Below, one piece after another: positions 1 to 64,000 of a stretch of DNA of 64,000 nucleotides. The notes beneath the pieces were generated by a model. That model was not told where the DNA came from, searched no databases, and was given only the letters and a program-made list of their open reading frames with translations. Made by a program: the position numbers and the translations under genes. Position 1 is the stretch's first letter. Each line of letters starts with the position of its first letter. The stretch lies in the NCBI RefSeq assembly GCF_032362555.1, contig NC_083508.1, positions 11,871,001 to 11,935,000 of the forward strand, read 5' to 3'. The DNA is from Amyelois transitella (lineage: Eukaryota > Arthropoda > Insecta > Lepidoptera > Pyralidae).

Positions 1-33
1 TATTTAACCTTGGTAACATTAAATAATTATTAT

Positions 34-264
34 GTGCCGTGTGGTTCCCGGCATCAATACAAAAAAAGAATAGGACCACTCCATCTCTTTCCCATGGATG
101 TCGTAAAAGGCGACTAAGGGATAGGCTTACAAACTTGGGATTCTTTTTTAGGCGTTGGGTAAGCAACTTGTCACTATTTGAATTCAGTTCAGTCTTTTCT
201 ATACTGTTGGCTCTGTCTACCTCGCAAGGGATATAGACGTGACCATATGTATGTATGTATGTAA
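34..264 (+). mobile_element. SINE family A, near-complete copy
   Basis: Starts GCCGTGTGGTTCCCGGC and ends in GTATGT repeats. The same roughly 230-260 bp sequence recurs many times in both orientations in this window (for example 6438-6702, 32773-32992, and reversed at 10763-11018 and 45322-45595). Short length, dispersed copies and a simple-repeat tail fit a lepidopteran SINE. I do not assign a published family name. Confidence 0.8.
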
Positions 265-636
265 TTATTATTTTTAATTTTCTTTTTCAAGTTTAGACCA
301 ATTAAAAGGTTTGAACTTTGCTAGCTGGCATGCATGCATTTTTTAGCAACAAAATTGAGGGCTGTATATTTTTTTTATAAAAAATAAATTTAAAGTCGTT
401 TCTCTCTGGTTTGTGGCCAATAAGCATGTTGCTTCTTTTAATTTCTTTCCATTCTTTCAGTCATTATACAAAAGTCTAATAGGGTAGTTATTTATTTAGT
501 TAAACCAACAGCAGTTACATACTACATTTACAAAAACAGTGTCATAATAATTCTAATGTATGCTTCAATTTTAGGTCTTTATAACAAATATATGAAATGT
601 CTATGCTCTTCATTGACTTTTGCAATAAATCCGCAG

Positions 637-3600
637 GCATTTCGAAAACAATATAATCGAGAAGAGCGTCCACACGCCCGCCGTGGTCCTCTTCTACACG
701 GACTGGTGTTTCGACTGCGTTCGCTCGGCGGCCGCGTGGCGGCGCCTCGTGGACGCCCTGCAGCCGCTCGGCGTCACCATGGCGACCGTGCACGCGGGGC
801 ACGAGGCGGGGCTCGCGCGCCGCGTCGGCGTACACGGCGTGCCGTGTTTGACGCTGGTGCTGGACAAACATGTGTACGTGTATAAGGAGGGGCTGTCGTC
901 TATGCCAAAGATTTTGGGTAAGTTGTCGTATAGATATACTTTTGGTTGTACTGTCACGGAGAAAGTTAAATTTTTGCCGAAGATTTTGGGTGAGTCTTAT
1001 AGTAGACTAGCTTTTGCCCGCGGCTTCGCCCGCGCAAATGTATTTTAGATTATAAGGATACGCCATAAAATTTCACCCACTTTTTAATCCCTTATCGTGC
1101 GGGACTGTTTTCAGTTTATATCTTTTTTTTTAATTCATATGGCTTCTCCCGTCTTGTCCCGTCTCTTTTCGTTCTGTTCCGTCCTGTCCCAACCTGTTGT
1201 GTCCCGTCCTGCCCCGTCCAGTCCTATCCTGTCCCATCCTATTTAGTGCCATCCTGCTTTCTGCAACTGATACGTATTTTTTACTAACCAATATTTAAGA
1301 CTTCTCGCACTTCGACACCCATCAAAAAACGAAGTTTCATACAAACTTCTAACCCTTATTTTTCGCCCATGAGATGCAGTTTTCAAAATCCAATGTTTTA
1401 ATGATTATTTCATAGTAACCAAAATTAAACTCTAAAATGTCATGTGCCCAACGTTAAAATTGACGAAATTTCATACAAATTTACAACCCCTATTTCACCG
1501 CGATAGGAATGCAATTTTTAAAATCTTATTAGATACTGTATTCGAATTTTTTACTAAACAAAATATCATTTCATGTGTCCAACATTAAAAATGACAAAGT
1601 TTCATACAAACTTACCACCCCTATTTCACCCCTATAGGAGTGCAATTTTCAAAATCCAATAAACCGTGAATTTAAATCTAATGTGTCCAACCCTAAAAAT
1701 GACGAAGTTTCATACAAAGTTGCAACCCCTATTTCACCCCCTTAGGAATAGAATTTCCAAAAATCCTTTCTTAGCGGATCCCTCCTAATTAAAAGCTACC
1801 TTCCTGCAAAATTTCATCTTTATTGGCACAGTAGATTTCGAAATTTCGTGATTCCTAAGTGAGTGTTTTTCGCTTTTATATATATAGATAAGTCGTTCAC
1901 GTCCACTTATTCGGAGTAGATTTTTGCCCTCGTCGATAACTGTGTGGCTTTGACAATTTGAGCAAAACTCAGTAACTTTGTAGAATTCTTGCAGCCGCTT
2001 GGCGTTACCATGGCGATCGTACTTACATGAGAGACACGAGGCGGGCCTTGCAAGCCATGTCTAAAGGAATATGCATCTATAGGAATTACAAAAGGTCTTT
2101 TGCAACTTGTGTGTTGAGACCTTAAGTTGAGACCTTTACCTATTATCCTACTGGAATATTTTGTATACAAGCTTCTCTTAAGGTCAAGATTAGTAGAGGA
2201 ACTGCTATCTGTTCTCTGTAACCACGTTTTTCTCTCATTTTGGCGTGAGCTTCGGAACGTCTGTAATTACATTGACCAGTCATCAAAGCAACTCTATTCC
2301 TTACAGAATTCATCCGCTGGAAGTTCCCATACAAGATGGTGCGGCCCATAAACGATGGAAATGTAGAGTCTTTCGTCTCTGATTTCGAAGACAACAAGGT
2401 GAAAGCGCTGATCTTTGAAGAGCGACCGAACATACGGCTGAGATACCTGATCACAGCGTTCCATTATAGGAATAGAGTGGCATTTGGGTGAGTATTGTGT
2501 TTCTAAGGTATGTAGACGGATGTATGTAGGACGTGACTTTCTTTGCGAAAACAAAAGGCTAAACGGCAATGTCAAGATCTTTACAGAACACACAGATTTT
2601 TATGTGTGATTTTATGTGGTATATATTTAGATTACTATGTGGCCTGGCATAAGATCCTTTTCTGTGGTTTAACCTAAAATTTTACTGTATAAAAATAGTG
2701 TATAAAATCACACTCTGAATGGAACTTACTCAAGAAATTACTTTATTTGTAAATCAATTACAGCCTTATTTGTAAACATGACTTAAATTTTAAGACACTC
2801 TTTTAAGTCTTACTTAAGAAAAATCGTATTCGTAAACATAAAAGAATTTTTATAGAGTTAAAAATTCTTCTTAAACAGTCTCTTAAATTGCTGTCAAATT
2901 AAAAAGCATCGGACGCTTGTTAGGGGCTTAAGCAACAACATGGCGGATTAGCCACAGCTGATGCCATTTGACGCCGATGACCATTTCTCTCTCATGTTGC
3001 GTTTTGTTTACATTTTTTGGAACTTATCTTTCGTTTCGTGTCAATTTTGTATGTTAATTCACAATGAATATTTTATAACTTCGAAGAAAATTATCAGTTT
3101 TGACTAAAACGCTTACATACGTACCTACATACATAAAATCACGCCTCTTTCCCGGAGGGGTAGGCAGAGACTACCTCTTTCCACTTGCCACTACAAAGCT
3201 TACCAAACTAAATTGGCGAACATAAATTATAACTCAACTTTTTTAACGAAGTCGGTCTAAAATAAAAAAAAAAACAATTATGTTACACACTAGCTATGCC
3301 CGCGACTCCGTCCGCGTGGAATAGTTATTTTTGGCATCATTGAAGCCCTCAAGGGTCGATTATTTCTTCGCTCCTTATAGTTGCAGCGTGATTTTATATA
3401 GCCCAAAGCCTTCCTCGATAAAAGGTCTATTCGACGCAAAAAGAATTTTTCAATTCGAACCAGAAGTTCCTGAGATTAACGCGTTCAAACAAACAAACTC
3501 TTCAGGTTTATAATATTAGTGTAGATGTTTCCCTTGTACAATTGACATAATTTATAATATCTCCCCAACAATTTCGCCGACATGACGGCGCGCGACACGC

Positions 3601-6600
3601 AGCGGGTGACAATATGTATGTATGTATGTTTCCCTTGTACAATTGACATTTATTAATATCTCCCCAACAGTTTTGTCGACATGACCGCGCGCGGCACGCA
3701 GCACGCGCGCGGCCGCTTCGGCGTGCAGCGCCACACCGACACCATGGTGCTGCTGAAGGAGGACAGCGCGGAGCCCTGCGCCACGGTCAGCACCGGCGAG
3801 ATCCCCACGCAGACGCTGCGCCAGCTCATATCGGCCAATCAGATGCTGACGCTGCCCAGGCTGTCTGAGCAGGTATTGTGCTGTGTGGAGATTGAGCAGA
3901 CGCTGCGCCAGCTCATATCGGCCAATCAGATGCTGACGCTGCCCAGGCTGTCTGAGCAGGTATTGTGCTGTGTGGAGATTGAGCAGACGCTGCGCCAGCT
4001 CATATCGGCCAATCAGATGCTGACGCTGCCCAGGCTGTCTGAGCAGGTATTGTGCTGTGTGGAGATTGATCAGACGCTGCGCCAGCTCATATCGGCCAAT
4101 CAGATGCTGACGCTGCCCAGGCTGTCTGAGCAGGTATTGTGCTGTGTGGAGATTGATCAGACGCTGCGCCAGCTCATATCGGCCAATCAGATGCTGACGC
4201 TGCCGAGGCTGTCTGAGCAGGTATTGTGCTGTGTGGAGATTGAGCAGACGCTGCGCCAGCTCATATCGGCCAATCAGATGCTGACGCTGCCCAGGCTGTC
4301 TGAGCAGGTATTGTGCTGTGTGGAGATTGAGCAGACGCTGCGCCAGCTCATATCGGCCAATCAGATGCTGACGCTGCCCAGGCTGTCTGAGCAGGTATTG
4401 TGCAGTGTGGTGATTGATCAGACGCTGCGCCAGCTCATATCGGCCAATCAGATGCTGACGCTGCCCAGGCTGTCTGAGCAGGTATTGTGCTGTGTGGAGA
4501 TTGATCAGACGCTGCGCCAGCTCATATCGGCCAATCAGATGCTGACGCTGCCCAGGCTGTCTGAGCAGGTATTGTGCTGTGTGGAGATTGATCAGACGCT
4601 GCGCCAGCTCATATCGGCCAATCAGATGCTGACGCTGCCCAGGCTGTCTGAGCAGGTATTGTGCTGTGTGGAGATTGAGCAGACGCTGCGCCAGCTCATA
4701 TCGGCCAATCAGATGCTGACGCTGCCGAGGATGTCTGAGCAGGTATTGTGCAGTGTGGAGATTGATCAGACGCTGCGCCAGCTCATATCGGCCAATCAGA
4801 TGCTGACGCTGCCGAGGCTGTCTGAGCAGGTATTGTGCAGTGTGGAGATTGATCAGACGCTGCGCCAGCTCATATCGGCCAATCAGATGCTGACGCTGCC
4901 GAGGCTGTCTGAGCAGGTATTGTGCAGTGTGGAGATTGATCAGACGCTGCGCCAGCTCATATCGGCCAGTCAGATGCTGACGCTGCCGAGGCTGTCTGAG
5001 CAGGTATTGTGCTGTGTGGAGATTGATCAGACGCTGCGCCAGCTCATATCGGCCAATCAGATGCTGACGCTGCCGAGGATGTCTGAGCAGGTATTGTGCA
5101 GTGTGGAGATTGATCAGACGCTGCGCCAGCTCATATCGGCCAATCAGATGCTGACGCTGCCCAGGCTGTCTGAGCAGGTATTGTGCTGTGTGGACGTCTT
5201 TTTTTTTTTTACGGGACAAATTACACAGATTGAGTTAGCCTCAAAGTAAGTTCGAGACATTTTTTACGAGATACTAACTCAACGATACTATTTTTATAAT
5301 AAATACTTAGATAGATAAACATCCAAGACCCAGGCCAATCAGAAAAAGTTCTGTTCTCATCATGCCCTGGCCAGGATTACTATACTATTACCGCTGCGCC
5401 ACAGAGGCCGTCAAACATTTTTATTAATTACTAGCTGTCCCGGCAAACGTTGTTTTGCCATATAAATATTGTTTTAAGTAATTTCTAGTTAAGGGTGGGT
5501 AACCCCTAACACTAAGGGGTATGAAAAATAGATGTTGGCCGATTCTCAGACCTACTGAATATGCATGCAAAATTTGGTTAAAATCGGTAAAGTTTCGGAG
5601 GTGTACGGAGACAAACATTGTGACACGAGAATTTTATATACAAGATTATGGAACACTTTATGTCACTTAATAATAATTGTCATATCGTTTGGTTTCACAA
5701 CATTGGTTGATTACGTTTGTAAGCTGTTTAAGTCATATCTGTGACACTACAAACTAGGTGGGGCATTTCTTTGATAAAAAAGTGCTACGCTCAAAGTTGT
5801 ATTATATCATCAGCGTGTAATTTAAAGGAAGTGATTGACGTGTCAACTAATTAAAGTAAAACTGAAATCTAAATTAATTAATGATTTTAAACTTAAGGGT
5901 CGCATTTTACTATTTATAAATAACGTCCGACAAAGTACTTTACTTGCGCGTTATTACCTGTATTATTTATAAATACATATAAACACCTCAAAATCCCTTG
6001 CAGGGTAGACACAGCCCGCAGTCTTGAAAAGACTGATAGGTCACGTACAGCTGTTTGGCTTAATGATAGAATATTATATATTATTTATAAATAATCGGCT
6101 AGACAAACTTTAAAAATCTACAAGCATCAAAATTCACACCTATCAGCTTAATAGGCTGCTAGTGTGTTTAAAGTATAGTACCCGGTTGACCGAGCTTTGC
6201 TCGGTCTACCAGAGATGGCGCTGATATTGTTTTTTAAACGCGGTTTTTAAAATGTTTATATATCTTGGGAACCGAGCTTTTCTCGAACCTAGGACCTTGA
6301 TAAATCGATTCCTTGAGCCGAAAAGCCCCTAATCTGTAACTTTCATGAAAATCGTTGGAGCCGTTTCCGAGATCCTGATTATATATATACAAGAATTGCT
6401 CATTTAAATATATTAGATGTATAATAATAATACTTAATGCCGTGTGTTTCCCGGCACCAATACAAAAAAGAATAGGACCACTCCATCTGTTTCCCATGGA
6501 TGTCGTAAAAGGCGACTAAGGGATAGGCTTACAAACTTGGGATTATTTTTTAGGCGATGTGCCAGCAACTTGTCACTATTTGAATCTCAATTCTATCATT

Positions 6601-9600
6601 AAGCCAAATAGCTGAACGTGGCCATTTAGTCTTTCAAGACTGTTGGCCCTGTCTACCTCGCAAGGGATATGGACGTGATGATATGTTTGTATGTATGTAT
6701 GTGTATTTATAATTAATAATGTTTCACAGAGTGTGTTCGACACAGTGTGCCCCGTGGAGTGGCGCGCCAACCGCCGCAGGCTGTGCTGCGTGCTGCTCTG
6801 CGGCGCCGGCGCCGGCGCAGCGCGCGACGAGCTGCGGAGGATGGCCCGCGCCGCGCCCGATAGGCTGCAGTACGCCTATGTGTACACTCACAAGCAGCCT
6901 TACTTCGTACAAGCACTGGCTAATGGATCTGGTAAGCAACATACATACATAAAATCACGCCTCTTTCCCGGAGGGGTAGGCAGAGACTCTTTCCACTTGC
7001 CACGATCTCTGCATACTTCCTTCGCTTCATCCACATTCATAACTCTCTTCATGCAAGCTCGGCGGTTTCGGGTACTTTTGACCCGACCCTTTACCAGGAC
7101 GTCCTTAATTTGATCAAGATACGTTCGTCTAGGTCTTCCCACTCCGACCTTTACCTCCACACTCTCCTTGTATAGCTTGGTAAGCAACATTAATAATAAG
7201 ATATCGTTTGAGACGAATATGTCAATTTAAGAGACCCTTAAGACATGTACTGAGAAGAACTCTGAAGATCGGCCTGGACCACCCTGAAAAGACTGCAATA
7301 CGCTTTGTGTACAATCACAAGCAGCCTTACTTCGTACAAGCATTGGCTAATGGATCTGGTTAGTAAAATCTATACTAATATTATAAAACTGAACAGTTTG
7401 TTTGTTTGTTTGAACGCGCTAATCTCAGGAACTACTGGTTGGAATTGAAAAAATATTTTTGCGTTGAATAGACTATTATCGAGGAAGGCTTTAGGCTTAT
7501 ATACCATCACGCTGCAACTGTAAGAAGCAAAGATATAATGAAAAATGTGAAAAAAACGGGGAAAATTATTCATCCTTGAGGGCTTCAATGATGCCGAAAA
7601 TAATTATTCTACGCGGACGAAGTCGCGAGCTATTTAATAATAAGAATCAGTTAAGATGTCGCTTGAGACGAATATGGCACTTAAAGAGACCCTTAAGACA
7701 TGTATGGAGAAGAACTCTGAACAATGGCCCGGACCGCCCCGGGTAAACTGCAATATGCTTATGTGTACACTTACTTTGTACAAGAACTTGCTAATGGATC
7801 TGGTATGATATATTAACATTAAGAATCATTTAAGATGTCGCCTGTGACAAATATAGTACTTTGAGACTTGACCTTAAGCACCACTCCATTTCTTTCTCAC
7901 GGGTGTTGTTAATGGCGACTAAAGGATAGGTCAGCAACCTAGTCACTATTTGAAACTCAATTCCATCAGAAAGCCATACAGCTGAACCGTGGCCTTTCAA
8001 TCTTTTCAAGACTTTCGGTTCTGTGTGTGCCGCAAGGGATACAGACGTGACTATATGTATGTACAAATATATTGTTCAATTTGCAGGCAGCGACTCATCA
8101 AAAATGGACCACCGCATCGTCATAATATGGCGTCGGGAGGCGACCAGGATCCAGTACGAGTGGCTCAACGAGACGTGGCCGTCCTGCGCACACGCACACT
8201 GCTGGGCCGACGCGGCGTCCACGCAGCCAGACTTGTTGGCGTACCAGCACAAGCTGAACGAGACCAAGAGGGCTTTGGAACAGCTCATCAAGAGGCTGTT
8301 GAAGCCGACTGAGGTTATGGCGTACGAGACTCACGTGCAGGTTAGTTTTTCCGTTTTACTACCTCTGCCTAGTGATTTTGTTCACAGTACCCATGAAAGG
8401 GAGGAAAGGAAGGAAGGAGGGAAGCTTTAGCTTGGAAGATAAAGCTACCCTTCCTGAAAAAAGAAATAAGAATTTAAAAGATGGCGCTAACTGTAGTCGA
8501 TAAAACAGTGAATCTTCAAATCATTGATTATGAAGTCTGTCTATAAATAAGAATCTCAATTGTATATAAGTTTTTACCGTGACTGGTTATTTATTTCTAT
8601 TACAGGAGCTCCTCGACGAGGCAGCACACGGCCCCCTCTGGCGGGCTGTGGTGAAGCTGTGCGAGTGGTGGGAACGAGCCCTGCTCGCCCTGAAGACGCA
8701 CCACGCGGTCTCGCTGGCGTCCGTGCTGGCCACCGTGGCGCTGGTGCTGTGCGCCGGGTACCTCATACAGTACCTCGTGTGAGTATACACGGTGACCGCT
8801 TGCCATCAGCTCCACAGTGTCTCCTCGCCCTGAAGACGCACCACGCGGTCTCGCTGGCGTCCGTGCTGGCCACCGTGGCGCTGGTGCTGTGCGCCGGGTA
8901 CCTCATACAGTACCTCGTGTGAGTATACACGGTGACCGCTTGCCATCAGCTCCACAGTGTCTCCTCGCCCTGAAGACGCACCACGCGGTCTCGCTGGCGT
9001 CCGTGCTGGCCACCGTGGCGCTGGTGCTGTGCGCCGGGTACCTCATACAGTACCTCGTGTGAGTATACACGGTGACCGCTTGCCATCAGCTCCACAGTGT
9101 CTCCTCGCCCTGAAGACGCACCACGCGGTCTCGCTGGCGTCCGTGCTGGCCACCGTGGCGCTGGTGCTGTGCGCCGGGTACCTCATACAGTACCTCGTGT
9201 GAGTATACACGGTGACCGCTTGCCATCAGCTCCACAGTGTCTCCTCGCCCTGAAGACGCACCACGCGGTCTCGCTGGCGTCCGTGCTGGCCACCGTGGCG
9301 CTGGTGCTGTGCGCCGGGTACCTCATACAGTACCTCGTGTGAGTATACACGGTGACCGCTTGCCATCAGCTCCACAGTGTCTCCTCGCCCTGAAGACGCA
9401 CCACGCGGTCTCGCTGGCGTCCGTGCTGGCCACCGTGGCGCTGGTGCTGTGCGCCGGGTACCTCATACAGTACCTCGTGTGAGTATACACGGTGACCGCT
9501 TGCCATCAGCTCCACAGTGTCTCCTCGCCCTGAAGACGCACCACGCGGTCTCGCTGGCGTCCGTGCTGGCCACCGTGGCGCTGGTGCTGTGCGCCGGGTA

Positions 9601-12600
9601 CCTCATACAGTACCTCGTGTGAGTATACACGGTGACCGCTTGCCATCAGCTCCACAGTGTCTCCTCGCCCTGAAGACGCACCACGCGGTCTCGCTGGCGT
9701 CCGTGCTGGCCACCGTGGCGCTGGTGCTGTGCGCCGGGTACCTCATACAGTACCTCGTGTGAGTATACACGGTGACCGCTTGCCATCAGCTCCACAGTGT
9801 CTCCTCGCCCTGAAGACGCACCACGCGGTCTCGCTGGCGTCCGTGCTGGCCACCGTGGCGCTGGTGCTGTGCGCCGGGTACCTCATACAGTACCTCGTGT
9901 GAGTATACACGGTGACCGCTTGCCATCAGCTCCACAGTGTCTCCTCGCCCTGAAGACGCACCACGCGGTCTCGCTGGCGTCCGTGCTGGCCACCGTGGCG
10001 CTGGTGCTGTGCGCCGGGTACCTCATACAGTACCTCGTGTGAGTATACACGGTGACCGCTTGCCATCAGCTCCACAGTGTCTCCTCGCCCTGAAGACGCA
10101 CCACGCGGTCTCGCTGGCGTCCGTGCTGGCCACCGTGGCGCTGGTGCTGTGCGCCGGGTACCTCATACAGTACCTCGTGTGAGTATACACGGTGACCGCT
10201 TGCCATCAGCTCCACAGTGTCTCCTCGCCCTGAAGACGCACCACGCGGTCTCGCTGGCGTCCGTGCTGGCCACCGTGGCGCTGGTGCTGTGCGCCGGGTA
10301 CCTCATACAGTACCTCGTGTGAGTATACACGGTGACCGCTTGCCATCAGCTCCACAGTGTCTCCTCGCCCTGAAGACGCACCACGCGGTCTCGCTGGCGT
10401 CCGTGCTGGCCACCGTGGCGCTGGTGCTGTGCGCCGGGTACCTCATACAGTACCTCGTGTGAGTATACACGGTGACCGCTTGCCATCAGCTCCACAGTGT
10501 CTCCTCGCCCTGAAGACGCACCACGCGGTCTCGCTGGCGTCCGTGCTGGCCACCGTGGCGCTGGTGCTGTGCGCCGGGTACCTCATACAGTACCTCGTGT
10601 GAGTATACATACCATACAGTACCTGCGTCTTCAGGGCGAGGAGACACTGTGGAGCTGATGGCAAGCGGTCATCGTGTTACTGTGGAAAAGTCTAATTTTT
10701 GTTAAATGTGAAAATATTTGAACCTATCAGCTTATAACATCGCCCCACTACCAATTCAATTCTTACATACATATGGTCACGTCTATATCCCTTGCGGGGT
10801 GGGCAGAGCCAATAGTCTTAAAAAGACTGGATGGCCACGTTCAGCTGTTTGGCTCAATGATAGAATTGAGATTCAAATAGTGACAGGTTGCTAACCCATC
10901 GCCTAAAAAAGAATCCCAAGTTTGTAAGCCTATCCCTTTGTCGACTTTTACGACATCCATTGGAAAGAGATTAAGTGGTCCTATTCTTTTGTGTATTGGT
11001 GCCGGGAGCCACACGGCTCCTTGAATTCTTATATTTATTATCTAATCATCCATTGTCATCATTTATTTTATATTATTATCGCAGACGCGTAGAAGAAGAA
11101 TCTATTCAGCGTCAGAAAGAAGAGCGTCGCAAACAGAGCAATAATAAGAAGAATAACAACGAGCCGCCGCCCGAGATGAGATTACACGAACTCAGGGCGG
11201 AAAAATATAACGGGCTGGTCAGGTAATGTTCTCTGCACATAAGTATCACGTCTAAATTTATAGCGAGGTGAATAGAATAGAATAGCATAGAATATTTATT
11301 TGCTTCTGACTAGGGTTTACAAAAGATGTAAAAACAAAACATATTTCCTCCTGGTCAGCTATTAATTATAGCATGCAAATTATTATAAAATTATACATAA
11401 GTCACTTAAGTCAATTAATTCATTCTTAATAAAATGATAAAATATTATGTCAAATTGTTACAATAAATAAAAGAAAAAATTACTTCATACTTGTACTGGT
11501 GTACAGATCAGATAGTATCAAGACTGAAAGGTCACGTTAAACTAATGTGTGAATGTGTAATTATTAAAAACAACTGACATTTTCCTATGAATTAATCAGG
11601 CGTGGAATTGTTGTTTTGTTAATATCACTATTTTAAAATCATATATAACGATTTATATTATTTTTTTACAAAGTATTTGCAATAAAACTTGAAACCGCGT
11701 TATCTGTGAACAGGCAGAAAAAAATTCTAGAAATATTTCGTTTCTTAATTTTTTTCTTTCAATATATCTTGTATTGCAAAACTTAATATATGTACAAACT
11801 TCATTTACAATTTTATTTATATGGTTCATAGAATTCAAGGTTTTTTTTTCAGATTACTTAAGCCAGGGTGCCGGACAATAGTGCTCCTAGTGGACATGCA
11901 AAGCCGGGTGCAGCTCTTGTCCAAATTCCACAAGATTGTGTGGCCTTATCGCAAGTGAGTACGCAATTAAATAACGAACTATTATATGATGAGAAAAGAA
12001 ACGACATTACCTATTTATTTATTTATTTAGGGACACCACAACAGGTTACGTGATAACATTCTAAAAAATACACTCACAAAATTTAATTCAAGCATGAAAC
12101 CCAATTACAGCCGGTTACGACTACATAAATGTGGAAAAAAAGAACAAGAAAAAAAAAACGAAAAACATAAAATATATGTTTGATAGGAGGACTGAATCTT
12201 AGTTTTAAATTTAAATAAAGAATTACACCTAGAAGAAAGCCGACGAAAAAAATCCGCAGTTAGTACTCGAACGTTACCGAATTGATGACTGTGGTTTGGT
12301 TAAATTTATACTTTATCAGGACTTATAAAAATTGTATTTCTGAACGAATTGTTAGTAAAATTTAAATTAATTTAAGTAAAATAAAAATTTATGTTCATAA
12401 ATTTTTATTCGTTTTTACGGGACATTTAAACATGACATAATAAAGTCATATAATATCTTTTGGTTTCACAACATTGGTTGTCGTCAAATAAAAGACTTAA
12501 GACTAAGTTTACTGCCGCGTCAAAGCGACAGTGCAGAAGAAGTGATAACGAACTGCACTGCATCATTTTCTTCAATAACGTCATCTTCACAATTATCCGA

Positions 12601-14235
12601 ACTTAGAATAGAAATGTGGACGAAAGAATACATTGTAAGTCAATTTCATGTCGAATTTTCAATAATGTTTTCACGATCCAGGAACAAGACTCTCCTATTC
12701 GCGTACCTGATGGTAGAACGGAATATAGAATGGTTCCGTCGCGTGCTGCAGCTGTCGCTGGGCGGCGCGGAGCTCAGGGTCAACGCTCGCAACTGTGTGG
12801 GCACTGTGCTGGCTCTGAATCCACATCGCAAGTACTTCTGCATCTACCACGCCAAGCACCCCGAGTGTGCTAAACCTCACAAGGTAAGAATAAGGAAAGA
12901 AACTGTAATGGGCCAAAGTAATGCCCTTGTGGAACTCCAGAAGAGTTCTTACATTCTCGTGTTCATTTTCGGAATATTAATAGTAACGGCTCAAAGTTAG
13001 GGCCTTGTGGAACGCCCTAAGACAATTTAATGTAGTATTTTACCAAACTTCTCGAGTGTTGTAAAATACTACATTGAATTGAGTCTTTTATTCGTTCTGA
13101 ACGCAATATGAATGGTTGCGATGTCGAGCTTAGAGTTAACGCCTGCAGCTGTGCACTTTGCTAGCTGTAAATCCACATTGTAAGTATTTTTGCATCGACC
13201 ACGCTAATCATTCTTTGTGGGTTAAGCTTCAAAACGTAAGAATAAGGAAATAAAAAGTGATGGGTCAAAGTTATATCCTTGTGGAACTCCCGAAGAAATT
13301 TTTGGTTTAAATTCGAGAATCGAACACCTGCGCCAAACGAGTTTATATTATGTTCCTTACCTTTGTCGCTCGTACATTATATGTATCAAGTTATATTTTA
13401 AGAAGTGTAGTAAGTTTTTTAAAAAAAAGTTTTCTTCCAGCGCATGTCCCGCATGACCCGGTCGCTGGGCCACGCGCTGGACCCCGAGGCGGGCGCCTTC
13501 ATCGGGTTCCACACCGACCTCTCCTCCTCCTCCGGCGACGACGCGCCAGAGCCCCCCGTCTTGTTGCAAGGTATTGCCAACATCACGACTGATATTACAA
13601 ATGCCAAAGTGATTGTTTTTTGTTTGTTAGTTTCGTGTTAACGGGTTATGCTCTGAATTAAGCTTCTTGAAATATCACGTATTAATTAAGAGTCAAGAGA
13701 AGGACATTCATTGCAGTTAAAATTATGTTTCCCGAGGTATTTGCGAAAATCATGTATTCCATTGTAGGTGGCGCTAAATTTGTCGCTTTTTGTAACAAGG
13801 TTGCGGTAAATTCACGCCGGCAAAACTGTGGGTAGAAGCGAGTATAATATAAAAGCGAAATATGAAAAAACTTACCGAGCCGATAAGATGAAATTCGACA
13901 GAAAGGTAGATTTTAACTAGAAAAACGTCTGCTAAGAAAGGATTTTGGAAATGAATAAAAATTCGTAATTTTAAAAAGAACAACTGTGAACTGTGACACA
14001 AGTGTTTTGTTTCTTTTATAATTATTTACTACTTATTTCTTGTTACTGTGTAAATTTCTTAACAATAAAGATATTTTACAAACTTTTAAACTAATTTTCA
14101 TTCATTTCGAATCATTTTCTTTCCTATTTTTCAGAGAACCTTCTAGACGGCCTGGAGAACTGGCTGGACCGTTTGTTCGAAGGCAGCACTCACCGGTACT
14201 ACATCAACTATTGGCCCGACATGACGACCAAGTGA
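637..14235 (+). CDS. DNAJC16: DnaJ homolog subfamily C member 16 (5'-partial; 11 exons)
   Basis: Exons read from splice sites and frame: 637-917, 2307-2487, 3671-3872, 6730-6931, 8087-8340, 8606-8778, 11085-11222, 11853-11954, 12682-12883, 13441-13570, 14135-14235 (stop TGA). They join without a frame break into 654 residues. The first exon enters in mid-codon, so the J domain (about 130 residues in the family) lies upstream of the window. Visible parts, in order: a thioredoxin-like domain with CxxC (YTDWCFDC); a segment like the DNAJC16 middle region (RLRYLITAFHYRNRVAFG); VFDTVCPVEW; a transmembrane segment (SLASVLATVALVLCAGYLI); a charged lumenal/cytosolic linker; and a conserved C-terminus (YYINYWPDMTTK). 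DNAJC16 is an ER-membrane J-protein linked to autophagosome size control. Exons are GC-rich while introns are AT-rich. Arrays of 87 bp and 140 bp sit on two splice donors. Introns are full of TE insertions and exon fragments. Confidence 0.9.
1006..1890 (-). mobile_element. Helitron-like non-autonomous element with internal tandem repeats
   Basis: On the minus strand the element would start TCTATATATATA and end with a GC hairpin followed by CTAG (plus strand at 1007: CTAGCTTTTGCCCGCGG...CCGCG). The TC start, CTAG end and subterminal hairpin are the Helitron signature. Inside are a GTCCC-rich pentamer-like tract (about 1145-1255) and four to five diverged copies of a unit of roughly 115 bp containing TTTCATACAAA and CCCCTATTTCACC (about 1310-1760). 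Exact ends are uncertain. Confidence 0.55.
1935..2068 (+). pseudogene. Decayed intronic copy of the DNAJC16 thioredoxin exon
   Basis: The stretch from 1988 (TTGCAGCCGCTTGGCG, then ACCATGGCGATCGT, ending CACGAGGCGGG) closely matches exon sequence at about 768-815 (CTGCAGCCGCTCGGCG and following). Weaker similarity to the upstream CxxC region begins near 1938. The copy carries frame-breaking changes and lacks splice sites, so it is not a usable exon. It lies in the intron directly after the exon it resembles. Confidence 0.7.
3126..3195 (-). mobile_element. Short fragment of a LINE-like 3' end
   Basis: Contains AAATCACGCCTCTTTCCC and GGAGGGGTAGGCAGAGACT, the same opening as the longer copy at 6944-7182. 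Only about 70 bp is present. Confidence 0.5.
3291..3526 (-). mobile_element. Helitron-like element, short family
   Basis: Plus strand begins ACTAGCTATGCCCGCGACT with a CGCG hairpin, and ends TTATAATATTAGTGTAGA. On the minus strand it runs TCTACACTAATATTATAA to hairpin to CTAG. Other copies are at 7369-7632 (+) and 38157-42969 (+, interrupted by the LTR retrotransposon). Confidence 0.65.
3528..3703 (+). repeat. Direct duplication of intron end plus exon start (two copies, offset 100 bp)
   Basis: Positions 3528-3602 and 3628-3703 both read TTTCCCTTGTACAATTGACA, then ATATCTCCCCAACA and GCCGACATGACGGCGCGCG (second copy with small differences). The second copy carries the working acceptor (CCCCAACAG at 3662-3670) of DNAJC16 exon 3671-3872. 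In the first copy the acceptor reads CAA, which removes the AG. It is therefore a broken duplicate of a splice acceptor and the first codons of the exon. Confidence 0.8.
3810..5194 (+). repeat. 87-bp tandem array, 16 copies, spanning an exon end and its splice donor
   Basis: Each unit is 87 bp: 63 bp matching the last exon codons (TLRQLISANQMLTLPRLSEQ) and 24 bp of intron starting GTATTG. GTATTG recurs at 3873, 3960, 4047 and so on to 5178, exactly every 87 bp. Units differ at a few sites (ctgcccagg/ctgccgagg, gagcag/gatcag, tgctgt/tgcagt). Because 87 is divisible by 3 and no stop occurs, the frame stays open through the array to a stop at 5247-5249. By homology the normal exon ends at 3872 (SEQ joined to SVFDTVCP at 6730). 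Confidence 0.95.
5199..5413 (-). mobile_element. SINE family B (tRNA-derived), internally deleted
   Basis: Plus strand reads ACGGGACAAATTACACAGAT and ends GCGCCACAGAGGCCGTC, matching the full copy at 44412-44654 but missing most of the B-box part. It abuts a poly-T tract at the end of the 87-bp array, that is, its own poly-A tail read from the other strand. Confidence 0.75.
5431..5648 (-). mobile_element. Small repeat element, CTAG-ended
   Basis: Begins ACTAGCTGTCCCGGCAAACG and ends TATATACAAGATTATGG. It includes AAAATCGGTAAAGTTTCGGA, a sequence type common in small lepidopteran interspersed elements. Class not certain; Helitron-like is possible because of the CTAG end. Confidence 0.4.
6176..6408. 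mobile_element. Small interspersed element with a terminal hairpin
   Basis: Starts near ACCCGGTTGACCGAGC, where ACCGAGC TTT GCTCGGT forms a perfect 7-bp stem with a 3-nt loop. It ends in an AT stretch (GATTATATATATACAAG). No coding potential. Probably another non-autonomous element; class unknown. Confidence 0.4.
6438..6702 (+). mobile_element. SINE family A, full-length copy
   Basis: GCCGTGTGTTTCCCGGCACC to GTATGTATGTATGTG, with all internal blocks (AAAGAATAGGACCACTCC, GTCGTAAAAGGCGACTAAGG, GCCAAATAGCTGAACGTGG). It sits in the DNAJC16 intron directly upstream of exon 6730-6931. Confidence 0.85.
6944..7182 (-). mobile_element. LINE-like 3' fragment (reverse-transcriptase C-terminal type)
   Basis: The minus strand translates in pieces to [33 protein letters not shown] and DRGKWKESL. 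The GRPR...W.D.I and DR.KW patterns are usual at the C-terminal end of insect LINE reverse transcriptases. Related fragments occur at 44892-45012 (opposite orientation), 57105-57240 and 60365-60495. LINE origin is inference. Confidence 0.5.
7186..7366 (+). pseudogene. Decayed copy 1 of DNAJC16 exon 6730-6931
   Basis: Ends with CACAAGCAGCCTTACTTCGT and GCTAATGGATCTGG, nearly identical to the 3' end of the real exon, then GTTAGT. Upstream it reads CTGCAATACGCTTTGTG. The GC-rich 5' part of the exon is lost or diverged, and the remaining frame is broken. Confidence 0.75.
7369..7632 (+). mobile_element. Helitron-like element, short family
   Basis: Starts TCTATACTAATATTATAAA, contains GTTTGTTTGTTTGAACGCGC, and ends in a CGCGGACGAAGTCGCG hairpin. 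The terminal CTAG is diverged (GAGCTATT). It separates the two decayed exon copies. Confidence 0.65.
7640..7810 (+). pseudogene. Decayed copy 2 of DNAJC16 exon 6730-6931
   Basis: Reads ATGGCCCGGACCGCCCCGGG, CTGCAATATGCTTATGTGTA and GCTAATGGATCTGG followed by GTATGA. It shares the upstream block GAGACGAATATG...CTTAAGACATGTA with copy 1, so exon and intron were duplicated together. A piece of the same intron block appears a third time at about 7816-7876 (AAGAATCATTTAAGATGTCG). Confidence 0.75.
7878..8066 (+). mobile_element. SINE family A, truncated and diverged
   Basis: Matches the family from CACTCCATTTCTTTC to GACGTGACTATATGTATGT, with several small deletions. It ends 20 bp before the splice acceptor of exon 8087-8340. 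Confidence 0.7.
8685..10612 (+). repeat. 140-bp tandem array, about 14 near-identical copies, spanning an exon end and its splice donor
   Basis: Each unit contains the final 94 bp or so of DNAJC16 exon 8606-8778 (transmembrane segment SLASVLATVALVLCAGYLI...YLV), the donor GTGAGT, and 46 bp of intron (ACACGGTGACCGCTTGCCAT...). Units recur every 140 bp from about 8685 to 10612 with no difference that I could see. 140 is not a multiple of 3, and TGA follows the last exon codon in frame, so only the first donor (8779) gives a joined protein with exon 11085-11222. Confidence 0.95.
10619..10676 (-). repeat. Inverted partial copy of the 140-bp unit
   Basis: GCGTCTTCAGGGCGAGGAGA, then CACTGTGGAGCTGATGGCAA and GCGGTCATCGTGT, is the reverse complement of the intron-to-exon junction inside each 140-bp unit (one mismatch in the last block). 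It follows the array directly, so a transcript could form a long hairpin with the last unit. Confidence 0.85.
10763..11018 (-). mobile_element. SINE family A, full-length copy
   Basis: CATACATATGGTCACGTCTA to GCCGGGAGCCACACGGC. It lies in the intron upstream of exon 11085-11222. Confidence 0.85.
12975..13300 (+). pseudogene. Decayed copies of DNAJC16 exon 12682-12883 and its downstream intron
   Basis: 13100-13300 follows exon and intron order of 12718-12960: GAGCTTAGAGTTAACGCC, CTGTAAATCCACATTGTAAG, TTTTTGCATCGACCACGC, then intron words AACGTAAGAATAAGGAAA, ATGGGTCAAAGTTATATCCT and TGTGGAACTCC. A further short intron piece (GGCTCAAAGTTAGGGCCTTG) is at 12988-13010. Deletions break the frame. 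Confidence 0.75.
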
Positions 14236-17200
14236 ACGGCCACTCGACTTTATTGTGAGAGAACTTTTTTTCATTTCTAGAAACTTCTAGATTGTTACGT
14301 TTTGGAATGTAATGTGGTTGGGAGGCTTTTTTTTTCGGATTTCGATTTGGATTCGGTAAAGTAACGAGAACTTTTGTTATCTAGAAATTTCTAGTGATAT
14401 TTTGATAATAATTTTGTTGGTTGGGAGTAGTTTTTTGTGCTGGTTCTTTTTAATATGAGAAGTAACACGATTTCGGCGATTTTTTTTAAACTATATTTCT
14501 AGTTTGTCTCAATTTGGAATTACTGTTTTGAAAGATTATTTATTGGGATGTACTCGGTGTAAATGTAATTCCATCATTTAGCCAAGCAGCTGAACGTGGC
14601 TTTTCAGTCTTTCAAGTCTATTCGCTCCTTGAGGGATATGCACGTGACTAAATGTATGTATAGTATTTGTAACCATCGTGATACCCGTAACTTCTATCGC
14701 GTGGTATTTTTTAATATAATATGTTATGCATACCTATTACTTATTATAAATACTTTTCTATAGATTCAATGGAAGTAATGTTATTAATGTTTTTTCTTCA
14801 AGGTTACGTCAAATGAAAAAAAAAAACAAAAATATGACAACTGACTTTGCATAGGTCCTGATGCCTTAGTGCTGAAGCCTGGTGTGTTAAAAACTATTTG
14901 TTTATGTAAATATTTATAGTTTTAAATGATACTGCCCATTGTATTAAGAGTTAAAACGGTGTTTTCGAGTTATATTTTAAAAAATATTAAGTAATTTAAA
15001 ACTTGGCTTCCGGATTTGGCTAGAAAAATTTACATTTGTTATTTTTTTTGTTGGGTACAAACGCCGTCACGTAAAATGTATCTTTCGGGGACTGTTGCTA
15101 AAATACTAAATACATTTGAGTAGATCGTTATGCAGTTCAGTGTACCAATATGGACTTAGGTATGTTGTCTTCTGTTATATTATGAAGTGTTATTTTTATA
15201 AAGGGAAGTAATTTAGTTGTTAAACGAAAAATATATTTGAATTGTACGATATGCAATCATGTTTGTGAAGAAATAAATTGAAGCAACAATGTCGAAAATA
15301 ATTTTCGATTCCACTTGTTATGTTTAAAGATTAATTTATTAATCGATAAGCGAAATCGCTCGTTATGGAAAAAATAGTTCGATATTTGTTTGAAACTTGA
15401 TAATCTCAACTCTTAAAAACTCTTTTATCCTTATTTGAGTTAAATATTAGTGCCTGAGTAGGGAGTGGCATAACTTATCTTAGAATATAGGTGTGAGAAT
15501 ATAACCAACATAAATAACCGGCACGAAACTAAAAATATTTGATTGAAAATAAAAATTACATTTTTTTTTCTTGCCACCTCTTTCAAATTAATGTAGTTGG
15601 AAAGAAAGAGAGACAAATTTTTCGTTCTTTCCTTTATTACACTACTTAGATAAAGTGTCTCAAGGTGATTTTTCCCACTTGAAGTTTGTTTAAGTGCGTG
15701 TTATTTTAAGGTTGGTTACATTCTCGCAATTCAAAGTGTACGAGTTCGTTTATATAAAATAATTCACACGTTTTATAACGCTTAGGTATAAATTAGCGTA
15801 ACATTGAGACACAATAATAGAAGTAATTCGAGTTATTAGGGACAGTATTATGTCTTTGCACTTTTTAGATTGTAAAAAATAAACATATATAAAATAAAAT
15901 CACGCCTCTTACCCGGAGACTAAGGCAGAGATTAAATCAACTCCAACAATCAGGTGTAAACGAAAATAGTCTTTATTGCAACGGTTTAAGAACTAATACA
16001 TCAACAAAATGTTGACAGTAAAATTTGTGGAATATGAACTTTATCGTCATTGCAATTTGGTTAGATTTTCTTTAATCTTGATTCATAAGCTTTGGAAGTG
16101 CGAACGGCTTATAATGTAAAGTTGCTTGCCGCATCGCCGTCACTTTTGATTTTGTCGCAAACTCTTTTTCTATATTTCAATTTTACATAGATTATAATAA
16201 AATAAATAAGGAATTTTCTAAATCTTACATTGTAAGTAAGTAGTCAAGGCTTCACAGGTTTTATTAAGGTTTCGTAATGAATATCGTTATTGTGATATGA
16301 TTTCCTCCAATCAGGAGAGTGCCATATTACATTGGATTCAAGGGAAATATTATTATCGTGAATAAATTTTGGCTTAAAAGCTAGCAACACTCAAATGGAT
16401 GGGGCACAATTTTGACATATAAACGGCAGCCATTTTGTGCGCCAAAATGGTATGTTATTTCCATAAATTTTCCCTTGGATTTGATATAAAATCACCAACT
16501 GTCAAATCCATGAAAAATTAAAATAATGTTACTACTATGTGGTATTTTGTGTCTAATATTTTTATCTTATTAATTAGTATTAAACTTGTTTGTGTATTTA
16601 TTATACATATATCTAGATATGTTTTAACCTGTTGAACAAATTGTTTAAGTGTTCCTATTTCGTGTAATTAAGTTGGGTATTATTGTGCTAGTCATTATAA
16701 AATTATATTACCAAATATAAATAATATCTATATTATAGTGGTTTCCGGTAGGTAGATTGATATGGTGTGTGGTACAAGCCATCAATTAACCTTTAGTGTT
16801 AGGATTTTTCTACCATGACATTTGTATTGTTTTGTCGTGGTGTTTTTTTATTTAATAGATTGAATTCACCCTGTATCTAAATTGCACGATCGCGTTTAAG
16901 ACTCCCCTGTACGCTTAAGTTTTCATAATGTGTTTGACAATGAAGTTTTGGCGTTACTTACTGTTGTTGGTAACGACAATAAACTCAATTTTACCTACAA
17001 CAAATCTGCTTATGATTGACAGATTGCATGATCAGCAAAAAAACAAAATCTTCCGTTCGTACTAAACGTACGGTCGCACGTTGTTTGGCTTAAGCGTACA
17101 GACGAGTCCGTATCGCTGAGTTCCTACACAAGCATAGCTACGCGGCTCGAAGTCATTAAAGACCAAATTACTTCGCTTCGCTTTTTAAAATGCACCATAC

Positions 17201-19888
17201 GAATATTTACCGCCAGCTTCACTGTGTTCGAATATCAAGATACGTTGTTCTAATTTAATTTTGGAAAATGCTGTAGGCCCGCGGTGTGGTTCACAATATT
17301 TGGCAAGGCGTATTATCTTATAGTCATCTCTTTCTCCAACTCCGAAGTTAACCAAAAGGAAGAGAGAGACGACATGTCTTGTCAACGTACGCGAATGTGG
17401 ACCCCTTGACCTATATCGCGCTTTTTCACAATTTTAAAGAAATACGTGGAGCTTAGTGGTTGGCTGAGGTTATCACGCCACTTTGGTAGTTTTAATTTCC
17501 AGCACAGGCCAAAATTGTGTTTTGTTTTATCAGATGTATGTTAAATAGTTTGTGGCGTATCCACGACCCAAGTTATGAGCTTATCATGGGCCTTTCGGTG
17601 TTGTCTTTTAATTTATTATAATCGACGAGAAATAGATTTTTTACGGTATGTAAAGGTGTAAATTTTATTTTTAATGGCCAAGCAAAGGTTGATAAAATTT
17701 CTTTATTTTTATTAGGTTTTTGGGTGTATTGAATGTCAAATGTTAAAAAATTACTCGGTTGGTCGATTGTTATAAAGTAGATTTTCACACAGCGATATCT
17801 AAAGCACTTTAACAAGTTTTCAACGCCAATTTATACATACGTGCTAGAAAATACTCTACTGTCTCGTAAGATTATTGTTTCCTAAAACAAATTTGGCATT
17901 GAATTGTTTAGATCTACAGTTGAAATTGAAGAGGTGGTTGATAGAACATTGTAAAAAAAACTGACCACAGAAAGAAAAGACAGCTGTATTAGTACGAGAA
18001 TGCTTCTAGAATTGCTTCTAATATTTTGAGTAGTTTATCCACTTGTGTATTTGTATCTTTAAATAAATTTTACAGCAAAGGTATATCATTGTTATTTTTC
18101 ATCAATGTGTCAAATCTGTGCATTTCTTTAAACAAAATTTATTAAAAGACAAATTTTCTAGGATATGTTTTGTCTAACCTAACATTTAACTCGTACTTTT
18201 TGATTGATACAAAGGAGTTGCTAATATTTTTTGGTTAATTTCGCGACATTTAAGACTACATGTATGCAGAGTCATTCGATGTGGCTTATCTTAATAAATA
18301 TCTCCGAATTTAACGGAAAAGCACAATATAATAGAACATGGAAATTGAATGATGTATGTAATACGAAAGAAATATTGAAAGAGCCAATTCTAAACAAGTA
18401 CAGTCAACAGTATATCGACTTACCCAAGTTCACTGCAAATTCGCCTCTTTACCGCGTCATAGATATATGTAGGGTAACTTGATATCCAGTTGACCGTACT
18501 TCCCGCTTACCAGATTCCTTTTGTCTGTCTTGCTTCAGCGTGACATAACGTACAAAAGTTTAAAGCAAAAAAAAATAATTCCTTTCGAAAACTCCTTTTA
18601 TATAAGAGTACAATTTAATATCAATGTAATTTTTTCACACTTTCAGTCTTTTCAAAACTGTTGACCCTGTCTACCCCGTAAGGGATGTAGACGAGGTAAT
18701 ATGTATGTATGTAATTTTTAACCTATTATTTTTGTTATTCCTGTGTTGGTCTGTATATGGGTTGTTAGAAATGCTTTTATTATATACTAAAAATAGTTTA
18801 AATTATTTTACATAATTGTTATAAGAATTGAATCTATCCTTTATGTCTTAATTCCAGTATAAATTTTTATAATAAATGAATGACTAAATATTAATCTATC
18901 TTTTATTAATTTTTTACCGAACATAAGTTGTCTTAAAAAAATTAGATACAGATAGCATTTAAGTTTTATCTTTTGTCACGTCCAATAAAATGTTGTGGCG
19001 TGTGGTTACCAGATATTTAGGAGAGGACCATCTCTTTCCATTTTTAATCTATATTTAACTTAAGATAGTCATGCCCCTCGCTGGGTAGACAGAGCCAACA
19101 GTGTTGAAAAAACTGAAAGGCTGTATGTAAAAAAAAACTTGTCGTAAAAGTGTTCTAAGGGAATAAGACCATGTTCACCATAGAGGTCTTGAGTGGTACT
19201 CTGACCAATGACTGACAAGCATTCTCATGGGAACACAGGTAAAAATAGAAAACAGAGAATATCAAATAAACAACATTATTTATGATAAATAATCATTTGT
19301 ACACAAACAAAATTACAATATTTTCTAAATAAGTGTCTACGAGCACAAATGCGATTTTATCTTCACATGATTTCTGTTCTCATGAATCCATTGTCTTATG
19401 TGAAAGCCATTTTCTTATCTGTAACAAAAATTTAATCCTAGTTAGTTTGTTGGCTGTTTGCATGCAGGATGTGGCAGCAACATGTGCGGTAGAAGCTGCT
19501 AAAATTAAAAATAACAAAGCAAAATAATTTGCTTTTCGCCAAAAAAACTATATACTTGTTCCTATACATACATAAAATCACGCTTCTTTCGCCTCAAGGA
19601 ATAGGCAGATAGTAGGTATGTTCATATAATGTTAAATTATTCCACTTCAGGAACACTAGCATAGAACACAGTTGCACTCTTCTAAGTGTATGAAGGGGCA
19701 AATTCGATGTTATTTTATGACGACAAAGAAGAGTTCCTGTTACCCTTGCTGAGAAACATCCTCTCCTATGCTTCAGACCTAGGGTCTGTTATGGACATAG
19801 TAATTGTAGCCTAGATAATAAAAAAAAACCTTAAAAAACCTATGTTTACCTGATAAAATAAAATTTAACAACCTGTCGGCTCAGGGAT
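14236..19888. other. DNAJC16 3' UTR and intergenic region
   Basis: No convincing gene. AATAAA at 15272-15277 and 15878-15883 on the plus strand are plausible poly(A) signals for DNAJC16. SINE family A fragments occur at about 14571-14662 and 18640-18712, and LINE-type words (AAATCACGCCTCTT) at 15898 and about 19575. An 83-residue open frame at 18231-18482 shows no family resemblance. The rest is AT-rich sequence in which I see nothing definite. Confidence 0.6.
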
Positions 19889-20451
19889 TTAACTTGCATT
19901 AGGCTTCTTTTTATCATTAAAATCTTTTAAGCTTAGCTCACAATTGGCATATGCAATCCCGAGGCCCATTCCCATGCCAGCTATGACAGGCCATCTCCGT
20001 CTACCTAGGAACAACACTGATGATAAGGCACCTAGCAATATACCACCACCTGGAAAGAGATAAAAAATTATTCAACCTTTTGCATAAAAAAGCTATAAGT
20101 GTGTGAAGATTTAAAAATTAATGAGTAAATTTTACTATTTATATACAGGTATTTATAAACAAACTTCCTTTATTTGGATGCAAATCTGAAATAAATTATT
20201 TTTATTTATATTTATTTTACAGTATTGAGATCTAGTATGCTTATAATCTTCATGGAGAAGTTTTGTTAGGAGGGAAACTTTGCCACAAGGCATTCTTATA
20301 GGAAGAATTACAAAATAAACACTACTACTACCTAGCCCTGTTTAGAGCAAGTGTCTATTGCCGAATACTTACCAGATTTGATAATTCCATCGGTTAGACA
20401 CATGTCCAATTTAAGACCAAACTCATCTACGGGTTCTTGTTTCTTTCCCAT
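19889..20451 (-). CDS. MICOS10: MICOS complex subunit MIC10 (two exons)
   Basis: Exons complement(20373-20451) and complement(19889-20049) join in frame (donor GTAAGT at 20372, acceptor CAG at 20052-20050) to give 79 residues, the usual size of the family. MIC10 shapes cristae junctions in the mitochondrial inner membrane by oligomerising through glycine-rich transmembrane hairpins. The two hydrophobic segments are GGILLGALSSVLFLG and VIAGMGMGLGIAYANC, separated by the basic loop RRR. The second has the GxGxGxG motif (GMGMGLG). The N-terminal LKLDMCLTDGIIK also fits. The protein is too short and too spliced to show as a long open frame. It is divergent from COA8. Confidence 0.92.
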
Positions 20452-21024
20452 TTTGTTATAAATGTAAATAACGCTGGCGCTCGGTGTAAACTAAGGGTAG
20501 ACTAAATCTTGCGATAAAACGACCTTTATTGAATATCACAATCTTGAAAACACTTTTACATAATTCGGTCGGCAAGGCAGTAAAAAAAATTCTCCCAAAT
20601 ATGACAACCCACTTTGACAGATAAGTGACAGTGACAATACACCTTTTTCATGCCGTCATTTTGACAATACTTCTTCAGTGTTGCCCATTTCAATTTCACC
20701 GTGAATATATATTAACGTGGAAAAAAGAAAGCTTAGACGGTCTTTTTTACCGGTCTAGCAAAAAAGAGTTGGACAGAGTAAAATCATGAAGGTTTTTGTC
20801 TTGAGTAGCAAGAAGTTCTCAAAATCTTCTATGGGTTTTTATTCCGTGTTTGGACGAAAGAAAAACGTCTTGTGTTAGTATACTTGACAATTACGTAGAT
20901 GTGACAGTGATAAACCGGTCAATCAGCTGATCTGTCATTAATAAAGCAACAAATAAATTCACCAACATCGTGAGTTAATTTTTATCGTAAAATTTTATTT
21001 TATAACATAAAACTGTTGTAAATT
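20452..21024. promoter_or_regulatory. Shared upstream region of MIC10 and COA8 (putative bidirectional promoter)
   Basis: The start codons of MIC10 (20451, minus) and COA8 (21025, plus) are about 570 bp apart, with nothing coding between them. Two genes for mitochondrial inner-membrane proteins in head-to-head order suggest a common promoter. No TATA box is evident near either start. Bidirectional function is inference. Confidence 0.5.
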
Positions 21025-21623
21025 ATGTTGCAGCAAAGATTATATCTTGCACAAAAGCATCAAACATGTTTATGTCATATATTAAGGCATATGCGGTTTC
21101 TCTCAGATTCCAAGTCGGTTCAAAGTGTACAGCCTCCAAACCCAAAGAAGATATCATCTGACATGGTTGGTCCACCAGACCCTGTGTCCAACTTAAGAAA
21201 GGTTATATTTAAGCAACCACAAGATGAAACAGCGTTAGAGAAACGGTATAGAGAAATGAGGAGTGAGGTACAGGATTGGAATCAAGAGTTTTGGACTCGA
21301 CACAATTCCCGATTTTTTCAGGTAAACTTCAATTCGTAGTTTATACTTACCTAATTTGATCCACGTAAGAGGAATGTTATGATAATTTAAAATAATAATC
21401 GTCATGGTTTCAGGAAAGGGAGGAATACTTAAAAAAGAATCTTCCAGAGGGCAAGCAAAACCTGACTGCAGATGAAATGAGTGTGTTCTACAAATCTTTC
21501 CTTGACAAAAACTGGAAGACACATATTGCATACAACAAGGAATGGTACAAGAAAAATGTGAAGTTATTAGGCCTCTCTCTGCATGTGAAGCTGAAGAGAT
21601 TGTTTAGAATTAAAGATAGCTAA
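21025..21623 (+). CDS. COA8: Cytochrome c oxidase assembly factor 8 (COA8/APOPT1; two exons)
   Basis: Exons 21025-21321 and 21414-21623 join in phase 0 (donor GTAAAC, acceptor TTTCAG) to give 168 residues. COA8 is a mitochondrial protein needed for cytochrome c oxidase assembly. The N-terminus (LYLAQKHQTCLCHILRHMRF) is basic and lacks acidic residues, as expected for a mitochondrial presequence. Family-like segments: MVGPPDPVSNLRKV, the acidic/Gln block VQDWNQEFWTRHN, NLTADEMSVFYKSFLDKNW, and HIAYNKEWYKKN. Complete in the window, with stop TAA at 21621-21623. Confidence 0.92.
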
Positions 21624-22784
21624 TAATCGTCTTCATATTTATTCAACTATTTTTAGGGGTCTGGTTACTCTCTATAGTACTTGGTACATAGTCATTGAGA
21701 GTCAATTCACTTTAAGATGAGATGCAACATGATTACATTGAGAAGTTTTTTTATGTAATAGATAAAGAAAGATAGTCATTCTTTTAAAATTTATTCCATC
21801 TTATCTCAATGCTAACTCCTGTAATGAACATTTCAGTGGATTTTGTCACATACTCACTTATTTACAGTAAATCTACTACATATTTGGCCTAACCCTACTA
21901 ATATATTCAGTTTAAAAAATGTTGGCCGCTATTGTGACCTTGTCCACTTACATCAACTCACTTTCTTCCTTAACATTTTTATTGTACTTAATTATTCTTT
22001 CCAATTTTATCAATTCTAAATAATATGAATTAGTTTAAAAATTGCAGTTTGATTCTCTGCTGGTATCTTCAAAGTACAAGGGTCGCTTAAGATGACATAT
22101 TTTTGATATTGAACTAAATTATTTGTTTTGTGATTTGTTAGCTCGAAGTAGTTAGTAATATATAGTTACATTTGTTAATTATTCATAAGGAATCTGTTTT
22201 GTAGAATATAATTGACTAGCAATTAAACAATACATCTAGAAACAATGCTTTAATGTTATAATTTCTCTCAAAGAATGATTCTTCATAGGTACCATGGTGC
22301 TAGAGATTCTTACTGATATCTCACTAGATATATGCACCTATAGAAAATCGAAATATGAGAATGTATAAAGGGTGTTTGAGTATTAGAAAATCGCTAACAC
22401 GTTGAAATATGGAGGCAGTTCATAGTCTACGGGAACCATTTGTACAGTAAAATGCTGGCCACGTGCTTGTTCACCGCCATATTTATTTTCTTTCATGAAG
22501 AGGGAGGGAGAAAACCAAATGGGTATCTATAATTCGTTTAAAGTTGTGTTTTTTATGAAACCACATTAAAACCTGTTTGGGCGAATTGTAATATTATTTA
22601 CTGGTTGAAATTTAAAAACAAAGAGCAATGTCGAATTTTGACATATTTTGTCACACATTTTGTTGCTCGCAAAATATGGTTTCGATAATATTACAACATA
22701 AAATTTATGGTATCAGTGAAATATTCCCTCAATGTGGCGTTGTAAAGGCACAGGGATAGGAAACATAAAAGCGTTAGACTAAAA
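21624..22784. other. Intergenic region downstream of COA8
   Basis: AT-rich, without a supported gene or a clear repeat. It contains the COA8 3' UTR and, at its far end, the 5' region of the coiled-coil gene. Confidence 0.4.
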
Positions 22785-24511
22785 ATGTATATTGCGTTCA
22801 AATGGCTCGCCGGCTTGGCCATGGTGATGTGGATAGCCATGTGTTTTATTGATATGTTCGTTAAAAGTAAAGATACTAAAGGTATGTACTGTTAAACATC
22901 GTATCTTAGGACGTGTGCATGAATTATGTTTACAAATGTATATGTAGAAGATTTGTGATTTTATTTCAGATGCAATACCATTTAAAAATTCAACTCTCAG
23001 AGAAAAATCAAATTACGAACCCCGCATAACGAAGTATAAGGATATAAATATTTACGAAGAAACCAGTACAACCATGATACACTGCTACATGTTTCTAGCA
23101 GGCGCTTTGGCTGTATCTCTATTCAATAAGAAAAAAGAAATTGTTGTTTATGCCAAACATAAAGTTGCTCAAATCGATTTAAAAAAACTAATTACATGGA
23201 GCAAACGTAACGTCGCAGAGGCATTGATCACAATTTCCTTTCAGATATTAAATTATTCATGTATTTTATATGATTACATAAAAATAACGCACAGAAAAGT
23301 TAAATATTTCCTCGGTTTACTGATTAACAAAAGGAATGAAAGTCAACAAAAGATAAACATGATTTTACTTAATAAATTAAAAGAGGTGGGTGAAGAAAGG
23401 AAGAACCTAGGTCAGCTGCTGATAGCTGCTATTCACGAGAACAAAAATATAAGGATGCAATATCAGCTAGAATCTTTAGCGAAAAGTCGATTGTTACGGC
23501 ACATCGACGACACACATAAACAGATAAAAGAAAACCGCTCACGATACGTTAGTTTCCAACATCTATATCTTGTGACCCACCAAGAAAATATCTTCCTCAA
23601 AGCGCGAGTTAGAAAACTTCAAAAAGAGAAAGACGAAGCCGAGAAGAATTTGTTAAGTTTAATAAACGAAATATATAGATCGAAAAATAAAGAATTAAAA
23701 TCGTATTGCAGTCGGTTTATAGTTCATACGAAAGCTAATTTGTTAAATTCTGATGTGAGTGCAGAAATTAGTAAATTTTTGGGATCACAACAATTTGATG
23801 CTACAAACGCTTATGAAGATACAAACAAATCAAATATGGAATGTGGAGTCCGTATATCGGAGATTTTGAATGAAGATGATGGCTTGGTGCCGTTAGTGTC
23901 TGACGCTCCGAGGCTGAAAGGTCTTCCAGGGGAGATTGTTTGGACCGTCAAGGATAAGGACGGCATAATAGAGAAACTTTACGAGTATGACTATGAAACT
24001 GATTTGGACAATGGCGATATTATCAGGAGAATTAGGAAATATTCAGTGTATTGTGATGAGGAATGCCTCCTAGATAGTACGAAGTAAGTTAATGGTTTAC
24101 TATGTCGAAGTGTTTTTAAATATATCTATGCTTCATTTGTCGTAAATATCGTAGGCGACGGCAAAATCTATACCTAAGTTAATGCTTTACCAAATATTCA
24201 TTTAATCTGCTTTGCCTAAGCAATCTTTTTTTACCAAGAAAGAGAAAGACGGAAAAAGGAAGGAACCACTTCCCCGTAGACTATCGAACACTACAATTTT
24301 TTTTTTTTTTAGATCCACAACAATTATAACAGAACCAAATGCTGAGCCCAGAATACAATGTTCACTTACGAAAGCTAATTTAGATTATCCTCTGGGCCGA
24401 GCCAAGTTCTTGACGGGCTCAAGAGCATTTCAGAGGTTCCTTCAGGATAACAAGAATGTCGTCGCCCATTCACCCTCGATGTCATTGCTGGGCGCACCGC
24501 AGTTAACTTGA
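22785..24511 (+). CDS. Unrecognised membrane-anchored coiled-coil protein (three exons)
   Basis: Exons 22785-22881, 22970-24083 and 24313-24511 join without frame change to 469 residues. The donors are GTATGT and GTAAGT (the last overlaps a TAA that would otherwise end the frame at 24087), and the third exon follows a long T tract plus AG. Residues 5-26 form one hydrophobic segment (FKWLAGLAMVMWIAMCFI), and a second lies around MIHCYMFLAGALAVSLF. A basic, helical, coiled-coil-like middle (KARVRKLQKEKDEAEKNLL) follows, then an acidic C-terminal half containing LKGLPGEIVWTVKDKDGII and YDYETDLDNGDIIRRIRKYS. I do not recognise the family. Even codon use and clean splicing support a real gene. Function unknown. 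Confidence 0.75.
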
Positions 24512-25248
24512 TGGTTTTGCAGTGATTTTTCAATTTGGATGTTGTTTGTGGAAAATATAAATATTTATTACTTATGTGTCTTTCTGATTCTTCCTTCGAT
24601 TTGTCTGGATCTGTTGTACCTAGGTTTATCTAATTAATTGTAGGTTCAAAAAAAAAAAAACAAAAATATTTTAGTTAACTCCACAAGTTACACAATAGAT
24701 AGCACAATAATAGTAAAAAAGAGAAAACAATTACAAAAACTTGTTGGAGTCCTGGAGACTCAAGGTGACTCAACCTTATGTGATTCGGTACTGGTAGGGC
24801 TACCTAGATGGAATAAAGGTTCATATCCAGTCGCAGTCGTGTACCTGTGTAGTCGTTTGTTTGCTAACTGATGCTTAAATGGTAGCTTTATTTTTAAAAC
24901 GGCAACATTGGATAACTTGATAGTTTGACACATAAGTGACATTTATTTTCTCGAGCTTAGCATCTGTCATAAATCGCAGGTACCTGTACATATTTAATCA
25001 ATATATTTTTATGAACTTTTATCGATTTTATCATTTCGAAGCAGAAATTTTAACGAAATGCAAATATAGCAGTTAGTAAATATTAGTTAGTTTTTCGCTC
25101 GAAAACAATGATTTTGTTTTGATTGTGAGATATACTATTTTATTACAAACCGGTAGGTGTATTGATCCACTGTGAGAAAAGCGTTAGCTCTTCAGTGTTG
25201 CCATCGCGTATATATATCTTAAGCTACTAACTTGTTAGTTTCAAAACA
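24512..25248. other. Intergenic region between the coiled-coil gene and ALKBH2
   Basis: AT-rich, with a poly-A tract near 24650. No gene or strong repeat seen. The ALKBH2 promoter must lie at its right end. Confidence 0.4.
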
Positions 25249-28200
25249 ATGGATAAAGTACAAAAAATAAATTGCAAAGCTATTACATGGAAAAAAATAA
25301 AGAAAAACGGGCTTGATTTAGATTATGCTGTGGTCATACCAAGGCAAATAGCTTCCGAATTGTTTCAAGAATTAGAGGATACGTTGGAATACTTTACAGG
25401 AGATCTGAATATAATAAAGTAAGTAGGGTAGGCAACCCATTTATTGACACTCTAAGGGTTACTACTGTTGTCTAATAAAAATTGACACTGTGGTATGTGG
25501 CCAGCACAAAAAATTTGTAATTGGTAGGTAAGATCCATAGACTGTGAATCTTAGCAGCATACCATAAATGACATGTTTACATCGTTATATTTGAATTTTC
25601 GACCTGAAATGAAAATGGCATGGTTTACCCAGTTATTGACATACTTTTTCCTATTATCGTCACAACAAAGTCCCTATTTATTGACACCTTAGGAAGACTT
25701 GAAAAAAAGAAACAAAATCGGGGGTCTATCATATTTTTATTTATTTCTTTTGAAATATATAAAAAAGTTACTACTTAGAAACATAAAAGGAACATAAGAA
25801 CTTAAGAATCTATTTAAAATCAGCTTCAAATTCAGTCTTCAAATTCAGTTAAAAAACGTTCTATTTCTTCCGCGGTATATGTCTTTTCCTTAATTTTTGT
25901 GTAACGTCTTTTTATTTCTTTTTCATTTTCTTTTTCTATATCTTGTTTTTCCGGTGAGTTTAGGTTAGCAGTAGAGAGGCTTTCAACAATTTTATAAAAT
26001 TTATCAGAAAACAAAATCTTTTTTATGTCATCTTGATCTTTCTTAGTTTCGTTTATTTTAGACTTCCTAACTGTGGCTTTTTTCTTTGTAAATTTTGTCT
26101 TTTCTAGCAGCCTCTTCTCTTTTTCCTCTTTTCTCTTTTTAATACCTTCTGCTTTTTCTTCTTTAAGCCTTAACTTTTCGTTTTGTTGCGCCTTCCATTC
26201 AGCTGACGTTAAAACAAATGGAGCCCTTTTTGTGTTTTTCTGACCTTTTCTTTGCGGAGTTCTAGGTAATACAAGAACATCTTGAAGTTTAATGGGCGTG
26301 AGTTGTGAGATAATATGTGAAGAAATATGGATATTAGGGTTTGTTGCATCTTCAAGAATATCTATTTTGTCATAGTCTTGTTGAGTAGCATTTTTTATCG
26401 TAATAGGCTGTAGACTAGCCTTCATATCTTTGCATGTCTTTTGTTTGTCAGATATCTCATATACTTCTGCTTGATGAGAGACAGTCATGCCTTCAATATC
26501 CTGTGAAAAACTCTCATTCATGTCTGTTTTTAGTACCTCTTTTTGCATACTGCCTTCGTCATTACACACAGCAGTGTTTTCTACCACTTCCTCATTTGCT
26601 ATAGGTTTAAAATCAGAAAGTATTTCTTGATATTGAATGTCGTCATTGGCAATGATAACTCTCATATGAGCGATATCCAAAGAGTGCTCTGTTAGATTTT
26701 CAGTTACAGGTATAATCTCAGAAAGGCATTCCTGATCATCATCAGCAACAGTTACTTTCATATTTATGATTTCCGTAGAGTCCGATTCAATTCCCGTCGA
26801 CATATCTTCGCCATGTAACTCTTTCGTCAAGATAGTTTGCTTTCCTTGAAAAAAGTCCCAAATTTTTTTAAGGTACATATTTTCTGATCCGAGTGGGTCC
26901 TGCTTAATTTCTGCAATTTTTTTATCGCCTACAATTTTTTGGAATTGTTCAATGGATAGCATGGATGGTCTGTCTTTACGTTGATAATTCTGTATTTCTT
27001 TTTGGGCGGTACATTTTCCAAGACATTTTGTAAAATCTATGGAATTAACGTTCCATGGAAACAATCCAGTGGCTCTAAAGCCGTTTATGATTGTTGAAGG
27101 CGAAATCCATTGTTTAATGGTTTTTTCCAGGAGTGGCACAAAGGAGACTTTAGTCAACGCCTCAGAAGTATGGGTACGACGCCATTCCAGGACTGTTTTT
27201 TGCCAGCCATACTTAAGGGGCTTAAAAGCTGCAACATCTGCAGGTTGCAATAGCCTTGTACAGTTTGGGTAAAGGGCAATGAGTATAATGTTTAATTGGT
27301 CACATAACTCACTCACCTGATACGTAAGATGTGATTTGTGCCCATCTACGAATAGGATCACTGGGAATTTTACTCCAGTTTTCACCAGGCTAGGATAAAG
27401 TACAGTCTGTATATAATCATGAAAAATTTCTGACTTCATCCATCCGTTATCACTTAGACCAATGCCCCAGTCTGGAGGTATAGTCGATGTTATATTTGCC
27501 GAAAGTCTTTTATTCGGGAAAATGACCATTGGTGGCGTGACTTTTCCGTTGGCACTAAACGTGAACATGACTGTCAGAGATGTCTTAGCCGGTGCGTTGT
27601 CTACTTCATATACATTTTTGGTTCCTTTTGGAGCCAACACCACCCCTGTTTTGGGACAAAGTAGGAAATTTGTTTCGTCTCCGTTATAAACACGTGTCGG
27701 ATCGGAAAGGATGTGAAATAAATTGTTTTTGTGAAGGTACTCCTCAATTTGGCTAAACCAGCCTCTCACGTCATTTTCTGAAATTGCCGCACTGGCAGAG
27801 GATACTGCTTCTGGTGTCCGAAAACAAATATTTGGATGGCGACGCATGAATAATTTAAACCATTTTTCGCCATTTTTAAACGTGCTGGCTCGGTTCTTTT
27901 TCTTCACAAAATGAGATACACTACTAATTAAGTCCTCTTTTCTTTTAGGGAACCCCTTTCTGCTGCAAACTTCAATCCAGTTTTCTAAATGATTTTCCTC
28001 TTCTTCTGTCAACACAGTAGAAGGACCTGGGCGTACATTGTGGTCAGGATTCTTAATTTTGTAAATTAGAGTAGTCCTTGGAACCTGATAAGTCTTAGCC
28101 GCAAGTTTTTGGCTCATACCATTTGCTATTGCCTGCAAGGCTTTTTTTAGTGATTCTGGGTCATATCTCTTTCTTTTTTCTTTAAGTTTTTCAGTCTTAT

Positions 28201-31200
28201 TAGATCTGTTGCACTTTGGTTTCATTTTTACGCTAAAAAAAGATAATAAATATTAATTGACACAATGGACACCATTTATTGCCACCATGTTCATAATTAG
28301 TAAATATGTTTTTGACACCCGTGACAAAATTTGGTAGCACATTGTACGGAAGGTTTCTTTAGTATCCAATGACATTTTAAACTTTACGTGATTCTAAATT
28401 AAGTTAAAAGTGACACATTTTAAGATAATTAAGGAAAGCCAATTATTGACACATATGACAATAAATTGGAATTTATTAAATTGTACATACCAATTATTGA
28501 CATCACTAAAATTATTATTTAAAATGTTTAATTCTGCAAAATAACTGTAAAAATATGCTCTATAGTAAGCTATACGATGATAGATACAAAATCAAAAACA
28601 ATACAAATTTGAAACAACAAAAAAAGTAACTTAAAAAAAACCACTTACCTTAGCAAAACTTTAGAAGAGTGACCTTTTTTTCTTTTTTTACCGCCACGCT
28701 CGTATCACCACAGTTGTTATATCGCCATATTGTTTTTGTTGACAATTCTGTGTTGCCATTTCGATAAAAAATAAACTACCACCTCTTTTTTTTGTTACAA
28801 AGCAACACCAAAATGCTGAAATTTCTTATTTTTTTATAAAAAAGACTGAGGTGTCAATAAATTGGGATGGTGTCAAGAATTAGTACTTTTACCCTAGTTC
28901 ATAAAATATTTTATAGGTATAAGCTGGCCTCTTCACGCGACTGCACATTCACAAAAATGATTTTTAGCCATTACGTATTTTATATCTTGCACTACCTCCA
29001 TTCCAAATCCATTTTATATAAAGTCAACCAACAGTTTTGCTCAGTAAGCACATCAGACGAACAGACTTTCGCATTTAGGAATAATATTTACTTTGATAAG
29101 TATGGAATTAGGGTTTTAAAGTGGGAAACTAGTAAAGATTCGTGGTAACTATGTATCTTAGTTGCGTATCTGTGGACTAAGCCGATTTTTTACACTACAA
29201 TCAACCAATTTTGACCATAGTTAGAAATTCAATATTTACCATAACTTTAGAATAGGTAAGCACCTAAGTACTTAATTTATTTTAAAGTTACCTTTTAGGT
29301 AGGTATCTACCCATGTTTAAGTACGTGCTCCAGTTACAAGCTGTATATTCTAGTAACGGACGGTCATAAATAACCCGTGTCCTTTTGAGTAACCACTTGA
29401 GATATTTTATCAAGAAAGCCTCGCTAAAATTAACGCGTAACTCCCCGATAAAACGCAGACCTCTTCTTTGTCGCTTCTATACTCTTCAATGTTCTGTCTA
29501 TGAAGTTGGTTAGGAATATTTCGAAAACTTGTGTGTTCTATATCTGCGGTAATGAGAGAATTCATTATGAAATGGAATGTAGGGATTTCGTTTCTGCTCT
29601 AATTTAAATTTTCTGTGATTGGAAGAAAAAAATGGAAGATGAGTTTTATATTATAAAAGAAAAATAAGAATGAGGACTTGAGAGTACAATACCAATAAAA
29701 GTTTGCATAAGAAGGAGGTTTAGTCTTTTTAAGACTATTCGCTCCACAGGTTCGCTCTGCCTACCCCGTAAAGGATAAAGCCGTGATATATGAATGTAGA
29801 AAGAAGGGGTAGGGTATAGTTAAAACGTTTGTTACATTAGGAGCTATTAAAAACTGTACAAGAAGTTTGACCTAAAATGTAATTTTGGATGCCATCCTTC
29901 CAAAGAGTCTTTTTATATTTTTGCAGGGTTTTCGGCAAAGCCTACAACATCCCGCGAAAGCATGTCGCATACGGAGATCCTGGTGTAACTTACACGTATT
30001 CGGGTATAACTGTCCCCGCATTGCCTTGGCCCGAACCTGTTTTGGCGTTACGAGAATTTCTTGTAGATCTCAAGGGGTTAAAATATAATTTCGTCCTGGT
30101 TAATAGGTAATGTGATGTCACATATCAATAATCAAATGTTTTTTGGAGAATTTTATTGTATTTATAGATTTTTATCTTACAGATATAAAAACGGGCGCGA
30201 TCATATGGGGGAACATCGAGATAACGAGCCAGAATTGGATCCCGATTATCCTATTGCCTCCATATCACTCGGCCAAGAAAGAGATTTTGTCTTAAAACAT
30301 AAGGATTCAAGGAGGCCGGGACAGCAGAAAGTATTCATACCACCCGGTTAGCGTTACTTTAAATCCTCATATTTGTTTATAGTTACAGAATCGTCAATGT
30401 TGCGGAGCTTGTAAAACATGTACCTCAGCAGACGTGCTTCATATGTGACCGTTTGTTTGGCTTTGGTGTTAGCGTCCTCCTCCTGGAAAGGACTCTCGAT
30501 AACTGTGCTCACGCGTCTGCCGTATGTTTCGCAACCCTCAAGGAATTGAAGACAATCCTTGATTGTGTTATCTTTGACGACAATCAAGTGCTTCGCTAGG
30601 TTTTCGAGAAACGATAGGAAACATCGCTTTGCATAGAACCATGTATCTGTTCCCAGACGTTTATTGAAAGGTTCCAGTGATTTAATGACTCGGGATATGC
30701 CAAATTCGTAGTTGCCCTTAGCGCAATACAGTGTACCTATAACAAGGTTGACGATACACAAGTGATAACATTTCTTTAAGGGGTCTTCGAATATTTGCTG
30801 TTCCTCTTCCTTTTCTATTTTACGCATGATATCTTCAGCTTCTTCATTTTGCGATGTCATTATATAAGATACGCATAAGTTTGCTAGAACGACAGCACTT
30901 ACGTCTAATATGTTATCGTACTGCTTTTTTACTATCGGTTCATAAAAACTAGCAGCTTCCTTGTATTTGTTTTCCTGCATAAATAGAACGTGAGCTACGT
31001 TTAGACGCCAAACGTCCGATTCATTGCAGAATTCAACTGATTTTCGAAATATCTTTTCGACTTGACTATAATTTTCCATGTCCCAGTAGATTTTTGCTTG
31101 GGCCATGACAACTGGAATATATCGTTCTAAAGCTTCTTCATATTCCACTACAGCTTTCTTAACCTGATCGTTATCTCCTTGTGAGCGACTTTCTTGAACT

Positions 31201-34200
31201 ACTTTAGTGAGTTTCCTTAGTTGTTCAGCATGCTTTGATGCGATATCTTCATATTTCTGAAATGCTTCCTCCGGAGAAGTTTGGCTTGTTATTATAGCAT
31301 CCAAGAAGTCATATAAATAAGGCGTCAAATATTTATATGTAAATTGAGCATTTTCAGCCAAAACATCTGCTGCCAAATCGTAATACTCAAACTTACAGTA
31401 CAAAAGTAATAAATTAGCGAAAGTTTCTGGTGGAAATGGATCCTGTTGCAATAAGAAATGCAGTTTTTCGAAACCATCTGTTGGTTTTATATCAATAGAA
31501 GTTAGAGCTAAATTATGTAATGTAACCGCATCTAATTCATGTTCATGCCTCGGTGGCATATCACTTAGCGCTTCCCTTGCGGCTTCTATGTTCTTCAATT
31601 GGTACTCAATTGCGGCTTTAAGATTAAATACTTCAGTGAGTGCCGTTTCATGTAGAGTAAGAGTATTTCCAACTGATTTAACTTCAGATGTTTCGGCTTG
31701 CATACCTACAGCTAACTCCGGATGATCACGGATGCCCCTTTCAATTACAAGGGTGATGTGTTTTAAGGCTTGTGGGTATTCTTTAAGGCGAAAATAGCAA
31801 AGCGCTATGTTGTAATGAAGATGCGCGTTAAATCCTAGAACATTGAGACTTCTAGAGAACTTCTGCAAAGCTTCTTCGTATTGATTATCCTTAAACATTA
31901 AACATCCCAGATTTATGTCCTTATCTGGATCTTCCATTGGATAAGAATCGACCAAACTTTTAGCCGATATAGTGTCTTCTTCGCCATATTTTATTGCAGA
32001 CTGTAACTTGATGACTTTCCTTTCCAATTCGGGCGCTGTTATTTGTACAGTTACTTTGTAGGCTTCATCAAACATAGATGCTTCATAAAGGGCTTGTGAA
32101 AAATATAATTTGTATTCTGGTATATCTGGGTGCATGGCGATCAGTTGTTCATAGCAGTTAGCAGCCTCTACGAAAGATTGGGTTCTGAAGTAGCAATACC
32201 CAAGCAGAGAGAGTCCTGCCCGGTTTGGGTTGAAATTCATGGCGTCGTTAAGAGCTTTGATGGCATCGTCGTATCTGGCTTCTTTTATCTAGGAAACAAT
32301 AGGAAATTGTTAAGTAATTTGTTATTGTTCTTGAGTATCGACAACGCATGTCTATGATAAGTTCTTATTACAAAAGGTATAGATAAAAGTATTCAACATA
32401 ACATGATTCAATTAATAATTATCTATGAGATTATTGTTTTGTTCATGGTCTACAAAGGGACTAAAAAGGTCACAAGTGTCGCGCGTTAGTTCGGCATGAC
32501 ATGTTTTTTTACGGTCTCGTTGTAGTTTCAATATATTCTACCTTTTAAAGTAAATATCTACTAAGTACAAGAAACCTACACAAAATCGTTAATCTTATCA
32601 TGTCTTCGTTACTAGATGGCATTTCTTATCATTCGTCGGAGTATGGATGCCGATGTTCATCGTTTAGCGTTTAAATAAAGCTTGTTAGTGACATCCTTAA
32701 AATATGTGACTATGGAAAGTACAGAACAATTTATTTTGTCTTTATAAGGCTAGTACTATTTACGATGCCGTTGCCGTGTGGTTCCCGGCACCAATACAAA
32801 AAAGAATAGGACCAAGGGATAGGCTTACAAACTTGGGATTCTTTTTTAGGCGATGGGCTAGCAACCTGTCACTATTTGAATCTTAATTCTATCATTAAGC
32901 CAAATAGCTGAACGTGGCCATTCAGTCTTTGCAAGACTATTGGCTCTGTATACCCCGCAAGGGATATAGACGTGACCATATGTATGTATGTACTATTTAC
33001 GATCATTGTAAAGACGTAACTTCGGCGTTCCCCCATCTTTGTCCCTTCATACGAGGATTTGTTTTCTAATGTCACCATTCTGATCTTTGGATAATTTTAT
33101 TTATCCTATGTTTAACTGTAGATACACTTTATTCATGAAGAGTTTTAAAATACAAACTAACTTACTTATCTAAATAGGAACCGCATGTAAGACATTTTAG
33201 AAATGATTTCATATGTACGAAAACCTTCCCGATTTTAAGTTATACCGTTTTTAGGTATACCGGAAAAAGTTACGATAAGAGTTTAGTTTTTTTGTGGTAT
33301 AAACGGTTAATGAAATTCTAAAACCTCTAAAATAAGAGGCTGACTTCATTAACCGACTTTAAAAAAGAAGAAAGTTATCAATTTCTTACTTTTTTTTTCA
33401 AATAAACCATAATTCACGGTAAGAAAAACACTTCTTGTTTATCGTTTCCTAATTTTGCAAGGAAAGCTTATCTTATTAGTATTACTAAAAGTAAGAACTA
33501 GGCTATAAACTTTGTACTTAGTGTATCCACTTAATTATTAATAATCAAATAAATAATTATGGTAAACGTATAACTAAATTTTTTAAGAAATATCTAATTA
33601 GTGTTTTGATTTTTGTTTTGTTATTATAGTTATAAATATTAGTCAGTACCCTCTATAATCCTACATATCCAATTATATATATGAGGTAAATTTAACAAAG
33701 CAAACAAACCGACAGTTTATTAAACTATTGATAACAATGCCGATACCACGCTCGTTACTCAACTCTGTGCTTCCGTATAGGCGCGGCTGAAAATTAATCG
33801 GATGATCGCGAAAATTCGCAATTTCCTTGTGATAAACAAACCTCATTGTTATCAATTATTGCATAATGAAAAGTCTATAGATGAACGTGTTTCATGTCCA
33901 TCAACTTGAACTCATATTATGTAAAAGGGAGTGGTACTTGGGTTTTATTGATAAGCTAATGATGATTATGCAGTTGTGTTATTATCGTACTATACACAAA
34001 TTGTGTCGTTAAATTTTGAACGAGACTGCAACTGTATGACTTAATATGTGACAAACGTTATGTAATAAATAAATAAATGCTAGCCCATAGGTAATATAAA
34101 GATTTTCATAAATTCACTTCTTATTTCTGTATCTGTGCTTCTCAACCATTCTGCGATTTGTTTTCCCCGGTGGAGGTCTTAAGTTTAGTGGTCTTAAGTA

Positions 34201-34761
34201 AAAGAAGTTACCTAGATACAAACGTAACAAAAAATGTTGGAACCTAAAAAATCTGTCAAATCATTCAGACTTCTGAGGTTTTGCACAAAATTTAGGCAGT
34301 TTTAAAGTAGGTACTTTGTCTTCGAAACTCTTACCATGGTGTAAATGGTTTTTGTGTATTGTCCGTCTTTTATTTGTAAATAATCCATGTCTTTATAGTG
34401 CGGTAATACTTATTATTTTCATAAAATTGAAATTAAATTGGTACTTCTGTAATGAGGATTCAGAGAAATGTTTACGTTTCGTTGTCATAGTTACAAGTTC
34501 TGACTTTTGATGGCTTTCTCACAAATTTAGATTTCTGTACAACAAATGGTTCAACATTGATAAAAATTCCTTAATTCCTTGTATGCTTATTGTATTTAAA
34601 CGCTTATTGTATTTGTTACAGTAAAAATACTTTTGGAGCATGGCAGTATATTATTGATGAACCCACCGACTAACGAAATATGGTACCACTCTTTACCGTT
34701 GCGGAAGAGCGTCCATGGTCCAAGAATAAATTTAACTTTTCGGAAGATAAGGCCCAAATAG
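25249..34761 (+). CDS. ALKBH2: Alpha-ketoglutarate-dependent dioxygenase AlkB homolog 2 (four exons)
   Basis: Exons 25249-25418, 29927-30106, 30183-30346 and 34622-34761 join in frame to 217 residues. ALKBH2 removes alkyl groups such as 1-methyladenine and 3-methylcytosine from DNA by Fe(II)/2-oxoglutarate-dependent oxidation in the nucleus. Family landmarks: ELEDTLEYFTGDL, YGDPGVTYTYSG, YNFVLVNRYKNG, iron ligands H128 and D130 in GEHRDNE and H194 in WYHSLP, and 2-oxoglutarate-binding Arg206 and Arg212 in PRINLTFR. DFVLKHKDS and SILLMNPPTN also fit. The human protein is 261 residues; the difference is mostly the N-terminus. Intron 1 carries a pogo-like transposon and intron 3 holds most of the IFT70 gene on the other strand. 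Confidence 0.95.
25430..28885 (-). mobile_element. Pogo-like (Tc1/mariner superfamily) DNA transposon
   Basis: An intact transposase gene (25832-28225, minus) is flanked by inverted terminal words: CCCATTTATTGACAC on the left (about 25437) and, reversed, CCCAATTTATTGACACC on the right (about 28865). The motif TTATTGACA(C/T) recurs as subterminal repeats at about 25637, 25677, 28445 and 28496, with weaker forms at 25481, 28256 and 28311. The exact ends and the expected TA target duplication are not resolved. It lies in ALKBH2 intron 1. Confidence 0.75.
25832..28225 (-). CDS. Pogo-like transposase, intact, 797 residues
   Basis: N-terminal helix-turn-helix of the Psq/CENP-B type (residues about 20-60, including MSQKLAAKTYQVPRTTLIYK), a second CENP-B-like DNA-binding part (about 70-140), then a DDE_1 catalytic domain. 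The acidic residues are D183 (YNGDETNF), D294 (LFVDGHKSHL) and D330 (LLQPADVAAF), giving the DD35D spacing of pogo/Fot-type enzymes. Residues about 420-797 are a long tail, rich in acidic residues and then in Lys/Glu, not typical of the minimal transposase. The frame has no stop or frameshift, so the copy is either young or kept by selection. The start at 28225 gives MKPKCNRSNK, a basic N-terminus normal for the group. Confidence 0.92.
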   Translation of the reverse strand: MKPKCNRSNKTEKLKEKRKRYDPESLKKALQAIANGMSQKLAAKTYQVPRTTLIYKIKNPDHNVRPGPSTVLTEEEENHLENWIEVCSRKGFPKRKEDLISSVSHFVKKKNRASTFKNGEKWFKLFMRRHPNICFRTPEAVSSASAAISENDVRGWFSQIEEYLHKNNLFHILSDPTRVYNGDETNFLLCPKTGVVLAPKGTKNVYEVDNAPAKTSLTVMFTFSANGKVTPPMVIFPNKRLSANITSTIPPDWGIGLSDNGWMKSEIFHDYIQTVLYPSLVKTGVKFPVILFVDGHKSHLTYQVSELCDQLNIILIALYPNCTRLLQPADVAAFKPLKYGWQKTVLEWRRTHTSEALTKVSFVPLLEKTIKQWISPSTIINGFRATGLFPWNVNSIDFTKCLGKCTAQKEIQNYQRKDRPSMLSIEQFQKIVGDKKIAEIKQDPLGSENMYLKKIWDFFQGKQTILTKELHGEDMSTGIESDSTEIINMKVTVADDDQECLSEIIPVTENLTEHSLDIAHMRVIIANDDIQYQEILSDFKPIANEEVVENTAVCNDEGSMQKEVLKTDMNESFSQDIEGMTVSHQAEVYEISDKQKTCKDMKASLQPITIKNATQQDYDKIDILEDATNPNIHISSHIISQLTPIKLQDVLVLPRTPQRKGQKNTKRAPFVLTSAEWKAQQNEKLRLKEEKAEGIKKRKEEKEKRLLEKTKFTKKKATVRKSKINETKKDQDDIKKILFSDKFYKIVESLSTANLNSPEKQDIEKENEKEIKRRYTKIKEKTYTAEEIERFLTEFED
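30354..34388 (-). CDS. IFT70: Intraflagellar transport protein 70 / TTC30 (two exons)
   Basis: Exon 1 is complement(34335-34388), encoding MDYLQIKDGQYTKTIYTM, followed by GTAAGA. Exon 2 is complement(30354-32288), preceded by TTTCCTAG. They join in phase 0 to 662 residues, matching the usual 660-665. IFT70 is a TPR-superhelix subunit of the IFT-B core that carries cargo in cilia. In insects it should act in sensory cilia and possibly sperm. Signature stretches: RAGLSLLGYCYFR, NLKAAIEYQLKN, DPFPPETFANLLLLYCK, FTYKYLTPYLYDFLDA, KIFRKSVEFCNESDVW and NEEAEDIMRKIEKEEEQ. The gene lies within ALKBH2 intron 3 on the opposite strand; its stop codon is 7 bp from ALKBH2 exon 3. The first TTTATT (reverse of AATAAA) past the stop is at 30152-30157, so its 3' UTR probably runs antisense across ALKBH2 exon 3. 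Confidence 0.95.
32773..32992 (+). mobile_element. SINE family A with internal deletion
   Basis: GCCGTGTGGTTCCCGGCACC to GTATGTATGTAC. The block between AGGACC and AAGGGATAGG is missing. It lies in the intron shared by ALKBH2 and, on the other strand, IFT70. Confidence 0.8.
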
Positions 34762-35360
34762 TTCCAATAAAACTTAAATAAAAATGCTGCACACATTGTT
34801 TTCATGGCGTCGTTACCCGTCTCTGCATAAAAAAAAATAATGTCACACGAATGTATTGTTTTGTTTGCTTTGAACTGTCATTGTTTGTCTATTCAAAAAG
34901 AAAAGAAATGTCAAATGTGAATATCAATAAATCTATCAAAATAATAAAAATATTTTTATTTAACAAGAGACAAGAAGATTCTTTATAAGTACATATTATA
35001 AGTTTACACAACAACAGCACAGCACATTTACGGTAAGTGAATTCCCACTACCAATTATTACAGTAATGAGTTATACACGGCAGCAAGGTCCACAGAGCTG
35101 GTTATCTTGGCCACTTGAATGCTTTCGCGATAAGCGCAGCCTATATAACGATGGGAATCGTTGAACGACCACCGTTATTGTTATATTCTGCGATGAATGC
35201 CACTTTTTTTGCTAAAGTCCGTTTGAATTCCGGCAATTTCTTGCGAAGATGGGCTGAGGGTAACGAGTTAGTTTTTGGGAGGGTTTACGAGTGCAGAGCG
35301 TTAAAATTTGTCTAATTTTTGAAATTAGTGGTTATTGTGAGTTAGTTTGAAACTGTAACG
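34762..35360. other. ALKBH2 3' UTR and Rabex-5 upstream region
   Basis: AATAAA motifs at about 34767 and 34776 could end the ALKBH2 transcript. A 66-residue open frame (35115-35315) has no family resemblance. The Rabex-5 promoter should lie here. Confidence 0.4.
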
Positions 35361-38300
35361 ATGTGGTACGGGCCTAATTTGCAGAGATCTTATAAGTACA
35401 TGAATTTTGCGTCGAAAATGCCGCTGTTGAGGTTCGAGCAGAGTGACTTGAAGTGCAAGAATGGTTGCGACTACTTCGGGAACCCCCAGTGGCAGGGGTA
35501 CTGCTCCAAGTGTCATCGGGAGCAAATGTCCAGGCAGCGCAGGGCAGGTATGTGACATGGTACTTGAGGTAACATACATTAACCCTATTCATTAATTTTA
35601 TATCTTTCACTTAGTCTAAAGTGGTGTCAAAATTTTCCATTGAGCAATCTTACCTCAATCATTTAAGCCAACTAGTTACACATAGTAACACATGGCCTTA
35701 CAGAGTCTGGAGACTATTGACACTTTGAACCCCTGGACAAAGACTTGATGTATAATATGAGTATGTGTCATTTTCCATTTTGACCTGACTAAAGAACAAA
35801 CCCAGAGGCCAGAATATTACCTGCATACTTCGTTCATAGATCAAATTCGGCATACAAATATAAAATTTAATTGGAAATACACAGTGTTAGAATGAAATCA
35901 ATAGGAAAATAACCAACGTCTTTTCAAATGTTTGTCTGCATTTGCGGTATCAGTTTTTACGAATCTACAACCCTTTATCAGTAATTTAACAATGTTTTAA
36001 ATCGGACATTTCGGACATATTGATCATTAAATGATAAAGCCAGATTATTGTGTTTTATCTATTTGTCTTATTTATGGAGTTCATGCAAATTTAGAAATGA
36101 CTAATTGACAATTGTTCTTGTTAAAGGACCTTGGTATAATAACATTTCTTTGGGATGCTATGTTAAGGGTTAATATAAAAGATTTTTTAATATTATACTG
36201 TTTTAAACTTCATAATGTATTTTTGCATCAAATATAGCTATACATAAATAAATAAATATGTACAAAATCATTTAAGTTTTATCAAAAGCAGACTTACAGT
36301 TTTGGTAACAAACACAAAATGTAAAGTTTTAATGTTTACACAATAAATAAACAAAAAGTTCAAGTCCATTATATCATAAATTATAAATATAAAGAAACAC
36401 ATAAAATACATATGTATAAATAAGGAAAAGACTATTTTCCATTATGACCTGTCCTATAATCTTGGTATGGAAGTAAGAATGATGGAAGAAATAAATCTGA
36501 TTTTATTTTTTTCTTTCATCTTTTCGGACTAGGACATTAAATATTAACACGTCTTTTTCCTGAAGAGGTAGGCAGACAGTACATCAAATTAAATTTTTTA
36601 TTTGAATAATATGAGTTATAGATATATAAGTAGTAAATATGAGTATTGCTGAAAGTGACCAATAAGTCTTTCCAAAACTGTTGGCTCTGTCTACCCCGCA
36701 AGGGATATAGACGTGATTATATATATGTATAATTTATTTTCATTTATTCCACTTGATGCTTTGATCAGCTTTTGCTTCAAATCTTTTCATGCAAAGTCTT
36801 GGAGTACCCTTTAGTTAAAGGATCCTATTCTAGTGGATATTCCTTAATCTAAATCAAGATAATAATCTTTATCATTTAACTTCAACACATAACTAGTTAA
36901 CCTTGTTTGTACCATCCTGATCAAAATCAAGTGTTAAGTCGAAATATATCATTGATATAGTTAAGGTCAAGTTCGGATTAAATGACAGTGATATAAACTA
37001 TTTGCCATTGATATTAAAACTATGATAGGAAAACTAAACTGATTTTCATAGTATATATAACTCAGTTTCTTTTAATTTTCGCCATAGTGAAGAAATTCTT
37101 GGCTTTGCAGGTCACACTCAAATGCATTTCGTGCCTATTTCATTCAAAAATTTATATATAACTAGAGGCCGCCCGCGACTTCGTCCGCATGGAAACCCTA
37201 TCAATCCCGCGGGAACTCCTGGATAAAAAGTAGCCTACATGTTATTCTGGTTCTTCAGCTACCTACATACCAAATTTCATCGTAATCGATTCAGTAGTTT
37301 TGGCATGGAAGAGTAACAAACATCCATACTGACATACTCATAAACTTTCGCATTTATAATACTCGTATTAGTAGGATAAGGTTTGGCAGTAGAAATGTTC
37401 AAAAAAAGGGAATGTTCTCAATTTGAAAGAATTCTTTTTTTTTTTTTACAAACACACTTTGCATTTAAATGGTTTTTCATAGCACCTGTCCATGGTTTTA
37501 GAGAAAGCATCATCGGCCACACTGCCGAAGCCCGAACAGAAGAAGGAGGGGCGGGAAGGGGAGAGGAACCTGAAGGTGACAGCTCGTTCATCATTCTCCA
37601 AGTTCGAGGAGAAACGGCTGAGGCAGAGCGAGACGTTGAAGAAAGCCAACCTGTTGAAGTCGCTACAAGTCTTTAAGAAAACCAGCACAGGTAAAATACA
37701 CAGGTTTAAACAGTAATTAATTTATACATACATACATATGGGCACGTCTATATCCCTTGTGGGGTAGATAGAGCCAACAGTCTTGAAAAGACTAAGTAAG
37801 TAATTTATTGATAGTTTAAATCCTTGAGATTATTTTAGACGATGGGTTAGCAACCTGTCACTATTTGGATCTCAACTTAAAGCCAAACAGCTGAACTGAA
37901 AGAAAAAGATGTCGTCTGTGCCTACCCCTTCGGAAATAGGTGTGATTTCATGTATGTATGTAAAAGTCATTGTAAAAGTCCGGTGTCTAAATTAGGCGAT
38001 AGCTTATGCAACAGACCACTAGGTCCTAGCAATCTCGATCAATAATCAGATTAACAAAATTAGATAGGTAAAACCATAGTTTAAATAAACAAGAAAATTA
38101 AAATCTTGTGCATTGTTATTTTTAATGTCTTTTTATGTACTACTAAAAATTTGTTATCTATACTAATATTATTTAAGCTGAATTTGTTTGATTGAACGCG
38201 CTAATCTTAGAAACTACTTGTTCGAATTAAAAATTCTTTTTGCGTTGACTAGACCATTTATCGAGGAAGGCTGCTATATAACTGTAATGTATTAAGGTGA

Positions 38301-41300
38301 GGGTAACTTAATAATAAATAGTCTCGTTCCAACCGCCGTTGTTTTACTACGTATATCACATGGCGACGAGGTTTTTCAAAGATTAAATCACCATGCCGAT
38401 CGGGAAAGTGCACGAATTTAATTTGGACGGGCCTGGGAATTGGCCAGCGTACGTTCGTCTCGTGGAACAATTCATTAAACTCAACGATATCGATAATGAA
38501 TTACGTGTGGCCACGTTGCTTACTCATGTCGGGGCGGCAACCTATGCGCTCATGTGCGACTTGTGTGCTCCCGATCATCCGGAAAGCAAAAAGTTCGACG
38601 AAATCGTGACTTTAGTGAAAAACCACCTGGAGCCTAAGCGCTCCGAAATTGCTGAGCGTCATACTTTTAGGCAGAGGAGGCAAGGTGAGGGCGAATCGAT
38701 CGGTGTGTTTTTGCAAAGTCTAAAGCATCTAGCAACCCACTGCAATTTCGGTGCGAGCCTCGAAGAAAACATACGCGATCAGTTCGTATCAGGGTTACGG
38801 AGTGAGGAGATGCGATCCAGATTATTCGCGGAAGCCTCGCTCGACTACAAGAAGGCGGTGGAGCTGGCGCTGGCGCTGGAGGCGGCCGAGCGGCACGCGG
38901 CGGAGGCCGCGGGCGGCTCGCGCGCCGCGCTGTGGCCGGCGGCCGGCTCGGCGAGACTCGGCGCGGGCGACGCCACTGCGGACTCCGGGCTGTTCCGCCA
39001 CGCGGCTGCGCGCGGCGAGCGCCCGAGGACGAGGGTCGCCTGCTGGCGGTGCTCCAAGGAGGGACACACGCCCAACAAGTGTAGATATAAAGTTTATGTG
39101 TGTGATAAGTGTAAAGTGAAAGGGCATTTGAGTGTCGCGTGTACCAGAAACCCGAAGGAAGCAGGACAATCCAGGTACCAAAATTATTTTATTGAAAGTG
39201 ACTCGGACTCGGAACGTGAGGGGTTCGAGGGGTTATATAATGTCAATGGTATCTCAGTTAAGAACTTGAATGATGGGCCCTATTTTTGTGAACTGTTGGT
39301 AAACAATAAGAAAGTACTATTTGAAATAGACACAGGGAGTAGAATATCGGCGATATCCAAGTCATTTTACGATCGCTTCTTTTCTAGCATACCTATTATT
39401 ATTGATAAAATGAAATTGCAATCATACACGGGAGATGCAATAGTGCCGCTGGGACGCATCGATGTGTGCGTGCGCTGTGTCGGCGATGACAACACCGGCC
39501 GGCCGTCAGCTGACGCCTTGTTACCGTTATTTGTGATAGAACGAGGCGGGCCGCCATTACTAGGCCGTCGTTGGTTACGAGAACTTAAATTGCAATCAAT
39601 TAATTTATTTCACATCAATGATGACATAGATCCGGTAGTGTTGCAATTAAGAAACGAATTTCCCGAGGTATTTTCGGAGAAATTAGGCACATTTAAACAT
39701 AAAATTAAATTGCACGTAAAAGATAAAACGCCTATATTTTATAAAGCCCGACCACTTCCCTTAGCGCTGCGAACTCCGGTCGAGCGTGAGTTAGAACGTT
39801 TACAAAGTGAGCAAGTTATTTACAAGGTGGATCGCTCGGACTATGGTACGCCGATTGTACCCGTGATTAAACCAGATGGGTCAATACGGCTGTGCGGCGA
39901 CTATAAAATAACAGTCAATAAATTATTAAAAGATGTTCATTACCCCTTACCACGTATTGAACAATTGTTTGCAGCGTTAAGCGGGGGAGAAGTATATAGT
40001 AAATTAGATTTAAAAACTGCATATTTACAACTTTTATTATCTGACGATTCACAATCACTTACTGCAATAACAACACATGTTGGAACGTTTGTTTATCGAA
40101 GGGCGCCCTTCGGTTTGAAATGCTTACCTGAAATCTTTCAAAAATTAATTGAAGAGACGCTAGTTGGTCTTAATTGTTGCTGTTTTATTGATGATATTTG
40201 CGTTACTGGTAAAAATAAAAGTGAGCATTTACAAAACCTAAGGGCAGTCTTGTCACGATTGAAAGAAGCAGGGTTAACTGTAAAATTTGAGAAATGTGAT
40301 TTTTTTCAAAAAGAAGTATGTTATTTAGGATATAGAATTAACAAACATGGGTTACATACTGATAGCAGTAAAGTGGACGCTATTAGGGACATGCCTGCAC
40401 CTGAAAATGTTGCACAGTTGAGAGCTGCTTTGGGTTTCATTAACTATTATGCTCGGTTTATACCAAACATAAGTAGTATTTTACAGCCATTATATACACT
40501 TTTAAAAACGGGCACAAAATGGGTGTGGTCAGACGCCTGTAGTGATGCATTCAATAAAATTAAAATGAAATTAATGAGTGATCCCGTGCTAGCTCATTAT
40601 GACAGTGCGCTACCATTAGTGCTGGCGGTGGACAGCAGCGCGTACGGGCTGGGCGCGGTCCTGTCGCAGCGGCACCCGGACGGCGAGCGGCTGGTGTGCT
40701 GCGCCTCGCGCACGCTCAGCCAGGGCGAGCGCGGCTACAGCCAGATCGACAAGGAGGCGCTCGCGATCGTGTACGGCGTCACACGTCATCACCAGTACTT
40801 ATTCGGTCGCAAATTCACTTTACGAAGTGATCATAAAGCCCTTAGTTACATATTCGGTCCTAAAAAGGGTATTCCGCAAACGGCGGCTAGTCGTTTACAG
40901 CGTTATGCAGTGCGGCTGGCGGCGTACGATTTTGATATCGAATATGTTTCTACGCACAAAAACGGCAACGCAGACGGGTTATCAAGACTACCGCTATTAA
41001 AAGGTAAGGCGGAACCGAATATTGGAGAAGCTTCGTTTCTACATTTTGTAGAAGACAGTTTCCCACTATGCTATAAAGATGTAGCTCATGAACTAAGGCG
41101 AGACAAAATTCTTTGTAAAATTTATGGCTACATAATGAGTGGGTGGCCTATGGAGATTACGGAGGAGCAAGAAAAACCATATTTTTATCGTCGCGAGAAT
41201 TTATATATAGAACATGGCTGTGTATTATGGGGTTACAGGGTGGTCATACCGTCCTCGCTTCGGTCTCAAGTGCTGGAGGAAATTCATACAGGTCACATGG

Positions 41301-44300
41301 GAGTGGTGCGCATGAAACAGGTAGCTCGCAATTACGTGTGGTGGCCGCGCCTGGACGCCGACATAGAGGAGCGCGCGCGCAGCTGTGCCGCGTGCCGCGA
41401 GCAGCGCGACTCGCCGCCGCACTCCGCGCCTGTACCATATTCGTGGCCGACCGAACCTTGGGTAAGGTTACACATAGATTTCTTGCAGCTTGGTGGCAAA
41501 TATTTCTTTTTAATTATTGACGCCCACTCGAAGTGGCTGGAAGTTTTTCAAATGTCGAGTGGCACTTCAGCCCATTTGGTTATTAATAAATTACGAGAAA
41601 CTTTCAGTCGTTTTGGCTTGCCTAAGCAACTAGTAAGTGATGCAGGTCCGCCATTTAGGTCTTTAGAGTTTGAGAAATTTCTAAAGTGCAATGGGGTAAG
41701 ACATATTTTGATCGCACCTTATCATCCCTCGAGCAACGGCGCAGCGGAAAATGCCGTAAAAACGGTGAAGAAAACACTTAAAAAGGCACAGTTGACAGGG
41801 GAGAGTATGGAAAGATCATTAAATAATTTCTTATTACTATATAGGAATAGCGCACATGCGAGTACCCAGAAGGAGCCGGCGGTAGCCATGTTGGGACGGC
41901 GTTTACGGGTGCGATTAGATCTGCTTCGTGCCAACACTCGGGATGTGGTGGAAGCTGCCCAAGACACCCAGGTCAGACATTCAAAGCGTTGTTCTTTGCG
42001 TGATGTACAACCAGGTGACCAAGTTTATATACAAAATTTCTCTAAGAATGGCCCGAAATGGAAGGAGGGTCTGGTGACTGAACGTACGGGGGCCGTTACC
42101 TATAAAGTACAGACCGATAAAGGTGAGCAGCGTAAGCATATTGATCAAGTAATGACCGGGAGAAAATCGATTATATTTCCAACTCCCGAACTCGAGACTG
42201 AAAGACCTCATAACAGTTCAGATTCCCACCAATCTTCTCCCCTCAACGAGGATCATTCGGAATGGGCTTCGAACATACCCATTGACAATGACGATAACAT
42301 TAGGGCTCCACCAGAGCAGGTCTCAACAGAATCTGAAATTCACGCTGACTCTTGGGTAAACAAGGAGCCACGGGGAAATAAAAGTAAAAAGTAAAGAATA
42401 GGAAGAGTATGTTTGTATTTAAACTAAATTGTTTACTATATTATAGTTGTATTAATTTCGCTAGGACAAGATATCTTTTATGTTTTTCTTTGTATGTAGT
42501 TAAAATTAATTTTATTATATCATAATAGATTGTAGAATTTCGCTAGGACAAGAAGGAATATTTTGTGTATACATGTTTGCAATCTTATAGTAGATAGGAG
42601 ACTATTAGTGAAAATCATTTTTTTTTCTGTGTTCATATATTTAAGTATGAATGGATAAAGTTATTTTTTTTTCTTTCTTATGGTAATTATTAAGTTAGCA
42701 CCTAACGAAACACTAAGTTTATTTTTTATATATAAATTATGTAATTTCAAAGGAGGGGAAATATGTAATGTATTAAGGTGAGGGTAACTTAATAATAAAT
42801 AGTCTCGTTCCAACCGCCGTTGTTTTACTACGTATATCACAATAACATCACGCTGCAACTATTAGGAGCGAAAAAATAATGGAAATTGTGAAAAATTATT
42901 CCTCCTTGAGGGTTTCAATGATGCCCAAAATAACTATTCCACGCGGACGAAGTCGCGGGCACAGCTAGTGTACAATAAAGTATTTACAAACAAAATGACA
43001 ACAAGTGACGTCATTGACGATCACACATTACATTACAGATGACCACGAGCCATCCGAGAAACGGCCGGCCGAATTCCAGGTTCCCCCCGCCGTCCTCGAA
43101 GGCATGAAGCGCGACTTCCGCACCCGCTTCCCCCGCCTGTCGCAGCAGATAGACCGCGACTGCCGCATGTGTGTGCACACCCTTATATTGGACGTCATCA
43201 AGTATGCCAATGTGATGACGGCTGATGAGCTCTCTGAAAGAGTACAAAGGCATTATCAGGTCAGTTGGTTTAGTCACTTATAACTTCAGTCCCCTACATC
43301 AATCTCTTACATCAGTCTCCTACATCAGTCTCCTACATCCGTCTCCTACATCAGTCTCCTTCATCAGTCTCCTACATCAGTCTCCTACATCAGTCTCCTA
43401 CATCAGTCTCCTACATCAGTCTCCTACATTAGTCTCCTACATCAGTCTCTTACATCAGTCTCCTGCATCATTCCCCTACAACAGTCTCCTGCATCAGTCT
43501 CCTGCATCATTCTTCTACATCAGTCTCCTAGTCAACTACAAAACAATTAAATAAAATGCTTTTTTTGTTATAGCGTTTCCTTAAGCACATGGACACCGCA
43601 GTACATTTCAACAACGTAGATGCAGACGTAAAGGAAAACATAATGGACTTTGTGGAGAAGCATGCCATGTCTTACCTGCACGAGTGAGTTGCTTATTATA
43701 TTCAAAGAAATATTTTCATTTACTTGAATGTTACAAACAGATGCTTTTACAGTGAGAGACAATATTGTGAGGAAACCTGCACATTCAGGCAACTGGATTT
43801 CATCTGGAAAAAATATTTGTATGTTTGGTATAAATAAACTCAAATTAATGAGCCGATTTAAAAAAATCTTTCACCATTGAGACTTGCTACATTTTTCGAA
43901 AGTTTTGTCAACATTGAATGCTACATAATTCGAAAGTGCTTCAGTTATTATTAAATTGTGTAGGTAGCGCTAATAAAACAACTTGATACGCGCGTGTAGA
44001 TGGCGCTAAATTAAGCTTCAACGGAAGCTTAAAATTAAAATTGTTTTTCTATTTTAGCTCGAGGCATCCCTAATACATTACCATTCTACATTTGTTAAAA
44101 TCGCAAATTGCGCCACACATTTTCTCCTTGTTTTAAAACATACTTAATTGTGATCAATAAAACACATTCCGTCTTGTGTGAAAACACGAAATGTCCTAGT
44201 GAAAGGGCAATTGTTTCAAACATTGTTATCCGTTGATTGGACTAATTCGACATTCGCGTTACTAACTCTGATACGTTATCGTCAATGACGCGAAAGGACG

Positions 44301-46124
44301 GTATTGAAGTCGTTATACTTTGTTCTTTGCTGTCATTAATCCTTTTATAAGGAAACTGGTGTGGGTCTTTATCTATCAGCATTAAAAAAAAATAAGCCAT
44401 ATAATAAATAAATATATACGGGACAAATTACATAGATTGAGTTAGCCTCGAAGTTCGAGACTTGTGTTACGAGATTTTAACTCAACGATACTATATTTTA
44501 TAATACTCGTGTATACTTACATAGATAAACATCCAAGACCCAGGCCAATCAGAAAAAGTTCTTTTCTCATCATGCCCTGATGCCAGGCCGGGATTCGAAC
44601 CCGGGACCTCCGGTGTCACAGACAAGCGAACTACCGCTGCGCCACAGAGGCCGTCATAATAATGAAATGGCATATCGTATTATGGCAGAATTATTCTTAA
44701 ACATAATTATTTAAAGCGTAACTGACCTAACCTAACCTAGCCTTAATGTTAATTATGCCACATGTACTCGTATTCTAATAATCAATTATGCCAAATAGCT
44801 GAACGTGGCCTATCAGTCTTTACAAGACTGTAAGCTCTGTCTACCCCGCAAGGGATATAGACGTGATTATATGAATGTATGTTATTATGCCTTAGACTCG
44901 TTATACGTATCTTGATCAAATTAAGGACGTCCTGGCAAAGGGCCTGCCCTTCGGACCCAAGACTACCCGAAACCGCCGAGCTTGCATGAAAAGAGTTATG
45001 AATGTGGATGAAGCCTCTGCAGTAGAACTTTAATAGACTAAGTCTTCCACACTCCCATTATTATTTCCAGTTCTCACTAAACCACACTTATTTATTTTTT
45101 TCAATTTGATGACCGTACCTTTTTCTTTTGCTATCAGACTACCATCAGTGGTTTTCTCACCGACCGGCACTGACGACGAGCGGCTAGACAGAGCCATGTC
45201 CGAGCGTATCCAGCAGTTGAGCTGGGTGGGGGAAGCGCATCTCGAGTGCAAGCTGGATAGGAACAGTGCCACTTGCAGACAGCTCTTGTATAAAGCTATT
45301 AGTGGTGAGCAAGCGAGTTTTGATACATACATACATACATATGTTCACGTCTATATTCCTTGCGAGGTAGACAGAGACAACAGTCTTGAAAGGACTGAAT
45401 GGCCACGTTCAGCTATTTGGCTTAATGATAGAATTGAGATTCAAATAGTGACAGGTTGCTAGCCCATCGCCTAAAAAGAATCCGAAGTTTGTAAGCCTAT
45501 CCCTTAGTCGCCTTTGACGACATCCATGGGAATGAGACGGAGTGGTCCTATTCTTTTTTTCCGGTAGTTTTTATTGGTGCCGGGAACCACACGGCATTAT
45601 TATTATTAGACAGTCAATATAATCTGACAATACGTCTCAGTAAGTGGTGCTTCTTATGATACCCCAGGCACCGCAGTATTTTGTTTGAACTAGTTGTTCT
45701 TCGTGAACTTAGACCTCGCGACATTCATTTCTTACGGATTTGTGAATATCTCAAAAACTACTTAACCGATATTAATGGCCCACGAGCTTTAAAATCCTAT
45801 TAACAGAACCTACATACATTTTACATTTCATCACAATTAGAACAGAAGGTGCGAAGGTTATCGCGTTACAAACATACATACAATAAATGTATTTTCATTC
45901 CAAATTAATTGGTAAACCTCATTCGCTTCGCTCGTTCGTTCAATAGTAAAGGTAAAAAAATAATATTTAAAATATTTGTATCTGTTCCAGAACTCTTGGG
46001 CATGGACAGTGCGATGTCACCCGGCGGCAAGTTGAGACAAGTGCGGCGCTGCTGTCGCCACGTGTTGGCGCTTTGCGGAGCCCCGGCTTCGGCCGATGAT
46101 TTGCTGCCTGCACTTATATTTACT
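35361..46124 (+). CDS. RABGEF1: Rabex-5 / Rab5 GDP-GTP exchange factor (six 5' coding exons; 3' end not seen)
   Basis: Exons 35361-35547, 37502-37690, 43039-43259, 43574-43683, 45138-45304 and 45991-46124 join in frame to 336 residues. Rabex-5 activates Rab5 on early endosomes and binds ubiquitin. Visible: an A20-type zinc finger ([17 protein letters not shown], then SKC), a basic/helical linker ([17 protein letters not shown]), the helical bundle ([18 protein letters not shown]), then the VPS9 domain through [13 protein letters not shown], including the conserved Asp. The donor GTGAGT at 46125 is good, but no following exon with the catalytic Tyr (YITRF-type motif) was found up to 64000. The start ATG at 35361 lies upstream of the zinc finger; later in-frame ATGs at 35400 and 35418 are possible. 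Intron 2 hosts the LTR retrotransposon. Confidence 0.92.
36645..36730 (+). mobile_element. SINE family A, 3' fragment
   Basis: AAAACTGTTGGCTCTGTCTA to ATATAGACGTGATTATATAT. Only the last third of the element is present. It lies in Rabex-5 intron 1. Confidence 0.6.
37164..37379 (-). mobile_element. Helitron-like element, second short family
   Basis: Plus strand starts ACTAGAGGCCGCCCGCGACT with a CGCG hairpin and ends CGCATTTATAATACTCGTAT, then TAGTAGGA. Read on the minus strand it is TCCTACTA... to CTAG. It includes AAATTTCATCGTAATCGATT. It lies 120 bp upstream of a Rabex-5 exon. Confidence 0.6.
37727..37970. mobile_element. SINE family A fragments, rearranged
   Basis: 37727-37793 is a reversed 3' end (CATACATATGGGCACGTCTA to CAGTCTTGAAAAGACT). 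37830-37900 continues in plus order (GACGATGGGTTAGCAACCTG to CCAAACAGCTGAACTGA), followed by GATTTCATGTATGTATGT. At least two insertions or an inversion are implied. Confidence 0.5.
38283..38360 (+). repeat. 5' LTR of mag-like element (78 bp)
   Basis: TG...CA ends; contains AATAATAAATA (a possible poly(A) signal). Base for base the same as the 3' LTR as far as I can compare. Confidence 0.95.
38393..42394 (+). CDS. Gag-Pol polyprotein of mag-like retrotransposon, intact, 1333 residues
   Basis: A single frame carries gag and pol. Gag (about 1-215) is followed by two CCHC zinc knuckles ([14 protein letters not shown] from residue 217, then [14 protein letters not shown]). Protease has DTG at about 313 ([13 protein letters not shown]). 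Reverse transcriptase shows [10 protein letters not shown] and the catalytic FIDDI (D600-D601; Phe-Ile where YxDD is usual). RNase H begins [16 protein letters not shown]. Integrase has the HHCC finger (EIHTGHMG, then CAAC) and D1029, D1083, E1119, with the DD35E spacing intact ([26 protein letters not shown]). No stop or frameshift. The GC content of some blocks (38860-39060, 40620-40780) is much higher than the rest, which may reflect mosaic origin or codon bias. Confidence 0.96.
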   Translation: MPIGKVHEFNLDGPGNWPAYVRLVEQFIKLNDIDNELRVATLLTHVGAATYALMCDLCAPDHPESKKFDEIVTLVKNHLEPKRSEIAERHTFRQRRQGEGESIGVFLQSLKHLATHCNFGASLEENIRDQFVSGLRSEEMRSRLFAEASLDYKKAVELALALEAAERHAAEAAGGSRAALWPAAGSARLGAGDATADSGLFRHAAARGERPRTRVACWRCSKEGHTPNKCRYKVYVCDKCKVKGHLSVACTRNPKEAGQSRYQNYFIESDSDSEREGFEGLYNVNGISVKNLNDGPYFCELLVNNKKVLFEIDTGSRISAISKSFYDRFFSSIPIIIDKMKLQSYTGDAIVPLGRIDVCVRCVGDDNTGRPSADALLPLFVIERGGPPLLGRRWLRELKLQSINLFHINDDIDPVVLQLRNEFPEVFSEKLGTFKHKIKLHVKDKTPIFYKARPLPLALRTPVERELERLQSEQVIYKVDRSDYGTPIVPVIKPDGSIRLCGDYKITVNKLLKDVHYPLPRIEQLFAALSGGEVYSKLDLKTAYLQLLLSDDSQSLTAITTHVGTFVYRRAPFGLKCLPEIFQKLIEETLVGLNCCCFIDDICVTGKNKSEHLQNLRAVLSRLKEAGLTVKFEKCDFFQKEVCYLGYRINKHGLHTDSSKVDAIRDMPAPENVAQLRAALGFINYYARFIPNISSILQPLYTLLKTGTKWVWSDACSDAFNKIKMKLMSDPVLAHYDSALPLVLAVDSSAYGLGAVLSQRHPDGERLVCCASRTLSQGERGYSQIDKEALAIVYGVTRHHQYLFGRKFTLRSDHKALSYIFGPKKGIPQTAASRLQRYAVRLAAYDFDIEYVSTHKNGNADGLSRLPLLKGKAEPNIGEASFLHFVEDSFPLCYKDVAHELRRDKILCKIYGYIMSGWPMEITEEQEKPYFYRRENLYIEHGCVLWGYRVVIPSSLRSQVLEEIHTGHMGVVRMKQVARNYVWWPRLDADIEERARSCAACREQRDSPPHSAPVPYSWPTEPWVRLHIDFLQLGGKYFFLIIDAHSKWLEVFQMSSGTSAHLVINKLRETFSRFGLPKQLVSDAGPPFRSLEFEKFLKCNGVRHILIAPYHPSSNGAAENAVKTVKKTLKKAQLTGESMERSLNNFLLLYRNSAHASTQKEPAVAMLGRRLRVRLDLLRANTRDVVEAAQDTQVRHSKRCSLRDVQPGDQVYIQNFSKNGPKWKEGLVTERTGAVTYKVQTDKGEQRKHIDQVMTGRKSIIFPTPELETERPHNSSDSHQSSPLNEDHSEWASNIPIDNDDNIRAPPEQVSTESEIHADSWVNKEPRGNKSKK
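42764..42841 (+). repeat. 3' LTR of mag-like element (78 bp)
   Basis: Preceded by the purine tract at 42750-42763 and followed by the target duplication ATAAC. Confidence 0.95.
43290..43531 (+). repeat. 13-bp minisatellite (about 18 copies) in a Rabex-5 intron
   Basis: Unit ACATCAGTCTCCT, repeated with point changes, beginning about 30 bp after the donor at 43260 and ending about 40 bp before the next exon at 43574. It fills almost the whole 314-bp intron. It reads open by chance because 13 bp times 3 is a whole number of codons. Confidence 0.9.
44412..44654 (-). mobile_element. SINE family B, tRNA-derived, full-length
   Basis: Read on the minus strand it starts GGCCTCTGTGGCGCAGCGG (A box) and contains GGGTTCGAATCCCGGC (B box), then CATGATGAGAAAAGAACTTT and a tail ending TTTGTCCCGT. 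The head resembles a tRNA but the anticodon stem does not pair, so it is not a tRNA gene. Truncated copies are at 5199-5413 and 48193-48292. Confidence 0.85.
44785..45012. mobile_element. SINE family A fragment followed by LINE-like fragment
   Basis: 44785-44884 is the 3' part of SINE A (GCCAAATAGCTGAACGTGG to TGAATGTATGT). 44892-45012 is the plus-strand version of the LINE-like piece at 6944-7182 (ATCTTGATCAAATTAAGGAC, GCATGAAAAGAGTTATGAAT). Confidence 0.6.
45322..45595 (-). mobile_element. SINE family A, full-length copy
   Basis: CATACATACATATGTTCACG to GTGCCGGGAACCACACGGC. It starts 17 bp after the Rabex-5 donor at 45305. Confidence 0.85.
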
Positions 46125-46687
46125 GTGAGTACATTTTTTTTATGACTTTGAGTATATATGGTGGAGAATTTGAAATTCGAACTTTTTTTTTTTTTATAAT
46201 TTTAGTACGATGTGTTCAGGTTTGAAAATGTAACTAATGACCGCTCTTAAAAGAAAATACAATTTTAAAAATATAAAATAATAATTTAAAAATTCAAATA
46301 CTTCAATATTATTTTGTTTTTAATATCACACGTTGTATAACTTGTTATACATATCTATAAATCATGCTACCTTGTAACCAATATTATATTGTGCGGAATT
46401 TTACAAGTCACAAATAAATTGTTCCACCTTGGTTGTTCCTATTCTCAATTCATTCAAAATTTCAAATTTTTTAAGCAATCAATTAAAATGTTATTATCAC
46501 ACAAATTCTAAGATAAGTAACGATGGTTTTAATTGATTAGTTCGGCGCAATACCATTCAGTCTTCACATTACACGAACGAGATTTCAAAAAAGCAATTAT
46601 ACTGGCACTCTGATCATGATGTAACAAATGTCTTTCATTCATATTGAATTTTATTTCAATAACGAATTTTGATAGTATCAGTCCGAT
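46125..46687. other. Rabex-5 intron or end / upstream region of first Kazal-like gene
   Basis: AT-rich; no exon that could continue the VPS9 domain and no clear repeat. The promoter of the gene at 46688 is expected in the right part. Confidence 0.4.
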
Positions 46688-47944
46688 ATGATTGACATTA
46701 GAATGTCTTGGATAGGTGAGTCTAAGTTAGTCTTGGAGCTGAGCAGTTTTGACAACCGACCGTCCACTGCCAAATGTCTAATGATTTCCATTCTTAAGAG
46801 AATTTTGGTGAAATATCCGGCTTATATAGTGCTTTTGTTTCTTATCGGCACGGGTCTTTGTTTGAAGAGACAAAGATCCGTTATTCACTCACGTGGTGGG
46901 ATTTATTGTGTGTGTCACTTGTGCCGTGTAGTTCCCGGCACCAATAAAAAAAACTATAAATTATAATCTCAATTCCATCATCAAGCCTAAATTCAGAACG
47001 TGGCCTATCAGTCTTTTCAAGACTGTTGGCTCGGTCTACCCCGTAAGACGTGACTATACATATAGTGACATACATACATACATACTATGTATGTATGTCA
47101 CTTGGTGCAGACTTCCTTAGTATGGGGTAGACTGATCAAGAGTTCTGATCGTAAGCTAGTCATTGAATCACAAGTACGCATAAAATTTTTCATCGATTGA
47201 TCTTCTTTAGTCCATTCTTAATTTCAGCTGTGCACTGTTTGTTAGTCAGTGACTCGGTTTGATATATAAGTACCTAATCTCACGATGGCCGTTTGATTCC
47301 TAACAAACGTTTTGACGTCCACAGTTATCGTAATCCTACTTTCAATACCAGCAATAACCAAAATTAGTTGCCTGCGCTCACGGACAGATGGCGCTTTCAA
47401 CAATCCTATGTACAAAAACATCAAATTGAAAATATCAAAGAGATTATCAATAATGAAATCGCCCTATTCGTTCTACGGCCGACATTTAATTTCTAGAATG
47501 GAAAAAAGAACGCTTATATGTGGTAGCGACGCGAAAACATACAAGAATTATAGAGAGTTCCTATTGGCCCGAGTGAAAATGCCGGATCTGAGTATGGTTT
47601 ATAAAGGCCCTTGTCCCGAGGCTTACAAAAGGAGAATGGACGCGGCTCATAAAAGAGGTTTCATCGACTTCTCACTGCTCAGAAATTCGGAATATGAGCC
47701 GGTGAGCGGAGAAAATTTTAGCACTTACAAAATGGAGGCATTTCGTTTGGTAGAAACGGACTTGGAATCTTTTCATCCCAAATCTTGTTTTCTAAGATTT
47801 TTCACGTTGTCTCAAGTTAGGAAAAGTCGAAGTTTATCAAAAGCTGCGCAAGCGCCACTTATTAGCATTCGATACAAGGATAGAGGAAGTGATAGGCGGG
47901 AAGAAAACAGTCTTGTTGTTTTTTTTGCAATACGGTCTCCGTAA
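46688..47944 (+). CDS. Secreted degenerate Kazal-like protein, paralog 1 (215 residues, two exons)
   Basis: Exon 1 46688-46715 (28 nt, MIDIRMSWI) has donor GTGAGT. Exon 2 47325-47944 follows GTCCACAG. They join in phase 1, the same phase as every paralog downstream. The N-terminus WIVIVILLSIPAI reads as a signal peptide split by the intron. One Kazal-like module is recognisable: ICGSDAKTYKNYREFLLARV, then PDLSMVYKGPC. It keeps the Cys before GSD and the final Cys but has lost the Cys after N. A second, weaker module (VSGENFSTYKMEAFRLVE, ending FHPKSC) has Ser in place of its first Cys. There is no Pro/Gly-rich tail. Function unknown; typical Kazal proteins inhibit serine proteases, but this form lacks most of the disulfide framework. 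A truncated SINE A copy lies in the intron. Confidence 0.7.
46920..47062 (+). mobile_element. SINE family A, internally deleted, in the intron of the first Kazal-like gene
   Basis: GCCGTGTAGTTCCCGGCACC joined directly to ATAATCTCAATTCCATCATC and CTGTTGGCTCGGTCTACCCC. It is followed by a palindrome of CATACATACATAC / GTATGTATGT at about 47068-47098. Confidence 0.75.
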
Positions 47945-48192
47945 GCTCCGATGACCTGTTTTTTTTTTAATAAACATCCTTTGAGTATGTCATAACTACA
48001 TTTTTTTTATTTTCCCTTACATTAATTTTAGGTACCTATAATGTATATTTTTATGTGTATCAAACCTCGTTACGAAGTGGTACCCAGATTCGAATCTCAC
48101 TGCGGTCACTGTCTGTTTTCCGAGTTTATGGAAATTAACCCATTGTATTGCACTTTTTGTCGCAAAAATGTATAACTAAATAATAAATATGT

Positions 48193-48292
48193 ACGCGACA
48201 AATTACACACATTGAGCTAGCCCTAAAGTAAGTTCGAGACTTGTGTTATGAGATACTAACTCAACGATACTATATTGTGTAATAAATATTAA
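48193..48292 (-). mobile_element. SINE family B, tail fragment
   Basis: ACAAATTACACACATTGAGC to CTCAACGATACTATATTGTG; about 100 bp of the family shown in full at 44412-44654. Confidence 0.65.
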
Positions 48293-48588
48293 TAATTTTA
48301 TTATATGTAAATGAAATGAACCCCGGTTCAGAGGGGAAAATCCGATAACTACGCTACGATATCCACGTTTGTAGCTGATCTTTGGTAACCAGATACGTAA
48401 ATGGATCTTATTTCTTGCTTGATAACCAGTTAAGGAATAAGATCTTATTTCTTGCTTGATAACTAGCTACGAGAAACGGGTCGTCAAGGCCATATATGCA
48501 AACGCCACGGTTCATTAGTGTTAATAGTTAAATTGTCATTTTCGTAACTATTCGTGTACAGTCCCATTTCTGGATTAAGATTAAAACG

Positions 48589-48646
48589 AATATCCGCTGT
48601 GTCTCATCCTGGAGTGGGAACACGCCAGGATGAGACAGCGGATATT
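48589..48646. repeat. Near-perfect inverted repeat (stem of about 22 bp)
   Basis: Left arm AATATCCGCTGTGTCTCATC plus CTGG (48589-48612); right arm CCAGGATGAGACAGCGGATA plus TT (48625-48646). The arms are complementary except for a 2-nt bulge, with a 12-nt loop. Flanking CTGCCATTAAATTTCCGGGC looks like old repeat sequence. Confidence 0.8.
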
Positions 48647-49053
48647 TGTTGCACCCTCTGCCATTAAATTTCCGGGCCTGGGGTCCGCTTTCCTATTTCT
48701 CTTTTTTCCACTTCTTCCTCAGGTCTAAGACCATTGTAACAAATTACCAATTTTAAATAAGAAATTTACATAATACATACTACCATTACATTTTTTAATT
48801 GTTAAAATAAAGTAAGCATATGTACATTCAGAATATGTTTACTATATACATTTCAATAAAAAGCATTTCATAAAGTTTCTTAGATAATCTCTTGATAACT
48901 GAAGATCACGTCACAAATTAATTTAACGGTTAGTTAATGAATTAAGTTGGATTTTTAAACAGGTCTGGCGTTTTCAAAATGCAATCACTCTACAATTTGA
49001 TCAGCATTGAATATTTATTTTTTCAGAATTACTTTTAAAATTTATATATTAAG

Positions 49054-49813
49054 ATGGATTTTTTGATAACCAATGTTGTGGGTAAGTTAGGTAAATATTC
49101 CAAATTTTTAATTACCGTAATGAACTTTTTTTTTAAAAAGGACATTGGGAACTTTTATCATGGTAAAAACTATAGTTCCCGTGGGATTTGCGAAAAACCT
49201 GTATTCTTTTGTAGGTGGTATTAAATTCTCACGTGTAGGTGACGCTGTATTCTCGCGTGTAAAAGCTAGTAATTCTATATTTATTACAAAATAATAGCAT
49301 TTTATAATTATTGTTAACATAATAAACTTTACATCCACAGGTGTACTATTGTCAATTCAAATAAACAATACAAATGGTGCGCCGAAGTCACGGAGCCATC
49401 ACAATCATAAAAAAACGACCGTAAACAGCTATTGTTCAAATTTAGGTTTCCAGATTATTCCAGAACTTGAGTTATTTTTTATGGTTAATAACAAAACTCT
49501 GCCCGAATGTCGCGATTTGACTTATGTGTGTGCAACTGATAATAAATTAAATTTAAAATACCAAACTTATGAAGAATTCACAATGGCCAGACTATGGATA
49601 TCTGGTCTGCGTATTGCTTACCCTGAAGTGTGTAATGAGAAACATGAGAATGAAAGACGAATGCCCACAGTATATAGAAAAAGATTACCTCAAAACAGCA
49701 GGATTATTGATCGTAAAATTTTCGGAACTGGTATTGAAACTCATAATACTAATGAATTAGAAATGGCTCGGGTTTTTAAACCAAATTTAGGTGATCTTCA
49801 TTTAGGACCATGA
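49054..49813 (+). CDS. Secreted degenerate Kazal-like protein, paralog 2 (166 residues, two exons)
   Basis: Exon 1 49054-49081 (28 nt, MDFLITNVV, donor GTAAGT) plus exon 2 49341-49813 (acceptor ATCCACAG), phase 1. The signal peptide is spread over both exons (LITNVVGVLLSIQI). Module 1 is YVCATDNK, an insertion of a few residues, TYEEFTMARLWISGLRIAYP and EVC. Module 2 is IFGTGIETHNTNELEMARVF then NLGDLHLGP, and the protein stops exactly where the final module Cys should stand (GGA CCA TGA). The first Cys of module 2 is Phe. No Pro/Gly-rich tail. A member of the family reduced to two modules, with the second having lost both Cys residues. Confidence 0.7.
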
Positions 49814-50971
49814 GTTTTTGGATCAAACGCTAGATTTAATTGGTTTCTTGGATCTACTGATGATGTTGTAATAAACACTCTATAGCAAATATTTTGAACA
49901 ACTCTTGTACTTTCTTACTCTCAAACAACTCGTTAGTTCTCTTTTACTCTCAAGCAAATTTTGACTAGTGATGATCCAGTAAAAGTCACGCCATTTTTAG
50001 ATAGCAAGTCTTCATTGATACGTTCTTAAAGAGACACTGTAGCTATAATTTTTAAAGACCTAACTCTACGAGTACGAGTGCGAGTGAAACAAGGCATTCT
50101 GCCGATGATAGCGCTACAAGAACGAAGTCAGAAGACGGTAATCCTTAATTTTTTTCGCTACACTAATGCGAAAACTTGTTAATGGTCCGAATTAACTACA
50201 TGAGATTTTGTACAAGATATATGACTGTATGTTTTCCAAATAAAATAAATTGTATAGTTCTCAAAGACACCAAATCGTATTTATTTAGAACACGATCTTA
50301 TTACCCACTTCTCACTAATAATACTCATTTATGGCTGATTGGCGGGTAGTTCTGGTTCTTAAAATTTAACACGAAATTTTGATAATCGTGAAACATCAAA
50401 TTTGGATTACATAATTAATGAGTTTTAGATGTACCTGAAGGGGTATACGATTAAGCGCATGATGTTGCAAATTACGTACATTTTTCTTAATTTTTTACTG
50501 TAAATTTTCGGTTAAATGGTTTTGATTGAGGATCGAAACAAGGACTTAAAATTATATTATTGTAACAAATATCGTTTTTTTTATAACATTTACGTCTTTG
50601 GTTGGGTTTCATACATTGGATTCTTGGCGTATCCAGGGTTGTTACTGTAAGGAGTGGGGATTCAATAAAGCGGTGGGAGATAAATAAACTTATCGGTTGC
50701 CTCTCATTTCATCTCCTAAAGACCAGCCGTTGTTTTAAGACTTCATACATTTACAGTGTTTGCTTAGAAAGCAAGGGTATTAATCATAATCATTTATTCT
50801 TTGAATATGGTAACAATAAATGAATCATAGTCCGCTGAACACATTATTAACGACAGCTGCCGACCGATTTAGAAACTTCTTTGATCCGAAGCTTTACCGT
50901 ATAGTGGTTTTTGTGGAACTAACAAGAAAAATTTTCCACTAAAATACCTACTTTATTGTCATTTCCTATTT
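49814..50971. other. Intergenic region between Kazal-like paralogs 2 and 3
   Basis: AATAAA at about 50242 could end the paralog 2 transcript. No gene or clear transposon seen. Confidence 0.4.
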
Positions 50972-51089
50972 TTTCTCAATTAAGGTTTCAATTTCATACT
51001 TGTTAAGATATCTCGTCAGTTCCGATTTACAATTATAATTTAAAATGACAAGTAGTCATGCCGTAAAATCAAGTCGTTAAAACAGCCCA
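50972..51089 (+). promoter_or_regulatory. Conserved upstream block of paralogs 3-6
   Basis: TTTCTCAATTAAGGTTTCAA, then TTTCATAC, ending just before ATGTGGAGAGGTGAG, resembles 54934-55055, 59844-59964 and 62988-63108. These share little else outside coding sequence with paralog 3, whose 3' flank does not match. Conservation over 100 bp before the start codon suggests a promoter and 5' UTR. Confidence 0.5.
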
Positions 51090-52461
51090 ATGTGGAGAGG
51101 TGAGGTTAAAGTTAACTACTAAAAATAATAATAAGCATTCAGGTTTATAAATGTGATTTGTATGTAGGTATTTTCAACTCAGCTGGTGCTTTGTCATATG
51201 AGATGTTTTTAGATGACTTTTTAGTCTGCTTCCACAATTTACGTAGAAAGAGATAAAGTTTTATTTAATATAATCTTAGTAAATCGAGTTTTAACATGTA
51301 CACGAGTATGGTTACAGAGAAATGTGACCACCTTATGGCGTTGGTTTATATGGTCAGTTTTATCTGCATCAGACCGTACTTTTTAAATTTTAATTAATAA
51401 CATTTAAACCATCCTCAGGTATTCATTTGCTCTTGTCGGTTCAAATTATTGGTACAATTGACCCACCGAATTTTAGAAATGCCAGATTTAAAGAAAAATT
51501 GTATCAATATAAAGATAAAGCGTTTCATTTGGGACATTTGGATACTGGAACATCAAAGAGAATGTTAATATGCGCAAGCGATGCCAAAACGTATGAGAAT
51601 TATGATGCCTTCGCTATCGCAAGACTGAAACAATCAGATTTACATATAGAACATTCTGGACCTTGTTTTAATTCTAAAGAACTTAATGATGAACCAATAT
51701 GCGGAAATGATGTAAAGACTTACAGTAATTATCGCGAATTAGAATTGTTGCAACTATTACGACCAAACTTGAAGTATCTGCATTCGGGGTCATGCATTCT
51801 TAAAGCTGATTTGAAGGAGACCCAATTGATGAATGCAGTCAGGCGTTCTTCAGGAGCTAAGTCAAAACCTGACTTGCGGAATGCATATTCCCATTATAGG
51901 TATATCATTTCTTGGCCCGGAAAACCGGATACTCCAGGGGGCTACCCGCGCAGACCGGGTGCTTACCCGGGTAGTCCGGGTGCTCCTGGCGCGCCAGGTG
52001 GTAACCCTGGCAGCCCGGGAGCACCAGGCGCTCCTGGTTACCCTTATAATAGCAGTTTTTATATTTATACGGATTATGATGTAAACATACCGGGTCAGCC
52101 CGGGGCTCCTGGGGGCGGATGGGGCGGATGGGGCGGTGGTGGTGACGGATGGGGCGGTGGTGGTGACGGATGGGGCGGTGGTGGTGGCGGATGGGGCGGT
52201 AATGGTGGCGGATGGGGCGGCGGATGGGGCCAACCTGGTCAACCTGGTCGGCCTGGCGGCGGTGGCGGCGGTGGTGGCGGCGGGGGCCAACCGGGCGCTC
52301 CTGGAGGCTGGGGCTGGAGCTGGAGTGGGAGGGGAGGCAAAACGGTCTGGGGTGAAAAGGGTGGCGGTGAAAGTGATCTAGATAAAATTGCTGGCGGTGT
52401 TTTAAATGTTGCAGATGGTATTTATACTATTGTGAAATATGCGGTTAATGATAATTCATAA
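51090..52461 (+). CDS. Secreted Kazal-like protein with Gly/Pro-rich tail, paralog 3 (350 residues, two exons)
   Basis: Exon 1 coding part is only 10 nt (51090-51099, ATGTGGAGAG, donor GTGAGG). Exon 2 is 51419-52461 (acceptor ATCCTCAG). The joined N-terminus MWRGIHLLLSVQIIGTIDPP is a plausible signal peptide. Two Kazal-like modules: ICASDAKTYENYDAFAIARL...HSGPC and ICGNDVKTYSNYRELELLQL...HSGSC. Next comes a low-complexity region with PGAP/PGSP repeats and then GWGGGGDGWGG-type glycine/tryptophan repeats, and a conserved C-terminus DKIAGGVLNVADGIYTIVKY. The collagen-like part lacks a strict Gly-X-Y register. Role unknown; a secreted matrix, silk-like or defence protein is possible, but this is inference. 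Confidence 0.8.
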
Positions 52462-53862
52462 AACTACAATACAATTGGTGACAAATTGTTACTGACAACT
52501 ATATTTATTTAAACTGAATTTATTCCTATTACATACGAATTTATAGCATGTTTTTTATTGATCAGATCCTTAAATTTATTATGTTATTCATTATTGCTGC
52601 CGAGTACCTATCATGTATAAGAGCGTCATTAGTCAATCAAAATGCGCGATGCGACAGGTTCAAATCCTACATCGGTCAAGTACCAATGACAGTATTCTGC
52701 GTTATGTTCATTAGTTTGAGTGAGCTGACTTGACTGCCTATACACGGCGAGGAAACCTGTTCAGTCAGGCAACTGTCGCTTCGTGCAAAAACCCGACTCA
52801 TCCAATCCAGGGCCATGTTTCAAATTGAAGCTCCGGGCAATCCAGGGATATATGGTCAATCTCTTGGCTCAAAGAAGCAGAAAATCATAAGCGCTTCCCT
52901 ACTAGTATTTTTATTGTTTTTTCATTTTGTCCTCATAGTCTTCCCGAGAATTGTTTCGCCACGGACTTGTTTATTACTAGCGACCTGCCCCGAATTCGCA
53001 CGGGAAGCATTTATACACATAAACACCTTCCGCTTGCATCACTCTGTCTATTAAGAAAAAAACTGCATCTAACGATACAGAAGAAGAAACTTTATGCACG
53101 TAAAATGTGCAACAGGTGGACTAAATGCCATTAGACATTCTCTGACAGTCGAAACTTTGAACTATTATACAGTCATCTTCCGTCTAGCGTTGCGCCTGTA
53201 ACCGGCAGTCCAGAGTCGTATAAAAACATGACTTAACATTCGGTAAAGTGACTTCCGTCTATCCTATTTTGCAAGGGAACCTAACCCCATATTCACAATC
53301 ATCCAGTTTCTTGAATCGAGTTCGATCACCGGCGCTCTCTAATGGAATTCATACATACATACATACATATGGTCACGTCTATATCCCTTGCGGGGTAGAC
53401 ATAGCCAACAGTCTTGAAAAGACTGAATGGCCACGCTCAGCTATTTGGCTTAATGATAGAATTGAGATTCAAATAGTGACAGTCGCCTTTTACGACATCC
53501 ATGGGAAAGAGATGGAGTGGTCCTATTCTTTTTTGTATTGGTGCCGGGAACCACACGGAATTCGGCAATATAAATCTCATATTAAGTGTTCCTAGTTGTT
53601 TTTTGAAGATTAAGCATTGCTTTAGCATCTTGTAATGTTAAGGTAAACTGTCGCAGCAATATTTTTTATGGCTGGTGTTACAATTTTTTTAAGATGATGG
53701 ATCTCGTGTCTATAGGTATGTAGATAAACCCGGCGTGGGTTGATTTAGTTATTTGAGAGCCATTAGGTTAGCCGCCTGAGGATAGCGAGCAACTTAATTT
53801 AGTTAGCGCTGAAGTAGACAAAAGCCGAAGGCTCGATGCTCGCGCGCGTTAATTTAGTAGTT
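52462..53862. other. Intergenic region with SINE copies
   Basis: Contains a third SINE type at about 52640-52815 (B-box-like GGTTCAAATCCTAC, then GAGGAAACCTG.TCAGTCAGGC, also seen as a short piece at 43765-43805) and a reversed SINE A at 53349-53561. No gene seen. Confidence 0.5.
53349..53561 (-). mobile_element. SINE family A with internal deletion
   Basis: CATACATACATACATATGGT to GTGCCGGGAACCACACGG. The block TTGCTAGCCCATCGCC is missing. Confidence 0.85.
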
Positions 53863-55055
53863 ACACCGTATTTATTGCTCAGATCCAAAATTTTATTTTA
53901 AATGATTAATAAAGACTTATCAAACCAAAGATAATTTCTATATCTTTACTTACTTTAAAAAGAGGTTATGTTTGTAAGTTTGGGTAATCTTCGGAAATAA
54001 TTATCCGTAAAAAGGTACATCACCTGCGGGTGTTATAGGTTATGTATGTTATATGTACAGTGAACCTCTTTTTAAAGTTTTGTTCGGTTCTTTGATGGTC
54101 AAATATAATTTCCTTCAACCTTTGATCTTAATCCTGGACTGGATAAGTCAGGGTTTTACACAAAACGACTCCCGTCTGGCCTTCAAAACCTTTGCAGAAG
54201 AACCTTACTCGTTTTGAATAGGGACTACATTTAAGATGGAGTGGTTCTTATTAAAATGACCAACTTGGCAAATTTTCCTATGATCAGTATCCTAAAAATA
54301 TGATTTTAATAATGTACCTTCAGTATTACCACGTTTATAAGTCGTCTCACTCTCACATCGTCACGTCTCACGTCGCTCAGAATGGCTCAATCTGCTCTCA
54401 TAAAACAAAGACCAACAACTGACGACAACTCATTAAAAAACCGACCTTATTTATTAGTACATTTAAATTCAAGAACAAAACGTCTCCTGCTATCTCGCTC
54501 ATAATAGTAGTACAATAGCAATAATTGGCTCAAACGCTAAAATATTTTCGCGCGGTACAAAAATTTTACTTCTGCGCTGGTACGTCGGTGTGAAAAAATA
54601 TTTGACCTGGGTAAAAAGCTGTAATATCATGCTATGCCATAAACATGCCCTTTTTCCGAAATTCCTACAGGAGCGAAGTCCCGGGGCGCAGATAGTTTAT
54701 ATTTAAATACAGGGTGGATTTTTATAGGTTAAGCAATTTTTCGATGTGGTGTCTGGCACCAATAATAAAAAGAATAGGATTGCTCCTTCTCATTCCACAT
54801 TTATGTCGTAAAAGGCGACTAAGGGATGAACTTATAAACTTGGGATTCTTCTTTTAGGCGATGGGCTAGCAATCTGTCACTTTTTGAATCTCAATTCTAT
54901 CATTAGCTAAACATAAAATCAACGTTTTTTTTTATTTCTCAATTAAGATTCGATTTCATACCAAGTTATCTTGACAGTAAAATTTTTAATTAAGATTGAA
55001 TATGATATCTTGAAATGTCAGTTTTGCGTTTAACCATTAACTGAAAAGCAGATCA

Positions 55056-58000
55056 ATGTGGAGAGGTGAGATCAAAGTTATATCAAATTACATAAAGATA
55101 TTTAAAAAAGGGTATCATTTAAGCTATCACCAATTTAATTAGTTTTGTGTTTCTTAAATAATAGGGTTTGTCCTCAACATAGTAGATCTGTCACCAAAAT
55201 GTAGTCACCAAACAATGCAAAATCAGTTCCACAATAAATCACCTAAAATCCTGAGATATAAGGTCTAGTACCAAATAAATGTTTTTGTATGTATTATAAT
55301 AGGTGTGTCCTAATAAGTATTTAAGCAAACTAATTTAAAGAGATCACCAATAAATCATATTATGTTACTAGAAAATTGCATTAAGTTCAAATAAAAAATT
55401 AGGGTTGTCATCATCGTTTCAACCAAAAGATTCTGCTACTTAACTAGACTCCCAAGGTTCTAAATTTCCACTGGTAGTATAAATTATATTTAAATAAATT
55501 TTTTAGCAGAGTAGTAAATAAAACAATTAAAGTTAAAATAATCAATATTTATTGTTGAAAATAATTACCACTGAACAATCAGCGCTGGTTTAAAATAGCT
55601 GGCTTATGGCTAGCAGAATAGTAGATAAAACACTTAATTAAAGTTAAAATAATCAATATTTATTCTTAAAAATAATAACCACTGAACAATCAGCGCTGGT
55701 TTAAAATAGCTGGCTTATGGCTAGCAGAATAGTAGATAAAACACTTAATTAAAGTTAAAATAATCAATAGTTAACTACTACCCATCGTTGAGGCCGGATT
55801 GGTCAATTTTTAAAGCGCGCCAATTTGTCTCCGCCCCTTTGATCATTTTTTCATTAAAATTATAAATTGATGTATTAAATTGGTAACGAATACTATTAAT
55901 TTAATATCTGAACGAAATAAAATGTAACTACTGTATTGGTGACAAAATATCAAATAAAAAGGAGTCGCAGTCAGGGATCGATAATCGATTTATTTGGTGA
56001 CAGATCTACCATTCTGAGCACAGAGCTATTATTTAAGTAACAAAACTATTATTATAAGAACGAAGTTTATATTCATGTAATTCAATATAATTTTATTGGT
56101 TATCGATCTCTTATTTTACACATATATTAACATTAATTTGATAATTCATACCTGGGAACAATTTTTGTTTATCTGAGAACGAAAATATTTCGTGGCGATA
56201 GATCTATTTATTAGGTGATACAACTTGATGACAAATTTAAATTTTGGTGATAGAAAATATAGTTCCCTTTAAAAAAATTAAATTAAATATTGTTATTTAA
56301 CGGCGTCCGATTTTCGGAAGCACGTCCAACCGCTGGGTTGTACTGTACTTACCACACTCATTATTCAACCCGCATCAGGCACTCTGAACAGGGACTGCAT
56401 AAATTTGAAAATATATTGTCACTTAGGCTTATTAACTTGGGATTCTTTTATTAGACGATGGGCTAGCAACCTGTCACTATTTGAATCTCAATTTTATCAT
56501 CAAGCCAAACTGCTGAACGTGGCTTATCGTTCTTTCAAGATTGTTGGCTCTGTTTGGCCCGCAAGGAATATAGAAGTGATTATATTTATATGTATGTATA
56601 TACAGGGTGACATTTAAAACAACTGCATCCTTTTAAACATAGACTATATCCATGCTTCTGAGCCGTTTGAGCCTATTTTTATTTAAATTAAACGTCATCA
56701 TTTTCACATTTAAAAAACCCTCAAAAACTACGTCACACGCTTTATTAAAGACCAATACTACAAAAAGAAATTAAAACTAAACATGTAAAGAAATGTCTAA
56801 AAAATAAATTATTTTTCTAGTATCAAGATCAAGTAAAGTACAGGGTTGTCGAGATCGCTCAGCTGAATGAATTGTGTCGTTGACCTCTGAATCTTGCGCG
56901 TCGCTTTTCCGCCGGCCGGGGTGATATTACGTATTTAGGATCGTGGATTTTGATACTTTTATTTTTTTCGTACTTTCTGAAATATGAACCAATATTTTTT
57001 TTTTAACGTTTTTAAATATCCTTTAGATGAGTACACTTAACAGTTAAATTTATGCAGTTGAATAAAAAGTCACCCTGTATTGTTATTTATAACATATCAG
57101 CATACACCGTACATACGTAAAATCACTTTCTTGGATTGGTAACCAGAGTCTTCATCTTTCGATCATTACTTCACCCGCATTCATAACTCTCTTCATAAAA
57201 GCTCGTCGGTTTTGGGGTACTTTTGACCTGGTTTTTCGCAACGATAACACATACATATTGTTACGTCTTTATCTCTGATTGGTAGACATACATATAATAT
57301 AAATATAACTTAAATAGCTCTCCTTACCCTTTCCTAGAAAAACGCTGCTACACGACAGCTTTTGGCCATTACTTATGCTTTGTCTTCAGTCGTCTACAAC
57401 TAATTAACATTAACAGACTTCTTCCTCCTGCGTTAATATCGGTTCGAAATTTCATGAGTACTTTTATGTACAAATTTTTAATGTATTCAGGTATTCATAT
57501 ACTGTTGGCGGTTCAAGTTATTGGTACCATCGACCCACCGAATTCAAGAAACATCGAACTATGTAGATATGGAAACTACATATATCAAGATATGGAAAAA
57601 TCACCTTATTCGGGTCGTTGTGGTGCATATTCGGATACTGCAACATCAAAGAACACTTTGATATGCGGGAGCGATGCCAACACATATGAAAATTTGGAAA
57701 CCTTCGCGATTGCACGGTTGAAACAACCAGATTTACACGTAGTACATTCAGAGCGGTGTTCTAATTCTAGCACTGCTCAAGCTGACTCCAATCCACTTAT
57801 AGATGTACCAATATGCGGAAGTGATGTTAGGACTTACAATAATTATCGCGAATTAGAACTGGCTCAACTGTTACAACCAAACTTGAATGTTCTCCATACG
57901 GGACCGTGTATAATAGAAGCAAATTTTAAAGAATCTCAATTAAAAAATTCAGTCAGGCGCTCTTCGGGACTCGATTCAAAACCTGAAATGCGGAATGCAT

Positions 58001-58692
58001 ATTCCCATTACAAGTATGTTGTCTATTCGCCCGGAGCCCCGGGTGCTCCAGGAGGCTATCCAGGTAGACCGGGTGCCCCTGGCGGATCTGGTGGCTATCC
58101 AGGTAGACCGGGTGCCCCTGGCGGATCTGGTGGCTCTCCAGGTGAACCCGGCCGCCCCGGTTATAATTGGGATAGCAGCTACTCGTGGCATTGGGATTCG
58201 GATGAAGAATATTGGGGCCGCCCCGGTAGACCGGGTGCCCCTGGCGGGTCTGGTGGCTCTCCAGGTGAACCCGGCCGCCCCGGTTATTATTGGGATAGCA
58301 GCTACTCGTGGCATTGGGATTCGGATGAAGAATATTGGGGCCGCCCCGGTAGACCCGGTGAACCCGGTAGACCTGATAGCGGCTGGGGAAAACCAGGTCA
58401 GCCTGGCAGGCCCGGTAGGCCTGGATACGGTGGTGGGGGTGGTGGCCGACCTGGTAAACCTGGCAGTGGAGGTGGTGGTGGTGGTGGCGGCGGCGGCAGT
58501 GGAGGCCGACCAGGGCAACCCGGGTCTCCCGGCTGGCTCAGGGACGAAAATAAGGACGGAGGGAGAATAGGCTGGACCGAAAAGGGTGATGGAGTAAGCC
58601 CTTTAGGCAAAATAGCTGGCGGAGTTTTAAATATCGCGGAAGGAATATACGGTGTTGTCAAGAATACGGTTGGAGACGCAAGGGATTTTTAA
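55056..58692 (+). CDS. Secreted Kazal-like protein with collagen-like PG tail, paralog 4 (403 residues, two exons)
   Basis: Exon 1 coding 55056-55065 (10 nt), exon 2 57491-58692, phase 1. Signal peptide MWRGIHILLAVQVIGTI. Kazal-like modules at about 60-93 (ICGSDANTYENLETFAIARL...HSERC) and 110-143 (ICGSDVRTYNNYRELELAQL...HTGPC) have exactly 31 residues from first to last Cys in each. A dibasic SVRRSSG precedes the Pro/Gly-rich region (183-352), rich in PGRPGAPGG and including two copies of a 41-residue block with WDSSYSWHWDSDEEYWGRP. The C-terminus (353-403) ends with LGKIAGGVLNIAEGIYGVVK, a predicted amphipathic helix. The 2.4-kb intron contains two DNA transposons and SINE pieces. Function unknown; no protease-inhibitor activity can be assumed. 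Confidence 0.85.
55110..56267. mobile_element. 1,158-bp non-autonomous DNA transposon in unit 1
   Basis: Defined by comparison with unit 3, where the site is empty (AAGATATTTAAAAAAATTAA at about 63149). Begins GGGTATCATTTAAGC and ends ATATAGTTCCC, with imperfect terminal inverted repeats sharing GGG and CTATCACCAA. It is flanked by TTTAAAAAA on both sides (a 9-bp duplication). It includes about 2.5 copies of a 107-111 bp repeat (55505-55790). No coding capacity; superfamily not assigned. Confidence 0.8.
56603..57077. mobile_element. 475-bp MITE with CAGGGTGAC inverted ends (unit 1)
   Basis: Left end CAGGGTGACATTTAAAACAA, right end reversed CAGGGTGACTTTTTATTCAA. TA is duplicated on both sides. 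The empty site in unit 2 reads TGTATATATTGTTATTT (about 60330-60346), which fixes both ends exactly. TA duplication and TIRs fit a Tc1/mariner-type MITE. Confidence 0.9.
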
Positions 58693-59964
58693 TAGTTCTT
58701 TTTGGCGACTATAAAGTACTGTACTTAACAAATTTGCAAACTGGATTAATTTCTAGTACACCGTATTTATCGCTCAGATCCAAAGTTTTATTTTAAATGA
58801 TTAATGAAATAAAGAATTATAAAATTAAAGATAATTTTTATATCTGTACTGTAATTACTTTAAAAAGAGGTTACGTTTGTAATTTTGTTTGTTTGTAAGG
58901 GGTAATCTTCGGAAATACTTATTCGTAAAAAAGGTACATCACAGGTGTTATAGGTTATGTATGTTATATGTACTTACAGTGAGTCTCTTATCAAGGTTTT
59001 GTTCGGTTCTTTGATGGTCAAATCTCATTTCCTTCAACCTTTCATCATAATCCTGGACAGGGTAAGTCAGTGTTTTACACAAAACGACTCCCGTCTGGCC
59101 TTCAAAACCTTTGCAGAAGAACCTTCCTTGTTTTAAATGAGGACTTCATTTAAGATGGAGTGGTTCTATTAAAATGAAAAACTTGGCAAATTTCCCTATG
59201 ATCAGTATCCTAAAAATATGATTTTAATAATGTACCTTCAGTATTACCACGTTTATAGGTCGTCTCACTCTCACATCGTCACGTCGCTCAGAATAGCTCA
59301 ACCTACTCTCATAAAACAAAGACTAACAACTGACGACAATTAATTAAAAAACCGACCTTATTATTAGTACGTTTAAATTCAAGAACAAAACGTCTCCTGC
59401 TATCTCGCTCATAATAGTAGTATAATAGCAATAATGGGCTCAAGCGCTAAAATATTTTCGCGCGGTACAAAAATTTTACTTCTGCGCTGGTACGTCGGTG
59501 TGAAAAAATATTTGACCTGGGTAAAAAGCTGTAATATCATGCTATGCCATAAACATGCCCTTTTTCCGAAATTCCTACAGGAGCGAAGTCCCGGGGCGCA
59601 GATAGTTTATATTTAAATACAGGGTGGATTTTTATAGGTTAAGCAATTTTTCGATGTGGTGTCCGGCACCAATAATAAAAAGAATAGGATTGCTCCTTCT
59701 CATTCCACATTTATGTCGTAAAAGGCGACTAAGGGATGAACTTATAAACTTGGGATTCTTCTTTTAGGCGATGGGCTAGCAATCTGTCACTTTTTGAATC
59801 TCAATTCTATCATTAGCTAAACATAAAATCAATGTTTTTTTTATTTCTCAATTAAGATTCGATTTCATACCAAGTTATCTTGACAGTAAAATTTTTAATT
59901 AATATTGAATATGATATCTTGAAATGTCAGTTTTGCGTTTAACCATTAACTGAAAAGCGGATCA

Positions 59965-61840
59965 ATGTGGAGAGGTGAGATCAAAGTTATATCAAATAAC
60001 ATATTTAAAAAAAATAAAATTAAATATTGTTATCTTACGGCGTCCGATTTTCGGAAGCACGTCCACCCCTCTGGGTTGTACTGTACTTACCACACTCATT
60101 ATTCAACCCGCATTAAGCACTCTGTACAGGGACTGCATAAATTTAAAAATATATTGTCACTTAGGCTTATTAACTTGGGATTCTTTTATTAGACGATGGG
60201 CTAGCAACCTGTCACTATTTGAATCTCAATTTTATCATCAAGCCAAACTGCTGAACGTTTCTTATCGTTCTTTCAAGATTGTTGGCTCTGTTTGGCCCGC
60301 AAGGAATATAGAAGTGATTATATTTATATGTATGTATATATTGTTATTTTTAACATATCAGCATACACCGTACATACGTAAAATCACTTTCCTGGATTGG
60401 TAACCAGAGTCTACATCTTTCGATCATTACTTCACCCGCATTCATAACTCTTTTCATGCAAGCTCGTCGATTTCGGGTACTTTTGACCTGGTTTTTCGCA
60501 ACGATAACGCATACATATTGATACGTCTTTATCTATGATTGGTAGACATACATATTATATAAATATAACTTAAATAGTTCTCCTTACCCTTTCCCAGAAA
60601 AACGCTGCTACATGACAGCTTTTGGCCATTACTTATGCTTTGTCTTCAGTCGTCTACAACTAATTAACATTAACAGACTTCTTCCTCCTGCGTTAATATC
60701 GGTTCGAAATTTCATGAGTACTTTTATGTACAAATTTTAATTCCATAAATGTATTCAGGTATTCATATACTTTTGGCGGTTCAAGTTATTGGTACCATCG
60801 ACCCACCGAATTCAAGAAACATCGAACTATGTAGATATGGAAACTACATATATCAAGATATGGAAAAATCACCTTATTCGGGACGTTGTGGTGCATATTC
60901 GGATACTGCAACATCAAAGAACACTTTGATATGCGGGAGCGATGCCAACACATATGAAAATTTGGAAACCTTCGCGATTGCACGGTTGAAACAACCAGAT
61001 TTACACGTAGTACATTCAGAGCGGTGTTCTAATTCTAGCACTGCTCAAGCTGACTCCAATCCACTTATAGATGGACCAATATGCGGAAGTGATGTTAGGA
61101 CTTACAATAATTATCGCGAATTAGAACTGGCTCAACTGTTACAACCAAACTTGAATGTTCTCCATACGGGACCGTGTATAATTGAACCCAATTTTAAAGA
61201 ATCTCAATTAATAAATTCAGTCAGGCGCTCTTCGGGACTCGATTCAAAACCTGAAATGCGGAATGTACATTCCCATTACAGGCATGTTGTCTATTCGCCT
61301 GGAGCCCCGGGTGCTCCAGGAGGCTATCCAGGTAGACCGGGTGCCCCTGGCGGATCTGGTGGCTATCCAGGTAGACCGGGTGCCCCTGGCGGGTCTGGTG
61401 GCTCTCCAGGTCAACCCGGCCGCCCCGGTTATTATTGGGATAGCAGCGACTGGTGGTATTGGGATTCGGATGAAGAATATTGGGGCCGCCCCGGTAGACC
61501 CGGTAAACCCGGTAGACCTGATAGCGGCTGGGGAAAACCAGGTCAGCCTGGCAGGCCCGGTAGGCCTGGATACGGTGGTGGGGGTGGTGGCCGACCTGGT
61601 AAACCTGGCAGTGGAGGTGGTGGTGGTGGTGGCGGCGGCGGCAGTGGAGGCCGACCAGGGCAACCCGGGTCTCCCGGCTGGCTCAGGGACGAAAATAAGG
61701 ACGGAGGGAGAATAGGCTGGACTGAAAAGGGTGATGGAATAAGCCCTTTAGGCAAAATAGCTGGCGGAGTTTTAAATATCGCGGAAGGAATATACGGTGT
61801 TGTTAAGAATACGGTTGGAGATGCAAGGGATTTTGAATAG
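59965..61840 (+). CDS. Secreted Kazal-like protein with collagen-like PG tail, paralog 5 (363 residues, two exons)
   Basis: Exon 1 coding 59965-59974 (10 nt), exon 2 60759-61840. Almost identical to paralog 4: same signal peptide, same two modules with two-Cys spacing, same C-terminus. It differs by having a single WDSSDWWYWDSDEEYWGRP block instead of two (123 bp shorter) and scattered substitutions (for example DGPICGSD for DVPICGSD, EPNFKESQLI for EANFKESQLK). The intron is 784 bp because unit 2 lacks the transposons found in unit 1. The frame is intact, so both copies are probably expressed. Confidence 0.85.
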
Positions 61841-63108
61841 TTCTTTTTGGCGACTATAAAGTACTGTACTTAACAAATTTGCAAACTGGATTAATTTCTA
61901 GTACACCGTATTTATCGCTCAGATCCAAAATTGTATTTTAAATGATTAATGAAATAAAGAATTATAAAATTAAAGAAAATTTTTATATCTGTACTGTAAT
62001 TACTTTAAAAAGAGGTTACGTTTGTAATTTTGTTTGTTTGTAAGGGGTAATCTTCGGAAATACTTATTCGTAAAAAAGGTACATCACAGGTGTTATAGGT
62101 TATGTATGTTATATGTACAGTGAGTCTCTTTTCAAGGTTTTGTTCGGTTCTTTGATGGTCAAATCTCATTTCCTTCAACCTTTCATCATGATCCTGAACA
62201 GGCTAAGTCAGTGTTTTACACAAAACGACTCCCGTCTGGCCTTCAAAACCTTTGCAGAAGAACCTTCCTTGTTTTAAATGAGGACTTCATTTAAGATGGA
62301 GTGGTTCTATTAAAATGAAAAACTTGGCAAATTTCCCTATGATCAGTATCCTAAAAATATGATTTTAATGTACATTACCTTCAGTATTACCACGTTTATA
62401 GGTCGTCTCACTCTCACATCGTCACGTCGCTCAGAATAGCTCAACCTACTCTCATAAAACAAAGACCAACAACTGACGACAACTCATTAAAAAACCGACC
62501 TTATTATTAGTACGTTTAAATTCAAGAACAAAACGTCTCCTGCTATCTCGCTCATAATAGTAGTATAATAGCAATAATGGGCTCAAGCGCTAAAATATTT
62601 TCGCGCGATACAAAAATTTTACTTCTGCGCAGGTACGTCGGTGTGAAAAAAAATTTGACCTGGGTAAAAAGCTGTAATATCATGCTATGCCATAAACATG
62701 CCCTTTTTCCGAAATTCCTACAGGAGCGAAGTCCCGGGGCGCAGATAGTTTATATTTAAATACAGGGTGGATTTTTATAGGTTAAGCAATTTTTCGATGT
62801 GGTGTCCGGCACCAATAATAAAAAGAATAGGATTGCTCCTTCTCATTCCACATTTATGTCGTAAAAGGCGACTAAGGGATGAACTTATAAACTTGGTATT
62901 CTTCTTTTAGGCGATGGGCTAGCAATCTGTCACTTTTTGAATCTCAATTCTATCATTAGCTAAACATAAAATCAACGTTTTTTTTTATTTCTCAATTAAG
63001 ATTCGATTTCATACCAAGTTATCTTGACAGTAAAATTTTTAATTAAGATTGAATATGATATCTTGAAATGTCAGTTTTGCGTTTAACCATTAACTGAAAA
63101 GCAGATCA

Positions 63109-63118
63109 ATGTGGAGAG
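63109..63118 (+). CDS. First coding exon (10 nt) of a further paralog 6, rest beyond the window
   Basis: ATGTGGAGAG plus donor GTGAG, in the same context as 55056 and 59965, with the conserved upstream block. Unit 3 continues to the window end without reaching the place of exon 2. By the unit 1 layout, that exon should lie about 400-450 bp past position 64000. Confidence 0.65.
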
Positions 63119-63489
63119 GTGAGATCAAAGTTATATCAAATTACATAAAGATATTTAAAAAAATTAAATTAAATATTGTTATTTAACGGCGTCCGATTTT
63201 CGGAAGCACGTCCACCCCTCTGGGTTGTACTGTACTTACCACACTCATTATTCAACCCGCATCAAGCACTCTGAACAGGGACTGCATAAATTTGAAAATA
63301 TATTGTCACTTAGGCTTATTAACTTGGGATTCTTTTATTAGACGATGGGCTAGCAACCTGTCACTATTTGAATCTCAATTTTATCATCAAGCCAAACTGC
63401 TGAACGTGGCTTATCGTTCTTTCAAGATTGTTGGCTCTGTTTGGCCCGCAAGGAATATAGAAGTGATTATATTTATATGTATGTATATA

Positions 63490-63964
63490 CAGGGTGACAT
63501 TTAAAACAACTGCATCCTTTTAAACATAGACTATATCCATGCTTCTGAGCCGTTTGAGCCTATTTTTATTTAAATTAAACGTCATCATTTTCACATTTAA
63601 AAAACCCTCAAAAACTACGTCACACGCTTTATTAAAGACCAATACTACAAAAAGAAATTAAAACTAAACATGTAAAGAAATGTCTAAAAAATAAATTATT
63701 TTTCTAGTATCAAGATCAAGTAAAGTACAGGGTTGTCGAGATCGCTCAGCTGAATGAATTGTGTCGTTGACCTCTGAATCTTGCGCGTCGCTTTTCCGCC
63801 GGCCGGGGTGATATTACGTATTTAGGATCGTGGATTTTGATACTTTTATTTTTTTCGTACTTTCTGAAATATGAACCGATATTTTTTTTTTAACGTTTTT
63901 AAATATCCTTTAGATGAGTACACTTAACAGTTAAATTTATGCAGTTGAATAAAAAGTCACCCTG
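63490..63964. mobile_element. 475-bp MITE with CAGGGTGAC inverted ends (unit 3)
   Basis: Same length, ends and site as the copy at 56603-57077, differing by at most a few bases (for example ATGAACCGATA for ATGAACCAATA). It was therefore copied together with the unit, not inserted twice. Confidence 0.9.
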
Positions 63965-64000
63965 TATTGTTATTTATAACATATCAGCATACACCGTACA

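Follow-up and report, generated by a model that had tools for sequence, protein, structure and literature searches.

Kazal inhibitors and Kazal modules, including those of ovomucoid, rhodniin, infestin and follistatin (PF00050, PF07648), share the core C3-G-x-D-x-x-T-Y ... H-x-G-P-C6. The classical form has six cysteines, paired 1-5, 2-4 and 3-6, with Cys2 and Cys3 fixing the reactive-site loop on either side. A smaller form was described from Galleria silk: GmSPI-2, with 36 residues and four cysteines, is a potent inhibitor with disulfides Cys5-Cys24 and Cys13-Cys39, its reactive loop being flanked by Cys5 and Cys13 (PMC4169406). Pr13a, a Kazal-like peptide from the hemolymph of Galleria mellonella, is antimicrobial, left trypsin, elastase and thermolysin uninhibited and, according to its authors, has no conserved Kazal domain (PMC10925678). 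In the silkworm, ten Kazal genes (BmSPI59-68) with one or several domains were reported, and Kazal is given there as a three-disulfide domain (PMC3278429). A Kazal expansion in the Hyphantria cunea genome was tied by the authors to silk (PMC7079503), and 14 Kazal genes in the urticating hairs of Parasa lepida were tied by the authors to venom (PMC8145965).

The genes considered here lie in a 64,000-nucleotide stretch of Amyelois transitella DNA (contig NC_083508.1, positions 11,871,001 to 11,935,000), referred to as the window. Their modules have the Kazal core with matching spacing, but most are without cysteines 1, 2, 4 and 5, and the remainder of the protein is unlike that of the Kazal proteins named above. 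They resemble GmSPI-2 as putative moth secretion Kazal proteins with fewer disulfides; GmSPI-2, however, is a single module with four cysteines, whereas this family has two per module, several modules and often a tail. Pr13a is likewise Kazal-like and would share the predicted lack of inhibition, a likeness of description and not of sequence, and the portion of its account used here does not mention a Gly-rich tail. The Kazal sets of H. cunea and P. lepida are likewise expanded or numerous, again by description rather than by sequence. BmSPI59-68 are also lepidopteran Kazal genes, but neither a two-cysteine type nor a Gly-rich tail is described in the corresponding portion of that paper. No described family of this make-up was found in the literature searched, which did not extend to supplementary files and subscription journals. 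The family is thus undescribed as far as searched, and members may sit among genes annotated 'Kazal' in other moths. The original prediction of an undescribed family stands within Pfam, the PDB profile search and this literature, with A. transitella as the one moth genome compared.

The gene row and the wider family

Between positions 46,688 and 63,118 of the window, the + strand carries a row of five genes with two exons each (p1-p5), followed by exon 1 of another (p6). Exon 1 of p1 (46688..46715, 28 nt) encodes MIDIRMSWI and the first base of a codon, running from the ATG to a GTGAGT donor in phase 1. Its exon 2 (47325..47944) follows a CCACAG acceptor in an open frame and completes a 215-aa protein with an intact module (47516-47614), a second module with Ser instead of Cys3, and no Gly-rich tail. 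Exon 1 of p2 (49054..49081, 28 nt) encodes MDFLITNVV and the first base of a codon, with the donor GGTAAGT in phase 1, and exon 2 (49341..49813) gives 166 aa with a stretched first module. In the second module of p2, Cys3 is replaced by Phe and the Cys6 codon by a TGA stop, and the whole-genome match continues beyond one TGA; p2 is probably a decaying copy.

The other genes begin with a 10-nt micro-exon, ATGTGGAGAG (MWR) in p3 (51090..51099), which is common to p3-p6. Exon 2 of p3 (51419..52461) completes a 350-aa protein with modules at 51568-51666 and 51697-51795, a Gly/Pro/Trp-rich tail with a 21-nt tandem repeat at 52125-52220, and the C-terminus. In p4, the micro-exon ATGTGGAGAG lies at 55056..55065 and exon 2 at 57491..58692; the 403-aa protein has modules at 57661-57759 and 57811-57909 and a P/G-rich tail containing a 123-nt tandem duplication (the repeat spans 58102-58360), and it ends in LGKIAGGVLNIAEGIYGVVK. 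In p5, the micro-exon (59965..59974) and exon 2 (60759..61840) encode 363 aa, with modules at 60929-61027 and 61079-61177, a tail and the C-terminus. The micro-exon of p6 is at 63109..63118, and its exon 2 begins just past the window end, from about G000:C4:11935383, in an open frame.

A hydrophobic leader, judged by eye, is split by a phase-1 intron in all window genes, and a phase-1 acceptor occurs at the equivalent place in most family members; the proteins are probably secreted. The predicted row of five paralogs and the start of a sixth, each with a split leader, was therefore borne out, as was a Pro/Gly-rich region with a conserved C-terminus in p3-p5, where the regions measure 123, 196 and 155 residues by our own window rule and the C-termini are related. 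Two modules in every paralog had also been predicted; this holds for p3-p5 and fails for p1, with its Ser for Cys3, and for p2, with its degenerate modules.

Whole-genome searches of A. transitella found at least 27 family loci: six on C4 (the window row), 18 frames within a 75-kb part of C29, and one each on C3, C31 and C7. By these predicted loci, the window genes form a single branch of a family that is larger and centred mainly on C29. In a tree of the heads, tails turn up in two groups that stand apart; this tree has 22 rows and omits p2, C29_1115453, C29_1116987, C29_1134214 and the C7 locus (5/27). Direct repeats at 54323..63516 (+) mark the recent tandem duplications that gave p4, p5 and p6; identity by blastn is 93-98% in the main blocks and 87-91% in smaller ones, and the p5 and p6 units are spaced 3.14-3.15 kb start to start outside the genes. 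Most family frames are long and open. Decayed copies on C29 include C29:1118124, which has no start codon downstream of the promoter element described below, and short frames at C29:1115453 and C29:1134214. The dN/dS ratio was below 1 in older comparisons. In the Gly-rich tails, where alignments are uncertain, it was 0.30 for p3/p4, 0.25-0.30 in the C29 trio and 0.99 for a1/a2; in the heads it was 0.98 for p4/p6 and 4.39 for p5/p6, the last with very few changes. The predicted rapid expansion of a secreted, degenerate Kazal family, partly Pro/Gly-tailed, is supported and enlarged by these loci and by the cysteine census below. Viral spread was considered and rejected: scanning viral contigs with the window module alignment gave 106 matched stretches, with no relative among them.

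Modules and tails

In Pfam, p3, p4 and p5 exceed the gathering scores for Kazal_1 and Kazal_2 (p3, Kazal_1, E 8.9e-9 over two stretches; p4, Kazal_2, E 1.7e-6; p5, Kazal_2, E 1e-6). The Kazal_1 score of p1, 19.8 bits, is below the cut-off of 21, and p2 has no Kazal match. Among five relatives beyond the window, four are above the cut-off and the C3 gene is below it. Apart from Kazal, nothing in Pfam was above cut-off in p1-p5 or these five relatives, and NCBIfam, a library built for prokaryotes, has no match for p3-p5. A PDB search with a profile of 30 modules retrieved agrin, rhodniin, infestin and follistatin; all significant matches were Kazal-containing chains, and GmSPI-2 (PDB 2m5x, 4hgu) was matched weakly (E 0.013). 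By profile scores above the curated cut-off, p3-p5 are assigned to the Kazal domain superfamily, and the modules would have its strand-helix-strand fold.

Cysteines were counted in modules that have at least 26 residues and retain Cys3 as well as Cys6; the count takes in recent duplicates. Between Cys3 and Cys6 there is no cysteine in 43/44 family modules, against 0/45 other Kazal modules of the genome, and none stands at the Cys2 place (-5 to -10) in 38/44, against 2/45; the remaining 6/44 retain one there. Both are absent in 37/44, and among 40 distinct modules the number of cysteines is exactly two in 35. As read from the sequences, the cysteines of disulfides 1-5 and 2-4 are lost, and the Cys3/Cys6 pair alone is kept as a rule. 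The predicted modules have neither the classical set of six cysteines (1-5, 2-4, 3-6) nor a reactive-site loop fixed by Cys2 and Cys3, nor the arrangement of GmSPI-2, two disulfides with one framing the reactive loop. Since most modules have an empty Cys2 place and no cysteine between Cys3 and Cys6 to serve as its Cys4 partner, the inhibitory loop would be without its clamps.

The tails across the family contain PGxPG, GGP, poly-Gly and patches of Tyr, Trp and Asp. Poly-Gly reaches 42 residues in mixed codons, and there are Gly-rich regions of more than 600 residues. Slippage was rejected as the source of poly-Gly, as the identity of neighbouring codons is not above expectation in 7/10 genes (86/282 in the longest, expected 0.30); codons are more uniform than expected in p4 (9/14 vs 0.42), in C29_1138714 (14/30 vs 0.37) and, slightly, in the C3 gene (16/48 vs 0.29). 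The mixed Gly codons and the tail dN/dS of p3/p4 and of the C29 trio support maintenance of the tails at the protein level. The original prediction called the tails collagen-like, which does not survive for the window proteins beyond composition: their longest unbroken Gly-X-Y runs are 9, 8 and 8 triplets in p3, p4 and p5, mostly poly-Gly, and were reached by 26, 9 and 13 of 500 shuffles, respectively. A collagen tail was therefore rejected for these proteins, which share with collagens and other Gly-rich structural proteins a Gly/Pro-rich composition. Outside the window, runs of 25 (C29_1101165), 31 (C29_1104643) and 28 (C29_1138714) triplets occur, partly GGP or poly-Gly, and several relatives exceed all 500 shuffles. 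Collagen is absent from the Pfam matches of p1-p5 and of the 25-triplet protein.

First exons and a promoter element

A first exon of 10-13 nt is common to 13/15 tailed genes and one fragment, and the C29/C31 relatives have it as in p3-p6 with small changes. For six tailless C29 genes and the C3 gene, no such exon was found. The search pattern was derived from exons already observed, and the 14 matches it gave cannot be taken as an independent tally. The element TAATTTCAAGCCAARTTA, with up to two changes, lies at -123 to -156 in 10/10 C29/C31 genes with the micro-exon, a count made in the promoters where the element was found, several of them recent duplicates. In the control, a whole-genome count only, 9/10 exact matches to its 17-base core fall inside the C29 cluster; for the core match at C28:4700330, no recognisable family gene lies within the next 2 kb.

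In the window, no element was found before p1-p3, and weak candidates precede p4-p6. The p4 candidate (54949..54972, +), 107 nt upstream of the ATG, has a profile score of 7.1; the best scores in 400 random 600-nt stretches pass 4.1 in 5% and have their 99% point at 9.8. This is suggestive of a diverged copy of the C29/C31 element. The candidates before p5 (59858..59881, +) and p6 (63002..63025, +) are recent duplicates of the p4 site and not independent of it. Together, the micro-exon and the element support common ancestry and co-regulation of the tailed genes. As handles, they could serve to find orthologs and the tissue of use.

Upstream of the family genes, TAATTA motifs are enriched: 7 of 9 non-redundant promoters (reduced from 14) have one no more than 120 nt away, against a background mean of 1.83 (P 0.0005). 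TAATTA is common in AT-rich DNA, so nothing is drawn from this enrichment.

Possible role of the proteins

We give about an even chance to a non-inhibitory structural or adhesive secretion with Kazal-derived, one-disulfide heads and Gly-rich polymer tails. The ancestor would be a Kazal protease inhibitor that lost the cysteines of 1-5 and 2-4 and kept the Cys3/Cys6 pair, leaving small strand-helix-strand heads with one disulfide. As these heads would be without a clamped reactive-site loop, they may serve binding or assembly instead of canonical inhibition. The tails would behave as a drawn-out polymer that associates with itself, with the tailless paralogs as soluble partners. Co-secretion from one gland may feed an extracellular material such as glue, fibre coat, spermatophore or egg coat.

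Membership of the light-chain fibroin, fibrohexamerin and chorion families was rejected. Light-chain fibroin and fibrohexamerin have no Pfam match in p1-p5, and their genes are on C20 and C28. Likewise, p1-p5 have no Chorion_1 match, and the chorion matches of the genome are on C28 (15/16) and C8 (1), with none on C4 or C29. The original prediction had offered silk, cocoon glue, eggshell or immune secretions as candidate places of use. No copy of the element turned up near fibrohexamerin or near light-chain fibroin, whose first exon may fall outside the 1,551 bp examined (its first match begins at model position 22); this promoter comparison and the chorion co-location are weak evidence on place of use.

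A further proposal, more doubtful than not in our judgement, is a new structural protein class, in which one-disulfide, non-inhibitory Kazal heads on poly-glycine/GGP/PGxPG polymers form a moth glue, coat or fibre; it would have two branches (C4/C3 and C29/C31), the larger with a promoter element of its own, and a composition that changes quickly from copy to copy and perhaps from species to species. The family shows a Kazal lineage that sheds the disulfides holding its inhibitory loop but retains the module, in many diverse copies, and joins it to the long poly-glycine. If the secretion is structural, a protein class would be added to lepidopteran materials, along with a test case of protease inhibitors becoming building blocks.

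The main rival to the structural or adhesive reading is an immune role, which we consider unlikely. The proteins would then be secreted, non-inhibitory Kazal-like antimicrobials, their Gly-rich regions and apolar C-terminal stretch recalling Gly-rich antimicrobial proteins in style, with Pr13a as a precedent by description (PMC10925678). An arms race would be in keeping with the rapid tandem turnover, the recent duplicates and the decayed copies, and the C-terminal LGKIAGGVLNIAEGIYGVVK of p4 also fits this role. However, Gly-rich regions of such length with 42 consecutive glycines are unlike any antimicrobial protein known to us, and neither attacin nor any other immune family is among the Pfam matches of p1-p5.

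Use in reproduction, as seminal fluid, spermatophore or colleterial glue proteins under sexual conflict, would leave the anatomy of the proteins unchanged and alter the place of use. Fast turnover of a secreted family agrees with it, and three B. mori protease-inhibitor genes, none known as a family member, are male-biased in expression during metamorphosis (PMC3278429); a literature search on Kazal proteins in lepidopteran spermatophore and seminal fluid, however, gave only mite and fly, and we regard this role as quite improbable. Modules that still inhibit serine proteases and shield the secretion from digestion, as GmSPI-2, seem at least as improbable. The Kazal homology is clear in Pfam and the PDB profile search, and GmSPI-2 is potent with two disulfides (PMC4169406), so that activity can survive a reduced number of them. 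Against this, the predicted loop would be without a GmSPI-2-like clamp, because the cysteines concerned are absent in 43/44 and 38/44 modules. Largely decaying, functionless loci, that is, old inhibitor copies shedding cysteines with Gly repeats from slippage, are hardly credible: p2 and some C29 copies have decayed, but most frames are long and open, 35/40 distinct modules keep exactly two cysteines, older comparisons give dN/dS below 1, Gly codons are mixed, and the promoter element is conserved.

Kazal-derived modules and their cysteines

The modules of the family follow the consensus VCGNDxxTYxxxxLxxAQxxxPxLxxLHxGPC, and a 30-module profile searched against the PDB matched agrin (E 4e-19, spanning several modules) and rhodniin (4e-11), further infestin and follistatin, and more faintly Galleria silk protease inhibitor 2. 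By these matches, the pair of cysteines that remains corresponds to Cys3 and Cys6 of Kazal. Both are retained in 44 family modules, of which 43 lack any cysteine in the interval, 38 lack one at 5-10 residues ahead of Cys3, and 37 lack both; in a comparison set of 45 other Kazal modules from the same genome (C2, C5 and C16), cysteine is missing from the interval in 0 and from the stretch ahead of Cys3 in 2. Exactly two cysteines are present in 35 of the 40 distinct family modules. Owing to this loss, Kazal disulfides 1-5 and 2-4 are impossible in most modules, which leaves the inhibitory loop framed by these bonds unclamped; the family modules are presumably non-inhibitory. GmSPI-2, a Kazal protein of moth silk, is reported to be a strong inhibitor with four cysteines and two disulfides (PMC4169406); the mostly two-cysteine modules described here go one step beyond it in disulfide loss.

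Ten Kazal genes were reported in B. mori, where Kazal is defined with three disulfides (PMC3278429), and a six-cysteine Kazal was reported in the oak processionary caterpillar (PMC11335235). A Kazal expansion in the Hyphantria cunea genome was linked to silk by its authors (PMC7079503). In the portions of the moth Kazal literature covered, no description of two-cysteine Kazal modules with Gly-rich tails was found. The family is a variant of the Kazal theme, not found described, and is known here from one moth genome.

The gene row and its relatives in the genome

As the original prediction held, five paralogs and the start of a sixth stand in one row: exon reading placed five two-exon genes, p1-p5, at window 46,688-61,840 and exon 1 of p6 at 63,109, all on the forward strand of the window, whose place in the genome is G000:C4:11,871,001-11,935,000. 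The leader split by a phase-1 intron was also borne out, p1-p5 each having a hydrophobic leader (judged by eye), an intron of that phase after its first residues, and then a single long exon. The claim of two Kazal modules in every copy stood for p3, p4 and p5, which exceed the Pfam gathering scores for Kazal_1 and Kazal_2; p1 scores slightly under the cut-off, and the Pfam search gave no Kazal match for p2. Because in the second module of p2 Cys3 is replaced by Phe and the expected Cys6 codon by TGA, this gene looks like a decaying copy. The genes p4, p5 and p6 arose by recent tandem duplication; identity between the copies is 93-98% in the main blocks, also outside the coding sequence, and 87-91% where the blocks are smaller.

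When the 327-Mb genome (33 contigs) was searched with the p4 head, i.e., its module part, the same modules were detected on C29, C3 and C31. In a profile search, the fetched loci yielded 18 frames on C29, clustered within about 75 kb, plus a single frame on each of C3 and C31; a C29 member as a later query added one locus on C7. The family comprises at least 27 loci, the six C4 genes counted, which is a lower bound as the search tool scores the best candidates only. Several members are broken: C29_1116987 (named, like the others, by its C29 position) lacks a start codon at the place of its relatives' ATGTGG, C29_1115453 is a fragment, and the frame of C29_1134214 ends after one module. Judged by eye, the other frames of at least 110 codons in the C29 sequence fetched look for the most part transposon-like or nondescript. 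The C7 member (L045, G000:C7:2569616-2570122) is single and distant, with CKMCVCGSDGVTYKND...HFGPC, and is possibly close to an ancestral form. Two large multi-Kazal frames in opposite orientation (L037-L038, G000:C5:767135-770611 and 779015-782113) have 20 and 15 profile matches, and most of their modules, as listed, have the usual cysteines.

First exons and promoter element

The first exon is a common 10-nt ATGTGGAGAG in p3-p6 and has 28 nt in p1 and p2. A similar exon with its acceptor in the same phase lies upstream of C29/C31 members, as ATGTGGAAAG or as 10-13-nt ATGATGTGGCAAG and close variants. With a pattern drawn from the exons already seen in these loci, 14 such micro-exons were found among the fetched loci, of which C29 has nine, C4 four and C31 one; they occur in 13 of 15 tailed genes, the exceptions being the C3 gene and C29_1138714, and in the fragment C29_1134214, and were not found at six tailless C29 genes.

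The motif TAATTTCAAGCCAARTTA is present in all ten C29/C31 micro-exon genes, 123-156 nt before the ATG, with at most two changes in the first 14 bases. It was discovered by k-mer counting in those same promoters, some of them recent duplicates, and the independent control is therefore the whole genome, where the 17-base core AATTTCAAGCCAWRTTA occurs ten times without a mismatch. Nine of these sites lie in the C29 cluster, eight before micro-exon genes and one before a copy without start codon; the only one outside it is on C28 (L048, G000:C28:4700330), where the 2 kb that follow showed no recognisable family gene. Allowing one mismatch raises the total to 44, versus 26 when the pattern is reversed. 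In p4-p6, a diverged site at -107, TTCGATTTCATACCAAGTTATCTT, has a profile score of 7.1, against a background of best scores in 400 random 600-nt stretches of which 5% pass 4.1 and the 99% point is 9.8; nothing stands out in the scan upstream of p1, p2 and p3. The element is well supported in the C29/C31 branch and only suggestive in the window genes. Among the Pfam families that the genome matches above cut-off are those for light-chain fibroin, fibrohexamerin and chorion, which marks it as lepidopteran. The element was not found in the 1,551 bp upstream of light-chain fibroin by profile scan (best score 3.9, with the first exon perhaps lying at a greater distance) or in the 1,901 bp upstream of fibrohexamerin by short core strings only.

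Tails, history and function

The Gly/Pro-rich region of p3-p5 contains 35-48% Gly, and the collagen-like tails proposed for these genes were rejected, as their longest Gly-X-Y runs of 8-9 triplets were reached in 9 to 26 of 500 shuffles. Unbroken runs of 25, 31, 24 and 28 triplets occur in C29_1101165, C29_1104643, C29_1109128 and C29_1138714 (0 of 500 shuffles as long), partly as GGP repeats or poly-Gly, which reaches a maximum of 42 residues in C29_1120346. Because identity of neighbouring codons in Gly runs of at least 6 is not above the codon-mix expectation in 7 of 10 genes (C29_1120346, 86/282, expected 0.30; C29_1104643, 7/65, expected 0.28), being above it in p4, C29_1138714 and slightly the C3 gene, simple triplet slippage is disfavoured as a whole, which speaks for glycine held at the protein level. 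Nei-Gojobori dN/dS, subject to uncertain alignment of Gly-rich sequence, was 0.42 for the head and 0.30 for the tail in p3/p4, 0.30 and 0.61 in a1/a3, and 0.25-0.30 for the tails and 0.62 and 0.89 for the heads of a C29 trio, whose third pair has no synonymous head change; the a1/a2 tail gave 0.99, and very recent pairs, with few changes, ranged from 0.14 to 4.39.

By eye, a C-x-x-C motif follows soon after the last module in several tailless members, and a similar one lies past the Gly-rich part in some tailed members; this may indicate growth of the tail within an older short protein. In a tree of 22 heads, the C4 genes and the C3 gene group weakly (60/81), five tailless C29 genes group at 93/97, and ten C29/C31 genes, tailed ones included, at 99/98. 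Tails are thus present in two separated groups, and two gains or a loss in between are both possible, the tree root not being resolved.

A structural or adhesive secretion is the favoured function, in which Kazal heads would act as binding or assembly domains and Gly-rich tails as polymer, with promoter control common to the larger branch and fast copy turnover. The main rival is a role in immunity, for which the Galleria Kazal-like peptide Pr13a, reported as antimicrobial and without inhibition of the three proteases tried, offers a precedent (PMC10925678). Kazal inhibitors are known from silk or cocoon (PMC8708004, PMC4169406), from labial salivary glands, several at high expression (PMC3203145), and from urticating hairs and venom (PMC8145965, PMC11335235), so Kazal genes per se indicate no single tissue.

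The other features of the window include a long tandem repeat at 3555-5246, in which both strands stay open over more than 500 codons, with HTAQYLLRQPRQRQHLIGRYELAQRLIN on the reverse strand and a unit of about 28 codons by eye. An open 806-codon frame at 25835-28252 (reverse) has psq-type HTH, Tc5 DNA-binding and DDE_1 transposase domains, and a retrotransposon frame at 38387-42391 (forward), open over 1335 codons, encodes reverse transcriptase, RNase H and integrase domains. A single 644-codon frame at 30357-32288 (reverse) encodes a tetratricopeptide-repeat protein, which we take to resemble intraflagellar transport protein TTC30/IFT70. Directly upstream of the row, at 45909-46145 (forward), lies a VPS9-domain exon, which probably belongs to a RIN/sprint-like gene.
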